In this document: in pieces, positions 1 through 64,000 of the stretch
Position numbering within the stretch: position 1 is the first letter of the stretch
How the letters are laid out: each line of letters starts with the position of its first letter
Source: Macrocystis pyrifera
Taxonomy: Eukaryota > Sar > Phaeophyceae > Laminariales > Laminariaceae
Reading direction: 5' to 3'
Assembly: GCA_031763025.1 (NCBI GenBank)
Contig: JASSKH010000021.1
Coordinates: forward strand, 1,612,001-1,676,000
DNA length: 64,000 nt
Made by a program: the position numbers and the translations under genes
The notes under the pieces: model-generated
Database searches by the model: none
What the model saw: only the letters and a program-made list of their open reading frames with translations
What the model was told of the DNA's origin: nothing

Positions 1-235
1 GATAGTTAGCCGTGTGGGTTCAGCCAGCTCGCAGCCGTATCGGTTATACCTGGCATCGGTAAATTGTAGGAGTGGCGCCGGCAGTCGCTAAAACAACTCA
101 TACGTTTTGGGATCGGGTTTCGAGCTGCCCACGAGAAGAGGTACGTAGGAGTACTATCAATAGTACTACATGCAGAAGGGAGCCAGACTTTGTGCGTAGG
201 TTTTCTTTTTTTGCCTTTGTTCCTTCCCTTGGTTT

Positions 236-430
236 CATTCATTCTTCTGCTTTCGGGGAAGGTGTCATGAGTGATCAACGTTGAAGCTACTGTAGTCCAG
301 TAGGGCTACTGCAGCCCAATAGTCTACTGTAGGACAGTAGGTTTCCTTGTGGTTGCTTCCTCTTGTTTTTTTTTTTTTTCGGGGAATATTTATGATTGGT
401 CAACGTCGAAGCTCATGCTAATACTACTGC
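236..430. repeat. G repeat with ACTGTAGTCCAATAGG units
   Basis: TGAGTGATCAACGTTGAAGC, several CTACTGTAGTCCAGTAGG-like units, TTTCCTTGTGGTTG, then a second CAACGTCGAAGC. Two more copies lie at 1,676 and 60,906. Confidence 0.7.
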
Positions 431-731
431 TATTAATAATGATAGTATCCAGGTGCGATTGGATAGCCTTGAAGCATTCACCGCGAATGTCGGACAAACG
501 TGTCGGTTGACGGTCTAGACGGTCTAGTGTATGACCGTCAAGGCCCACATTACCCTAGTTTTGGTATGATGATTCCCATGACAGCTTGTCACGTCCGTCA
601 AGGAACAAACTTGCCGTCAACCATTGCATCATTTATGGTGTCGGATGGCAAACGAATTGTCAACAGGAAAGCAGGGGGTGCCGCAATAAGGGCGTGCCAT
701 ACAGACAGAGGTGCGGGGACATGCAATGTTA
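431..731. other. No feature recognised
   Basis: Mixed sequence without repeat structure, splice-bounded open frame or recognised element. Confidence 0.5.
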
Positions 732-955
732 GGGGGGGGGGGGGAGTGCACTTGTGCCACGCACGGTTGTAGTCGTAATATGACCATAGAGCCTTGCTTT
801 CCTACAATTCCGAGACGGACCACATCGTGTTTTTACCGACCACGCAGGCCTAGCTTGCATCAAGCACGAAGCGCCGTGAGGTGTTGGGCGAGTCTCATAC
901 CGGTAAAGGGTGAGCTTCATCCTGATAAGAACCGCTTGTAAAGGTGGACTTCGGC
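732..955 (-). mobile_element. SINE-C copy
   Basis: A G run of 13 (the poly(C) tail on the minus strand) precedes the SINE-C body: GCACGGTTGTAGTCGTAATA, CACAGACCAG-like core, GTGAGGTGTTGGGCGAGTC, GAACCGCTTGT. Old, with many substitutions, 5'-truncated. Confidence 0.8.
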
Positions 956-984
956 ACCTTGTGCGTACACACTTGCATATAGGT

Positions 985-1640
985 CGGAAGCCAAAAATAG
1001 GTACACAAAAAAAATCAGCCATTTATAGGTACACGAAATATTGCGCATGGCTTCCTGGTCCTCCCTCTGATTGTCCAGCGCCCGATCGTACCTATTCTGG
1101 GGTAGAAGGTTCCAGGTACACCTACTGTATTTGTGTCTACTCAGATTGGGCTTAAGCTGTTTTTGGCATCAATTGTATCTCTTAATGGCTCAATCTGTAC
1201 CTACAAACGACATTTTTCCCAAGGAAAAACTCGAATAACCCAGCTTCGTACTGGGTCGTTTCGTCTTACTGAGTGAGCCGCGGTACTCTGTAACACCGTA
1301 AATTCCCCCCGCAAACCCGCAAAAGATTATTTCGCCATGTGATCGTGTGTCCTCGTTGACAGCTCGGGTCACCTGGTCCGCCTGGTCCCAACGACCCTGT
1401 AGCCGTACTTCAGTTTCGCCAGAAAAGGGCCCAATCGAGCCATTATAGGTACAATAGGAACTAAAAAAAATAAGTGAGACCCAGTTCAAGTAGACACCGA
1501 GAGGCGTACCTGGAACCTTTCAGTCAACAGTAGGTACGATCGGTGGATGGTCATTTCAGTGGGAGGGCCAGGAAGCCCCTTTTCCCCGACGGCCAATAAA
1601 AGGCATAGGTGTACCTATTTTTGGCTTTCGCCCAAATATA
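985..1640. mobile_element. Foldback element, arms of about 190 bp
   Basis: The left arm (GAAGCCAAAAATAGGTACAC, CTTCCTGGTCCTCCCTCTG, GATCGTACCTA, AAGGTTCCAGGTACACCT) is repeated in inverted order on the right (AGGCGTACCTGGAACCTT, AGTAGGTACGATCGG, GGGAGGGCCAGGAAG, GTGTACCTATTTTTGGCTTTC). The loop is about 260 bp with no ORF. Outer TATA-like bases may be target duplications. Confidence 0.8.
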
Positions 1641-1675
1641 CTCTTCGCAGTATAACAATCCCCTCTTATTATTTT

Positions 1676-1866
1676 TTTTGGGGGAATGCTTCCGAGTGAG
1701 CAATGTTGAAGCTGCTGTAGTCCAATAGGCTATTGTAGTCCAATAGGATACTGTAGGGCAGTACGTTTCCTTTTAGTTTTGGCTCCCCTTGGTTTTTTTT
1801 CTCCTTTCGGAGAATGTTTCTCAGTGACCAACGTTGAAGCTCATCATGCTGCACATTATCGAACGA
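1676..1866. repeat. G repeat
   Basis: TGAGCAATGTTGAAGCTGCT, CAATAGGCTATTGTAGTCC, TTTTGGCTCCCCTTGG, ACCAACGTTGAAGC. Confidence 0.7.
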
Positions 1867-2132
1867 CAAGCGCAATCATAACAACAAAAACAGCATGGCG
1901 GGGGAGGGGCGTTTTTGGGCCCAACATGTTGTGATTATTAATAGGCTCCTTGAAGGCACTGAGAAACTAGCCAATAAATCATGCCCTATAAGCTACGCCC
2001 CTTAGAATGCACGCCTTGTCGATGGAAACCCATTTGTGCTTTACGTTGTAATGGTTGCAGTATTCTTCGTGACATGGCTCAGCCGAGGTTGGGGTGTTCA
2101 CCGGGTTGTGTGTACATTTTCCTCTGAAGTCG

Positions 2133-2243
2133 CTATTACGGGGATCCATAGTAAACAGGACCAAATATTGCTTGTATATAGATGTAAATATATAGGGTTA
2201 TGTGTGTACCGTAGGTCCTATTAACTATGGTCTCCCGTAATAG
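2133..2243. mobile_element. MITE-1 copy
   Basis: MITE-1 is about 105 bp with 27-bp inverted ends TTACGGGGGACCATAGTAAA and so on, flanked by TA. Here TTACGGGGATCCATAG opens and CTCCCGTAA closes it. Coordinates include the TA. Confidence 0.85.
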
Positions 2244-2645
2244 TTGGCGGAGGTCTAAAATTTCCACATATTAAAAAAAAATCTGTGGAGAAAGAGGTGC
2301 TGCATGTACCCTCTATACGTACCTGTATCTGTGCGAAAGATACGGTCAGTCATACTGCATACCCTGGTAGTATTCAATTGACATTCAAATATGCACTGCA
2401 CATGTTGGGATGGCTGACTAGCTTATGATGTTTAACAAAAAAAAATTAAACAAGGCGTGCCACAAGAAGCTCGTCACGCAAAAACGATACGCAGTGCCAC
2501 AAAAAAGGTCGTGCCATAAAAAAGGTCGTGTCATAAAAAAGGTCGTGCCTTAAAAAAAGGTCGTGCTTCACATAATATGGCCGCGCCGTACAAAAATGAT
2601 CGTGCCGCAAGAAAGAGAGGCTGACATAAATAGTCGAGCGCAGAC

Positions 2646-2821
2646 CTCGTCTAATCCGCATCCCGCGACGCAGAGCAGGTCCTTGGTGGCTTGACTCAGC
2701 GGCGGTCTATCCGGTTGCGTCGCGATCGCTTCGTGGTATTCTTTGGCGGACATCTGCCGCAAGGCTTCGACGGCCTCCCTTTCGTTGTCGAGAAGTCGAG
2801 CCAGCGCGAAGGCATCTCGGG
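2646..2821 (-). CDS. Orphan exon candidate, helical protein of unknown family
   Basis: Acceptor CGTTGCAG and donor GTCTGC enclose 2 nt plus 58 open codons: RDAFALARLLDNEREAVEAL, MSAKEYHEAIATQPDRPP and CVAGCGLDE. The mix of charged and hydrophobic residues looks like real protein. The donor is weak. I do not recognise the family and could not find phase-matched neighbours. Confidence 0.5.
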
Positions 2822-2858
2822 CTGCAACGAGGTTGAAATCATAACGCGAGAGGGAGGA

Positions 2859-2960
2859 TGGGGGCGGTGGGGGGAAGGGTGAGGGTGGGGGGTGGGGTTG
2901 GAGGTGGGGGTGGAGGCGAGGGTGCTGGTAGTGGGTGGGGGGGGGGGGGGGGGGGGGGGG
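2859..2960. repeat. G-rich tract ending in a G24 run
   Basis: GGGTGGGGGGTGGGG units then G24. It lies about 40 nt outside the acceptor of the 2,646-2,821 exon. Confidence 0.85.
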
Positions 2961-3209
2961 TGACGGAAGATAACTTTGTTGGCTTAAAGGCCTGGAGGGT
3001 AATGGACAGTGCGTGGAGAGGGGAGTGTCCGGTGGATTTTCGCTGACGAGATTGGGTGCTTCGAGCCCCAAAGTACGCATCGTTTTCGTTCGAAGGAAGC
3101 TACCTCTCGGGCTACTTCACCCACGTAACTAAACCCTTTTATTATCATATCATTAATCAGAACCCGCACGTTGGATCTCCGAATATATGTTTAAACACCA
3201 GTTTTTTAT

Positions 3210-3345
3210 TTGGATGATCACTTTCACTTTCCAGCTCAACTCTTAAGAGCTTTCACCCTCAGCGATCTTTTGGACAAGCCATGGTCACAGGCGTCGTCCC
3301 TTCTCCCTTCCGGTACGTGCCTTCATTTTTATCGCGCATACAAGG
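3210..3345 (-). mobile_element. SINE-T fragment
   Basis: ATCACTTTCACTTTCCAGCT, GACAAGCCATGGTCACAG, ACGTGCCTTCATTTTTATCG: the 3' half of the SINE-T described at 31,805. Confidence 0.75.
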
Positions 3346-3496
3346 TATGTATTAATAGTAGATACCGGCCGTTCTATTGGAGATGGACTACCCGCAATTC
3401 GACCAGAGTCGACGAGGGACGAAATTGCCGTACGTACTCTGCTCGCGATCAGAATAAGAGGCACGCACGACCGTGACGGAGAGGGTGGAAAAATGC

Positions 3497-3570
3497 CTGC
3501 TATTTTCTTCTCCTCCTTCTTCTTCTTCTTCTTCTTCTTCTTCTCCTTCTTCTTCGTTTTCTTTTTCCGT
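3497..3570. repeat. TTC microsatellite
   Basis: TTCTTCTTC with a few C insertions. Confidence 0.9.
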
Positions 3571-3611
3571 CTCATTTGTTATCTTCGCCTTTCTTTTCTC
3601 TCTTTTTCCTA

Positions 3612-3836
3612 CTATTACGGGGGACCATAGTAAATAAGACCTACGGTACGCACAAAAACCTACCAGGTACGTCTTTCCCTATTTTTACTAACCATATTTG
3701 GTCCTATTTACTATTACGGGGGTCTACAGTTAACAGGACCTATGGCATACATAAAAACCTATATATTTAGGTATTTTTACTAACAATATTTGGTCCTGTT
3801 AACTATGGACCCCCGTAATACGGTCCCCCGTAGTAG
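3612..3836. mobile_element. MITE-1 with another MITE-1 inside it
   Basis: The outer copy runs from TTACGGGGGACCATAG to GGTCCCCCGTAGTAG and is split after GGTCCTATTTACTA by a complete inner copy, 3,712-3,819. The bases TA stand on both sides of the inner copy, and removing it with one TA restores the outer sequence. This fixes the target duplication as TA. Confidence 0.9.
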
Positions 3837-4485
3837 TCGTACCTCTTACCCGGGGCCATAGAGTAGGCTTTTTTTTCCCTCCTCCCCACTACGGTTCTTG
3901 CCTTGGAAAGACATTTCTATCGTGAGAAGACTCCGGCCCTTTCTTCCCTCGACGACTCGCATCGATTTTTTTCTTCACGTATGCGGTCCCGGTTCTGAGT
4001 TTATGTGAAAGGGAGAGGGGGCTGGAGAAAAGCAAGGCGAAGGAAACAGGGACGGGATGGGGAACGAACCCCCCCGAGAAACCCGCTCGTGCCGGTTCGC
4101 ACCAAGACGGCCATGTCTGTTCGGCAATTTGCCCAGCCTTGCCTGGTGCATCTGCTGTACATGGTACCTGGTAACCTGGTATGTGCTTATCGATCGACTC
4201 CTAATTGTAGGGCGTATAGTTCATTTGACCCCTGGACGGGTGTGAGCACCCCAGTGGTCTGTTCCTCTATTATGTATGGTGCCGGTTTGAGTATAGATAG
4301 TGCCGGCTGCCCGCTATTATATAGTGCCTGTGAATCGCTTGGCACAGATGGGATTAACTATTGCCAGTGTGGTAGTGTGCAGAGTAATTCGTGCCGGTTG
4401 ACGGTACATATAGTGCCGGTATTTTTGGCTGGCGCATACCATACCGGCATTACAGAGGGACCACCACCGTGCCGTCGTCGTGGGG

Positions 4486-4575
4486 AGGGGGGGGGAGTGC
4501 CTGCTATGTGACTCCGGGTCTGAGTTACGAAAGTAAGCGAACGAGCCGGAAAAAGGTGCGAGTGAGTGCAAAGAT
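4486..4575 (-). repeat. C2: a second element end with poly(C) tail
   Basis: On the minus strand TCGTAACTCAGACCCGGAGT, CACATAGCAGGCACT, then a C run. The same block with the same C run occurs at 20,840-20,915 and, diverged, at 31,388-31,465. Unrelated to SINE-C. Confidence 0.6.
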
Positions 4576-4810
4576 AGTAAATAGATGAGCTAAAAACCCA
4601 ATACGAAGGACAATGTCATGTACCAGTATTCTACGGACGTACGTATGAATATGATATGATATGACATGTGATACACGAGGTAGTGCCCGGTATGGTACGC
4701 ACAATAAATGAAACGCTCGGGCCGGTTCGGGGCGTCAAGCGTAACGAAATTCGCCGACGCAGCCACCACGCTACCATACTAAAGACAAAGTAGTTGATCA
4801 TAGATTGTTA

Positions 4811-4915
4811 TTACGGGAGTCCATAGTTAATAGGACCTATGTTATATTTAAAAACCTATATATTTACCTATTTTTACTAACAATATTTGGTCCTATTTAC
4901 TATGGCACCCCGTAA
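4811..4915. mobile_element. MITE-1 copy
   Basis: TTACGGGAGTCCATAGTTAA to ATGGCACCCCGTAA, TA on both sides. Confidence 0.87.
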
Positions 4916-5724
4916 TAATAAAGTAGATATGAGTAGCCGCACGAAATCACCTGATGACGTAACCCATGGCGATTTTTGTGTCTCGCTAACCACGTGCTAT
5001 ATGGTATGGTACGCACGAGCTGCTGTACTGCTGTGTGTGCGTGCGCTCCTGAATGCTGTGCAGCGTGCAAAGCAGGTTGATTGTCAATCGCGATATAGTG
5101 ATCGTATCTAGTACCGCTGTATGCAGCAGGAGTTGAAACGGACACCCCGAACCCCGAATCCCCGGCGATGTTTCTTCCTTCTGTTGTTGCGTTTTAGCCT
5201 TCCTAGCGCCCTTCGGATGCCAGGCGGATCCCACGGCGAGGGCGCTCGATCGACCAGCCAAACCAACCGACGGCTTCTAGTGGGTCCAGCCGTGACTACC
5301 CTGCGCGTTCACTGGGTTTTTCTCGTGCTGTTGCGTCCTGTATCCATCCTGCAGCTCGAGGTGTTCAAAAATGATCTGGCCTCTTTATGTAGCAGGGTAT
5401 CCCCGAGAAAACAACCCGAGGGCCAAATGTCGTCATTTTTCATGAGCGGGTGGCAATGGCAACCGCCTGTGAACAGCAGGGCTTGGCGGGGTGGTGGGGG
5501 GCACTTCAGACCCACGACGCTCGTTGTGCACTGCTGCTCTTCGGATTGCAGATAACAAACGTGCAATGAGTCCCCCCCCGGCCGTACTAACTGTTGTACC
5601 CTGGAGTGTGGACTGTTTCACGAGAAGGAACGGCTCAAGGGGGGGGCGGGAATCCCATCAACTGGGCACGATCCAACACCCAAATCGTCATCCAATGCGC
5701 TTGAAAAAAAACTTGTTTCCGTAC

Positions 5725-5844
5725 CTTGCGCATCCAACGGTCTGCCAGTTCTCCGTGCCATTGTCGGTCGTCGGCGATGGTTCCGACCAGACCAGTCTTC
5801 CCTTTTCTCTGCTCCGCCTGCGACAGGCCGCCTCTGCCTCTTCC
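5725..5844 (-). CDS. Orphan exon candidate
   Basis: An open, protein-like stretch reads REEAEAACRRRSREKG, then WSEPSPTTDNGTENWQ and ends GCA before GTACGG. The upstream border is uncertain; an AAAAG acceptor at 5,845 is one choice and the frame stays open further. Not recognised. Confidence 0.4.
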
Positions 5845-6574
5845 CTTTTGAGAGCCAATATTTTGACAGTTACGAACCAGAATGCACTTTTAGAAAAATG
5901 GAAACCCCTCTCAGCTCGAGGAAGAACATGACAGCCCACATCAGGGGGCTCAAGATGTCTCCTCGAGGAGCTCTGTGCTTCGTTGCGGGTGCCTTCCTGC
6001 GGCACCAGCAGTGCTGCGTTTCGAACGGCTTCGGCATTGTATCACCGATCGAGCCAACTCCGCGCAACGCACCCGCAAGAGCTACGAGCACACGTGGTTT
6101 CACCAGGATTATTAGGTGAGATGTGAGATGTTATTTGAATTGTGTAGGAGAACGGCAGCAGACCCTGCTTTACTCTACGAATTGCTGCTGTATCATACCA
6201 TCATCGAGGTCTTGGCCGGGACTGATCGCGCCAACCCCCGGCGTCGGACACCTGTGAGATTGAGTTTTGCAGCAGGTTTTTTTTTTCTGTAATCTACGAT
6301 ATCTATCTGCACGAGTAACGTATATATGTTTGTGCTCGCTGTCTCGTAGTGCGTGTGCCCACAGAGCTCGTACGAACACTCGTATGATGATGTTCTCCAC
6401 TTCCCTGAAATCCTGCTTGTGGTCACAAAACAGGCTGTAACAAAATGCATCTCGATGGCAGAAAACAAACCAAGTACGAAATTGTACGCACGGCAGTATA
6501 ATACCAGTCCGCAAGTGAAACGGTTCTGACGAGCTGTGGTATACCTTCTATCATCCCGTATCACTTGCAAACTA

Positions 6575-6688
6575 TTACGGGGGACAATAATAGTAAATAG
6601 GACCTATGATACAGACAAGAACCTATATCTTTTTATTTACCTATTTTTACTAACAATATTTGGTCCTATTTACTATGGTCCCCTGTAA
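6575..6688. mobile_element. MITE-1 copy
   Basis: TTACGGGGGACAATAATAG to GGTCCCCTGTAA, TA on both sides; a small duplication in the left end. Confidence 0.87.
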
Positions 6689-6704
6689 TAATAGAGCGTT
6701 TCGG

Positions 6705-7640
6705 AAAAAAAAAAACTTTGCTCAGGGTGGGGTGCTCAGGGTGGGTGCTCATGGTTGGTGCTTCCAGGACTGGGAAAAAATTCAAAAAAAAAAATTGCTC
6801 AGGGTGGGAGGAGGAATAAAAATGACGTGGACCTGCGTTCAAGCTTCCCCACTTTTCACAGCAAGCTTCGAGCATCGTGCAGTCGACCGCCGCGTGTTCC
6901 ACCACCTTTCGCCCCGACCTGCCCCTCCCGCTCCTCCATCACTATAACACGATCTCCACCGTCGCTGTCCTCCAAGCCGCCACCCAGCTCGAGGTTGCGT
7001 GTCTTCGTTTTCGTGTGCAGCGCGATGTGCTTCTATTTATCGAGCTGCTCCTGCTCACTTCGCCTCGCCTGCTGCGATTACAGCGGTAGTACTTGTAGCC
7101 CCATCACAACCAACCGCCTACTGGTGGAGGAGGTGGTGCGCCCGGTTGCCCCAACGCTTTGGCGAGTGGTCGTCCGCCTCGCGCACCTTCTACGCCATCA
7201 CCGCCCTCCTCACCGTCACGCGGCGTGAGGTTGCTAGGTCGATTGTCTTCATTTTTTCTGAAGATAGATGATGCATGCTCCACCTCCTTGCCTGCTGAGA
7301 TTCCCGAAGCTACTCTGTACTTCCTCGCCGCCAAAATCACGAACCAAACGACCACTGGTTCGAGGAGATGGCACGCCTTGTCGTCCTAAGCTATGGCGGC
7401 GAGTCAGTGTCAGTCCCAGGCTGCTTGCGTGACGGTACTGGCATCCTTTACTACCTGTGCTCTGTGCCATGACCATTACCCTGAGCAGCTTCTTTGCTAA
7501 GGGTAAAACCCTGTTTTGCAGCCCGTAACCCTGAGCATCCGGAAAAAAAGAATCCGCTCAGGGAAAAAAATAGCCGTCAACGTCTTTTATGCGGAGAGAC
7601 TTCGACAAACCCTGACCCTGAGCGTTTTTTTTTTTTTTAA
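6705..7640. mobile_element. Possible 930-bp element with GCTCAGGGT inverted ends
   Basis: An A run plus GCTCAGGGTGGGG, repeated several times at 6,718-6,810, is mirrored by ACCCTGAGC units at 7,478-7,632 ending in a T run. The interior has overlapping open frames on both strands that I cannot name. No clear target duplication. Confidence 0.4.
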
Positions 7641-7994
7641 TTAGTTTCCGAAACTCTCAAATATCACCAGGAACATATCCATGGTATTTTATGTACACTC
7701 GACAAAAAAAAAGAAAAAGGGAAAAAAAAAAAAAACACGACGAAGGAACAGAAAGACAAAATGAAAGGAAAACTAAAAAAAAAATGTTAAGAAACGTCAA
7801 TTTGGCGTCCAGGCTCAGTGTCATATTTTTTCCGACCTTGATCTAACTTTATTGTATAGGGTTTGGAGTAGGTCCCACAGTTGAACTGTGTTTCTAAACC
7901 CAATTTTAATTTTGTTCGTGCGGATCTGAGCCTATGTTCTCAATATATCAATATAATGTTTCTTAACTCGGACGCCCACTACTGTATACAGTTA

Positions 7995-8108
7995 GTACGG
8001 GGGATCATAGTAAATAGGACCTACGGTCAACACAAAAACCTATGTATTTGCCTAATTTACCTATTTTTACCAACAATGTTTGGTCCTATTAACTATGGTC
8101 GCCCGCAA
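7995..8108. mobile_element. MITE-1 copy
   Basis: GTACGGGGGATCATAG to GGTCGCCCGCAA, TA on both sides; older, terminal bases changed. Confidence 0.83.
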
Positions 8109-8649
8109 TAGGGAATTTGGGTATGTCCTTATTTCTCCATCACATTTACCATGATCTATGATACCCGTAAGTGTATACGAGTACTCTCAGGAGATGAAGA
8201 AGGAGCACGTACACTGGGTTATCGATGGGTAAAAGAAAATTGGGTTATAGGGTTACTGTAGCTTTGGTAGGATCAGCCGAAGTACCAATGTCAATCAAAA
8301 CTCACAACGAACACCATGAATCATTGATTGCTCAACCGTTTTCTCGAACTTAAAAGCCGACAAGTGGGCATCCAGCCCTCCTCGTGTGCCTACAACAGCA
8401 GTCGTGAACATTGCAGCTCGTAACGTAGCTTGTGCATACTGCGTGTACCGTAGTGCTCATCAAAAGCGCGGTCGACACATACAACCCTCGATGGAATCAG
8501 TTATTTCCAGCAAAATTCAGGGCTTACCATATTGTAAACACCCTCCTCCCCTCATGTGCCCCTGCCCCCCCCGCCCCGCGCCCCGCCTCCGGCCCCCCTC
8601 ATCACACCCGCACGCCAAACTTGCAGTTACTGCCCTATTGCAACCCCAG
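8109..8649. other. No feature recognised
   Basis: The only structure is a C-rich stretch (8,545-8,600) directly before the acceptor of the 8,650 exon, which could serve as its pyrimidine tract. Confidence 0.5.
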
Positions 8650-8802
8650 GCGGCAGACGAAAAAGGACTAGCCTCGTGACGCCACAAATGGGCAGCGCTG
8701 GGGAGAGCGTCTGGGTCGCCGATGGCGAGGACGAGACCCATCGATGCATCCCAGGGAGCCCATCTGCCTCTCCCCAGGACTTTCTCCTAGCCCAGCCTCC
8801 AG
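8650..8802 (+). CDS. Exon candidate of an unknown plus-strand gene
   Basis: Acceptor ACCCCAG, donor GTGAGA. It reads QMGSAGESVWVADGEDETH and SPSASPQDFLLAQPP, with no stop. It ends in phase 1 and joins exactly to the next candidate at 9,312. The opposite strand is also open, so orientation rests on the phase match. Confidence 0.5.
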
Positions 8803-9084
8803 GTGAGATGTTGTAGGACCCCACGCCATGACGAGTTCGGTCTTGCCTTGCGTTCGGTGTGAGCGCCCCCAGCAGCACGAGTAGGTAGCGTACAATCTCT
8901 TGCAGCTTGTGACGCGTTCTACGATAGAGATAGCACATTTCCGCTAAAATCTTTTCTGAATGGCGGGGTTCCTTAACCCAAAATCGTCGGAATGCCCATC
9001 TTGTTTCGAAAAATGACGTATTTTTATACTTGGGTCATGGAATTATTCAGCGGGAATGAATTTGGTTTTTGCCAAAGTCAGGTT

Positions 9085-9165
9085 TCGAGTGAGGTGTGGA
9101 GCTCCTTAAGTGAGGAGCCTCAGAAAATTCAGCGTGAACCCCTATCGTAGAACGCCTCTTGTTTT
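9085..9165 (+). repeat. D repeat
   Basis: GGAGCTCCTTAAGTGAGGAG, CCTCAGAAAATTCAG, CCCCTATCGTAG. Degenerate copies at 12,908, 34,870 and 60,391. Confidence 0.55.
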
Positions 9166-9311
9166 GAAGACTGCAGTAGAGAAGACCCAGCCGCAGCCCT
9201 GGCTGCTTCTTTAGTCGCGGACGGCATAGTAAAATGCCCCCTCGCTCCTCCCCCCTCCCTCCCCCCCCCCCCTCCCTCCCTCCCGCCTTCCCTCCCTATT
9301 TCTCCTGGCAG

Positions 9312-9502
9312 GTCCATACACTTGTCTCAGGACCGTAGGCCACCGGTCTGTAGCAATGCTAAGCTTTCACCTGACCAGGCTGTGGGAGTCTGCCTGCGCC
9401 ACCGGGCTAGAATCCGCCGTCAGGCTAGAGGGCCGGCAGTCCTTGGATCGGAGGACCACAGAGGCGATAGCCAAGGCAACCGAGGCGTTTTTTTTTTCCT
9501 GG
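9312..9502 (+). CDS. Second exon candidate of the same unknown gene
   Basis: A polypyrimidine tract and CCTGGCAG precede 2 nt plus 63 codons; donor GTGAGG. It contains MLSFHLTRLWESACATGLE, RLEGRQSLDRRTTEAIAKA and a short FFF run from a T tract. A good acceptor, good donor and correct phase with 8,650-8,802 support a real gene of unknown family. Confidence 0.55.
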
Positions 9503-9764
9503 GTGAGGTGTGTCGTTTGCTACCACTCCGGACGAATATTTAAGGCACGCTTAGTACTCATACTAATGACAAAACGTTCCATATATTTCCGTCCACGAGT
9601 GGTCCAGTAGGTAGCCCATTTCAAGGGACCCTACTCTTCATAGTGCGTTCGGGATTGGAGGTACTTTTTTTACGAACGTCTCTGATCGGTGTTGGTGCCG
9701 GTCACCTTGTAGTCAGAAATGAGAAAAAAATGGCGCGCAGGAGTTTAAGGTTCCTGACATACCT

Positions 9765-9925
9765 TTTCCCGTATATACCGTTTTCCCTCATATACCATTT
9801 CCCATATATACGGTTTTCCTCATATATTCCGTTTTACTTTAAAATGGTTTTCCCTTATACACCGTTTTCCCCTATATACCGTTTTTCCTTACATACCGTT
9901 TTCCCCTACACACCGTTTTCGCTCT
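9765..9925. repeat. Minisatellite CCGTTTTCCCYTATATA
   Basis: About eight imperfect 18-20-bp units. Confidence 0.85.
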
Positions 9926-10189
9926 AGAGAGGCCCCTTAAGATGCTGACACTGTATACAAGACACATGAAAAGCGGTCAAAAAGGGACGGGTGCCATGTT
10001 ATCAAGGGTCTGGGAAGAAGGTGCAGCAGTGCGACTAGCACCATGCTGCGTGCGTGCTCGTGCAGCTTCTTACAGTGCAATCCGGGCACATCTAGATCGT
10101 GCTCTGCCTGAGCTGTGCATAGTGATAGGTATCCTGTACGTTTGTGTGCGTAGTACATTGGCAAATAATTATTGGGTGGGGTACGCGCT

Positions 10190-10330
10190 TTGGGGTGCCT
10201 GGGTAAGCTACCCGGGTAGGCTCTACTCGGGTATAACCTACCAGGGTACAACCTACCCGATTTCAACCTACCCGGGTACAACCTACCTGGTTACAACCTA
10301 CCCCCGGGGGTACAACCTACCCGTCGTAAT
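10190..10330. repeat. Minisatellite CTACCCGGGTACAAC
   Basis: About eight units of 13-17 bp, each with the palindrome ACCCGGGT or its decayed form. Further single units occur to 10,550. Confidence 0.85.
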
Positions 10331-10860
10331 ATTATGTAGCTTGGATCGAGGCATTATCACCAGCGCCAAGCACCTACTACCCTCTTGTATACCCGGGCTT
10401 CTACCGTTTTTTTTTCCGGGTTTCTACGGAGGTAGAACAGAGTAGAACCTACCAACGGGTATGTAGTACCCGTACTACCGCCTCTCAATGCTATATCCAC
10501 CCGTTGCAGTATTACCCAATCTTAGATCTAGTAAGCATACCCGGGTAGCCGAGTAGCTGTGGTATTTATGCCCGTAAAACCACGTGCCCTACCTGTACGT
10601 ACTGAGGACATCCTTGTGTATTTGCCATTAAAAACACAAAAAAAGTCCGTCGTAGTTTGTTTCGTTCGTTCCCGCGGCCCTTCCGTGACCTTGCATGCAG
10701 CTGAAGATAAGCCCTCCGCTCCAAACCCACCCTGCACAGCGAACGCCAACTCTGACGGAGGTTGCCCCGAATGCATGACGACGGTCCTGTACACCCACCG
10801 CCGACCTGACAGAGAGGACGACAACACGAAAGACAACGGGGTAGAGGAACACCGACAAGC

Positions 10861-10861
10861 T

Positions 10862-10894
<33 letters not shown>

Positions 10895-11110
10895 GCAGCA
10901 GCGGCAGCAGCGACAGGGGGGGGGGAGCAGCAGGGGTAGGAGAAGCAGCAGCAGCAGCAGCGTCGGCAGCAGCAGGAGGAGGAGGAGCAGCAACAGCAGG
11001 AGCGGCACCAGCACCAGCACCAACATTCGCAGCACCAACTCTCGCAGCACCAGCACCAGCACCCGCAGCACCAGCCCAGCAGCAGCAACAACAACATCCA
11101 CTACTACAGC
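10861..11110. repeat. GCA-rich trinucleotide region
   Basis: A pure GCA run, then CAGCAC and CAGCAA variants. All frames open on both strands for over 500 bp; kept as repeat. Confidence 0.9.
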
Positions 11111-11198
11111 TACGACACCAGCTACACCATCACCACCAACATTACCAATAGCAGCTGCAGAAATAGCCGCAGAAACGGACACGGCAGTAGATTCCGAG

Positions 11199-11375
11199 AA
11201 GGTGACAATTTTAGCGCACGCCTGGCCTTTGCCCTTACCCACGGCTGCACCGGGTGGGCCAGTGTTAGGGCCGGGGCTCGATGTGTTAATCGCGGGGGTG
11301 GGGAGATCGCTGCCCGAGGCCAAGCACTCCAGTTGGCTGCGAGACAGGCGACACCTGGACGACCTAAAGGCTCAG
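11199..11375 (+). CDS. Weak exon candidate before a good donor
   Basis: An open frame ends HSSWLRDRRHLDDLKAQ at a consensus donor CAG/GTAAGG. The upstream border is arbitrary; the frame runs back through Ser/Thr/Ala-rich CAG repeats. It could follow the 9,312 exon in phase 0, but this is unproven. Confidence 0.3.
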
Positions 11376-11439
11376 GTAAGGCTGGCCAATGGGCATGGAA
11401 CTGATGGGATCTGGAGTATCGTAAAGAACGTTGATTTCG

Positions 11440-11671
11440 CACAGCAGGGAGGGGTGCGATCGTTTTTTCGACGCTCGCTTTTTCCAGAAGGGGAAGGTTA
11501 TATATTTTCCAAGACCGAACAGCCTTAAGGTGTTTTCGGAAAAGATGCTGGTCGAGAGCGCTTTCCGATAGAAAAAAAAAACGGTCATCGGCTTCAGCAC
11601 CGTTGACCATTGTTATGATAGGAGAGAAAGCGAGCGCTGAAGAACGATCGCACCCCACCCCCCTGCTGTGA
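11440..11671. mobile_element. Short foldback
   Basis: CAGCAGGGAGGGGTGCGATCG with CGACGCTCGCTTTTT is inverted at 11,626-11,671 as AAGCGAGCGCTGAAG and CGATCGCACCCC. Arms about 45 bp. Loop without ORF. Confidence 0.65.
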
Positions 11672-11694
11672 GAACTCAACGGTCTTAAGGTACG

Positions 11695-11935
11695 TTAGAA
11701 GTGGTGGTGATGGTTATGGTGGAGTTAGCATAGATGTTTGTGGCGTTAGTGGTTTCGGTGGTGGCGATGGGGGTGGCGGTGGCGAGGGTGTTGGGCGTTG
11801 ATGTTGATGTCGGTGATGTCGGTGTTAGTGTTGTTCGGTGTTTATTCCGTGTAGGTCCGTGGCTGTGGTATTGGTGATGGTGTAAGTGTTAAACGTTGGT
11901 GTTAGTGTCGATTCTGGTGTTTCGATTTTGTCGGA
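11695..11935. repeat. GT-skewed degenerate repeat
   Basis: GTGGTGATGG, GGCGTTAGTGG and similar units; almost no C on the plus strand. Confidence 0.6.
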
Positions 11936-11989
11936 AATGTGAGCTCACTCGACACCTAACATGTTCCCGAAACTGCCCTAAACAGGATT

Positions 11990-12900
11990 GATTGTGTCTC
12001 CCCCCCCCGGCCCCTCGATTGTTCAGGCCGGCGCGCAAGAGGTGATACTGTCAGAGGCGGAACGGTCCGGGGAAGGGTCTTCTCGGAAGCTTCTCGAAGG
12101 TGAGGGTGGAGCCTGTACACTGAGATGGGCTTTTCTGCTGGAACGATGGCGACGGGGGATGGGGGGGGGGGGGGGGGGGGTCGCGTACGATATCCCGTTT
12201 ACGGCTGCACATGTTGTTTTTTAAACAACAAAAATTGGCATCAGATGTAGGATGCTTGTCGCGCAACCCGCAACTGTTGGCCAAGGATAAAAATAGTGGT
12301 TTTCCATTTTCGTGCTGGGAAGATTTACTCCGACACAAACTTCAAGGATTTTCCCCCAAAGTCGCGTGGTATGCAGCTCGAAAAAAACCACAGGGCTGTT
12401 CATGGGTCACGACAAACCTCGCGGGTCGGGTCGGATCCGCGAGCGGGAAACACCCGCCTGGACATATCGATGCCTACCTCGCCTGTCCTGGTGATCTGTT
12501 TTTCCTCCTCTTCGCTGTCACACACACACGCACGGCACCGCTATGGTTATAAAACGGCGCCCTTGCTTGTTTTTATCTCCCGTGTTTGCGAACACATGCT
12601 TCTTAGAGCTGTGCGTAGCTGAGATTAGCTTTGATTTTTCGAAACTGCTTCACAACAGCGCAAGCCGCTAGCCCGATACCTACGTCGCTTGCTGGGATGG
12701 TGGCTGCACTGTTTTCGCCTTACGAGTCAATGTTGTCTGACTTGTTACTGTGTAGTACTGTCCTAAATCGAGGAACTAACTGTCTGATATGGCTTATGCG
12801 CCATAAGGCATGCGTTATCCATGAGTCCCACAATATTTCTCGTGAGCACGTAGGCCATGGGAACGTTCATCGGGGTTGGCCGGCTTACTATTGACTTACT
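11990..12900. other. No gene recognised
   Basis: Contains a G run at 12,158-12,180 and otherwise unique-looking sequence. Open frames here have no splice support. Confidence 0.5.
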
Positions 12901-12907
12901 AATAGTA

Positions 12908-12990
12908 TGGGGATCTTCAAGCGAGGAGCCTCAAAAGGCAAAAAAAGAGGCGGGTGATATGTGCATACCCCTATCGCCTCACGCGCCTAC
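12908..12990 (+). repeat. D repeat
   Basis: GATCTTCAAGCGAGGAGCCT and ACCCCTATCGCCTC. Confidence 0.45.
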
Positions 12991-13035
12991 GGTGCATTTC
13001 TTACGTACGCCCCCCCCCCCCCCCCCCCCCCTCTC

Positions 13036-13117
13036 TATGGTAATACACGACTACGGCCATGCTTGAGATCGAGTACATCTCTCCTATCGAGTACCCCCCC
13101 CCCCCCCCCCCCCCCCG
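13036..13117 (+). mobile_element. Very short SINE-C 3' end
   Basis: ACTACGGCCATGCTTGAGAT, a repeated GAGTACATCTCTCCTATCGAGTA, then about 24 C. It begins directly after another C run at 13,011-13,032, so it looks inserted into a tail. Confidence 0.75.
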
Positions 13118-13133
13118 CTCTCCTCCCCTCTTT

Positions 13134-13300
13134 CATGCGACTCGCCCAACACCTCACGTTTCGCTTCGCGCTTGGTGCAAGCAATGTCTGCCTGGTCGGT
13201 GAAAACCCGACGCGCTCCGTCCCGGCGTTGTAGGGATGCGAGGGTCTATGGTCATACGACTACGGCCATGCATGACAATGAGTACACCCCCCCCCCCCGC
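13134..13300 (+). mobile_element. SINE-C copy with C tail
   Basis: CATGCGACTCGCCCAACACC, GCTTGGTGCAAGCAATGTCT, GGTCATACGACTACGGCCAT, GACAATGAGTA, C run. It lies between two other poly(C)-family pieces in the same orientation. Confidence 0.85.
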
Positions 13301-13309
13301 CCCGCCTTT

Positions 13310-13850
13310 GGGGGAAGGAATAGGAATGAAAACGTATTTGCATGGCCCAATGGACTTCGCGAAAACGCTGAAACTGCGCTTTCGTGTAGGTGACCTGGAC
13401 CTGCCAGAAAGAAGAAAGAGGTATACCAGTAGCTGGGAGGAGGAAGTAGATGCACAGATGTGCCCGGGTGGCAAAGCAATAGAGAGTAGAACTCACATAC
13501 AAGGAGAATGTGAAATATAAAAGGAGGAATGGGATGTGTTAGAAGAGGAGATGAGGGAAATATACGAATGTGACATGGAGGAGTTTGATACACTGAATAT
13601 CAGCGAGAAAACGATCGCTATCCTAGGAGATAGATGGTGGCCACAGGCGGCCAGACAGGAAGGGGATAAGATTAGCAAAAAGTTTCTATGTACTATATGG
13701 AAACAACGTAATGAGCGCCCAATTGTTGGAGGTGTCTCTATTAGGAGTAGGAACGGTGCTCCGTCTCGAAAGGGATGCGTGGTCAATGGTCAAATGACTA
13801 CGGCAAGCAACAAATGAGTACGCCCCCTCCCCCCCCCGCCCTCTCCCAAC
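13310..13850 (+). mobile_element. LINE-C 3' fragment with poly(C) tail
   Basis: About 500 bp of the LINE-C end in plus orientation: CPGGKAIESRTHIQGEC (a Cys/His knuckle near the C terminus), [54 protein letters not shown] and ASNK, followed by TGAGTACGCCCC and C-rich sequence. One in-frame stop lies after the knuckle. Confidence 0.85.
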
Positions 13851-14089
13851 GGTCTGCCAGGATTAACTTCCAACTTTTTTGTAGTACACGAGGACGGGTC
13901 GGTTTGTACAGCTCCTGCGGGGGGAGTGTTGGCTGGGGGCATGCGCGAGCTGGTCATATCTGCGTGCGAACGAGAGGACATCCCGCTCCGAACCGAACCC
14001 CCGGACTTGGCGGAAGTTGGACACTGGAAAGAGGCTTTCTTAACTGGTGAGGGACCCGGGGATTTGGGGGCGCAGGAAGGGGGAGGGGG

Positions 14090-14630
14090 AGGTGTACTAT
14101 TTATCATGCATGGCCGTAGCCGTATGACCATAGACCCTCGCGTCCCTACAATGCCGGGATGGAGCACGCCGGGTTGTCACCGACCTGGCAGACATTGGTT
14201 ACACCAAGCACGAAACTCCGTGAGGTGTTGGACGAATCCCATGCAGGACGAGCTGCATCCTACTAAGAACTGCTTGTGAGGCGGACTTGCAGTAGGTGAC
14301 GTCTTCGAATGAATGAATTTATTTGCATCCTGGTATGACCACTTCCAGAGCTATAGATAAAATGGATGTACTGTGGAACTGCCTCGTGAGTGCCTTACCA
14401 TATATACACTACGTGATACGACCATTCTCCTTGTTCGGAGTTTAGGTTCTCCACACCCGCACAAACGATCCAACTCGACCGCCAGCCCGTGGTGACCGCC
14501 AAACATGAAACAAAAAAATCAAACGGTACCCTGGTTGTCTAGCTCACGCAGTGAGAGGCGTGTCTTTTGCAGAGTCGTCGCCAGCCCTACGCCAACCCAA
14601 CCTATATATATATATAGTACCAAATATATA
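14090..14630 (-). mobile_element. SINE-C, near full length
   Basis: Colinear over about 530 bp with the copy at 47,322-47,880. Besides the common 3' part it keeps the 5' half: CCACTTCCAGAG, TGCCTCGTGAGTGCCT, CACTACGTGATACGACCAT, TCGACCGCCAGCC, TCTAGCTCACGCAGTGAGAG. The far end is a TATATA tract. No ORF of note and no poly(A). Confidence 0.82.
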
Positions 14631-14824
14631 ATCATCTAAGCTCGTTTTGGGCTGGTCGGTGTTTCTTTCTTCGTCTTTTTTGCGTTGTTCGTTGTTGCCC
14701 GGTGGCTACGCACGAGTAGTTGGCACGAGGAACGAACGCCTGTTGTGTTCTCCCTTTTCAGCTTGGGACACCCCCGGGAGTTCAATTCAACCACAATCCT
14801 GAAGGGGAACCTTGTATATATACG

Positions 14825-17050
14825 AAGGGGGGCGTACTCATTTGTTGCTTGCCTCACGCATCCCTTTCGAGACGGAACACCCGTTCCTACTCCTGTAGTA
14901 GAGACCCCCCCCAACATTTAGACGCTCATTCTGATGTTTGCATATTTTACATAAAAACGTTTTGCTAGTCTCACTCACCCCCTTCTTGTTTCGCTGCCTG
15001 TGGCCACCATCTATCTCCTAGGATAGCGATCGTTTTCTCGCCGCTATCTATTGCCCCAACCTCCTCCATGTCATATTCGTCCGTTTCCCTCATCTCTTTT
15101 CCTAGCACATCCCGTTCCTCTACACGAAAATCGCAGTTTCAGCGTTTTCGCGAAGTCCGTCGGGCCGTGAAAATACGTGTTCATACCTATCCCTTCGCTT
15201 AACCACCCGTATATCTCCGAGTGTTTCTCCGATTCCACCTTGTTTCTTAGCGCTAACCTTTTCCCTTCTTTTTTTTAGTTTCTTCTACTTCTGCCTTGTA
15301 CCTCCCAGATTTCTCTGCGGACATCATCTCTTCTTGGTTTCTTCCTATATCCTTCCATATTTTCCCAACTACGATATCTCACCTTATTCCAGTTCGCCCT
15401 TTTTGTTTGTTTCTCCCATACAGCTCTATCAATTCCCTGGTATGGCTGGCAACCTCTTTTTTGCATGTTTTTTGAACTTTATATTTGCCATTTCAACTTT
15501 CCCATGCCTCTGTTTGTCTTAATTGGGCACATTCCCAGTTCTGCTCTTAATACTGTATTACTCGACGTACTTGAGCATCTTAGTATTTTTTTTCGCTTTT
15601 TGTTATCTGTATTGTTTCCAACTGTTTTACAAACTTCGCAATCCCTTCCCATAAATCTCCTGCATATTCTAGCTTTGGTATTATTACATTCATCAGGATA
15701 CATCTCTTGATCCCAGTGTTCAGGTGCGAGTCTGTTAGGATCGCATCCATCTTGCCTACGTGTGCTTTACCCTTTCCTGCTACTCTTGCTATGTGTGTAC
15801 CCCAAGAGCGGTCTTTTGATATCTCTATGCCAAGGTACGTATACTGGTCTACGATGGATAATTAATCTTCTCCCCAATTCCAACTGAAGTTTACCGGGTT
15901 CCCCTTATCTTCGTCACATACAACTACTCCGTACTGCGCACTTCTTCACGTTCGCCGTCACCCTCCGATTCCTAGCGTGTTCTACTAGTACCACTTTCTA
16001 TTTAGTGCTGCAATCCTTCGGGTGTTTCTGACATCCCCGCAAAGTCATACGAAAATATCGATCCTGACACCGTATCTTCCCCCACCGTGACTCCCTGCTT
16101 TCCGGCGTCGACCGCTACTATCAGGTCTTTAATACATACCTTACATAGATCAGGTGATAACGTACATCCCTGTGCATCTCCTTGTAAAATTTCAACGTAC
16201 TCGATATTTCCCCGTTCACCATCACACCACTTCTCGCACGTTCCGTCATCTTTTTCATCATTTTCCACATATTTCCTCTGATCCCTGTTCCCACAACGTT
16301 TTCCACAGTCCAGCCCTCCATACTGCTGTGTCATAGGCCTTCTGTACATCTAGAAATAAACAGTACGTTGTTAGCCCCGCTTCTTCCCTACCTTGAATTA
16401 TCTCACCTATTGTGTACACATGGTTTACGCAGCTACGGTTTGGCCTAAACCCTGCTTGCCCTTCGCTTATTTTGTCTACTTCTTCCGTCCTTGTTGCCGT
16501 TCTATCGTTCAAAGTCTTACAAAATGTTTTGCGTACTGTGCTCAATGAAGCGTTATCCCTGTGTGGTTCCCCGGGTCAGCCTTATCTCCTTTCTTGAATA
16601 AGTTTACCACTACTCCTTCTCTCCACCTCCTAGGTGCGTGCTCGTTTTCCGTACCCAGTTATACAACATAGCCATCATGGTAACCGTTCCTTCTCCCCCG
16701 TACTTCATAAATTGATTCACTATTTGGTCTGCACCTATTGCCTTTGTATTTTTACGTTTAGCTACACACCTCTCTACTTTTTCCCTTGAGAACTCTCCCT
16801 GTAACCCTTCTGAAGCACTGTCTTCCCTCTCTGACCCATCTACTTTCGCGTTTCCTTCTCGAATTCTGCGTCGACCGTCTCGTTGGCTGTGGGCCTTCCT
16901 AGCTATACTAGTACTTCCCCTTCTCCCTTCGAACCACTAGCCGTTTTACCGTTCTGTGCTCTTAAGGTAGCTATTGCCGTGTCTACCTCTCCTACTTGTT
17001 CGCCTAGTATCCCTTTTGTCGTTACCCTCGTATGCTTCATCCCGCCCTCA
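14825..17050 (-). mobile_element. LINE-C: non-LTR retrotransposon, degraded, ends in poly(C)-family 3' tail
   Basis: On the minus strand the reverse transcriptase blocks run from about 16,860 to 16,000: KVERCVAKRKNTKAIGADQI, FMKYGGEGTVTMMAML, GQAGFRPNRSCVNHVYTIGE, YCLFLDVQKAYDTAVW and LQGDAQGCTLSPDLCK, then FSYDFAGMSETPEGL where the family expects F-A-D-D, so the catalytic second Asp pair is damaged. Several frame breaks split the ORF. The C-terminal part (about 15,100 to 14,830) ends in the same text as three other tails in this window: RDRWWP-like, [25 protein letters not shown], stop, then GAGTACGCCCCCC. The 5' end is unclear. Single-ORF layout and polymerase motifs make this a LINE; clade not assigned. 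Confidence 0.85.
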
Positions 17051-17231
17051 CAAGTCTCCATTCGTTTTATTCAAGGGGTGTTCCATGTGTTTTGTTTTGT
17101 GCTCACGTCGGGTTGGGGCACGTGCCCTGGTGGTGGCGGCCAGCAACGTGCTGTAAACCTTGTTCGTGCACCTATGATATGTTGTTTTTCCTCGTGTATG
17201 CATCAATGGTCCGCACCGCGGACTGACAGAT

Positions 17232-17500
17232 CATGATCTATCTGCCTATCTATCTACAGCAGATGATCTAGTTCCTCACTTGCCGTTGTGAGAGGTTGTG
17301 CAGGATCTGCCTTATAGGGCAGATCATCAAACCCAGGAAACATGTGCTAGACCATGCAGGTTAAGGCGGCTCCCATCCGGCAACACGAGCTAGATCATAC
17401 AGATCATCTAGATCATATAGATCACACAGAATATCTGCCCTGAAAGGTCTAGAGTAGATTAAGACCATCTGTCCGAGATGTGAAATAGTGTACCATTTAC
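17232..17500 (-). repeat. GATC-rich dispersed repeat
   Basis: CAGATGATCTAGTTCCTCAC, TGTGCAGGATCTGCC, ACATGTGCTAGACCATGC, CCGGCAACACGAGCTAGATC. Same unit as 33,788, 41,745 and 45,392. Confidence 0.75.
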
Positions 17501-17817
17501 CAGAGAACCATGTGGAATCCTTCTTCATCATTTTTTTTCGTGGAAGCGGGGGGGGGGGGAGTCGCCGAGCGATCGTTATGCCTTATCAACTCGTAGGAGA
17601 GCCCGCCTCCCCCCCGCCCCAATTGGCCATCAAAACAAACGCCCAACTTTATAGAAAAGCATAACTACGAGTGGTATAATCAAGACGCCCTATTCTTTTT
17701 GTTTTCGCTTTATTTTTGCTCTCCCCTCCCGCCGCCTCTAAAAAGTAGTATATATGACAGGCCCTATTGGTTTTTTTTTCCCGTCCCGTCCCGTCCCCCC
17801 CCCAAGCCCGCCTATAT

Positions 17818-17968
17818 GTACCTCACGTTTCGCTTCCCGCTTGGTGCCTGCGATGTCTGCCTGGTCGGTGAAAACCCGACGTGCTCCGTCCCGGCATTAT
17901 CGGGATGGGAGGGTCTATGGTCTTACGACTACGGTCATGCATGATAATGAGTCCCCCCCCCCCCCCCC
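17818..17968 (+). mobile_element. SINE-C copy with C tail
   Basis: CCTCACGTTTCGCTTCCCGC to CATGCATGATAATGAGT and 14 C. 5'-truncated at the CTCACG position. Confidence 0.85.
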
Positions 17969-18507
17969 GCTCCCCCCGATACCTTCTGCCAGGAACCGGT
18001 CGAATACTGGCTGCAATCTCCGCTTTTCTCATCCCTACAGAGGACGACGACATCGCCAGCAGCGCCAGTGCTCCGAGAAACCCCGATCTGGTAGTTTCGA
18101 GGCTAGAGCTTCCGTCTTCGAGTTGCGTTGACGGCGTCCACGGCGAGCAGGGGGGGGCGAGACCGGTGGCCGAGCGACTTCGGAGTCGGATGGTAGCGGA
18201 CCTCGAGAGGGGAGCTACGCGGCTCTTCTGATATCTGATATACCCTGTAAAAACGTGCGATATAGATAACACACGCGTGAAAAGATAACACACCCCTGTG
18301 ATAGCTTAACACACCCCCTCGAAGGACTACATATTTTTAGCCTGGGATTGTCGGCAAAATGGGGAGAGTGTATGCGCGGAACAACGCGTCTATCATGAAA
18401 ATGTTCCTCGGCGACGTTCTTTCCAACGCCAACGTTTTCGTTTTTGTGTTTTCGCTTTTTGCTACTCCGTGCTTTTGAGGAAATCGGCTCTGATATCCCT
18501 CCCAGGA

Positions 18508-18792
18508 GGGGAGGGGGGGGGGGGGGGTGTACTCACTATCATGAATGGCCGTACTCGTATGAACATAGACTCTATTGCATCCCTGCAATGCCGGAGTGGA
18601 GCACGTCGGGATTTCACCGACCAGGCAGACATTGATTGCGCCAAGCGCGAAGCGAAGCGTGAGGTGTTGGGCGAGTCGCATGAACGGTGAGCTGCATCCT
18701 ACTATGAATCGCTTTTGAGGCTGATTTTCTTGCATACGGATGACAGCGTCAATGAATTGATTTATTGGCCGCTTCCAGAGACAGCAGTCCCA
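18508..18792 (-). mobile_element. SINE-C copy between two G runs
   Basis: G run, then TGTACTCACTATCATGAATG, TGCAATGCCGGAGTGGAGC, GAGGTGTTGGGCGAGTCGCA and ATTGATTTATTGGCCGC, ending at CAGTCCCAG where an 89-base G run begins. Confidence 0.85.

Positions 18793-18881
<89 letters not shown>
18793..18881. repeat. Poly(G) run of 89
   Basis: Uninterrupted G as written. It probably is the poly(C) tail of a neighbouring element on the minus strand (the following GTTATGTTATCACCCG is not SINE-C). The exact length is likely unreliable for sequencing reasons. Confidence 0.9.
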
Positions 18882-18884
<3 letters not shown>

Positions 18885-19221
18885 TGTTATCACCCGTGTG
18901 TTATATTATCACCCGTGCTAAGATAGAGGTGGCACTTTTCGGCGAAAAAAAACTGGCTTACGGCGTTCCTTGACCCAGGAACTACCCAACGTGGTTCGAA
19001 AGTCAATCATGTTTTCTACAATGGCTGCCGTTGCATACCTGCAAGACCCGGGATTATATTATCGTCTTGATATTTTTTTGTGTCGGCTTGGGTGGGACGG
19101 GGATCTCTACCGTACGAGCAGGCGTCGATTTCACGTTTTTGAGTAACGGGGGTCGAAACTTCTGAGTCGGATGGTGCCGGATGTGAAAAGCGGAGCCACG
19201 CGACTCTTTCTATGATTAATA

Positions 19222-19326
19222 TTACGGGGGACCATAGTAAATAGGACCAAATTTTAGTAGAAAACATGGGTAACTATATAGGTTTTTGTGTGTACCATAG
19301 GTCCTATTAACTATGAACCACCGTAA
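19222..19326. mobile_element. MITE-1 copy
   Basis: TTACGGGGGACCATAGTAAA to GAACCACCGTAA, TA on both sides. Confidence 0.87.
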
Positions 19327-19329
19327 TAG

Positions 19330-19428
19330 TATAACCGCTCTGGCCGGAATTGTAAGGACCGGTAGGATATAAGTATGAAACCCAAGTGGTCCTTACATTT
19401 CCGTCCGTCCAGGAGTGGTGTCGAATGT
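19330..19428. mobile_element. Short Stowaway-like MITE
   Basis: CGCTCTGGCCGGAATTGTAA is mirrored by TCCTTACATTTCCGTC and AGGAGTGG. The CTCYGKCCCGAAAT type of ends is typical of Tc1/mariner-derived Stowaway elements. Confidence 0.6.
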
Positions 19429-19785
19429 GCACCGATACACCGATTGTTAGTTAAGAAAAACGTCAGCTGTGATTCTCGTGGATTTTCATCGAAAATCTCA
19501 CTTTTGCAAGCTGTGTGTATATATATGATATATGGGGCCGTATAGAACCCGTAGTACGCGTGATCGAAGTATCACTAGTATATACAGTAGTATGACTCAC
19601 AGCGTGCGAGGATGATGAGTTTCGACCAAATCCTCGATCTCACAGCTGTTGTTTTTTTAACTTTTATCAATACGATATGGCACTTTACACTCTTATGTGA
19701 GGTATCTGATGAGTTTTAAAAAAAGCTGTTGAGAGCTACGTACCTCCTTCATGACTACTGGTACTGTAGACAATATCGACGATTG

Positions 19786-19899
19786 TTATGGGGGACCATA
19801 GTGAATAAGATAAAATATTGTCATTAAAAATAGGGAAATATATACCAGTAGGCTTTTGTGTGTACTACTGTAGGTCCTATTTACTATGGCCCCCCGTAA
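19786..19899. mobile_element. MITE-1 copy
   Basis: TTATGGGGGACCATAGTGAA to GGCCCCCCGTAA, followed by TA. Confidence 0.85.
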
Positions 19900-20040
19900 T
19901 AGTGCGCTATTATAGGGGTGTACTGCACCTGCAAAACGAATCTGGGGCTCCTCGTCGCTCGAGTAGCCAGCTCTACATCTCCCACCAAAATACTGGCTTT
20001 GGTGAAAAAATTTCACACACTCAAGGTAATCGATGAGCAA

Positions 20041-20530
20041 TGCCACGGCCTACGGTCTGCAGCAATCCTGCGGTGGGGTTGTTGAACCTTTTTTTTTCTG
20101 CAATGAGGAGCTCAGTGCATTCTCACCCGATTCGTGAACTTCGAGGAAAGTTTGTTTGCGCAAAACCCGAGCAAGGGTTCCGCGCGCTAGGTAGTCCAAG
20201 ACCACGAGATAACCGGTGCAGCGAGCGACCGCTGTCCAACCGCAAGCAACAGCCCTTGTCTGTTGGCGTGTTCTACCACAGTCTGCCAGCTCCGTTCCGT
20301 GCGGTATTCACCTGGAGTTGCCACAGCCGCGATCAACCAAACATTATCAGTGGCTGCTCTCGAAGTGAGCTGTGTGTGTTATTCGCATCAAGTAGAAATA
20401 GCATGGAAACCGGCAGTTGCTCATTTTTGACGCGTGCTGCGATAGGAGCAGGACTTTTCGGCCAAAATATTCGGTACATTGACCCCGAAGTGGGCCCTAA
20501 TCCCAGTCGGCACCCCGTTCCCACTTACTA
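20041..20530. other. Unassigned open stretch
   Basis: The plus strand is open for 163 codons, but the text is Ser/Arg-rich and lacks a family motif; the reverse strand is also partly open. Could be an old element remnant. Confidence 0.35.
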
Positions 20531-20774
20531 ACGCAGTACCAAATATCATACCATATCACCGGTACTTGCTCATTCGGACCTTAACCCCGGTCAGAAAGCA
20601 ATGAGCCCGAAGGTGGTACCCCTGCGAAGGGAGTGGCCTCTGCAACGAAAACAGTTGAGATTCCATCGATAGGGCATGCCTTGCTGGGTAGATCCTGGGT
20701 TGATGAACTCCATCAGACGTAGTATATTTGGCCAGAAAGTGCTATGTACGATTTTTGTGGTTCCGTTTGTTGTT

Positions 20775-20871
20775 GGTTTTTCTTCTTCCCATTTAGTTTC
20801 TTATTTGCCCTTCTTTCTTCTCTCTCTCTCTCCACCCTCCCTAGTCGTAACTCAGATCCGGGGTCACATAG

Positions 20872-20915
<44 letters not shown>
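20775..20915 (+). repeat. C2 copy with 44-base poly(C) tail
   Basis: A pyrimidine-rich stretch, TAGTCGTAACTCAGATCCGG, GGTCACATAG, then C44. Confidence 0.65.
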
Positions 20916-20918
<3 letters not shown>

Positions 20919-21069
20919 TCCTCACCACGGAAAGTGACGAGTAATGCCTTACAGGGGCGGTGCCTTATTGTCTGAGCTCGTCGCGAGAGGAGCTCAATCA
21001 ATATATCACCGGAAGACATGAATTCGAAGAGCTTAGTTCGCGCACGTCGACCAGCATTTCTATCCGCTA

Positions 21070-21179
21070 TTACGGGGGAACATAGTTAATAGGACCCATG
21101 GTATACATAAAAAAAAAAACTATATATTTAGCTATTTTTACTGACAAAATTTGGTCCTATTTACTATGGCCCCCCGTAA
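21070..21179. mobile_element. MITE-1 copy
   Basis: TTACGGGGGAACATAG to GGCCCCCCGTAA, TA on both sides. Confidence 0.87.
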
Positions 21180-21689
21180 TAGTAGTCCTACTACTGGGTA
21201 GAACAAGTATGCTGCAAGTAGTGAAAGTATCATACTATTGACAGCCGATATACTATCAATAAAAGTTGCTCATTTTTGAGGAGCTCGACCGGTCTTACAA
21301 CCGGAAGTAAAATATCGAGCCATTCGTGGTACACCCGTGCCGTCGCTGAAGGCGCTCCCTGCGGGCAAGGGGGGGTCGAGACCAGAACGTGGTCGAGAGA
21401 CTTGGAAGTCGGATGGTGTCCAGCTTGTCGGCAAACCCAAGGAACAAGGCAAGACAAAAACCAGGCTGAGAGGGAACCAAGCACAGCAATAGTCTCTCTA
21501 TAGTCTACAGTAGTGCCGGTATGGGACCGGTGTCCTTCGAGACACCACCCAAAAAGCCGCGACCTCGTTGAGGTTTAGAGGGGAAATACTGACGATCCCA
21601 CCCGCCCAGCTGAGCATATTTGAGGTATGAACCACACCACGTATGTATAGTACAAGCGTTTGTTTAATACGTGAATGTCACACGTGCAG

Positions 21690-21940
21690 TCCTTCTTAAC
21701 GTGTTGGTAATTGGTAATAAACCGTTCGGGACCCCCGAGACATCGACCATAACAATGGTTGGTAACTTTGGTGTTATTATCAACCATTGAACCGTCTAGG
21801 AGAAGCAGCAGCGTGGGTGCCCCAGCAGTAGTACGGGTATTATGTATGGGGTAGTCTTGCGCCCGTACCGTACGACCTGTATCAACCATTGTAACTCGGA
21901 CACCAACCAACCATTGCATCATCCCACAAACATGTTTCAA
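21690..21940 (+). repeat. R3 repeat, left part, interrupted by the gypsy fossil
   Basis: CAATGGTTGGTAACTTTGGT, ATCAACCATTGAACCGTCTA, CCCAGCAGTAGTACGGGTAT, AACTCGGACACCAACCAACC. The family recurs at 34,520, 53,490 and 59,640; the other half of this copy is at 26,263. Confidence 0.75.
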
Positions 21941-24900
21941 ATGTGTTCTCTGCGCAGGGGTCCTCTCTTGCCGGCTAGGAGGCAGCTCGATACCCCTCGT
22001 GGTGGTAACCTGTCTCATAGCCACTAGCGACCTCCTGGGGTCCACTCTTCGCTTGCGTTCACCACAAATCGCACCTTTACGGAACTGTTCTGACCTGCGG
22101 GCATGTTGGCTCCAACGTGCTGGTTGTAGTGCTGCTGATCCATGCTGGCTCCTTCGCTCGCTCTCGTTGATTGACAGGCCCGGTGTTGAGGACGTTAGGT
22201 GGGTCTCAGAGTATTTGGATTGCTCTTGGCCAGGGAAAAACTTGTGTGCACATCCGCGCTCCTTTCTGTCTGAGGTTTGACTTCCTGGAGGCGTGTTTCC
22301 CTGGGCGTTTCTCATCATCGTCCCCTTTTTGTTAGGTCGACTGACAGCTCGGCATGGAACCTGTCTTTGCTCCGCATGTCAGCCTCCCTGGCAATCCTCT
22401 TGAAGGCAACCCTCCTCGTTCGGCATCAATCCATTGTCTATCGGGCCTCTCGACGGCTACCTTAGCAATGCCCTGTTGCACCGAACCGCTGTAACATCCC
22501 CCCCAGCTTGGTGGCGCAAGCCAACAACGCGGCAAGACGGGCGGTGCGTACGCTAGAGCTTCGTATAGGGAAAACCTTGGTCCGTAAATACTGAGTTAAG
22601 TTACCAACCAGGGTTTTTTTATACCCCACTTTCTAACCGAAACTGACTATCTATTCCTGCTGTATAGAATGCACCGCGGCTCCTGTCACGACAACGGGGC
22701 CTTACCCTTTGGGCTAGTTCAACTTGTCTGCCTCAACTCTTCTCTTCGCTTTACCCCCTTCCTCATTTCCGAGACCGTCAGTTCCTCCCAGTCATTGTCC
22801 GGGAACCTGACGCGCCAGTAGGGCGAGCAAAAGTCATAAACCTGTCCTACTCGGTCCGTCTGCTTATCGTCTGCCGCGTGGGATCTGGTTACTGTCGTTC
22901 CTATCAGATATAGGGTTAACGCTTCGCTTCTACTGAGGAGCGTACGCTTCTTCGGGCGAGCGGTCGTCTGAGTTTTCTCCGCGTCGGGGGGGTTCAAGTT
23001 CCACAGGGCGTGAAAGGTGTCTAGCTGCAAAGGGGTAAAACTGTCTAGGGATTCTGTCTCCGTGACCCAGTCCGAGGAGACCCCGTCTAGGTATCTTCCC
23101 CGATATTCCCAACGGGCTGTCCCTGTTTTACTCACCACCTCCCTGCGGTCTATTAGAGTATACATCGGGGCCGCGGCGACCGAGTCTCCTCTGAGCCCCA
23201 GGTCAGCGCCCCAAGCTATTTGTGCGAATTCGTCCCCTATCGGGTGTCTCAAGTCTGATGAGCGCCTGTAGAAGGGTTTGAGCGATGCTACCGAGACTGT
23301 GCGGGATCGTTTTTCTTCCTCCCTCCATCTCTATGACAGCGCTAAGGCCCTTAAAACACGACCTTGGTCACGGTCCACGGACCTGTCCATTTTTCGTGTA
23401 CCAACTTCGGTCCCATACCTTGTCTGAAAAGCGAGCTGTCGCTCTCCCGTGCCAGGACCAGGTCTCCCTCCGCTACATTTGTACTTGGGGAGGACCGTGA
23501 TATTCTGGCATTGTGGCGCTGACGGGATGCTTCCTTATCTGCGTGGATCTTTCGCAGTGCCTCCGCTACCTCCCGCATGTTATGCCTGCGGTTCTCGATG
23601 AAGTTGCTGAAGCCGCCTGTGGCTTCTGTGTCATCCATCTGTGGGATCAGCATATCGAGGGTTGTGCGAGGGCTGCGACCGAACAGAAGCTGGAAGGGAG
23701 TCATGGCGGAGGGTAGTGACGGGTCTGGCGTAGTGCGTTTGATCCAACAAGCGGCGGCAACGTACTCGTCCCATCTCGTTGGCCAGGCCTTACACAGTTC
23801 GGATAGCACGTCTTGCATCCATGCTCCCGCTCTTTCCACTCCTCCCTGCCCCCTGGGATGATCTGCCGGTCCGAACTCTATTGGGACTTTTAACCATCGA
23901 CATAGGTGTCCCACTACTGCCGCTGTGAATTCCCCCCCACCGTCTGCGCGAATAGATGAGGGCACTCCAAATGTCAAGCAAAGGTCTAAGAGCAAACGGG
24001 CTACTCCGTGTGCTTCTTTTGACGGTAGTGGGTAAGCGAAGGGGAACCTAGATGCTCTGTCTACAACGAGCAGTAGGTACTCGTTCCCTGCGTCCGACGT
24101 GTTGGGGAATTTCTGTAGGTCTACCTCTAGCACTTCCCATGGCTCCAGGAATCTGGCGGGAAGCATCGCCACCTGTTGACTACGTGACCTCTTCCTGCGT
24201 CTACACCCACATGATAGAACATACTCTCGCGCATCTCTACACATGCCTGGCCAGTGAAACCGGTCCCTTAGCAAGGAGAGGGTTCTTGCGATTCCGGGGT
24301 GACCGTGTTGGCAGTGCACTAAGGCGAGCATGTCCGCTACAAGGCAACTCGGTAAGGCTAATACAGCTGTTCGCTTTACCAACGCTCCCCTCTGTTCGAA
24401 CTCAAGCCACAGGAGACTCTGGTCGTCTAGAAGGTACCTGTTGATATCCGTATCTGTCAACTCGTTCTGCCCGGCGACTTCTCCTTGACTACATAGTGCT
24501 CGCCTGACCTTGCTCAAGAATGGGTCCGCTGCCTGGCTCCTGACCAGGTGGGGCACGTCTTGCAGCGCCTGGAGGGCACGCTCTATCGCCGTTGTCGCCA
24601 ATGGTTCCTTTTGGCGTGCCCCCCCCTCCCCCCCCGCTGGGAGACTGCACTCGACGGTGTCAGGCGCCAGAAGGTTGCCCTTCGTCGGTGGTAGCGGGTC
24701 TTTCGGGACCTGTAAGGAGCCGGGCTCTGCCGCCTGAACGGCCGGTTCGCCTCCTGTCAGTGATCGGGCGTTTGACGACGTACGCGCGGTGCTCGCAGGG
24801 CGAGGGGGGCGGGCGGGGGCTTCCGGAAACGAAGTTAGACGCACGGATGGAGTACGAGCGCGGCTGGATCGCCGTACTATCAGCCCGGAGCTGTCTGTAT

Positions 24901-26262
24901 GTATCGCGGCAACCCGGTCATGGAACGGCAAGGTGGCAAACTGTGCGTCCGAGGTTAGGTCGACGGGTTCGTCGGGTGGTTCTTCGAGCACGGCTACGGT
25001 CCGCGGAATGCTAGCAACGATTGCACTAAGCGCGGATGGCAACCGTTTACTAGTTGACCTTGCTCTACGGACAACATGCCGTTCCCTGCTACCACCCGGG
25101 TCTACCAGTCCCTCTTCGAGTGATTCTAGGTCATTCAGCAGATGTCCGTCGAGGACCGGTCCCCTGGGCCCTACGTAATCGGTAGGTTTGCTCGATGATG
25201 CGTCGTCCGGGAATGAGTCGTCGATCGAGGCGCTTGTTGCCCCCGGGCGTAGCAAGCGGGATAGAGCGTCAGGAAGCTTGTGTGACGTTCCTGCCCTCCA
25301 CTTCATGACTATGTCGAATTCCGTTAGCCGGAGCGCCCATCTGTAAAGCTTGGGGTCCAGGTCCCGGCTACGGAATAGCCACAGCAACGCGGAGCAGTCT
25401 GTGACCAAAGTGAACCTTCTACCCGCCAAAAAAGGTCGAAAGTGGACAACTGCCTATAAAACCGCCATGCATTCCCTTGCGGTAGCTCCACGACGCGCGT
25501 CCGTACGAGACCACCGATGGCTGGCGTATGCGACCACACATTCCTTCCCATCATGCACTTGCGTTAGCGCTGCACCTGCCCCTGTCTCACTGGCGTCTGT
25601 ATGTAACGTGAATGGGCTGTCCCAGGAAGGGAAAATTAGAATAGGAAATGATGTGAGGGCCGCCTTCAGCGCCAAGAACGCATTCTGTTGTTGTTCTGCC
25701 CATGGGATACGGAGGCGTCGCGCGCGTTTGGTCGTAAAGGCTTTGTCTCGAAGGATATCTGTGAGCGGCGCAGCTAGAATACTGTACCGCTCTACGAACT
25801 GCCGCAAGTAGCCCGTCATACCTAGAAATGCTCTGAGTTCCTCCACCGTTGACGGCGGAGGTAGCTCAGCTACGGCCGCCACTTTCGACTCCGACGGTCT
25901 AACCCCCTGTCTGTCCACTACCATCCCTACAAATTCCAGACTCGGGCAACACCATCTTGATTTAGCAAAATTCACTGACAGTCCAGCGGACTGCAGGCGG
26001 TTGAGGACTGCGTCGATCAGGATGAGGTGTTGGTCAAAGTCCTGGCTGTAAATAAGGATATCGTCCAAGTAATTTTCCACTCCTTTGCCCCTTAGCCCGC
26101 TAAGCAGCTCCGCTACCATACTTGCAAACGCTGGCGGCAGGATTTTGAGTCCAAACCCACATCTCATGTATTCCCAAAGTTGACCGTATGCGTCGCGAAA
26201 AGCGGTTTTGTGCCGATCTTCTTCTGCAATGGGTAGCTGGAAAAATCCGCGGTGGTATGTTG
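21940..26262 (-). mobile_element. Ty3/gypsy LTR retrotransposon fossil, broken
   Basis: Parts seen on the minus strand, in order: reverse transcriptase (ENYLDDILIYSQ, LRAFLGMTGYLRQF), RNase H (PFTLHTDASETGAGAALTQ), connection, integrase (GHPGIARTLSLL, EVDLQKFPN, GVPSSIRADGGGEF), and a C-terminal module ending YWRVRFPDNDWEEL, similar to chromo/tudor-type tails of some gypsy integrases. A purine-rich tract near 22,500 is followed by TGTTACAGCGG, which looks like the start of the 3' LTR (about 22,497 to 21,940). The order RT-RH-IN fixes the Ty3/gypsy family. It is incomplete and broken by a few breaks, moderately old. It lies inside repeat R3, whose two halves flank it. Confidence 0.85.
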
Positions 26263-26335
26263 TTGTTGTAATTAATCGTCACTTTTCGCCGTCATTTTCC
26301 CCTCTCGAGTCCCAAGAGCGAGTCGTTTTTCACAG
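26263..26335 (+). repeat. R3 repeat, right part
   Basis: AATTAATCGTCACTTTTCGC, CGTCATTTTCCCCTCTCGAG, the block that ends R3 in the intact copies. Confidence 0.65.
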
Positions 26336-26989
26336 TAAAACGTCACTTCTACCCTACAACGCCCAGCACGCGCAGTGGTCGCGTCGATTCTTCACCGTGG
26401 AGGAATGCAAGTGTTTCTTCTGCTGTGTGGTCAAGACTACGAGACAGATGAAAAAAAACGAACCTGTCGCAAATTCTATCGAGAGGGAAACGTCTGGTAC
26501 GCGCATGAAAAATTAAATGCCAACGTACCCGGGCACGAAAAAGCACAACAAAATACAAGCCACAAGAGAAAATAACATTAAAAATAAAATGAAAAATGTA
26601 CCTGGTACCAGGTATATACAAAACCTGGTAAACTACTACCTGGTACAAGGTTTCCCTTCGAAGGCATTCAGACGTGGGGTGGCGCAACGTAAAATCTGAG
26701 GACGTTTTGTGCTGCTTAAAAAAACGAAAGGCCCGCCAGATGTGGAATTTTGAAGTCTGTGCAGCCCCCCTCCCCAAGAAAACGGCATCACGACCAGCGA
26801 CCGAAAATCGGTATATTTTACACATACGTACTGCTAACATGACCAAAGTTTAAAAGGGGGAGGCGCGAATAACGATCGGGGGGATCGAGCGCACCACACT
26901 ACGCGCAGCATCAGCGCGATCGTCACCAACGGCAGTCTACAGCGCAACAACAAAAAATACCCCGAGCCGGCACTCCTAGGGGACTGGAC

Positions 26990-27890
26990 AGGCTACACCG
27001 AACGAACGGTGAAATCGAACTGCCACGCTGAAGCGCAACAAGTTCAACAGTGTTCACCCCAAACCGGTACTTCCAGGGCACTAGAAAGGCGTTCATCGAA
27101 CGTTATTGCTGAAGTGCAACAACATTTACCCCGAACCGGCACTCCCAGGGTAGTGAAAACTGAAGACGGGTGTACCGAATGGTTAAGAGCCGGCCGGAAA
27201 CTAAAACGCAACAGTACATACCCCGAACCGGCGTTCCAGACTACCGGAAAGGCGTGCATCGAACGGTACCTAAGACCTAAAACACCCACCCCCAACCGGC
27301 ACTAGTAACAGCAGCCGACTGAAAAGACACGCACCCAAACGTAACTGGAGTGCCACAACTATTTATCCCGAACCGGCACTACTAATACATATATATATAT
27401 ATTACTGAAAATGCGTTCAATGAACGGTAAGTAACCGAACGGGCACTGAACCGCAACAACATTTACCCCGAACCGGCATTCCCAGAGCGCCGGAAAAGCG
27501 AACATCGAACTGTACCTACAGCGTCTACCAGCACTACATTACTGAAAAGGCATGCACCGAACGGTTAACATCCGAACGGTCACTGAAGTGCAACCATATT
27601 TTACCCGAACCGCCGAACCGGCACTCCCAAGGTAATGGAAAAAAGGTACGCACCGAACGGTAACTGAATCGCAACAACTGTTACCCCGAACCGGCGCTCC
27701 TAGAGTGCTTGAAAGGCGTGCATCGAACGAAAAAAACAAAACGAACGGCAACTGAAGTGCAACAACATTTACCCCGAACCAGAACTTCCAGGCGCTCCCA
27801 GTGTATCGGAAAAAGGCGCGCATCGAATGGTAACTAACTAAAGCGCAACCATGTTTACTCCGAACCGGCACTCCTAGAGTATTGGAAAGG
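26990..27890. repeat. Degenerate minisatellite abutting the mannosidase stop codon
   Basis: About a dozen imperfect units on the plus strand share CCCCGAACCGGCACTCC, then GGAAAGGCGTGCATCGAACG, then a variable ACTGAAGCGCAACAAC part, with a period of roughly 60-110 bp. The unit nearest the gene reads ACTCCTAGAGTATTGG and contains, on the minus strand, the last five codons and the stop of the mannosidase. A short TA microsatellite interrupts it near 27,390. Confidence 0.85.
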
Positions 27891-28019
27891 CGTGCGCCTC
27901 GGTGTTGAAGACGTAGCGGTCGAACGGAAAGGGGTTCTCCTCTGAAAATATCATCAGCAGATACTTCAGGCTCTCGCTGACGAAGAGGTTTCCATCTTGT
28001 TTAGGTGCTTCGACTGGAT
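27874..28019 (-). CDS. GH47 last exon (VSESLKYLL...FNTEAH, stop)
   Basis: Acceptor AAACAG, 2 nt of split codon, 47 codons and TAG at 27,874-27,876. [18 protein letters not shown] and YVFNTEAH match the family ETLKYLYLLFSD and VFNTEAHP end. FNTEAH carries the calcium-binding Thr. After it only AFPIL remains, and these codons and the stop lie in the last unit of a minisatellite that fills 26,990-27,890. Confidence 0.93.
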
Positions 28020-31000
28020 CTGTTTAGCAGCAAACGAGCATCAAAGATTAAAACAAGCTTCAAGGTTCAGATCCGGATTCAAATTTCACGGTAGATTCGT
28101 TGTTTCGGTTTCAAAATACGGATTCGTTTTTTCTCTCAACAATTTTTATTCATATTCGGGTTCAGAGGTTGATCCAGATTGTGCGTCAGATTTGGGTTCA
28201 GACTCAGATTCAAAGAACTTCAGGTCAGCAGGCCAAATCTATACGTGTAGTCCAGGCTACAAGACGAAGCAGCAGTTGGAGTGGGTACTACAGCGGCAGC
28301 AGCTGCAGCAGTAGCAACATCGACAGCAGCAGTGGCAGCAGCAGTGGCAGCAGCAGTGGCAGCAGCAGTGGCAGCAGCAGTGGCAGCAGCAGCAGTGGCA
28401 GCAGCTGCAGCAGTAGCAACATCGACAGCAGCAGTGGCAGTGGCAGCAGCAGTGGCAGTGGCAGCAGCAGCAGCACTCGACAACGGCACCATCGCGAGGA
28501 GAATCGACACGAACCATCCCTCAAAGGAGGTACCACTCCGTCCCTACATATAAGTACCGCTCATGTTTCATATTAATCATGAAAACGGTCCTGAGGTTCA
28601 GCGACAGAGTCGTACATATATAATTCACACAATGAACCATGGGAAGGGGAGGAGACAGCAGCAGCAGCAGCAGAATGTCGGAATCACCTCCGACAGAAAT
28701 ATGTAACCTCACCGCACCAACCCACCACTACCAGTACCACACTACACTACTGTACACTACGAGTACATCATACAACACTACACGATGCGCAATACCCTGC
28801 ACTGCACCATCACGGTGGCCCTACAGCAATACATAGGTACTATTATAAACGGGGGAAAGAGGCTCCCCAACGTAATTATGAAGAATACGAAAGTAGCATC
28901 GATGGAAAGTCCATCATCAACCGCTTCTTCAAAACAGACGGCATTTTCGATTCGCGCGGTGGTTCTTGGGATAGAACACACCAAAGTGGGCGACATGGGC
29001 CTATTTCGTGATAGCCAGCCGTACCCCAACCGCCCTCTCACCCCCTCCCGCCTTTCCCCCTTCCCACCCCACCTCCACCCCGACCCACCTAAGTCGAACA
29101 AAGGAACACACGTACAAAACAAAACAGCTCTCACATTGGTGACATCGCGGAGACCAGCGTAGCCTCCTCTATTAACACGGCAGTGCTCTTCAATGGCCTC
29201 GAAAATAGCCCACGCCTGATCCCTGTACCCCTCCTCTCCGGTGACCCAGTAGAGGTAGTACAGAGACTCCAGCGTCTCCGGCCGAAGCAAGTTGTGACTG
29301 TCTTGCCTGCCGAAACACACAAAACAGCAGTGCGACACAGAAGGGGCAGAACCGTCACCGGTTCGATGGGATGGGAGTGCACGGGGATTGGGAAGGTCCG
29401 GATGGGACCGGATGCGATTGGGTGGGATTATATGGGTTGCGGTAATACAACTACTCCAGCGTCTCCGGCCGAAGCAAGCTTCAACTATCTCACCCCCTCG
29501 AACACGGCAATATTACACACGACCGGCGGAAACCGTCGCCGGTATGATTGAACGTGATGAGAGTTGAGGTGAAACTATCTCACCCTTTCGAACACGGCAA
29601 CATTACACACAAGCGGCGGAAACCGTCGCCGGTATGATAGAACGTGATGAGAGTTGAGGGAGTGCGGTGGGACTGGATGAGATTGGATGGGAGTGGCTGG
29701 GACGTGTATGGGTAGGGTCAACAAACAGACTACAACGGAGACCGTGTTGCTGCCGATGCCGAACCCGGCACTCCGGACCTAGCCGCTCGTCATCGAAGCA
29801 GCAGGGCAGAGGCATACACAGACGATGCACTTTTTTGTACCTGGACGGTCTGGTCGTCGCAAGCGCTTAACCTATGCCAGGGATCACACGACGGATCCGA
29901 CTCGCAAGGGCATGCTACAATCGGTTCACACGGGACCTGTACGATATGGAGGATGCCCCGTTCACTCTAAAACTGCGCATGCTAAACGCCGAGGTGACGG
30001 AGACCCCTGCTGTACAGGTGTATGACGTGAACTCTCGGCTAGGAGCACTTCGCTGAGCTCCGAACGGCACACCACAAACTCCTCCTACGGATCGTTGGCT
30101 CCCAGCGCCGACATCGCACCGAAACACTTGTGATGTCCTACGCGAAGGCCCTCAAAAAGGCACAGCACGAGAGCGTTGAGACGACTATCCGTAAAGGACG
30201 CCTCGTCTTTTCGAGGCGCGTACAGCGTACGACCAATGCGCGGCTGACCCGTCGCGTGACGTTTGGGACGATGGCTGGCGGGGAGAACCCGGGACCAGGC
30301 CGACCAGAAAATAACCGGGCCCAACGTCCAGCAGACTACCCCTGGGCTTTTCACGCCACCGAGGGACCCACGGAAAGCTCCCCTTTGCCCTTAGGAGCAG
30401 AGACGGGTTTCATGGCCGAGGGAGGCTACGAAAAGTGGGAAGCGGTATCGGGGGGTCGTCGAAGCGGCGGACTATTTCATGGCGAGGTGGCACAGGGGCG
30501 AGGCGGAGAGGGAGTTGGCTACGTCGAATGCAGAAACGAAATGATACGTCAGGTTGCAAGGTATCGATCCCACTACCCCGTGAGTTCTAGTAGTTTTTTG
30601 TTTGTTTCTTGTTGAGTTATTCGATGGGGGGGCGGGGGGCGCGACAGCGGCAGTACTGACACTTGACACTGCTAATGACGAGAGTAGGAAAGAGGCGGCG
30701 AAGGGTGTGGCAAGGTCCTCGAATCGTTTTTTTGGCCGAGACTGAAGCCCATATTACTATCACCGTTTCGAGCACGATTCTCTCTTTTCTCTCTTTTCTG
30801 CTCTTTCTTCCTTTTCGCCCTCGTTCCTCTCTTCATTTCCTCTTCTCCCCCGCAGTCCGTATGCCGGTATCTCCCTCTCCTTCGGGTTGCTTTGTCCGTG
30901 CAGCACTTGTCTCTTCCTCTTAAGCATCTTTGCTTTTCTTGTATTAATAGCAGTCTTTTTGCTCTCTTTGCGTCACTTGTGTTACATCAAATAAAAAAAA

Positions 31001-34000
31001 ATGTATTGCTTTTTTTGTTGTCTTTTAGTTTCTTATTTTCTGTTGGCTTGGGGTGTTGTGTTTTCGTACCCGGTACGTTGGCATTTGACTTGCCTTACCT
31101 CTTAATTTTCGATTTTTTTCATTTTCATTTTTTATCTGTTTCGCAGGCTGTGACCACATAATCAGTATCTCTCTAGGATAAGGAATCAGGACGGACGCTG
31201 GATGTACTGATCTAGTTGGGTAGGAAGAACGGTTTAATGTGAAGACAAACACACACATCATATATCTTGAACAAAATCGATTGCTGAGAGCGCATAGCGT
31301 GGGTAGGCGCTACTAGACGCGAGTCGACGAGGGAAGAAAGTACTGAACCCCTCACGCGACAAACGAAGGCACGCACCATAATGGGACGGGGGGAGGAGCG
31401 CCTATCAAACTATCATACTGTGTGACCCCCGGATCTCAGTTGCGACTAGGAAGGAGAGAGGAAACAAGGGCCAGGACAATAAATGGGATGGAAAAAAAAA
31501 AATGTGTGTCTCCGGTCGAAGCAAGCTGTGACTATCTCGCCTGTCAAAAACAAGACACAAAATACTTGTACATTAATTACCAACACAGCGATACAGCAAT
31601 ACGATATACAAGCGGCGGAACCGTCGCCGCTTCGATCGTATGAGATTGATATAGTTTGGTGAGACTGAATAGCTTTGGTTGGGATTGGATGGGAGTTGGA
31701 TGGTTGTGTCAATAAACAGAATGCAGCACTCCGGCCGAAGCAGTTTTTGACCATCCTGCCTGCAAAAAAAAAAAACACAACTCAACAGCACAGCACGGCA
31801 ATCGATTTTTTTTTTTTTCATCACTTTTACTTTCCAGCCCACTCGTAGGAGGTTTTATCCTCGACGATTTTCTAGACAAGCCGTGGTCACAGGTGTCGTC
31901 CCTTCCCCCCCGGTACGTGCCTTCATTTTTATCGTGCATAGGGTTCAGCATTCCCACTGCTCGTCGATTTTCATCGAATGTATCTAACTCACGCTCTCGC
32001 GCTTTCTGCTTGTCAATTTTTATGCAAGAAAAAGTCCCTACGAGCATGCACTCGGTGAGATTTGAACCCACGAAATTGATCATTGATCTTGATAGGCACG
32101 CGGACCACCTACCAAGCCACCGGGCATACAAGCGGCGGAACCGTTGCCGGTTCGACTATGTTGTTTTAGTAAATTGTATGGGATTGGGTGGGAATGGGTG
32201 GGGGTTCTGTGGGTTGGGCAATACAAATACTCCGGCGTCGTCGGCCGTATGTTGCGACTAGTTCGCTTGTCAAAAACAAAGCACAACACGCCAATATGAT
32301 ATACCAGGTACCAGGTATACGCCGCCCAACCGTCGCTGACTCGATTGAATGGGATCACGTGGCAGAGAAGGAAGAGCAGCCTTAGGCCAATCGGATCACG
32401 ATAGGAGACTGAGGGGTGGGGATTATATCAATCCCACCTGTCTGTCCCCTGTTTTCTCATATTTTCTCACATAATATATGCCTCCCAAGCAATACGAATA
32501 CGTTCAAAATACCAAATACCAGGTACTACAGTAGGCACTTACCGGCCTTCCAACGCAATACCAAAACACCCCCCCTCTCCCGCCCCCTCCCTGCTTCCCT
32601 TTCCCCCCCGATGTCTGCCTGCTCGGCTAAAACTTGACGTGCTCCGTCTCGGTATTAGCGAGGGTCTATTGTCATATGACTACCTACGGCCATGCATGAT
32701 AATGAGTACCCCTCCCCCCCTCCCCTCGAAAATGGGCGTAAGACTACGGCCATGCACGATAATGAGTACACCCCCCCCCTCCCCGCGAAAGGGATGCGTG
32801 GTCAATGGTCAAACGACATTAAGACAAGCAACAAAAGAGTACGCGTCCCGCCCCCCCCCTGCCCCTCCCCCAAACGCCTTCCCACCCCTTCGCCCCCGGT
32901 TCCCCTTCCCAAACGCCCCCCCCACATGCAAAAAAATTCCCGCCTCGCGAGCGGTTCTTAGTGGATGCAGCTCACCCGCCATCGACTCGCTCAACACAAT
33001 ACGGGGCTTCGCGCTTGGTGCAAGCAATGTCTGCCTGGTCGGTGAAAACCCGACGTGCTCCGTCCCGGCGTTGTAGGGATGCGAGGGTCTATGGTCATAC
33101 GACTACGGCCATGCATGATAATGAGTGCACCCCTCCCCCCTAGAAAATAGTAAAAAAACGGTCGTTATCCCAGGAGATAGATGGTGGTCATACAAGGCAA
33201 AACAAGAAGGGGATAAGGTCGTAGACACTTTTTTCGGTAATACATGGAACAAACGAAATGAGCGCCCAAATGTTGGAGGTGTCTCTATTAGGAGTAGGAA
33301 CGGTGCTCCGTCTCGAAAGGGATGCGCGGTCAATGGTCAAATGACTAAGGCAAGCAGCAAAAGAGTACGCGCCTACACCCCCTCCCCCTCATCCATATGC
33401 AAGTCCCTCTCACAAGCGGTTCTTAGTAGGATGCAAGTCACCCTTCATGCGACTCGCCGAACACCTCACGGCGCTTCGTGCTAGGTGCAAGCAACGTCTG
33501 CCTGGTCGGTGAAAACCCGACATGCTCTGTCCCGGCATTGTAGGGATGCGAGGGTCTATGGTCATACGACTACGGCCATGCATGAGATCGAGTACAACCC
33601 CTCCCCCCCCCGCTACACCCCCCGCTCCCCCTACTAGGCAGGCGGCACTTACGGCATGATGATAAAATCCTTGTCACCCTCCTCGCTCCAATCGTCTCTA
33701 TTGAAGTGCACGATTTCAGGGGCAAGTCCTGTGGCTGTCCGCTCGTACATCTGTTGAGGCACGGCAATCGTCACGCGTACCACACACATAGAAACGGTTC
33801 ACACGCCGAACAGATCATCTACAGATCATTCCCACTTCATGATCTAGATCCCTGATTCGTATGGTCTGTATGGTCTAGCTCGTGATGCCGGGGGGGAGCC
33901 GCGTAGTCTGCATAGTCTAGGACATGTTTTCTGGGTTGGATCTGTACTATACAGATAGATAGATCCTGCACAACATCTCAGAACGGCAGGTTAGGATCTA

Positions 34001-36745
34001 TCTGATCTATCTGATCTATCTGATGTATCCGTAGATGATCTATCCGATCTATACGTAGACGATCTATCCGATTTATCCGTAGATTATCTATCTGATCTAT
34101 ACGTAGATAATCTATCTCATCTATCTGTAGATTATCTATCTTATCTATCTGTAGATGATCTATATTATCTGTCTGTAGATAATATATCTGATATATTTGT
34201 AAATGATCTACAGTATCTGTGGATGATCTATCTCATCTATCTGATCTACCTGTAGATACCTATCTGATCTATATCTGTAGATGATCTATCTGATCTGTCT
34301 GTAGACGATCTATCTGATCCATCTGTAGGTGACCTATCTTATCTATCCGAGGTGTGAAACGTTTGATTCCCAGTCCGGAATATAAATATATGGCACTCGG
34401 TTGACCGCGTGAAAATCGTCGGAAGGGTTACACGTCATGCACCCAATATAGGCAATGAGGCATAATTATCGGTGTATTCGTTTCAGACCCAGGCCGTGGG
34501 GTTGCGCAGCGGGTTATGCTCTTTGTGACCCGAGATAGCGACCGAAAGAATGGTTGATAGCTTTCGTGATATCAACCATTTCTAGGAGCAGCGTGCGTGC
34601 CCAGCATGATGGGTAGGATCATGCCGCCCCCGTGCCGTCCGACTCCTTGCATTCAACCCTTTCTTTCAAGTCGGACGCCGGTCGGCATCGTCCCCCACTC
34701 ACACATGCAATGACCGTTGCTGTAAATCGTCGACCTGTATCGTCAGTTCTCTCCTTTGATGTCCCACGAAGGTTAAGCGTAAAATTTGTTCTACAAAAAA
34801 GCCAGTTGCTGGATGGACCCTTTTAAGAATGCATGCAGTCCCCTTTTGGCACCAGACTAACATGGTTGAGATATAGAGCTGCTCAAGCGAGGAGTAGCCC
34901 TAGGAAAATTCGCAGAATATTGCTGGTGCACCCCTACCCAAGAATGCCTATTTTGCATAGGAACACCCCCACACGGTATGTACATCTGCCGAGCAGCACC
35001 GCGGCAGTCATCACGCACGCGCACCGCATACGTCAAGTACTACTCGCTATACCATTTACACTTGTTTCCGAGTCCATCAATACAGACAAAAAACGTGTAC
35101 CACCTCCGTGTGGAAAAGGAAAGGTTTTGTTTTGCGAGTACAAGATCGGGGCGGGGTGTGATGCCATCATTATCATGCATGGCCGTAGTCGTATGACCAT
35201 AGACCCTCGCATCCCTACAATGCCGGGATGGAGAACATCGGGTTTTCACCCACCAGGCAAACATCGCTAGCAACGAGCGCGAAGCGAAACGTGAGATATT
35301 CGACGAGTCGTACGAAGGGTGAGCTGTATGCTACCAAGAAGCGCTTGTGAGGCGGACTTTCTCGCCTATCGATGACAGCGTCGAAATAATTGGGGGAGAG
35401 GACGGAAGGGTGGGGGGGCGGGAGGGGGGGTTACTACAATAAAAAAAAAGTTGAAAAAAAAGCGTGGTCGTCTCGATTCGTACAGAAATCCCAACGATCC
35501 GATTATGTTTTCTTTTTTTCGGGCTCCGTTTTCTCTTTTCGTTCGTGCTCCCCTGCCCCCGGGCTGCCATTCAGACACGACCAACAGGGTGCCTTCCGGG
35601 GGGAAAAAAGCATCGTCGAGATGTTTCTATCGAGGTATCTCCCGACGCGTGCTATGATAAGAGGTACAGCACAAATTGGCCAAAAAAAAAACTAAAATGA
35701 CGGGGCTCCTTCACAAAAAAAATCGTCGGAATGTCGTTCTCTTTTTGCAAGTTTTTTTTTTTTTTTTTTTTGACACTTAACGGGGTGCACTAAAAAAAAA
35801 AAAAACGTTTTTACTCACTATATAATAGAATAGAGCACCTCTCTACCTTCAGCGTCTGCACTTTCCTCCCCATTGTCGAGAAAAATCAGCGCAGCAGCTC
35901 GTCGGAGGGGGGGGGGTGTGCTTTCAGAACGGCAGTCCCTTTTCAGGGACAAACCAGTCGAATCTCAAGCAGTTTTGTCCCTAAAAACCGGACTGCAGTC
36001 CTGGAAGGGGTCAAGCGTTACCTGGTACCAGTATGTCCCAGAATATAAAGAGCGGATGTATATTAGCATATTAGCAAAATAGTCTAAACGTTCCTCACGG
36101 CAGCAGCGTCAAAAATCAATCACTTGGTTTCGGACGTGGGTCAAGCCGCGGACACTATATAATAATACTGGCTCCCTCACCTGGTAGCAAGTCTCCATGA
36201 GTCGCCACGCGAGCTGCAGGTGGCCGTGGTCGCTTCGAGCCTTTCCAGCCGCTCCCTGCTGGTAACCCAACGCAAGGGTTCCAGGAAGGAAGCACAGCAA
36301 GTGGTCCATCTGGAGCAGAGGACAAAAACAAAAGGGAGCAAAAACGCATCGCGGAGGAACATCCACCCCGCCCCGCCGCCCGCCCCCCCGCCCCGCAGAG
36401 ATAGATAGGCACTTGCTTAGCCAGGTTGTTGTTGTTGTGTTGTTGTTGTTGTTGATGGTAACGTTGTCGTAAGAAGAAAAAAAAAAGAGTGAACATTAAA
36501 AAAAACTAACGGATGCTTCCCAAACGAAGTAACCAGACCAGACACCGCTGTCGGCAAGCACTACTTAAATGAATCGCTTCGGTCCGTACATAAAACACAT
36601 CTAGGACATCGACCGGCTTCTGTGAGGGCTCCACCTTCCTTGACTGCTATCAAAGTAGGATTACGAGCTCGTAAAAAAGCCTCCACATCTGTCGTCATTC
36701 TTCGGGATTACTTCCTTAATGTAGATACATTACCAGGCATGCCTT

Positions 36746-36793
<48 letters not shown>

Positions 36794-39700
36794 CTCGTAG
36801 TGATCCAACTGTCTCGAAAGCTTTTGACGGTTGGATCAGGGGCGTGTCCCATCATTGCGAACTACGGTCTGCGGGCACGTCACAACGACAGCCGTCATGC
36901 TGCACAGCAGTGCAAGCTACGCCCACATCCACATCCACAACCACAACGGCCCACACCAGCTCGCATCATCCACACCCCAGCCTGCACCTAGACCCGTCGT
37001 CCGCCGGGCGCATTGAAGCGCTCTCGAACCCGCCGCCGAAGAATAAAAACAAAACACAAGCCGTCACAAAAAACGAAAATCGAACAGACTCGCGTATGAT
37101 AGATACGAGTAACGTACGCGACTGCAGTCTAGAGTCAGTATACCAGGTACCATCAATACGCACATCAGTGCTACTATTACTACTGTAGTACGGGGGTCCA
37201 TGGTTAACAGGACCTATGGTATACATAAAAACCTACTTCGAAGTATACATTTACCAATTTTAGTAACAATATTTGGTCCTGTTTACTATGGTCCCCCGTC
37301 ATACAGTGTACGCACGATGATACGAAGTACCAGGTACGAGCTCATTGGCACAGATACGACCGGATGGCATATCGGCCTCGCATCCTCCTCGCGTGGACTG
37401 CTGTTCTATCGTATCGACCCGAACACGGATCGAGCTCCGCTTCTGTTGTGTATTTTCTTTGAGATTTTTTTTAATTTTTTTTAATTTTTTGTCATTTTAT
37501 GAAAAAAAGTAAGACAACAGCCGTCGACATCAAGTCAACCACCTGAGAGTTTGCTTATTTAAAATAAAACAAAGACACTTTTCAATCCCGGCGGCAAATA
37601 GTAAGCAACTCCCGGCGGAATGTAATCCAGGGTCAACATGCAAACATAAGGAGAACATCTATATTACGGGGGACCATAGTAAATAGGACCAAATATTGTT
37701 ACTAAAAATAGGTAATATATAAGTTTTTATGTATACTATAGGTCCTATTAACTACGGACGCCCGTAATAATTAACCCGTGTGCAGAATTTATCAATTTCT
37801 TGATGGTGCTAGTGTTTTACTTTACCGTACGTGTACGTACCTATACTCACTTAAATTGACTACGTAAAAACGTCTACATTTACTGATGACGGGCGATATC
37901 ACAGGGTACGTTTTTTGGAACCTTTCGTCTGGCTCTCCTGTGTAGATGTGTGCAGTAGGGAAATCCTAAATTAGGCCGCAAGTGAAACCGTCACAAAAGT
38001 GAAAATCGAACAGACTGGCAATGATACATCCGAGTATACGAGTAGGTGACTACGGAGTATCAAGGTATATCATCAATCAGCACATCAGAGCTACTGCACG
38101 TACGATAACACGAACCACAAGCGTATTAGCACAGGTACGACCGAGAAGCACATCGGCCTCGCATCCACCTCACGTGGACCGCTGCTGTATCGAATCCGTC
38201 CGGATACGGAGCTTCGTGGCGCTTTCGGCCTGCCAACACTCCAGAGCTCTGTGTAGGGTGTACGGTACTTTTGTTATTCCCCTGCTCAACCTGACTCAAA
38301 ACCATGAGAAATTCTGAAATGAATACATACACCTCTCGGCAGCACAGTCCATTTTACGGCCTCGATTTGGCTACATCTTCGACCAATACGGGGCATGAGC
38401 GGAGGCGCAGGCGGGCATCAGCCCGCCGCGGCGAAGCCCGCTTGCACTATTAATAACACCTATTACGGGGGCTGTGGAGCCTTTGGTCGAGCGCTATTCC
38501 GGCGCACCTCCAAATGGCTTTAAATACGTTCGTATACCTTTTTTTGGCTTTTGATCTGTTTTTTTCAAGTATTTTACCGCTGCTGTAGGTCTTGCCGCCG
38601 CCCTTCCACATAGTAAATAGGACCTACGGTACACACAAAACCCTATATATTTCCCTATTTTTACTAACAAATATTTGGTCCTATTAACTATGGTCCTCCG
38701 TAATAGACGGCCCTTAAATCAATAGCCGCAGAAAACCAACCAAACGATCGTTCGCCGATGGCATGTTTCCGTTGAGCTCCCCTGCGTACCACCGCCCGAA
38801 ACCGGGACAAACTTTTGCGCTACCATTCGAGTACCGTGTATTTCTACCTCACAATCTACCGGAGTCCCCGGTGGGTTGGTAGGTGGTTCGCGTGCCTACT
38901 GAGATCAATTTCGTGGGTTCGAGTCTCACCGAGTGCATACCCGTAAGGACTTTTTTCTCGCGTAAAAATTGACTAGCGGAAGGCGCGCGTGGGCGTGAGT
39001 TATTAATAGCAACATCCGATGAAAAACGACGAGCAGTGGGAATGCTCAACCCTATGCGCGATAAAACTGAAGGCATGCTTACACGGGGGGGGGAGAAGGG
39101 ACGGCACCTGTGACCACGGCCCGTCCGGAAGATCGCCGAGGGTAAAAAAACCTCCTACGAGTTAAGCTGAAAACAAATATAATGATAAAAAATAATACAA
39201 AACAAAAAACTCCAGGTTTTTCAACAACTAACCATTGCCGAGAAGTTGTCTTCGTTGAGCTCCCGTAAGCAACACAGCCCGCACCGAGTACGACTTTTGT
39301 ACTACCAACAAAAAAAAACTATCAAACCGACTATTAATAACAACCAACTAACTCAAGGACTAACCAACCACTTCACCGACTAAAACCAACTATTCAACAA
39401 CCCTACCTTTGGCGAGAAGGTGCTTCCGTTGAGTTCCCCTACGTAGCACAGCCCTCCCGGGTACGATTTTTGCACAAGGCTGGACTCCACCCCCCTCATC
39501 GCTTCCTGATATCTCTTCAGGTACTTCGTGTCCCTGCCGGAACAAGAGAGTTAATGGGGAGGGGGGGGGAGGAATGGGGGGGGGGGGGGGGGGGGGTACT
39601 CATTTCCATGCATGGCCGTAGTCGAATCGAGGGGGGGGGGGGGGGGGGTGGGGGGGGGAGAAGGGCATGGGGGAGGGTAGGAGAAGAGGGGAGAGCCTCA

Positions 39701-39931
39701 AGTCTGGGATGAGCTGCTTGGCGAAGGTAGTGAATTATTCGCCATCATCCTTATTTCGTGTGGGGGTGTAACCTTTAGCGGGCCGGGCAGGCGAGCGGAT
39801 GGGAGGGGTACAAGTGGTCCAGGGTGTCCACGGTCGAGCGTCGTCTCGCGGTGGGAGCACAAAGCAAGGCAAACCACCCCCAATGCCTGCTTTTGCAGGG
39901 GCAACACAAGAGGGTGACACCACAATAGCTG

Positions 39932-39963
<32 letters not shown>

Positions 39964-42900
39964 GCAACACAAAAAGCAGCGACAACTTCTACCGCCCCTC
40001 TTCAAAGCAACGCACCTTACGCAGCCCGGTTGCCTACACATTTAACAACACTTTCGACGCTCTTCCCTGCTAGCCCGCCACCCCCTCCTTCTCAACCCTA
40101 TTCCCTCCCAACCCTGCCCCTCGGTTCTTAGGAGCACGCGGCTCACCCTTTACGCGACTCGCCGAATACCTCACGCTTCGCTTCGCGCTTGGTGCTAGCG
40201 ATGTCTGCCCGGTCGCTGAAAACCCGACGTGCTCCGTCCCGGCATTGTAGGGATGGCGAGGGTATATGGTCATACGGCTACGGCCATGCATGATATCGAG
40301 TGCCCCTCCCCCCGCCTCCAACTCCACCCCATCCCCTCGCCCCCAACCCTCCCCTTCCTTCCGCCCCCGGAACAGCGCCCCGTCTCGAAAGGGATGCGTG
40401 GTCAAGGGTCAATTAACCTCAGCCTAGCAAACAAATGAGTACCCCCCCCCCCCCCCCCCCCCCCCGCCCCCCCACCCCCTCTACGCTCCCGCTCACTTAC
40501 GTCTTGCCAGAGAAGAGCCATTGCTTGAGCAGGTACTCGTAGTACGAGTCTCCCCTCGCCCCGAGCGTAACCAGCGCCGACCCCCGGCCCACCGACCCCC
40601 CAGACTCTCCAAACAGACCCTTTTCTGGGTCGATGAAAACTGGAGCGAGGCCCTATTCAACGTCGTTCGGGGTTAAGACAGACAGGGGATAAATTATTGT
40701 CGCGCGCGGAATTACATCAGCGATAAGCAGTGCTGTGGGCTGTGAGTTGTTTTTGCTCCACCGTATAAGGTTTTATAGTATCTTTTTTCCCATCCTATGT
40801 ATTGTCCGTTTTGCCCTATTTTGACACTTGGTCCAGCTTCCTCCCTTTTAGTCACCCATCATCCCACATATCAACACCTCGGACATATCATGTACAGATC
40901 ACGTACATATCATGTACATATCGTGTACATATCATGTACCTGGTACATATCGTGTACATATCATGCACCTGATACATATCATGTACATATCATGTACCTG
41001 GTACATATCGTGTACATATCATGCACCTGATACATATCATGTACATATCATGTACCTGGTACATATCATGTACATATCATGTACATATCATGTACCTGGT
41101 ACATATCATATACCTGGTACATATCATGTACATATCATGTACATATCATGTACCTGGTACATATCATATACCTGGTACATATCATATACCTGGTACATAT
41201 CATGTACATATCATGTACGTATCATGTACATATCATGTACATATCATATACCTGGTACATATCGTGTACCTGGTACATATCATATACCTGGTACATATCA
41301 TGTACCTGGTACATATCGTGTACATATCGTGTACATATCGTGTACATATCGTGTACATATCGTGTACATATCGTGTACATATCGTGTACATATCGTGTAC
41401 ATATCGTGTACATATCGTGTACATATCGTGTACATATCGTGTACATATCGTGTACATATCGTGTACATATCGTGTACATATCGTGTACATATCGTGTACA
41501 TATCGTGTACATATCGTGTACATATCGTGTACATATCGTGTACATATCGTGTACATATCATGTACATATCGTGTACATATCATGTACATATCATGTACAT
41601 ATCATGTACATATCATGCACAGATCATGCACAGATCATGTACATATCATGCACAGATCATGTACAGATCATGTACATATTATATACAGATCATGCACAGA
41701 TCATGTACAGATCATATACAGATCATGTCAGATAATCTACAAATCATCTATAGACCATCTACAGATCATTCCCACTTCATGATTTAGGCTTTTCAAGGCA
41801 GATATATCATATATTCCCGTCCTTGCATGATCTAGCTAATGTTGCCGGATGGGAACCGTATAATCTGCATGATCTAGCACATGTTTCGTGTATGGGATCT
41901 GTACTAGGCAGATCCTGCACAACCTCTCACAACGGAAGGTGAGGAACTAGATGGTGTACTGTAGATGGATAGATAGATAGATCATGATCTGTCTGATCTG
42001 TCGGAGGGGTGCATATTTTCCATCCCATTTATAGCATTTTTTTCCCCCGTGTACCTCTCCACCCCCCCCCTCCCTTCGTCCCGGCACTGTAGTACATTAG
42101 TACCTGCTTTTTGCCCTCGTTCTTGAGAGCCCAGTCCAGCCGGTTGCGAGCCCTCTCGATCGCACCCGAAGCGCGCTGGGCGATATCGTTGAAGAAAGGG
42201 TCTCCCGTTACCTTGGACAGGTAGCTGCGAAAGCAAAGCAAAGCGAAAAAAAAGCAACGGGAGGAGCAAGTTAGAAATACAGCACCACTCTGTCCCGAAA
42301 TATAAGAACCATGTGTATCTTAAAAATAAATATAAATGGTCATCATTTTTCGGGACATAGGGTACCATCGCGGGTTCTAATTACTACCTGTCCCTGGTAT
42401 GGTAATATTACGGGGGACCATAGTAAATAGGACCTACGGTACACACAAAAAAAATATATATATTTTCCTATTTTTACTAACAATATCTGGTCCTATTTAC
42501 TATGGACCCCCGTAATAGTGGGTACCCCTCAATAGCACTCTGGCCGTAAATATAAGCATCGTTCATACACTAATATGAAGACCCAACCGTCCTCATATTT
42601 ACGCCCAGAGCGACGGCGGCATAAAACTGACACTACTTTGACCCGAAATATAGGGACCGTTAGAATATAATTATTCAACCCAAAAGGTGATATATGTTGG
42701 TTCAGAGTGGTACCTGGTACCTGGTACGCGACATGCATTTTCAAACGTGGGAAGTGCGGTAGGCTCAAGCCTTCTAGGACCCTCAGCAGAGTCCCGCCAC
42801 GTATTTCGAATATGCAAGTGTGGTTGGTGGGCTTAAGCCTTTAGGACTGTTAGGAATGCAGTAGGATCCCGTTTTGGGTACAAATCACTCAGATTAGATG

Positions 42901-45900
42901 TAGATCGTCGCCAAAAGGGGACTATTTTTTTTTTTTTTGTAACCATCACTTTTACTTTCCAGCCTAAGGGCCACTCCTAACGAACAAAAAAAATCACGAT
43001 TCGTGAGATTTTTGTCGTGAATCGTGATTTTTTTGTCGTGAATCACGACAAAAAAAATCACGATTCATGACGCCAATTTTTTTAGCTTTTCCCTAAAAAA
43101 AACAAAATCACGATTCGTGACATTTGTCGTGTCTCAAAATACGCCTGATCAAGGCACTACGCAACCCACGTGCGCCAACGGTATCCGATGGTCGGCATAG
43201 GGGCATGGCAGACTCTGCTTCGTACGCCGCTTGTGGACTACGGGCGGCTGCCCAAAGACACCGCTGGGCGCGGGCTAACGAGGAGGTTGTGGCCTCGAAA
43301 TTTCCAGGAGGAGGAGCCACTGCTGGAAGACAAACGCGAAAATGACCTGGGGATGTCACTGGCCGGGCCGGGCCGACGGGGCGTGCGAGATGGAATCTCG
43401 CGAAACGAGCTTGGCCGACGGCCGGCGAAGTTGGAATCTCGTAGGCTGGGTCAGGCTTCGGCCCGCAATTCGAATATGTCACGGGCTGGGCCAGGTGCGG
43501 ACGGCCCAGCCCGGCCTGGCCGTGCCCCACTCTCGAGAGTTTGCTCCACACTCCACACCCCCAAAAAACGTTGGGTTTGAAATATCAGAACTTGAACTAT
43601 TTGAAAATATCACGAAACGCGACGTTTTTTTCGGCTTTTTTCGTTAGAACTGAAATGTCACGGATCGTGATCTATTGGCATGCCTAAAAGTCACGAATCG
43701 TGATTTTTTTTCGGTTCGTTAGGAACGGCCCTAAGTCGTAGGAGGTTATACCCTCAGCGATCTATCTTCTGGACAAGCCGTGGTCACAGACAGGTGTCGT
43801 CCCCCCTTCTCCCACCCGGCACGTGCCATCATTTTTGTCGCGTATCGAGTTCACCATTCCCACTGCTCGTCGATTTTCATCGAATGTTGCTATTAATAAC
43901 TCACGCTCTAGCGCTTTCCGCTATTTACTCATTATATTTTATGCAAGAAAAAGTCCCTACGAGCATGCACTCGGTGAGACTCGGAACCCACGAAACTGAT
44001 CTTATTGCGGGGAGCCAAAGTTAATAGGACCAAATATTGTTAGAAAAAATAGGGGAATATATAGGGTTTGTGTGTACCGTAGGTCCTATTATCTATGGAC
44101 CCCCGTAATAGCGGGCACGCGGGCCACACACCAAGCCACCGGGGACACCGGCTAGGGGATGCAGTCCAAAAAGGGTCAAGGTCTATGTTCACCAGTCCGC
44201 CGGAGAATTCATAGCACTTTTCCGGCTTCAGAGCGGAAAAGTTGCCGGAAAAAAGAACTAGATCACGGCAGTGTAGAGGATTCATAGCACCTCTCCGGCT
44301 TTAGAGCGGAAAAGTTGTCGGAAAAAAAAAAAAAGCTTGATCACAGTACAGCAGCAGCCACACGAAGAAAAACGGGGTTGTCGGGGAAGGGTGTTCGGGT
44401 GTTGCAGCAAAAACACAGCAGTGGTAAGTGGGGGATGGGGGGGGGGGGGGGGGGGGGGTGTACTCGATAGGAGAGATGTACTTGATCTCATGCATGGCCG
44501 TAGTCGTATGACCATAGACCCTCGCATCCCTACAATGCCGGGACGGAGCATGTCGGGCTTTCACCGACCAGGCAGACATTGCTTGCACCAAGCGCGAAGC
44601 GCCGTAAGGTGTCCGGCGACTCGCATGAAGGGTGAGCTGCATCCTACTAAGAACCGCTTGTGAGGCGGATTTTCTTGCATATGGATGACAATGCTGATTA
44701 GATCATTTATTTTCTGGTCTGGCGGCGGGGGGGGGGGGGGGGGGGGCTAAAGGCCGATGGCCCAACCCAAAAAGCAGCAACAGCAGTAGCAGTAGCGCAG
44801 CCCTAAAACAGCAACAGCATACAATCTCTTCTACCAGGCATGTATCAAGCTGTAACACAACCTATTTACGGGGGATCATAGCAAACAGGACCAAATATTG
44901 CTACTAAAAAAAAGGTAAATACATGGGGTTTGTGTTACCGTAGGTCCTATCTGTTTACTATGCTCCCCCGTCATACTAAACACGCCTGCAAAAGCGCACA
45001 TTTCAAGTCACACTGCTCGGCATGTGCCCAGGTACGACTTGCTACACACAAGAAGTCCAAGAAAAAAAAAACCGACACCTCGCTGCCTATTTTCGAGGCC
45101 TAGACTGGGGGTATACTAAAACAAAAAAAAAAATACAAATATGAAACAAGCTCACTTTTCGTAATTTCCCCCAGGACTCTCTCGCCGCACTGGATTGTTT
45201 TTTTCATGTTGACACTGGCAACGAGTGTGTAGGTCGTTTTCTCTTCTTTTTTTTTTCCAGCACCGTTTTTCGACACACACCCTTTGACATCATCTACCAC
45301 TGGTACCAATTTGTCCCTGAATTTAAGGAACTTTTGCATAGTAGCATTCAATCAATACGGCCCTTATATTTATAGGGACGCAACAAATGCACAGCTCGAA
45401 CAGATCATCTACAGGCTGATTATTTCCACTCGATGATCTAGACCGTTCAGGGCGGATAAATAGACTCACAATCGGTATGATCTGTATGTTCTAGTTCATG
45501 TCGCCGGGGAGGAGCTGTACTATCTCCGTGATCTACTGCAGTACATGTTTCCTGGGTTTGATCTGCCCTATGAGACAGATCCCGCACAATGTCTCACATC
45601 GGCAGGTAATGATCTATCTGATCTATCTGTAGATGATATACTTGTAGCTCAAGAGGTGTCCCGAATGTGAACAAGTTGTAAGGCAAGCTCGTAAACACGC
45701 CTGAAAAGTCACCTGAACTCCAGTTGAAGCGTGGTCGCCTCTGCCAGCGAGCTGCCAGGCGAAAACCCGGGGTTGAAAGCGTGTCCAGTCTTCAAGTTCA
45801 CGTCTGAATAGGGGATGCCAGACCTGGGTCCCCTCAGATGGATAACGCCAAACGTGGGAGAGAGAGCGCGAATTTGGTCGGCGAGCGAACAAACACAGTG

Positions 45901-47323
45901 GTGCAGCACAGTGCATAACGTTTTAGTGGAGAAGATAAGAGGAGAGGGGAGTGGCGTGGACTAGATCAAAGTGCCATACCAGTACAATATAGCTCAGCGC
46001 AGAACAGCAGATATCAGTAGAGCAAAGGGAAGGACAGTACAGCGCAGAGCAGAACAGCTGCACCTACAACAATCGCACTCAAAAACACAATAAACACACC
46101 AAAGCACGTTTGAGAAAAGTAGAGTAATCAGAGGAAAGTACAGAGTATAGCATAGCAAAGCACAGCACAGCACAGCACAGCACAGCACAGCACAGCACAG
46201 CACAGCACAGCAGCACAGCACAGCACAGCACAGCACAGCACAGCACAGCACAGCACAGCACAGCACAGCACAGCACAGCACAGCACAGCACAGCACAGCA
46301 CAGCACAGCACAGCACAGCAGTACAATGCGGACAGCAAGAAAGGAGGGAAAAAAAATAGCCAAGAAAATGGAGCGTGGAGGGCGGGGGGGAGGGGAGAGG
46401 ACGTAGGGAGGGAGACAGGAACAAACTGTTCGTTACCAGACCCTGTGAGATAATGTCACCGATCCGGCTACCACTTGGCCCGAGGACCTAAGCTCCATGA
46501 ACAGGGTGGGACGTTTACTGTCCCAAGCTGAAGGCATTCGACTATAAAGGTTTAAGCAACTGAAGTTTCCCACGAACTGACCGGATACCGAGTTCTGCGT
46601 TAAGCAGGCGTTGATTCACTGCTGTCTACCCCGATACGCTGAACCACCGTGATATGGGGATAGCCACAGCCAGTTGGCACGAGATCGAGAGGGCACCATG
46701 AACGCGCGCATGAAAGTCGAATGGCGAAAGTCCTTCGGTACAAGCGCGGTGACCGAGATCCGCCTGCGCGTTTCGGCCGCGCAAGAAAGCTTCCGCTTTG
46801 CACCCTGAGCCCACACCGACCTGATCTCACTCGGACCTGAGGACCTCAAACCGACCCTGGACACATAACTAGCCGCCGGCCGAACCCACCTAACACCCTA
46901 ATCCCACGCGACTTAGGCTCCCACACACGGGGTTTCCACCAGAACGGCCATAGCAAAGACGGGAACAAAACTGAAACCAGTACGGGGGGCCCTAGTAAAT
47001 AGGACCTACGGTACCCACAAAAAAAACATATATTTACCTTTTTTTAGCAACAATATTTGGTCCTATTTACTATGGTCCCCCGTAATAGTATACTAGCGTC
47101 TGGCTTGTGGCCGGCTCGCGTCTACAAACTGGAGGCAGGGAGTTGTAGAAATGTAGAGAGGGGCGAAAAGGGGCACAATCGGGGTTTCCACCAGAACGGC
47201 CACATCAAAAAGGGGAACAATACTAAAACTACAATAATAGTAACGTCTGACCTCTGGCAGGGTCGTGTCTACAAAATGGTAGCGCCCAGGGAGGGAGGGA
47301 TAGGGAGTTGTAGCAGGGACGGT

Positions 47324-47357
<34 letters not shown>

Positions 47358-50300
47358 ACTCAATATCATGCATGGCCGTAGTCATATGACCATAGACCCT
47401 CGCATCCCTACAATGCCGGGGCGGAGCACATCGGGTTTTCACCGACCAGGCAGACATTGCTTGCACCAAGCGCCAAGCGTCGTGATAGGTGTTGGGCGAG
47501 TGGCATGGAGGGTGAGCTGCATCCTACTAAGAACCGCTTCTGCGGCGGATTTTCTTGCTTACGGATGAACAGCGTCACTGGATTGCTTTAGTTTCTGGTG
47601 TGGCCAGTTCCAGAGAGAGCAATGGGTTTACGATGTAACTGCCTCGTGGGTGCCTCTTACCATATACAATACTACCTGATACGATCATCCCCCTTGTGCG
47701 GAGGGAAGGTTCTTCCCGCACAAAAATGATCGAACTCGACCGCCAGCCGTGGTGACCGCCATAAAAAACAAACAAACAAAAACCGTACCCTGGCTGTCTA
47801 GCTCACGTAGTGAGAGGTGTCTTTTACAGCGTCGTCGCCAACCGACCCTTTAACCCAATCTCTATATATACCAGGTATATAGTAGGGGGGGGCGGTTGTA
47901 CATTGAGGGAGGGAGGGGGGGTGAAAAGAGGGCGGGGAGTGGGAAGGGGGTCTCACGGTGAATCGAAGGCTTTCGCCAGCCTCCGTCCCAAGTCCTCGGC
48001 CTTCCGGAGCAGGACTCCCTCGGCAGACAGGTGATACGCCGCCAGCAGCCCCCCCAGCACTCGTATCGTCGTCTCGAAAACGTTCACGTTCTGTCGCGGG
48101 GGAGGGTTACCACGATACAACAAACGCCTGGTAAAATTGTGAACGTGTGTTGTCTTCACGTTGAACCTTTCTTTCAACCCAACCACAGCCAAAGCGCCCA
48201 TCGTCCGTCCTGAACCTTAACCCTAGAGAGAGAAAAAAAAAAAGTGGTCACAGACAGTGAGACAGAAAATGCCCAAAAAACGCAAAATCAACTACTACTG
48301 TAGGGTAAAGCAAGTGAAAAGGCGGTCTAAACCGACCAACCAATAAAACAGAAAAACACGGTGAATCGAAAAAAGGATTTTGAACCGCTAGAAATAGGCC
48401 ATCAACGATACCTGGCGAACGATGAAACGAGTAACGAAAAAAAGGTACCAGGTATTTATTGACGACATCCATAACCGCTTTGGAACCAAAACAATGGTTG
48501 GTAGCGTCGGTGGTATCAACCATCGAAGCGCGAACAGGGGTAAGACGAAAGAAAAACGAAACAAGGCTGGCCACGAAAACGACGAAACGGTAGACGACAC
48601 CCGGTAAACGATTGAACGACAAAACCAAAAAAAAGAGATAAACTATCCTCCGCCAGACGAAAATGCGATTTCAGGGTACAATATAAAAGATAAAGATAAA
48701 AACGAAAACCAGAAGAGCACAGACGAAAGGAAGGCCACGAAAACGCTTGGACGAAAGGATAAAGTCATTGACGATAAAACGAAAAATCGAATATACTCGA
48801 AAAACGTACGATAAAGCGATTAAGTGGGTGGGGGGGGGCTAGGGGGGGGGGGGGGAGGGGTACCGCACCTGGTCAATATCCAAGTCCATGGAGTTCGTGA
48901 CCCATCGCAGGCAACGCGCGAACTCCTCCGTTTCCCCAGCCAGCCAGAGCGTGTCCATGGAGTCCACCTGACCAGCGCGGCGCGTGAATAAAGCGCTAAA
49001 ATGAGGAAGACATACAGGTATGATACTGTTGTTGTTGATGCTGCTCGGTAGTCATTGTAGCTGCACACCCTGATAGCCTTCATCCTTATCGCAGCCCTTA
49101 TCCCTACAAACTCAAGGACTCTGCCGACACAGGTGGTGCATAGCTGAAAAGGGGCACCTGTCCTTACTGTATGGGTACAAGTCAACAATACCAATACAGG
49201 CGATAAGATGCCTTATCATTGCGCGCGCCATTCATCAATCATCAATCATCAATCATCAATCATCACTCACGATGGTCAGACCGAGCCCGAAGGAAGTGTC
49301 GCCGTTTCGCGTGAGGGGTTTAAGCTCGTCCTGTCCCCAGGCGTAGGAGGTGTATCCCTGCAAAATAGGAAGAGTCGAGTCGAGTCGCACCACAGAGCGT
49401 TGTTCGGTTCGGTTCGGCTTGGTTTAGTTTGGTTTCGTGTGGTTTGGTTTACCAGTAGTTTCGGTTTTGTGTCGTTTCGATTGGTGTCGGTTTCTCGATT
49501 TCATTTATTTTCGTTTCGTTTCGTATCGGTCTCATTTTGTATGGTGCAAGTGATGGAGATTGCCTCCGAAAACAGTGCCGACCAATTATTGAAAAATATT
49601 GCTCGATAAAAAGCAATTTTGATATTTTCGGCAATCCTGACTAGAAGAGGCAATCTCAATCTCGATCTCAATCTCCATCTTCATCTCGCCAAATTCGAAG
49701 CGGTTTTCACGTTTCATACCCGTACATAGCTCCTGTTCTATACGAGATGTATGCCGGTGGATGCTCAAAATGCAACACTTCAGCAACGTATAGAATACTC
49801 AAGTAGTGCACGAGTTGCAGCATAATATGCATGCTCAACATGTCATGGAAAGGTGTACAGCAGTGGGGCATTGCGACCGAGCGTCAAATGACACTCTTTC
49901 ACTGCTGCAAACATGATACAACACTAATCCCAACTAGACTTTACCCCCGATGTCGGAATGTGGTGTTGTTGCTGTCGATCGACGGCACCCCCTGATGGCC
50001 CTCTTATGTCTCTCACCCTTGGCAGGCGTCAAGGCTCACACCAAAACTAGTGCACCACGTCTAAGGGGGTCTTGTCGGGCCAAAAAATAAAATTAGACCA
50101 TCAAACAACCCCTTTCTTTGACCGTCTATTGGTTACGTTCGTATTCATAGCTCATTTCCTGTGACTGTGTTGTGCTATTATTGTGCGGGGGGGACACGGC
50201 GCTGTATCAGGGTTTGAAGCGCCATGGTACGGCGTTATTTTTTGCGGGGTGTACCAAATATCGAGATTGAGAATTGAATCGATCAATCTTCGATTCTGAT

Positions 50301-52370
50301 TCTAGATTGAAAGATCGGCCGCCAAAATGGTCAATTCAATCTCCAGAAAGGAACGAAAAACTGCTTTTTTTTCAGGGCAATTCAGTCCCAATCTCCATCA
50401 CGGTTTGGTGGCGTTTGGTGCCTGTTTTGTTGTTTCGTTTCGTTTCGTTTCGTTTCGTTTCGAATCGTTTCGTTTCAATTCGATTCGTTCCGATTCGTGG
50501 CGGTTTCACTTATTTCCGTTTCGTTTCGTTCCGTGTCGGTTCCGTTTGGGTTTGGTTTCGTTTCGTGTCGCTACGTTCGAGTCGGTTTCACTTCGTTCTT
50601 GTTTGGTGTCGCGTCGTCTCGTTTGTGTCGGTTTCAGTTCGTTCTGGTTTCGTTTCGTTTCGTTTAATTTCGTTCTGGCTTCGTTCGGTTTCGTTTCGTG
50701 TGGTTCGTGTCGGTATTAAATCGTTTCGGTTTCGTTTCGTGTCGTTTCGTTTCGTTTCGTTTCGTTCCGGTGGGTTTCAGTTCGGTTCGGTGTCGTTTCG
50801 TTCGTGTCCGTTACATTTCTTTTCGTGTCGCATAAATAACGGAAGTAACGGGGCATACCGAAGTATCCGGAGTAACCGGAGTAATCGAGGAACCCAACAC
50901 AACGGAGGCGACGAAAACAAACGGAAGCAATCTAAGCAAAAAAACTCACATAATCCAAGTACACGAAGTAATTGAAGTGACGAAACAGCGGAATCAACCA
51001 AAAGGACTCGAAGCAGGTCGAGGTAATCGAAAAAAACGGGAGTGACGGGTACACCGGCGTGACCGTGGCCCCTGAAGAACTCGAGTAAACAAAAGTACCG
51101 AAAGTGACCGCAGTAACCGAGTACCCGAAACAAACGAAGAAACCGAACTATCGGAAGTACCGGAAGCAACCGAGGTAACCGAGACACCAGAGTAACCGAA
51201 TCGACGAATCGACCGAACAAACGGGAGCAAACGAAGAACCCAAAAGTAACGGAAACAACGACATAACGCATGCTACCGAAGCAACTGCAAGGTAACCGAC
51301 TTGACCGAACAACCAAAACCCCGCACCTTCCACGCCCACCGCACCGCTCCCAACACCGCCTCCTTCCTCTCCTCCGCCCCCTCCAGCCCCGACCGGCGTT
51401 TTCCTTGCCGCCGGCGAACCACAGGCACCGCCGTCGCCGCCGCCGTCGCCGCCGCCGACCCCCCGCCCACCACCCTATCCCGTCTCTCAAACAACTCCTT
51501 AGAGCGACTCCAGATAGCAAAATCCCCCCCCCCCGGTAGCATCAGGCCCCTCCTTGCCACGCTGCCCCCCCCTCCCGGCCCCGGCCTGCTCTTCCCCGCC
51601 CCTTTCCTGCCCCCGCTGCCACCCCCGCCTCCGCCAGCAGAAACCCCACTGCTAGCAGCCTCGCTTGCGCCCGCCTCCCCCTCCGAGGCATTTCGGCAAT
51701 CGTCCACCACGGAAGCCGCGCAACCTTTTTCCATCGTTGCGAATGGTGTCTCCACCGCCGCCGCGGCCACCGCCACCGCCGATTTGGAGGTGCCCTCTGA
51801 TGCTGCACCAGACCTCGCTCTGACGGTCCCACTGCTGGCTACGCTACTGCTATCGATGCTACTGCTGCCCATGTCACTGGCGCTGCCGTCCCGGCCGCAG
51901 CTGCCATCACCGTTATCGCAGTGCCTTAAGTCAGTCACCTTTCGATCATCAGCTGCAGCACGGGGCGCGGTTCCGTCTCGAACTCCATGGTCGCTGCGCT
52001 CAAGGCGTTCGTCGCCGCGCTCTAGGAGCTCGATGGCTCGCCTCGCCGCCCCTCCCCCGCGGAAGACTTTTTGCAGCAAGGCTCTGCCCTTGGCAGACGC
52101 GTAGCGGACAGGGCTCCAACCGCCCTTAGACAGCGATTCGGTTGCCGATTCGGCTGCAGATTCGGTCGTCGAGTCGGCCGCCGATTCGTTCGTCGACTCG
52201 GTCGCGGACTCGGCCGTCGGGTCCGGTGCCGACTCATTATCGGATTCGGTAACCGATTCGGTAACCGATGGCGTGGCCGATTCGGTTGTCGTTTCGGTTG
52301 GCAATTCGATCACCGATTTTGACGCCGATGAGGAGATGGAAAACGGCTCAGCCAGGACAAGGATATCCCG
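27874..52370 (-). CDS. GH47 class I alpha-1,2-mannosidase gene, 12 visible exons, first exon not found
   Basis: The spliced product would trim alpha-1,2-linked mannose from Man9GlcNAc2 on glycoproteins in the ER or Golgi, the known role of glycosyl hydrolase family 47. Read in order, the exons carry the family landmarks: [26 protein letters not shown] (family acid/base Glu region), [21 protein letters not shown] (catalytic Asp region), [38 protein letters not shown] (catalytic Glu region) and the terminal FNTEAH, whose Thr binds calcium in known structures. Exon lengths are 1044, 87, 99, 134, 111, 121, 152, 127, 129, 98, 191 and 146 nt, and all phases agree. The catalytic part (about 464 residues) is of normal family length and has no internal stop. 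The VDSMDTLW and [10 protein letters not shown] forms resemble ER/Golgi mannosidase I more than EDEM. The start codon and membrane anchor were not identified upstream of 52,370. Family assignment is very secure; ER versus Golgi placement is not decidable. Confidence 0.93.
28286..28475. repeat. AGCAGCAGTGGC repeat
   Basis: CAG and CAGTGG trinucleotide units in the last intron of the mannosidase, all frames open, not considered coding. Confidence 0.9.
28528..28617. mobile_element. Short Stowaway-like MITE, weak
   Basis: ACCACTCCGTCCCTACATAT with GCGACAGAGTCGTAC at the other side; heavily worn. Confidence 0.4.
28810..29011. mobile_element. MITE-2 copy, about 200 bp
   Basis: TCACGGTGGCCCTA to CCTATTTCGTGA. 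The core (AAAGAGGCTCCCCAACG, TATGAAGAATACGAA, GTAGCATCGATGGAAA, CATTTTCGATTCGCGC) matches the inverted sequence of 59,983-60,174. It lies just downstream of mannosidase exon K. Confidence 0.75.
29116..29306 (-). CDS. GH47 exon K ([14 protein letters not shown])
   Basis: Carries [18 protein letters not shown], with the catalytic Glu of RPExxES, followed by [14 protein letters not shown] and YAGLRDVTN. Acceptor TCGGCAG. Two donors are possible. GTGAGA just after DVTN (exon end 29,135) looks better by family length but leaves the next exon out of phase. GTACGT 19 nt further on (exon end 29,116) keeps the frame and adds VRAVLF. I chose the second. Upstream of the exon, in the intron, its own 5' edge has been duplicated several times. 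Confidence 0.9.
29445..29660. repeat. Duplicated exon K edge, copies 1-2
   Basis: The plus strand repeats CTCCAGCGTCTCCGGCCG AAGCAAG from the true exon edge near 29,270, followed by a changed splice region and a GGCGGAAACCGTCGCCGG motif. A direct duplication of about 85 bp follows (29,491-29,560 and 29,574-29,655). These copies are decayed and presumably not spliced. Confidence 0.75.
29860..30580 (+). mobile_element. Unrelated non-LTR element, C-terminal fragment
   Basis: The plus strand reads [20 protein letters not shown], then after breaks [40 protein letters not shown] and a degraded tail. The [11 protein letters not shown]-like and TTIRKxRLxFxGAVQR-like spacing is typical of the region after the polymerase in many non-LTR elements. 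It is broken by stops and frameshifts. It sits inside the intron between mannosidase exons J and K. Confidence 0.55.
31388..31470 (-). repeat. C2 copy, diverged
   Basis: Minus strand CTAGTCGCAACTGAGATCCG, GGGGTCACACAGTATG, GGCGCTCCTCCCCCC. The tail is short. Confidence 0.55.
31503..31770. repeat. Duplicated exon K edge, copies 3-4
   Basis: Two more copies of CTCCGGYCGAAGCA with GCTGTGACTATCTCGCCTG or TTTTTGACCATCCTGCCTG, separated by GCGGCGGAACCGTCGCCG and a GGGATTGGATGGGAGT stretch, the same order as beside the functional exon. Confidence 0.7.
31805..32123 (-). mobile_element. SINE-T: tRNA-derived SINE with poly(A) tail
   Basis: On the minus strand the unit starts CCGGTGGCTTGGTAGGTGG, has a B-box-like GGTTCAAATCTCACC, and ends GGAAAGTAAAAGTGATGA plus an A run of 15. 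About 310 bp. The head looks like a tRNA-derived Pol III promoter. Other copies are at 3,210, 38,862, 42,925 and 59,160. Confidence 0.8.
32124..32345. repeat. Duplicated exon K edge, copy 5
   Basis: Order again GCGGCGGAACCGTTGCCGG, GGATTGGGTGGGAATGG, ACTCCGGCGTCGTCGGCCG and CTTGTCAAAAACAAAGC. It is the most diverged copy and lies next to a SINE-T. Confidence 0.6.
32609..32782 (+). mobile_element. SINE-C copy, internally duplicated 3' end
   Basis: GATGTCTGCCTGCTCGGC to CATGATAATGAGTACCCC, then a second ACTACGGCCATGCACGATAA and GAGTAC with a C run. Two 3' ends in series suggest one copy landed in the tail of another. Confidence 0.8.
32783..32862 (+). mobile_element. Short LINE-C 3' end with C-rich tail
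   Basis: CGAAAGGGATGCGTGGTCAA to CAACAAAAGAGTACGCG, then CCCGCCCCCCCC. Only the last 70 or so bp of LINE-C are present, inserted directly behind a poly(C) run. Confidence 0.8.
32940..33140 (+). mobile_element. SINE-C copy
   Basis: GAGCGGTTCTTAGTGGATGC to CATGATAATGAGTGCACCCC. It is followed at once by a LINE-C 3' fragment. Confidence 0.85.
33150..33390 (+). mobile_element. LINE-C 3' fragment
   Basis: GGAGATAGATGGTGGTCAT onward matches the 13.6-kb fragment: [39 protein letters not shown], then CAAAAGAGTACGCGCC and C-rich tail. It starts right after the C-rich tail of a SINE-C. Confidence 0.85.
33405..33612 (+). mobile_element. SINE-C copy
   Basis: ACAAGCGGTTCTTAGTAGGA to CATGAGATCGAGTACAACCC and C-rich tail; ends about 40 nt from mannosidase exon J. 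Confidence 0.85.
33653..33750 (-). CDS. GH47 exon J ([11 protein letters not shown])
   Basis: Thirty-two codons plus 2 nt, acceptor CAACAG, donor [17 protein letters not shown] matches the family PTGLxPEIxxF. The exon ends DKDFIIMP, and the split codon joins to [11 protein letters not shown] in the next exon. It sits immediately beside a SINE-C/LINE-C chain. Confidence 0.94.
33788..34350 (+). repeat. GATC-rich repeat plus GATCTATCTGTA microsatellite
   Basis: The unit (CAGATCATTCCCACTTCATG, CTAGCTCGTGATGCCGG, ACATGTTTTCTGGGTT, ATCCTGCACAACATCTCA) leads into about 370 bp of GATCTATCTGTAGAT-type tandem repeats (33,990-34,345). Confidence 0.8.
34520..34770 (+). repeat. R3 repeat
   Basis: CGAGATAGCGACCGAAAGAA, TGATATCAACCATTTCTAGG, TCCTTGCATTCAACCCTTTC, GTATCGTCAGTTCTCTCC. 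A hairpin is formed by ATGGTTGATA and TATCAACCAT. Confidence 0.75.
34870..34962 (+). repeat. D repeat
   Basis: GAGCTGCTCAAGCGAGGAGT and GAAAATTCGCAGAATATTGC. Confidence 0.45.
35150..35392 (-). mobile_element. SINE-C copy
   Basis: ATTATCATGCATGGCCGTAG to GATGACAGCGTCGAAATAAT. It lacks a G run at its 3' end; the sequence there is GGGGCGGGGTGTG. Confidence 0.8.
36181..36309 (-). CDS. GH47 exon I ([15 protein letters not shown])
   Basis: Forty-three codons, phase 0 to phase 0, acceptor CTCCAG, donor [21 protein letters not shown] is one of the most diagnostic blocks of GH47. The Cys is a family disulfide position. It closes with [11 protein letters not shown], the second disulfide partner region. 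Confidence 0.96.
36745..36792. repeat. AGC trinucleotide run
   Basis: Fifteen or so AGC units in the intron between exons I and J. Confidence 0.95.
37191..37301. mobile_element. MITE-1 copy
   Basis: CGGGGGTCCATGGTTAA to GGTCCCCCGTCA, TA on both sides; first bases lost. Confidence 0.85.
37664..37767. mobile_element. MITE-1 copy
   Basis: TTACGGGGGACCATAGTAAA to GGACGCCCGTAA, TA on both sides. Confidence 0.87.
38463..38703. mobile_element. MITE-1 split by about 137 bp of unknown sequence
   Basis: TTACGGGGG at the left and CATAGTAAATAGGACC at 38,606 belong to one MITE-1 end. Between them (about 38,471-38,605) lies CTGTGGAGCCTTTGGTCGAG to GCCGCCGCCCTTCCA. The right end is GGTCCTCCGTAA with TA. 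Confidence 0.8.
38735..38830. repeat. Decayed copy of the 3' edge of GH47 exon H
   Basis: Plus strand GTTTCCGTTGAGCTCCCCT matches exon H (CTTCCGTTGAGTTCCCCT) and the alignment continues about 70 bp. Reading frame and splice site are degraded. Confidence 0.65.
38862..39195 (+). mobile_element. SINE-T, near full length
   Basis: GGAGTCCCCGGTGGGTTGG, then the B-box GGGTTCGAGTCTC at about 38,916-38,928, middle ACGACGAGCAGTGGGAATG, end TTAAGCTGAAAACAAATATA with a short A-rich tail. Best preserved promoter region. Confidence 0.85.
39220..39310. repeat. Second copy of the 3' edge of GH47 exon H
   Basis: GAGAAGTTGTCTTCGTTGAG and CACAGCCCGCACCGAGTACG align with exon H and its flanking AACAACTAACC intron bases. 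It is closer to the functional exon than the 38.7-kb copy, and the donor is altered. Confidence 0.7.
39407..39533 (-). CDS. GH47 exon H ([15 protein letters not shown]...FSPK)
   Basis: One nt plus 42 codons, acceptor CGGCAG, donor [19 protein letters not shown] and GGLCYVGEL match the family YxEAMxGVxxxLV and GLTYVGEL segments. Two decayed copies of the last 75 or so nt of this exon lie in the downstream intron at 39,220-39,310 and 38,735-38,830. Confidence 0.92.
39566..39650 (-). mobile_element. SINE-C 3' stub between G runs
   Basis: Only TACTCATTTCCATGCATGGC to GTCGAATCGA between two long G runs. A minimal copy in a G-rich pile. Confidence 0.7.
40125..40315 (+). mobile_element. SINE-C copy
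   Basis: GGTTCTTAGGAGCACGCGGC to GCATGATATCGAGTGCCCC. Followed by a C-rich spacer and a LINE-C tail. Confidence 0.85.
40370..40466 (+). mobile_element. Short LINE-C 3' end with poly(C) tail
   Basis: CGTCTCGAAAGGGATGCGTG to AACAAATGAGTA followed by about 24 C. It follows a SINE-C in the same orientation and ends about 35 nt from the donor of mannosidase exon G. Confidence 0.82.
40501..40652 (-). CDS. GH47 exon G ([15 protein letters not shown])
   Basis: Fifty codons plus 2 nt, acceptor GAATAG, donor GTAAGT. It reads [14 protein letters not shown], then [17 protein letters not shown], the invariant catalytic Asp block of the family. About eleven residues between them ([11 protein letters not shown]) are a Gly/Ser loop. 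A SINE-C/LINE-C chain ends in poly(C) about 30 nt beyond the donor. Confidence 0.95.
40888..41745. repeat. 11-bp satellite TCGTGTACATA, about 850 bp
   Basis: Three zones: mixed TCATGTACATA with CCTGGTACATA inserts (40,888-41,310), a pure zone of about 22 exact TCGTGTACATA units (41,310-41,560), and a decaying zone with TCATGCACAGA. Lies in the intron between exons F and G. All frames are open on both strands, a consequence of the unit and not evidence of a protein. Confidence 0.95.
41745..42005 (+). repeat. GATC-rich repeat
   Basis: CAGATCATTCCCACTTCATG, CTAGCTAATGTTGCCGG, ATCCTGCACAACCTCTCA. Directly follows the 11-bp satellite, whose last units drift towards ACAGATCAT. Confidence 0.75.
42104..42224 (-). 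CDS. GH47 exon F ([11 protein letters not shown])
   Basis: One nt plus 40 codons, acceptor TCGCAG, donor GTACTA. The joined text [15 protein letters not shown] is the family helix after the LQLEF block. The exon ends in a lysine-rich KNEGKKQ loop. The donor lacks a consensus +5 G, so it is weaker than the others. Confidence 0.9.
42285..42366. mobile_element. Short Stowaway-like MITE
   Basis: CACTCTGTCCCGAAATATAA is mirrored by ATTTTTCGGGACATAGGG. Confidence 0.7.
42408..42515. mobile_element. MITE-1 copy
   Basis: TTACGGGGGACCATAGTAAA to GGACCCCCGTAA, TA on both sides; sits between two short Stowaway-like elements. Confidence 0.88.
42535..42622. mobile_element. Short Stowaway-like MITE
   Basis: GCACTCTGGCCGTAAATATA is mirrored by CATATTTACGCCCAGAGCG. 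Confidence 0.7.
42630..42718. mobile_element. Short Stowaway-like MITE, worn
   Basis: CACTACTTTGACCCGAAATA, ending GGTTCAGAGTGGTAC. Adjacent to the previous one. Confidence 0.5.
42968..43731. mobile_element. PIF/Harbinger-type DNA element, 764 bp
   Basis: Ends are GGGCCACTCCTAACGAAC and the inverted GTTCGTTAGGAACGGCCC, with subterminal ATCACGATTCGTGA on both sides (inverted repeat about 40 bp). It is flanked by TAA on each side (42,965-42,967 and 43,732-43,734). A 3-bp TWA target duplication and GGGCC ends are known for PIF/Harbinger. The interior, GC-rich at 43,125-43,570, has short open frames on both strands that I do not recognise and no visible transposase. Confidence 0.85.
44005..44108. 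mobile_element. MITE-1 copy inside SINE-T
   Basis: TTGCGGGGAGCCAAAGTTAA to GGACCCCCGTAA, TA on both sides, interrupting SINE-T near its head. Confidence 0.86.
44440..44745 (-). mobile_element. SINE-C copy flanked by G runs on both sides
   Basis: TGTACTCGATAGGAGAGATG and a second TACTTGATCTCATGCATG mark two 3' ends in series. The body runs to TTATTTTCTGGTCTGGCG, where another G run starts. Confidence 0.85.
44866..44973. mobile_element. MITE-1 copy
   Basis: TTACGGGGGATCATAGCAAA to GCTCCCCCGTCA, then TA. Confidence 0.84.
45303..45378. mobile_element. Short Stowaway-like MITE
   Basis: ATTTGTCCCTGAATTTAAGG is mirrored by CCTTATATTTATAGGGAC. Confidence 0.6.
45392..45660 (+). repeat. GATC-rich repeat
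   Basis: CAGATCATCTACAGGCTGAT, CTAGTTCATGTCGCCGGG, ATCCCGCACAATGTCTCA, GATCTATCTGTAGATGAT. Ends about 50 nt from mannosidase exon E. Confidence 0.75.
45713..45823 (-). CDS. GH47 exon E ([13 protein letters not shown])
   Basis: Holds [13 protein letters not shown] and [13 protein letters not shown], which match the family GxPYxxVNLxTG and AEXGTLQLEF blocks. Acceptor ACCCAG and donor GTGACT. The exon starts with 1 nt and ends with 2 nt of split codons, both of which resolve in frame with the neighbours. Confidence 0.94.
46150..46320. repeat. GCACA pentanucleotide array
   Basis: About 32 units of CACAG with one CAG slip at 46,210, flanked by degenerate units back to 45,980. Confidence 0.95.
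46430..46980. other. Unique-looking intron sequence
   Basis: The least repetitive part of the mannosidase introns. I found no exon, RNA gene or element in it. Confidence 0.45.
46983..47085. mobile_element. MITE-1 copy
   Basis: CGGGGGGCCCTAGTAAATAG to GGTCCCCCGTAA, TA on both sides. Confidence 0.86.
47322..47880 (-). mobile_element. SINE-C, best full-length copy
   Basis: A G run of about 34 precedes TACTCAATATCATGCATGGC. The body extends through CAGTTCCAGAGAGAGCAATG, TGCCTCGTGGGTGCC, TCGACCGCCAGCCGTGG and TCTAGCTCACGTAGTGAGAG to CCCAATCTCTATATATACC. About 520 bp without tail. On its own sense strand it starts near TATATAGAGATTGGG. I see no convincing A/B-box pair, so it may be a LINE-derived short element rather than a tRNA SINE. 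Confidence 0.85.
47957..48090 (-). CDS. GH47 exon D ([13 protein letters not shown])
   Basis: Forty-four codons plus 2 nt, acceptor GACAG, donor GTGAGA. It carries [16 protein letters not shown], where the family Glu of FETxIR acts in catalysis, followed by AYHLSAEG and [12 protein letters not shown]. The split codon is completed by the first base of the next exon to give AFDSP-SGIPY. Confidence 0.95.
48483..48545 (+). repeat. R3 hairpin remnant
   Basis: AACAATGGTTGGTAGCGTCG and GGTATCAACCATCGAAGCGC only. Confidence 0.5.
48869..48967 (-). CDS. GH47 exon C ([11 protein letters not shown])
   Basis: Thirty-three codons, phase 0 to phase 0, acceptor GGTCAG, donor [17 protein letters not shown] corresponds to the family VDSLDTLxxMG motif. 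The following [12 protein letters not shown] leads into the acid/base motif in the next exon. A poly(G) run sits about 8 nt beyond the donor on the intron side. Confidence 0.93.
49271..49357 (-). CDS. GH47 exon B (YAWGQDEL...FGLGLTI)
   Basis: Twenty-nine codons in phase 0 on both sides, with acceptor TTGCAG and donor [17 protein letters not shown] and FGLGLTI match the start of the GH47 barrel, where the family has YAWGxDELxP and FGLGATI. The previous exon supplies WAWK, so the joined text reads [12 protein letters not shown]. Confidence 0.92.
49400..49545. repeat. TTTCG/GGTTT degenerate array
   Basis: GGTTCGGTTCGGCTTGG, TTTCGTTTCGTTTCG; begins about 45 nt upstream of exon B on the intron side. 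Confidence 0.75.
50400..51300. repeat. TTTCG array passing into ACCGAAGTA repeats
   Basis: 50,400-50,830 is GTTTCGTTTCG with variants. From 50,830 the strand bias flips to GAAGTAACCGAAGCAACCGA-type 9-12-bp units up to exon A. The two halves are near-complements of each other and together span most of the intron. Confidence 0.8.
51327..52370 (-). CDS. GH47 exon A: long low-complexity N-terminal region
   Basis: This 348-codon exon starts after an acceptor ending CCCCAG and stops at AAG before GTGCGG. Residues 20-80 or so are Thr/Glu/Ser/Ala-rich with repeated TESATES-like units. Then come a short basic stretch, Ser- and Gly-rich segments and the final [16 protein letters not shown], which is the usual entry helix of a GH47 domain and joins GYTSYAWG in the next exon. 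No membrane segment is visible, so an anchor, if present, must lie in an unseen first exon. The reading frame stays open upstream to an ATG at 52,589, but that part is proline/glycine-rich and crosses a poly(C) run, so I favour the acceptor. The opposite strand is also open here (51,301-52,104) and is a shadow. Confidence 0.8.
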
Positions 52371-53489
52371 CTGGGGAAGACATATGGCCTTCAGAAAAAA
52401 AGGCAAAAAAGCGGGGAGGGTGGGTGGATGGGTTGGTGGCTGCTGTGGGTTGGGTTTTATAGGTGCGCCTCCCCCCCCCCCCGGGTCGCACTTAGAGATG
52501 CTCGAAAGTACCAGCACATTACACCGCATTTTTTTTACCGTGCACACGACCGGCTGCCGTGACAACCCTGTCCTACATCTAAAACGCACTATTTCCGAAG
52601 CGGGAAATAAGTATTACCTGGTTCCTACTGTGCTAGCTGTATACTGCCAACAATTGTAACAAGTACACATGACCCCCACAAGTACGCATGGTCGCCGCAG
52701 AAGGCGATTTCGCAAGCTTCGCACTTTGACGTCGACAGCTCGGGCAACAGCATGGCTGACAGAGTCCTGGCGGTCCCGGTCGTACTTCACTCGCCAGAGA
52801 AGGGTTCCTTCAGGTTCAAGTTGAGCCATAGATGACTGCAGTACGTACAGCAGTTGAAGACAAAAACTAGGTCGCGCCCAACTTTGAGTAGCCCTGTGAG
52901 TTAAAAAAAAAAAATGTTATCCTTCGGCGGATTGGTAAATGGCCCTCTCAGCCAGGAGCACACGACAACAAAAAAAAAAAACGAACAACACCACACCCCT
53001 AAAAAGGTCATCATGAAAAGACAGAAAAACATTGGGGTGGGAATTCCTGGACGAAATTCACCAAAACGTTTTTCTTCATTTTTTTCCATACGTGGTTTTG
53101 GTATACCCTCGAAAATAATACACAGTGAGTGGGGGGTCGTTTTTTTTTTTTTTTTTGTCACGCGCACCCACCCCCATACTTCAGCCAATAATAGGTGCGT
53201 GTGCGTTCTTCACATTACCACCCTTAAGGGGCCGAGGTTCAACGACCAAAAACTCGAGGAGCATGGTCTTGTTAGCGGCAGCCCGAGAGGGCGCAGCGGC
53301 AGCACGAGCACCCACCACGCTATATAGGCACTCTACGCGTGTGACTTACGGCTCCCTTAGATTGCAGTTTTCGGACACACCCCTTCATCCCCTAAACCTA
53401 TAAAATAACCACCACTACTTTTCGTCCACGGGTCTATCCCTCTCACGCCTCCAAGGAAACATTGACCCGTTTAGCACTATATAGCCCTG

Positions 53490-53735
53490 AGATAGCGACC
53501 GAAACAATGGTTGGAAACCTTCGCGTTGTCAACCATCTACGAGCAGTGTGGGCGCCCAGCAAAATACGGGTAGAGTCATGTTGCACCTGTACCACACGAC
53601 TTCCTTGCATTCAACCATCGTAACTCGGACGCCAACGTGTGTTCATCCGCCCATCACGCACAATGGTTGTCGCTGTAACCGCCGTTTTTCCTATCGTTAG
53701 TTTCCCCCCCTCTCAAATCCCCAAGAGGTGCGTAC
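53490..53735 (+). repeat. R3 repeat
   Basis: TGAGATAGCGACCGAAACAA, TTGTCAACCATCTACGAGCA, TTCCTTGCATTCAACCATCG, CCTATCGTTAGTTTCCCC. Confidence 0.78.
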
Positions 53736-53787
53736 TCCCATGGTTGGGACAAAGCGCCTGGGACTACAGCCTACCTGGTAATGTTTA

Positions 53788-53967
53788 GGGCCCATCTTAA
53801 CGGGGACTTTCGGCTCTTTCAATTTGACTTGATTTTTTTTTTCTAATTTAATTTAAGGGCCCATCTTATCGAGGACTTTCGGTTCTTTCAATTTGACTAG
53901 ATTTTTTTTTCCAATTTAATTTACATCTGATTGAACCAAATTTAGTGTTCCCCGTTAAGATGGGCTC
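53788..53967. mobile_element. Harbinger-like MITE, 180 bp, with internal duplication
   Basis: Ends GGGCCCATCTTAACGGGGA and the inverted TCCCCGTTAAGATGGGCTC; TTA on both sides. The first 68 bp are repeated directly (53,788-53,855 and from 53,856), so the left end occurs twice. Confidence 0.8.
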
Positions 53968-54509
53968 TTAGGTTTTCTGTACACTGCAGTACGGAAAGGG
54001 TTGAACCGTTATTTCCACCCATCAGCATCCGGCAAACCCTGTCTCCGTGCTCACTCACGTATCATACGATGGAGCGTCTGGCCACTTCTGATGCACAAGA
54101 GAGAGGGCCAGAAAGCCTCTTCCCGAGTGAGCACGGACTTACTAATAGTGAAAATAACTGCACTTTTACATGATTTTTGCATATTTTACCCCGAAAAGTA
54201 ATCTCAAAACCGAAAACACGCAAAAAAAAAACACACACACACACACACATGTATTACTGTTGGTTCGGTTCCGAGTTCCGAGGCGCGTACTACCTTACCC
54301 CTTGCCGGTTCTGGCTTATCTATCATATCAATTCGATATGTAGTTAGACGCGTTTCACGCAACGGCTGCACTTCGTTTTCTGTTGGGGCTCCTTCCTCGC
54401 TTGAGCAGCTTTGAACCCCACCCAAAAAAACTGACTCATGAGATGAACGAACGAACAATCCCGTGACTTAAAGCAAACATATCTCACCAACATTTATCGT
54501 AGAACCCTG

Positions 54510-54613
54510 TTACGGAGGGCCATAGTAAACAGGACCTACGGTAACACAAAAACCTATATATTTCCCTATTTTTACTAACAGTAACTGGTCCTATTTACTA
54601 TGGCCCCCCGTAA
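54510..54613. mobile_element. MITE-1 copy
   Basis: TTACGGAGGGCCATAGTAAA to GGCCCCCCGTAA, then TA. Confidence 0.86.
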
Positions 54614-54713
54614 TACCGTATTCCAACGATAAGGAATGCCTTATCGGGTATTTCCCAAGTCTTTTCACTCGAAGAGCCCCCCGCCAGGCAGAAACGTTTT
54701 GGCAACGAAGGTG

Positions 54714-54790
54714 CTACAATAGTACCCCGATGGAAGGGTGCTACAATAGTACCCCGATGGAAGGGTGCTACAATAATACCCCGATGGAAG
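54714..54790. repeat. Three 26-bp direct repeats
   Basis: GCTACAATAGTACCCCGATG plus GAAGG, three times, the last with one change. Confidence 0.9.
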
Positions 54791-56414
54791 CACGCCTTCT
54801 CAACTCACTACGCATACCTGGTATACAAGGCCACCCCTTTCGGGATTGCGGGTGTGATTTGAAATCCCGGGGGGGGGTGTCGCAAGCTGCAAAGGAAGTG
54901 ACAACACAGCAGGCGTTCGTTCCCGGCTACTCGTACGTACATGGCCATCGGGCACGAACGAAATACAGAGAGAGAGAGAGCTCTTCAAGGTAAAAAAAAA
55001 ACAAAAAACAGCCACCGGGCAAGTAAACACCGACCAACCCAACCGAGTTCGTAGAAACAGCAGTAATTCTTAGTACTTAGTATATATATAACCCTGTCCC
55101 AAAAAATGAGGATCGTTTTCATTGAAAATTAAAATACAAACTGTCCTTACATATAGGTACAGACTTGTACCAGGTAGCAGCAGCAGTTTCTGCCAGTCTA
55201 GTCACCCAAACCAGTTTTCCTGTGCTCTGTCGGATGCTTCACTTTTCCAACACCCGGGGTGTCCTCGCTTTTCTCCCGTGGGCACAAGGCCTCGCCCATG
55301 CTTCGCTCTATCCCGAGATGTATACCCCATATCCCCTACCCAACCGCGCCTCCCATATTCGGCTTCAATGTTAATGTTTCGCTCCATCGCTCCAGCACCA
55401 ACCACGGTTGACGTGGTCGAGGGTTCAAGCTCCTCCTTCGGTGCATCTTTTTTTTTAATCAAACTTTACCGGACGCTTTTTTCTTTCGTCTTGTTCTTTG
55501 ATCCCGATGTGCCGTGTGTGCTTATGTTTGCCTGCCTACGGTGTGCCATTTCTATTGTGGTCGGTGGTCGGCGGTAGTCGGCCTTTCGCGACGAATTATA
55601 CCGACGGAAAAACCGAGACCCTTCAGTTAGTTGACTTGACGTCGACGGCTTTCGTTACGGCTTGTTTCATAATTATACGTAAGGTGCGACGTCAAATCGA
55701 ACGAAGAAATCCAAAGCTAGTCTGCCCGGCCTTCGTACAAAAGAGAAATAGCACGGAGCTCTTGGCATTTGCAACTCGTCGGTTTGTACCTAAAATCGTG
55801 AAACGCTGCCTTCGCATGCTGTTCTCTTCTTCCTTGTGAGCGAGCGTTCCGGGCGGCGGAAGCGGTCCGCGGAGCGAAGTGCCTAGTACTCCTTAGGACG
55901 CTACTCGTAGATTGTATTACACCAGTTGAGCCGGGTTAGTCCAGGGCCCCGACTTATCGACTTACGTGCGGTACGAGTATACTGCTGTCTATGTACGGCT
56001 TGCTAACCCTGGCCTTGCCCCTGGGCCAATCAGACCAATAGTTGGTAGGCTCTACTGAGGGTTGCTTACCACTTATTCGAGAAAACGGTTGATACACAAA
56101 TGCTTGTGTACGAGATACGAGACGAAAATAACCAACCCTCTCCCTAAGCCAATCAAAGCAACCCTAACCCTGACGCTAAGCCAATCAGATCAATTCTCGA
56201 ACAAGGGGTACGTTCTACTGACGAGCACACCAGTGTCCGCACTGATTCTAATCATAGACACAATTTTGTTGGTGCTCAGAAGCGATATAACCGCATCCAT
56301 GGTTATTATAAAAGATTACAGAAGCACGAGCACGAGCAGAGCAGTACTACTGCAGTACTGATGTACGGTAATGTCGCGCGAGTAAAGCGCTTTCGGCTTC
56401 CGGTCATCGCCCAG

Positions 56415-56624
56415 AGGTGCCCGTGCGATCGTTTCTCTCGGCGCTCGTTTTTGTCGACGACGGATAGGCAGAGAGGGTTCCGAAGTCGAAGTCGAACGAT
56501 ACATGTTCGGAAAGCTCTGGACCAGGCCTCTCCCAAGACACCCCCTTCGGCATTGGTAACCTTTCCCGTTTCAAAGAATCGACCCCTGAAAAACGGTGGC
56601 ACGGCCGTGGCACAAGACAACCCC
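56415..56624 (+). CDS. Coiled-coil gene, exon 1 of those visible
   Basis: Seventy codons in phase 0, acceptor CGCCCAG, donor GTGAGA. Sequence is basic, with GFRSRSRTIHVRKAL and ending KNGGTAVAQDNP. It is the least certain exon of the gene, because low-complexity basic text is easy to find by chance. Its phase fits the next exon. Confidence 0.5.
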
Positions 56625-59600
56625 GTGAGAAACCAAAGCGCTTTTTACATACCAGGTATTAATAGTATCAGAACTCGGAACCACTAGTGCGCCAACGTCA
56701 ACTATCAACGATGCCCGACGCCGACGCAAAATATACGACGTACAAGGACAACGTTGGACGTTTTTAGACACTCTACCAGTACAGCACACGAGGTGGCCAA
56801 GACACCTCCTCGCGGCCACGACCCCAGCGAAGCACTACCCGAACAGTACAGGCGCCTATCTACCTTCCTGTCAGCGAGCGTCGCCTGCAACCGCGGTGCT
56901 GTCTGCGAGCATGCGAGCACAAGCAAACGTGCGCAGTCGGCAAACTGAGCAATACAACAATGCCTCCGCTGCGGTGGACCACACCGTTCTCACCGCAAGG
57001 ACTCCAAGCACCACAGCACACCTCCTGGTTAGGACCTGCGGAGTCCTACCATGCTGGGTTAGCATGGATACTCCGGGTACAGCACGGGCCACGGCAATCA
57101 GCCGCAATGCTTGCACGGAGCGAGCGACACTCGAATTTCAAAGTGGTTTTCCAACAGAACTGGAAGGCATACTTGTGAAACCGTTTTTTTTTCTTGAATT
57201 TGAATTTCGGTCAGCGACAGACAGCCACACGACGTCGCACGACGAGTCCATCCGACAGCCCGCCAGAAAGTCATCAGGCGGCTCGAAGAGATACGAGTAT
57301 TTGTCGTCCAACGAACACAATCAAACCTTACGTGTAGTTTGCAAAGTTGCTCGTCTCTGTTGGGAGCTACACGGCACGACAACAAACGCTTCCATGCTCG
57401 CTCCATGGGGAGGTTGCTATGGTTGACTCAGGAAAGAGGCTGCAGCAGCAGCAGCAGCCGTGCACGCGACGGCCGACTGATGCCACCAGCCAAGGTTACG
57501 GTCAGGCCAACGATCGATCATGTCGCGATGCACCAGCGGGTACAGGACTCGTGCTGAACGGCACCAAAGCCAACCGCGTCAGCAGTAACGAGAAGCGACG
57601 CGCTCGGCAGGACGCCTACAGACAGGAGTTAGACGTACAGGTCGCGGAGGACAGGGAGAGACGGAAGCTGGACGCGCAGAAAATACGGGAGGTCGAGCAA
57701 AAGCACGAACTGAAGTCGGTAAGCTTCTCTTCTATCTACTCGTATAGGTATAGCACCGTGTCCCGAAATGTAAGCACGTTCAGTGTTTGCATGTCAATAT
57801 CCAAACAGCAGTGAAGACATTTATCAGGCCCGAGAAAGTGAGATCGCATCATACAAATACGCACGACGAAATGTCCGCAACGTTCACGTACGTACGAACC
57901 TGAGGTATAATACACTACTATATACGGAGGACCATAGTAAATAGCACCTACGATACACACAAAAACCTCTATATTTACCTATTTTTACCAACCAAATTTG
58001 GTCCCCCATTTACTATGGTCCCCCGCAATATGAAAAAAGCATGACAACTACTCAACTTCTAAGTAGTTTGTCCCTTAAATGGGACTGCAACACTGGAAGG
58101 GTTAACGGCCATACCTGATACTCTTTTTTAACTCGCAGGCCACCTACAACCCTTGGGGGAAGCCAGGATGCGGAGCACCCTTACGACAAGCCGACGGCGC
58201 GCTTGTCACCAACGTCAAGTGAGCGGTATAGTATGTAGGAAAACGACAAGTACGTGTGATGTGTACGGGTAGGGTAGAGAAGGCAGGAAGCTTGGACCCT
58301 TTGAGCAGGAAAACAGAAAACGTCGTTCGTACATGTTCATACATGCGTGCGGTAGCAGTATACGCTGCGCCTATACTTCGCTCTGTTGGGCTTTTCCCTA
58401 AACAAGGTCGGAACATACCAGGCATGTTTATAGCAGCGATGCCGGAATTCCCTCGCGGACAACATCGCTTTGCATATTTTGTTCATCTAAAACTACAACT
58501 ATGTCCACTCTTAAGCCCCCCCCAAGGCTGACTGCTTCAAAGCTGCGTAATGTCATATTATTTGTCGGCCACTTGTTTTGCAGAAAGTATGTCAGAAAAC
58601 AATAAATCAGTTTCGGGCGTCAGCACTCACATCTAGGAACTCCCCCACTGAAAATAGTTGTATAAACCCCTTATTTAGTACTGTGCTGTACATGTACATA
58701 ATTCTAACTCTAATTTCAAGTGTTTGGTCCGCACAACGGGAGTGCAGTCTTAAATGGGTTTGAAGCGTAGACAACAATACTATTAATAGTATGTCCCTGA
58801 GCATAAGAAACTTTTGGATAAAAAAAAAGATGCAGAATGTTCCTAAATTTCGGTAGCGAGTGGTATGCGCGAGAAACATGAAGGCAAGTACCGGCGGGAG
58901 TGTACTCGATAGGAGAGATGTACTCGATCTCATGCATGGCCGTGGTCGTATGACCATAGACCCTCGCATCCCTACAAGGCCGAGACGGAGCATGTCGGGT
59001 TTTCACCGACCAGGCAGACATTGCTTGCACTAGGCGCGAAGCACCGTGAGGTGTCGGGCGAGTCTTGGGCGAGTCGCATGAAGGGTGAGCTGCATCTTAT
59101 TAAGAGCCACTCATGAGGCGGGCTTGCATATGGATGACGGCTTCAATGAGTTGATACCCGGGGGGGGGGAGAAGGGAACAAACACACGCGTGACCATGGC
59201 TTGCCCATAATGCCGCTGAGGGAACTGGAAATCTCCCCACGAGTTTAGCCTGAAAGTAAAAGTGATGATAGAAGACATATCCCCGTCCGTCACAGGCCAA
59301 AACTGCTGTACTGTTAATACTATCGTCTCCTGCCATCTCCGTGTTGCAGGGCGTATTACCGCGCTAAGCTGCAGGGGCTGGTTGCCCAAGACCTGTCGCC
59401 GAACGAAATCAGCGACGGCGAGCAACCATTTGGGTTTACTCTCTCCGCTGAAGGTGGGGCGGGGGGTTCATTAACCCTCTTATAACTTATTTTATACCCT
59501 GGTAGTTTTTAAGGCGTGCTACCATGAGGGTAGCATGTTTTGGCCAAAATGCCACTGGGACTGGCCGGTCTCCTTAAGCCAATATCGTTGGAATACCTCC

Positions 59601-60837
59601 TGTATTGTTTTTCACCTTTAATAATGTTCATGACACCCACTTCTGTGTAGCATATCAACCATTGGCCTTCTTGGAACTTCAGAGGGGAAGACTGACGATA
59701 AAAAGTGACGATTAACTCCAGCAACACCCGCTGCGTGATTGTGGGGGATGATACAGTGGTTGGTGTCCGAGCTACAATGGTTGAATGTACGGCACGGGCG
59801 CCAAGATTACCCTATACAAAATACCCGTACTACTGCTGGGCGCTCGCGATGCTCCTAGACGGTTCAATGGTTGATAGCAACACCAAAGTTACCAACCATT
59901 GCTATGTTCGCCATCTTTAATATCCAATAGGGTTGACCCGACATCGTTGGAATTATCTACACTACGGCTTTGTTTTACACTATCACGGAGGTCCATAGTA
60001 TATAGCCCCAAAATGAGCCCAACCTTCCCACTTCGGGGCGCTGTATCTCGAGAACCGCTGCGTGAATCGAAAATGCTCTCCGTTTCCATCGATGCTACGT
60101 TCGTGTTCTTCATAAACGCGTTGGGAAACCTCTTTCCCCCCTGTTTCGGGCATATATATTAGGGGCCACCGTGACAATGTTCGTGACACTTGAGTATCAC
60201 GGGGGGATATAGTTATCAGGACCAATCGCGTTCGGTAAAAGTACTGGAATATGTAGGTTTTTGTGTGTACGGTGGGTCCTGATTACTGCGGCCTCCAGTA
60301 TCGCCCTAGACTTTGGGATTATTTCTCGGGCTGCACTTTTTTCTCTTTTGTTCACAGTCAGCCTTTGTTGGTTGGCTTATTAATAGTACAGAGCTCCCCA
60401 GGTGAGGGGTCTCAGAAAATTATCGGAAAATTCAGGTGCTGCTGCCTCTATCGTAGCACGCGTCCGTTCTGGAGACCAACCGCTTGGAATTGGAGTCGTA
60501 CTCACCGGCAGGTTTCTGCACATTTTGCTCAGAGTGCAGCTCTAAAAGGGTTGTTGAATCCCGCAACGCTTTGCCAGTTTGGCCCCAACGTATCGTGAAT
60601 TTGACGGCCAAAACTGACGTGGCACAGCTCTTCTGACTCTGTACCCGGACATAGCATTGCTCCATGGCTTTGAGCCTGAACAAAGCTTGCCCCCACGCAA
60701 GTACGAAGTCAAGCGGCGAACGCTGGAGTATTTGCGGGAAATACGCCTGCGCTGTTCAAGGAGACGAGCATACAGCGAACACGGTTACGGCCCCGGTTTT
60801 AATGCCGTCCGTCTCGTCTAGTTTCTTTAGACGGTGT

Positions 60838-60868
<31 letters not shown>

Positions 60869-62140
60869 CTTATTTTTCGGATGCCATCCGACGATACACA
60901 GCGTGAGCTTCAGCGTTGATCACTCATAAGCATTCCCCGAAAGAAGAAGAAAACTCACAAAGGGAAAATCATAACTAAAAGTAAACATATTGACGTACAG
61001 TAGGCTATTGGACTGCAATAGCCTGTTGGCCTATAGTAGCTTCAACGTTGATCACCCAGAAACATTCCCCAAAGGAAGATGAATACCCAGGGAAACCAAA
61101 ACAAAAAGTAAACCTATTGACGTACAGTAGGATATTGGACTGCAATAGCCTATTGGATTACAGTAGACTATTGGACTGCGATATCCTATTGGATTACAGT
61201 AGATTCATCGTTAATCACTCAGAAACATTTCCTGAAGGAAGACGAATACCAAGGGAAACCAAAACAAAAGAGAATGTATCGTTCAGATTCCCCGTGCAAG
61301 ATGAAAAATATGTTGGAACGCAGGCCGACGGCACAGTTAAGGGCGCTGCACCCAAAGCGACAAAAAGTACAGGGATTAAACCCGCGTTGAATGTCCACTC
61401 GTCAGTCTTGAGAGTCTGTGTTCTCCGGTCGTCGTGAAGAAAACTCTAAACGCGCCCTTCTACGGTGAAAAAAAGGGCCAACGTAAGCAAGCGCTGCATG
61501 TGAAAACGGTGAGAGGGGAAAAACTGAAAAAAAAAAAAAACAGCGGGCATAACGTACGTCGCAATGCCGATACTTGCAAAATGGTTGGTTCGGGATGCAA
61601 AATGCTTGGTACAAGATGAAAATGGTTGATACGGGATGTTGGCATCATGCGTTGGGGTTAGAGATAGGGTTGGAGCTGGGTTAGGGTTGGAGTTGGGGCT
61701 GGTGGACTTGATTGAGTCACGGTGCCAGTTTTCGATTTGATCCACCTGCCTGGGTTCCTCTTGGCTCGAGGCTAAGCAAGGGCCACCACCGCCACCGCTC
61801 GTTTATACCTGCCAGAAAATGACGGTTACGACTTGCAGAAGACTTCACACACCTTCGCAGGCATTCTGAAAGGTTACTGGCTTGCAGGGTATGAGCTACC
61901 GGGGAGGGGAGTGTTCATGTCGCGCATGTAGCCGTAGTCGTAGGACTATAGACCTCGCATGCCTGCAATTCCGGGACGGACCACGCCGAGTTTTCACCGG
62001 CCAGGCAGACATTGCTTGCACCAAGAGCGAAGCGAAACGTGAGGTGTTCGGCGAGTCGCATGAAGGATGAGCTACATCCTACCAAGAATCGCTTTTGAGG
62101 CGGATGTTCTCGAGTATGGATGACAGCGTCGGATGGGCCA

Positions 62141-62191
<51 letters not shown>

Positions 62192-64000
62192 GCTCATGTC
62201 ATGCATAGCCGTAGTCGTATGAGACCATAGACCCTCGCATCCCTACAATACCGGGACGGGGCACGTCGGGTTTTCACCGACCAGGCAGACATTGCTGCCC
62301 GGGGCGGGGGGAGGGGTACTCGATGTCATGCATGTACCTGGTACTCGACATCATGCATGGCCGCAGTCGTATGATCATAGACCCTCGCATCCCCACAATG
62401 TCGGGACGGAGCAAGTTGGGTTTTCAGCGACCAGACAGACATTGCTCGCACCTGGCGCAGGAGGGCAGGAGGGGGGGGGGTCTTACTGTTTCCTCCCCCG
62501 TTCTGCCCTATAATGCAACGATATCATAACAAAATCATCTCGCTGAAAACGTCGGGGAGGTCAGACTGCCCGGACTTGAGACTTTCGGACAACCGCCGCC
62601 GCCGCCGCTGCCGTTTGCAGACACAAGTAGCACCGCGGACGGAGCCGACAACGCTGGCGAGATTCGTCGACGGCCGAAAGAAACAGCCGTTTCACTTTCC
62701 CCTCCGCGAAATAGATATCGGTTCGATAGGCTCCCGCCAGAGGAGCAGAGGGACCTCGACCGCCGCCTGAAGGATCGAAGGGAACTGGAGGTTAGTTGTC
62801 GGATTTATCTGATGTCTGACATCGATACCGGAACCGAGCTCGACACGATACCGACAAAAAAAAAAAAACGGTCGATATGATACCGAAAAACCTAAAAGGA
62901 CAACCGATACGATACCGAAAAAAAAAAAAAAAAAACCGAATAGATGCGATTTCGATATTGTTTATTTCTCTTCGAAGCTTTCATCCAGCAGCGTCAGCAT
63001 TAAAAAGCACGGGGACGCCAGGGGATTGAGGGCAAAAAAACACGTTCGATGCGACCTACTGAAAGTTCGATAGTTGGACAGATCGAATTCATCGATACGA
63101 TACCCAACACTGCTGGAGGTGCATTACACGGGATAGTTTTCGGTTAATCGGCGCTGTACTTAGTTGCACATATATTCTGCCTACCAATCTAGACGTAAAT
63201 AGAAGTACCGTTGGGGTGTTCCTAGTATTTTTATTCCGTTCGATATCCGACGGCGTGCAATCCTATATATATATTACCGTTGTTTTGACCGTTAGAGTTC
63301 GCACAGGGGTTGCGGTCGTTTTTTAAGAGCGCTCGATTTTTTTTCCTAACGACGGGACTTTTTTGTTGTTGTTTGTTTTTTGCCAATATACCAATACCTA
63401 ACACCAAGGTGTTTACGGGGGGGGGGTACAAAAAAAAAAAAAAATGGTTTTGAAAATTTATGAGACTCCCGAAAATGTACATGTGACGTCGGCCTTGAGC
63501 TCCCTTTGTATACCGTTGTCGAGAGGCAACACGAGCGCTGAAAAAACGGCCGCACCCCTTCTGTAGGGTAGCGGTCTCGGAAAAAAAAAAAAAATGTACG
63601 ATAGAGGTGGAACCTTTTTTTTTTGTCCCTTATGAGGCAACACTGTCTGACTGCTATTAAATAATACGCTCGACAACTACTGAGGAACTGACTACCCAAG
63701 AAAGCATATACCTTACCAGGCATGCACTGTCCCATTTTTTTGTTCGCAATGTGATTCGAAGAACATACCCTACAATATCCCGAGATGAAGCGCCTATTTA
63801 CACGAAGTGAAAAAGGAGCTCCAGAAAAAACAGGCGTTACCCCAATATACCATACCGTGGTTGAATTATGGGGCAGGGTTAGGTCAGGTCAGGTCAGGTC
63901 ACGAGCATCGAACTTATTTTTCCAGCTGGCGGGTTTGTCCAAAAAACAGGCCGCGTTGATCTGCCAAGTGGAAGAGAAGCGGAGGCGACGAGAACGCGAA
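56415..64000 (+). CDS. Coiled-coil protein gene, CSPP1/CCDC66-like, six exons, runs off the right edge
   Basis: Six exons with GT-AG borders and matching phases give about 304 open codons. The first visible exon is basic and Ser/Arg-rich. The second ends in a heptad-rich helix (RRARQDAYRQELDVQV, KIREVEQKHELK). The third holds YNPWGKPGCGAPLR, a short Pro/Gly block like the one that follows such helices in cilium and centrosome coiled-coil proteins of the CSPP1 and CCDC66 type. The fifth and sixth return to charged helix (PPEEQRDLDRRLKDRRELE, EEKRRRRERE). The gene continues beyond 64,000, and its start was not found. That it is a real gene is well supported by phase. The family name is a judgement from motif style, not from a search. 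Confidence 0.75.
57446..57718 (+). CDS. Coiled-coil gene, exon 2
   Basis: Ninety-one codons, donor GTAAGC. The start is placed after GGCTGCAG, giving a short Gln run, but an acceptor further in is possible. From residue 45 on, the text SSNEKRRARQDAYRQELD and ERRKLDAQKIREVEQKHELK is strongly helical and charged, a typical coiled coil. Confidence 0.75.
57923..58028. mobile_element. MITE-1 copy in an intron of the coiled-coil gene
   Basis: TACGGAGGACCATAGTAAAT to GGTCCCCCGCAA with TA; about 110 bp upstream of exon 3. Confidence 0.85.
58139..58218 (+). CDS. Coiled-coil gene, exon 3 (YNPWGKPGCGAPLR)
   Basis: Twenty-six codons plus 2 nt, acceptor ACTCGCAG, donor GTGAGC. ATYNPWGKPGCGAPLR is a compact Pro/Trp/Gly block, then ALVTNV. 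The strong acceptor with a preceding T run and exact phase with both neighbours support it. Confidence 0.8.
58784..58866. mobile_element. Short Stowaway-like MITE, worn
   Basis: TATGTCCCTGAGCATAAGAA with TGTTCCTAAATTTCGG on the other side. Confidence 0.45.
58898..59160 (-). mobile_element. SINE-C copy
   Basis: GTGTACTCGATAGGAGAGAT plus a second TACTCGATCTCATGCATGGC, body to GATGACGGCTTCAATGAG, then a G run that leads into a SINE-T fragment. It lies in the intron between coiled-coil exons 3 and 4. Confidence 0.85.
59160..59277 (+). mobile_element. SINE-T fragment
   Basis: GAGAAGGGAACAAACACACG, GTGACCATGGCTTGCCC, GAGTTTAGCCTGAAAGTAAA, AGTGATGATAG. 5' half missing; joined to a SINE-C through a G run. 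Confidence 0.7.
59350..59453 (+). CDS. Coiled-coil gene, exon 4
   Basis: Acceptor GTTGCAG, donor GTGGGG. One nt completes a Lys codon, then AYYRAKLQGLVAQDL and EQPFGFTLSAE, 34 codons and 1 nt. A second acceptor 26 nt further in would also be open but gives less protein-like text. The phase with exon 3 favours the first. Confidence 0.72.
59640..59912 (-). repeat. R3 repeat
   Basis: Reverse orientation: GAGGGGAAGACTGACGATAA, GTCCGAGCTACAATGGTTGA, GCTCCTAGACGGTTCAATGG, AAGTTACCAACCATTGC. Confidence 0.75.
59983..60174. mobile_element. MITE-2 copy, about 190 bp
   Basis: TCACGGAGGTCCATAGTATA to GGGGCCACCGTGA, left TA present. The core is the reverse of the 28.8-kb copy (CATTTTCGATTCACGC and GTAGCATCGATGGAAA on the minus strand). 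Confidence 0.75.
60197..60298. mobile_element. Diverged MITE-1 relative
   Basis: TCACGGGGGGATATAGTTAT to GCGGCCTCCAG, TA on both sides. TCACGG instead of TTACGG links MITE-1 to the longer MITE-2 only 20 bp away. Confidence 0.65.
60391..60475 (+). repeat. D repeat
   Basis: GAGCTCCCCAGGTGAGGGGT, CTCAGAAAATTATCGG, TATCGTAGCACGCGTCCG. Confidence 0.5.
60841..60870. repeat. TTG microsatellite
   Basis: Ten TTG units. Confidence 0.95.
60906..61265. repeat. G repeat, extended
   Basis: Reverse orientation, three GTTGATCACYCAGAAACATT boundaries separated by CAGTAGGATATTGGACTGCA units. The longest copy; both strands are open but the text is plainly repeat-derived. Confidence 0.7.
61905..62143 (-). mobile_element. 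SINE-C copy, first of a chain of three
   Basis: GAGTGTTCATGTCGCGCATG to GATGACAGCGTCGGATGG, ending at a 47-base G run that is the tail of the next copy. Confidence 0.82.
62144..62297 (-). mobile_element. SINE-C copy, second of the chain, with G47 tail
   Basis: G47, TGCTCATGTCATGCATAGCC to CCAGGCAGACATTGC, truncated there, then a new G-rich run. Confidence 0.82.
62298..62470 (-). mobile_element. SINE-C copy, third of the chain
   Basis: GGGGTACTCGATGTCATGCA, a duplicated TACTCGACATCATGCATGGC, body to CAGACATTGCTCGCACC. Confidence 0.82.
62621..62790 (+). CDS. Coiled-coil gene, exon 5
   Basis: Acceptor TTTGCAG after a CCG-rich tract, donor GTTAGT. Two nt plus 56 codons: an acidic start, then IRRRPKETAVSLSPPRN and the charged PPEEQRDLDRRLKDRRELE. 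Phase agrees with exon 4. Confidence 0.75.
63926..64000 (+). CDS. Coiled-coil gene, exon 6, cut by the window edge
   Basis: Acceptor TTTTCCAG, phase 0, open for 25 codons to the last base: LAGLSKKQAALICQVEEK then a run of Arg/Glu. The charged helix continues past the edge. Confidence 0.75.
   Translation, partial: MAGLSKKQAALICQVEEKRRRRERE

Follow-up and report, generated by a model that had tools for sequence, protein, structure and literature searches.

Two of the closest described systems pair a LINE with a shorter element. In Ectocarpus, a very abundant non-autonomous element of about 600 bp, RTEX-N1, has its 3' end in common with the autonomous RTE-X LINEs RTEX-1 and RTEX-2; its 5' part is given in the excerpt as being of undetermined origin, and the authors left its status as a SINE open (PMC12477816). 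For the Bov-B LINE and the Sauria SINE, which belong to the RTE clade, the first base of the target duplication has been linked to the tail repeat, and the excerpt calls the role of simple repeats at LINE and SINE 3' ends unsettled (PMC13295347). Among the plant and green-algal LINE families listed in one paper, the tails are (A)n, (TTG)n, (TTGATG)n, (CATA)n, (CA)n, (CAA)n, (TAA)n, (ATT)n and (CTATTT)n, and those of green-algal RTEX elements (CA)n, (CAA)n, (CCAT)n, (ACAATG)n and (CTTGTAA)n; (C)n is absent from the tail list in the excerpted text (PMC3747384). Among the titles and abstract openings listed in searches of open-licence PMC papers, none dealt with a LINE or SINE that has poly(C) as its tail or C as its target.

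Here we describe a probable LINE/SINE pair in a 64-kb stretch of Macrocystis pyrifera DNA, hereafter the window, whose copies commonly have C runs on both sides.

A LINE and a short element with a common 3' end

Profile searches of the window identified 19 copies of the short element and five of the LINE. The short-element profile returned 21 rows at E up to 0.1, made up of the 19 short-element copies and two LINE ends. With the LINE-tail profile and a limit of E 1 there were 13, six for the five LINE copies and seven for short-element ends. The initial annotation had counted some 18 SINE copies with a common end and a C run, and its observation is confirmed: most copies of the two families finish in ATGAGTAC-like text plus C. 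In some short copies the 3' end has decayed, for example at 35163, 61909 and 746. A complete short element measures about 530 nt, longer than a typical SINE, and the element is known mostly from its 3' part, the remaining copies being 5'-truncated and beginning at scattered points. The full length and the frequent truncation had gone unnoticed earlier, as had the 5' C runs and the chains described below. Two copies are full length or nearly so: 47884-47357 (within 47324-47892, minus strand), which lies between runs of C8 and C33, and 14632-14094 (within 14093-14632, minus strand), which has no flanking C run of 6. In both, and in copies at L003 and L005, two of the loci outside the window, the 5' start lies near TATATA-GGTTGGG/ATTGGG text; one copy in L007 starts a few bases past this common point.

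Positions 13,310, 32,783, 33,150 and 40,370 had been annotated as LINE 3' ends. The four LINE fragments are indeed present, but these positions are their 5' boundaries, and the 3' ends lie at about 13,826, 32,844, 33,370 and 40,442. The fifth copy, a degraded, 5'-truncated LINE with a reverse transcriptase domain (14827-17074, minus strand, 5' boundary set by hand), keeps the same end at about 14,827, as had been claimed, finishing in AAATGAGTACG C6; a candidate target duplication, CCCCTT, accompanies it. The fragment at 13314-13826 reads in one frame with a single internal stop and runs to CVVNGQMTTASNK, closing with ASNK and then the TGA stop. This TGA falls within AAATGAGTACG+C (AAATGAGTAC), 5 nt before the C run. 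The two copies whose 3' ends lie at 32,844 and 33,370 carry AAAAGAGTAC instead, the 'near-stop' of the initial annotation, and in 40369-40441 the letters read TGAGTA ahead of C24.

Homology between the LINE and the short element covers the last 75 nt or so (about 70-76 nt up to GAGTAC) and is detected in both directions: the short-element profile picks up two LINE ends, 13756-13824 with E 5.8e-7 and 33303-33351 with E 6e-5, and the LINE-tail profile matches short-element ends with a best E of 2.5e-6. The initial annotation had paired the two by a shared end with C in place of A; the shared end and the C stand, but the match reaches far beyond the GAGTAC on which that pairing was based. Because the TGA sits inside the shared end in 13314-13826, this end is LINE coding sequence and the element has practically no 3' UTR, like moth RTE elements (PMC2887409). 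A 3' end common to a LINE and a SINE is the usual sign of a SINE mobilized by LINE machinery, and the sequences suggest such an arrangement here.

Hairpins recur by eye at the shared end. A common RNA fold there was not significant, with 17 z-scores against shuffles ranging from -1.94 to +1.55 and the two LINE ends lowest, and the candidate fold, being no better than shuffles, was dropped. In a subfamily the 3' end is doubled as GAGTAC-ATCTCTCCTATCGAGTAC (13077-13093, 44460-44478 and 58902-58920 in the window, and also in L003), and a different end doubling occurs at 62341-62325 on the minus strand; slippage at the 3' end, or re-initiation there, may have produced the doubled ends. Elsewhere in the genome (537,376,219 bases, 223 contigs), one 301-nt query gave 4760 candidates in a loose first look, with 40 scored, and by this loose count copies seem to be many.

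C runs flank copies on both sides

We defined a C run as at least six C within 25 nt of a copy end on the sense strand, and set the boundaries of the 24 copies by hand. A C run lies 5' of 17 of the 24 copies and 3' of 17, on both sides of 13 and on at least one side of 21, whereas G runs are found in 0 of 24 on either side. As background, a run of this kind lies upstream of 1.3% of the positions that are outside elements and of 2.0% of positions overall. Using profile boundaries and slightly wider windows, the count is 18 of 25 on each side, one LINE copy being counted as two pieces. Three control repeat families showed a C run in 0 of 44 rows; as one of them is palindromic and counted on each strand, these rows stand for about 29 separate places. 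At seven loci elsewhere in the genome, one on each of seven further contigs, which are the best matches of a query containing a C run and a C tail, 12 of 16 copies have a C run on each side and none has a G run. This count omits 3 of 19 copies too close to a locus edge; L004 and L007 aligned from query base 1, into the C run, so that their first copies may be biased, and matches at the tail end may be as well. Among the four 5' misses are an internal LINE piece in L004 and, in L003, the second half of a copy that is split, along with a full-length copy of L003 whose C14 lies at a greater distance and a degenerate match on the minus strand of L007.

A 5'-truncated short element at 17820-17968 (plus strand) has C9 shortly upstream and a C16 tail, another at 44437-44746 (minus) has C20 and C22 on its sides and the doubled GAGTAC end, and a 34-nt 3' remnant of the short element at 39561-39658 (minus) lies between C9AC18 and C21. 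At 18513-18881 (minus), a short element has C89 at its 5' side and C15 at its 3' side. This 89-base run, at 18793-18881, is the longest in the window, and only 38 nt of the 219 nt upstream of it are matched elsewhere in the window (79%).

Seven of the 24 copies have no 5' C run of 6. The longest 5' runs of 984-746, 14632-14094 and the LINE 17050-14832 are only 2, 3 and 1, beside 3' runs of 13, 5 and 5, so C can either be gained at sites that have none, or the 5' side of these copies has been lost or misplaced. Three copies have no C run of 6 at either end, namely 14632-14094, the LINE 17050-14832 and 35390-35163, the last belonging to a short-element feature (35155-35430, minus) that follows a C-rich stretch, with C runs of up to 5 within 25 nt.

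The C run had been annotated as a 3' tail only, a reading that is not supported in this form: C runs are equally common at both ends, in the window and at the other loci alike, which the initial annotation had itself named as an outcome that would speak against it. We read C as both target and tail. An unlikely alternative is an ordinary poly(C) tail at the 3' end, generated by template slippage or templated by the RNA, with insertion not directed to C tracts; the 5' C runs would then be no more than tails left by previous copies, which attract new ones or happen to lie beside them. The short element at 732-984 (minus), copy 984-746, is an exception in keeping with this alternative, with C13 behind it and no C run ahead, and slippage has been proposed for a moth RTE with short simple-repeat 3' ends, in the excerpt concerned (PMC2887409). 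Yet a 5' C run is present in 9 of the 13 copies that have no recognized family member within 250 nt upstream, including runs of 89, 22, 20 and 18, although older, unrecognizable members are possible there, and one 5' run belongs to a different repeat altogether, as described below.

Counted by hand over both strands of the window, 16 of 27 C runs of at least 10 adjoin a copy on its sense strand. The other 11 adjoin no recognized copy; examples such as C44 at 20872-20915, C24 at 2960-2937 and C20 at 12180-12161 may be empty targets or the tails of other families.

Chains of truncated copies

Truncated copies are also chained head to tail in one orientation through C runs. Neighboring pairs within 130 nt in the window number 10 on the same strand and 0 on opposite strands, where 0.58 and 0.64 are expected, and none of 20,000 simulated placements reached 10 same-strand pairs. 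The chain at 13010-13837 (plus strand) runs from C22 through a short fragment with the doubled GAGTAC end (13032-13077), C23, a short element (13129-13285), C12 and the LINE 13314-13826 to C9. In the largest chain, at 32563-33623 (plus), six 5'-truncated copies from both families follow one another in the order short, short, LINE, short, LINE, short, all in one orientation with C tracts between them. A third, at 40122-40473 (plus), consists of a short element, a C-rich stretch, a LINE 3' end and C24, and a fourth, at 61901-62480 (minus), of three short elements, with C10 ahead of the first, C47 between the second and third, and CCCCGGT flanking the third. Chains occur in L005 and L006 as well; L007 has one opposite-strand neighbor.

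It is conceivable, though we think it improbable, that each chain arose in one event in which the enzyme jumped between RNA templates at the C end. The uniform strand of close neighbors in the window and the 5' truncation of the joined copies would fit such jumping, as would L006, where one pair of CCGATT flanks encloses a short element together with a LINE end. However, the CCCCGGT flanks around the third copy of the 62480-61901 chain suggest that the second copy and its flank were there earlier, and 5' C runs are found in unchained copies too. The idea that the elements mark old expanded C microsatellites, or that C runs were multiplied by local tandem duplication or in assembly, is very unlikely: it could draw on the long C runs that flank no recognized copy, but the joined copies are different fragments of different families without tandem units, and on each side sense-strand runs are of C in 17 of 24 copies and of G in 0 of 24, with the seven loci on other contigs concurring.

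A likely empty site and candidate target duplications

The short element at 58899-59169 (minus strand; copy 59158-58920) is inserted within the C run of another repeat, T, whose copies lie at 3205-3340, 31808-31940, 39194-39053, 43733-43844 and 59275-59165. The insert-free copy at 31808-31940 reads GTCGTCCCTTC7GGTACGTGCCTTCATT across the corresponding place, and the 3' flank of the insert reads CGGTACTTGCCTTCAT. This copy of T is likely to represent the empty site, in this one case. In other copies of T this place holds C9 or an interrupted C stretch, and as only some of the five have a C run, the length of the site before insertion is uncertain. Repeat T holds a CT/C stretch, the likely target of this one insertion, and one of its copies lies within a 93-codon stretch free of stops.

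At five insertions, in the window and in L006, L007 and L008, the C run plus three to seven further letters is repeated on both sides. The repeated flanks are CCTGGGA at 18513-18881, the CCCCGGT of the chain at 61901-62480, CCGATT in L006, CACACGTA in L007 and CCCGTCTC in L008. These target duplications are suggestive only, since assessment by three methods gave permutation p values from 0.24 (24 units) through 0.066 (12 units) and 0.018 (22 units) to 0.012 (17 of 25 units).

Other repeats in the window

The sequence at 20600-20871, before the C44 run, matches 31498-31418 (96 nt, 70%) and 4530-4504 (27 nt, 93%), and these two precede runs of C6 and C9. A third family with C tails mentioned in the initial annotation is perhaps this one. 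A palindromic repeat of about 110 bp is very dense, at 4809-4917 and about 18 more places, and no C run of 6 lies in the 25 nt to either side of it. Long open frames at 23351-26278 (minus) resemble, by eye, the pol of an LTR retrotransposon, with text like that of reverse transcriptase, RNase H and integrase, and 40912-41787 is a tandem repeat with long repetitive open frames (MYISCTYHV...).

Family placement

The LINE carries a reverse transcriptase, detected as RVT_1 in one of five pieces scanned (E 5.1e-7, in the degraded copy) and in one of two pieces (E 1.1e-11, in L004). It is probably of the RTE/RTE-X kind, although RVT_1 by itself names no clade; in keeping with that kind, its 3' UTR is very short and closes with a simple repeat. 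Flanking of most copies by the same simple sequence (5' C runs in 17 of 24 and 12 of 16) is a feature of simple-repeat-targeting LINEs, and the tails are C rather than the poly(A) of Zepp-like elements. CCHC is a term in use for such a C-terminus. Neither an intact LINE nor an endonuclease region was seen among the copies, all of which are truncated within or after the reverse transcriptase, and a PDB search with one LINE piece gave 0 matches.

For the head of the short element, a tRNA, 5S or 7SL origin was sought in the window with ARAGORN (0 hits) and Rfam (0 at the gathering score), a result that a strongly diverged head could escape; when one full-length copy was compared with Rfam at higher sensitivity, a snoRNA at E 3.4 was the sole match. 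A head derived from a known RNA was accordingly dropped as a candidate. Searches for relatives found 0 by 18-mer in viral contigs, 0 by 24-mer in genome contigs and 0 in phages. A 19-mer match, L001, was set aside as chance, with no profile match at E up to 10.

A proposed mechanism

We favor, as the probable explanation, a pair of RTE-like elements whose RNA ends in C and primes on C tracts, at their G strand; tail and target would then be one and the same, and insertions would make new sites. LINE-C is a LINE with almost no 3' UTR, and SINE-C would be its non-autonomous partner, bearing the last 75 nt or so of the LINE. The LINE enzyme, which we infer to be used by both, would take an RNA bearing the shared end and a few C and nick a C tract of the genome on its G strand. 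The primer made there would end in G and, pairing with the terminal C of the RNA, could start target-primed reverse transcription. The tract would be split or duplicated in the process, placing C on both sides and insertions in the C orientation. Each tail would then be a fresh C tract on which later copies could land, building up head-to-tail chains of 5'-truncated copies one insertion at a time. The shared end, the C on both flanks, the orientation, the chains and one likely empty site can be read from the sequence, whereas the nick, the pairing, the sharing of the enzyme and the order of insertion are inferred. The C of the tail might come from the RNA, from slippage or from the target. On the wider claim we are evenly divided, namely that a LINE/SINE pair with one homopolymer, C, as tail and target forms a self-propagating C-tract system with tail-to-target pairing in RTE-like elements.

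The agreement of tail and flank in most copies, together with the many copies, leaves tail-primer pairing open to test. If the favored mechanism is true, many of the long C or G runs of this genome would be retroelement footprints, as the 16 of 27 runs that flank a copy in the window illustrate.

Comparison with known systems

There are parallels with mammalian L1. A comparable case, going by description rather than sequence, is RTEX-N1, which like our short element is an abundant short non-autonomous element with the 3' end of an RTE-X LINE, although no C tail, C target or chains are mentioned in the excerpt of that report (PMC12477816). Bov-B and Sauria likewise form a LINE/SINE pair with a shared 3' end and simple-repeat tails, but there, in the excerpted text, targets rarely resemble the 3' repeats, whereas here tracts of the tail base flank most copies on one or both sides (PMC13295347). 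Lepidopteran RTE elements have a single ORF, an extremely short simple-repeat 3' UTR and abundant 3' fragments; in the excerpt, however, the repeat is argued to have been absent from the site before insertion (PMC2887409). Nested insertion producing arrays of 5'-truncated 3' ends is known from Zepp and ZeppL of green algae, but these are described in the excerpts as L1-clade elements with poly(A) and one cluster per chromosome, in contrast to the C and the dispersed short chains here (PMC3446292, PMC8226300, PMC3747384). Togen, a (TG)n-targeting LINE, also has a simple repeat as its target, but it is NeSL-related and uses another repeat, with no C homopolymer target mentioned in the excerpt (PMC4640811). 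Thus the kind of system is known, and what looks new, within the open-licence papers searched, is a C tract that serves as tail and target at once.
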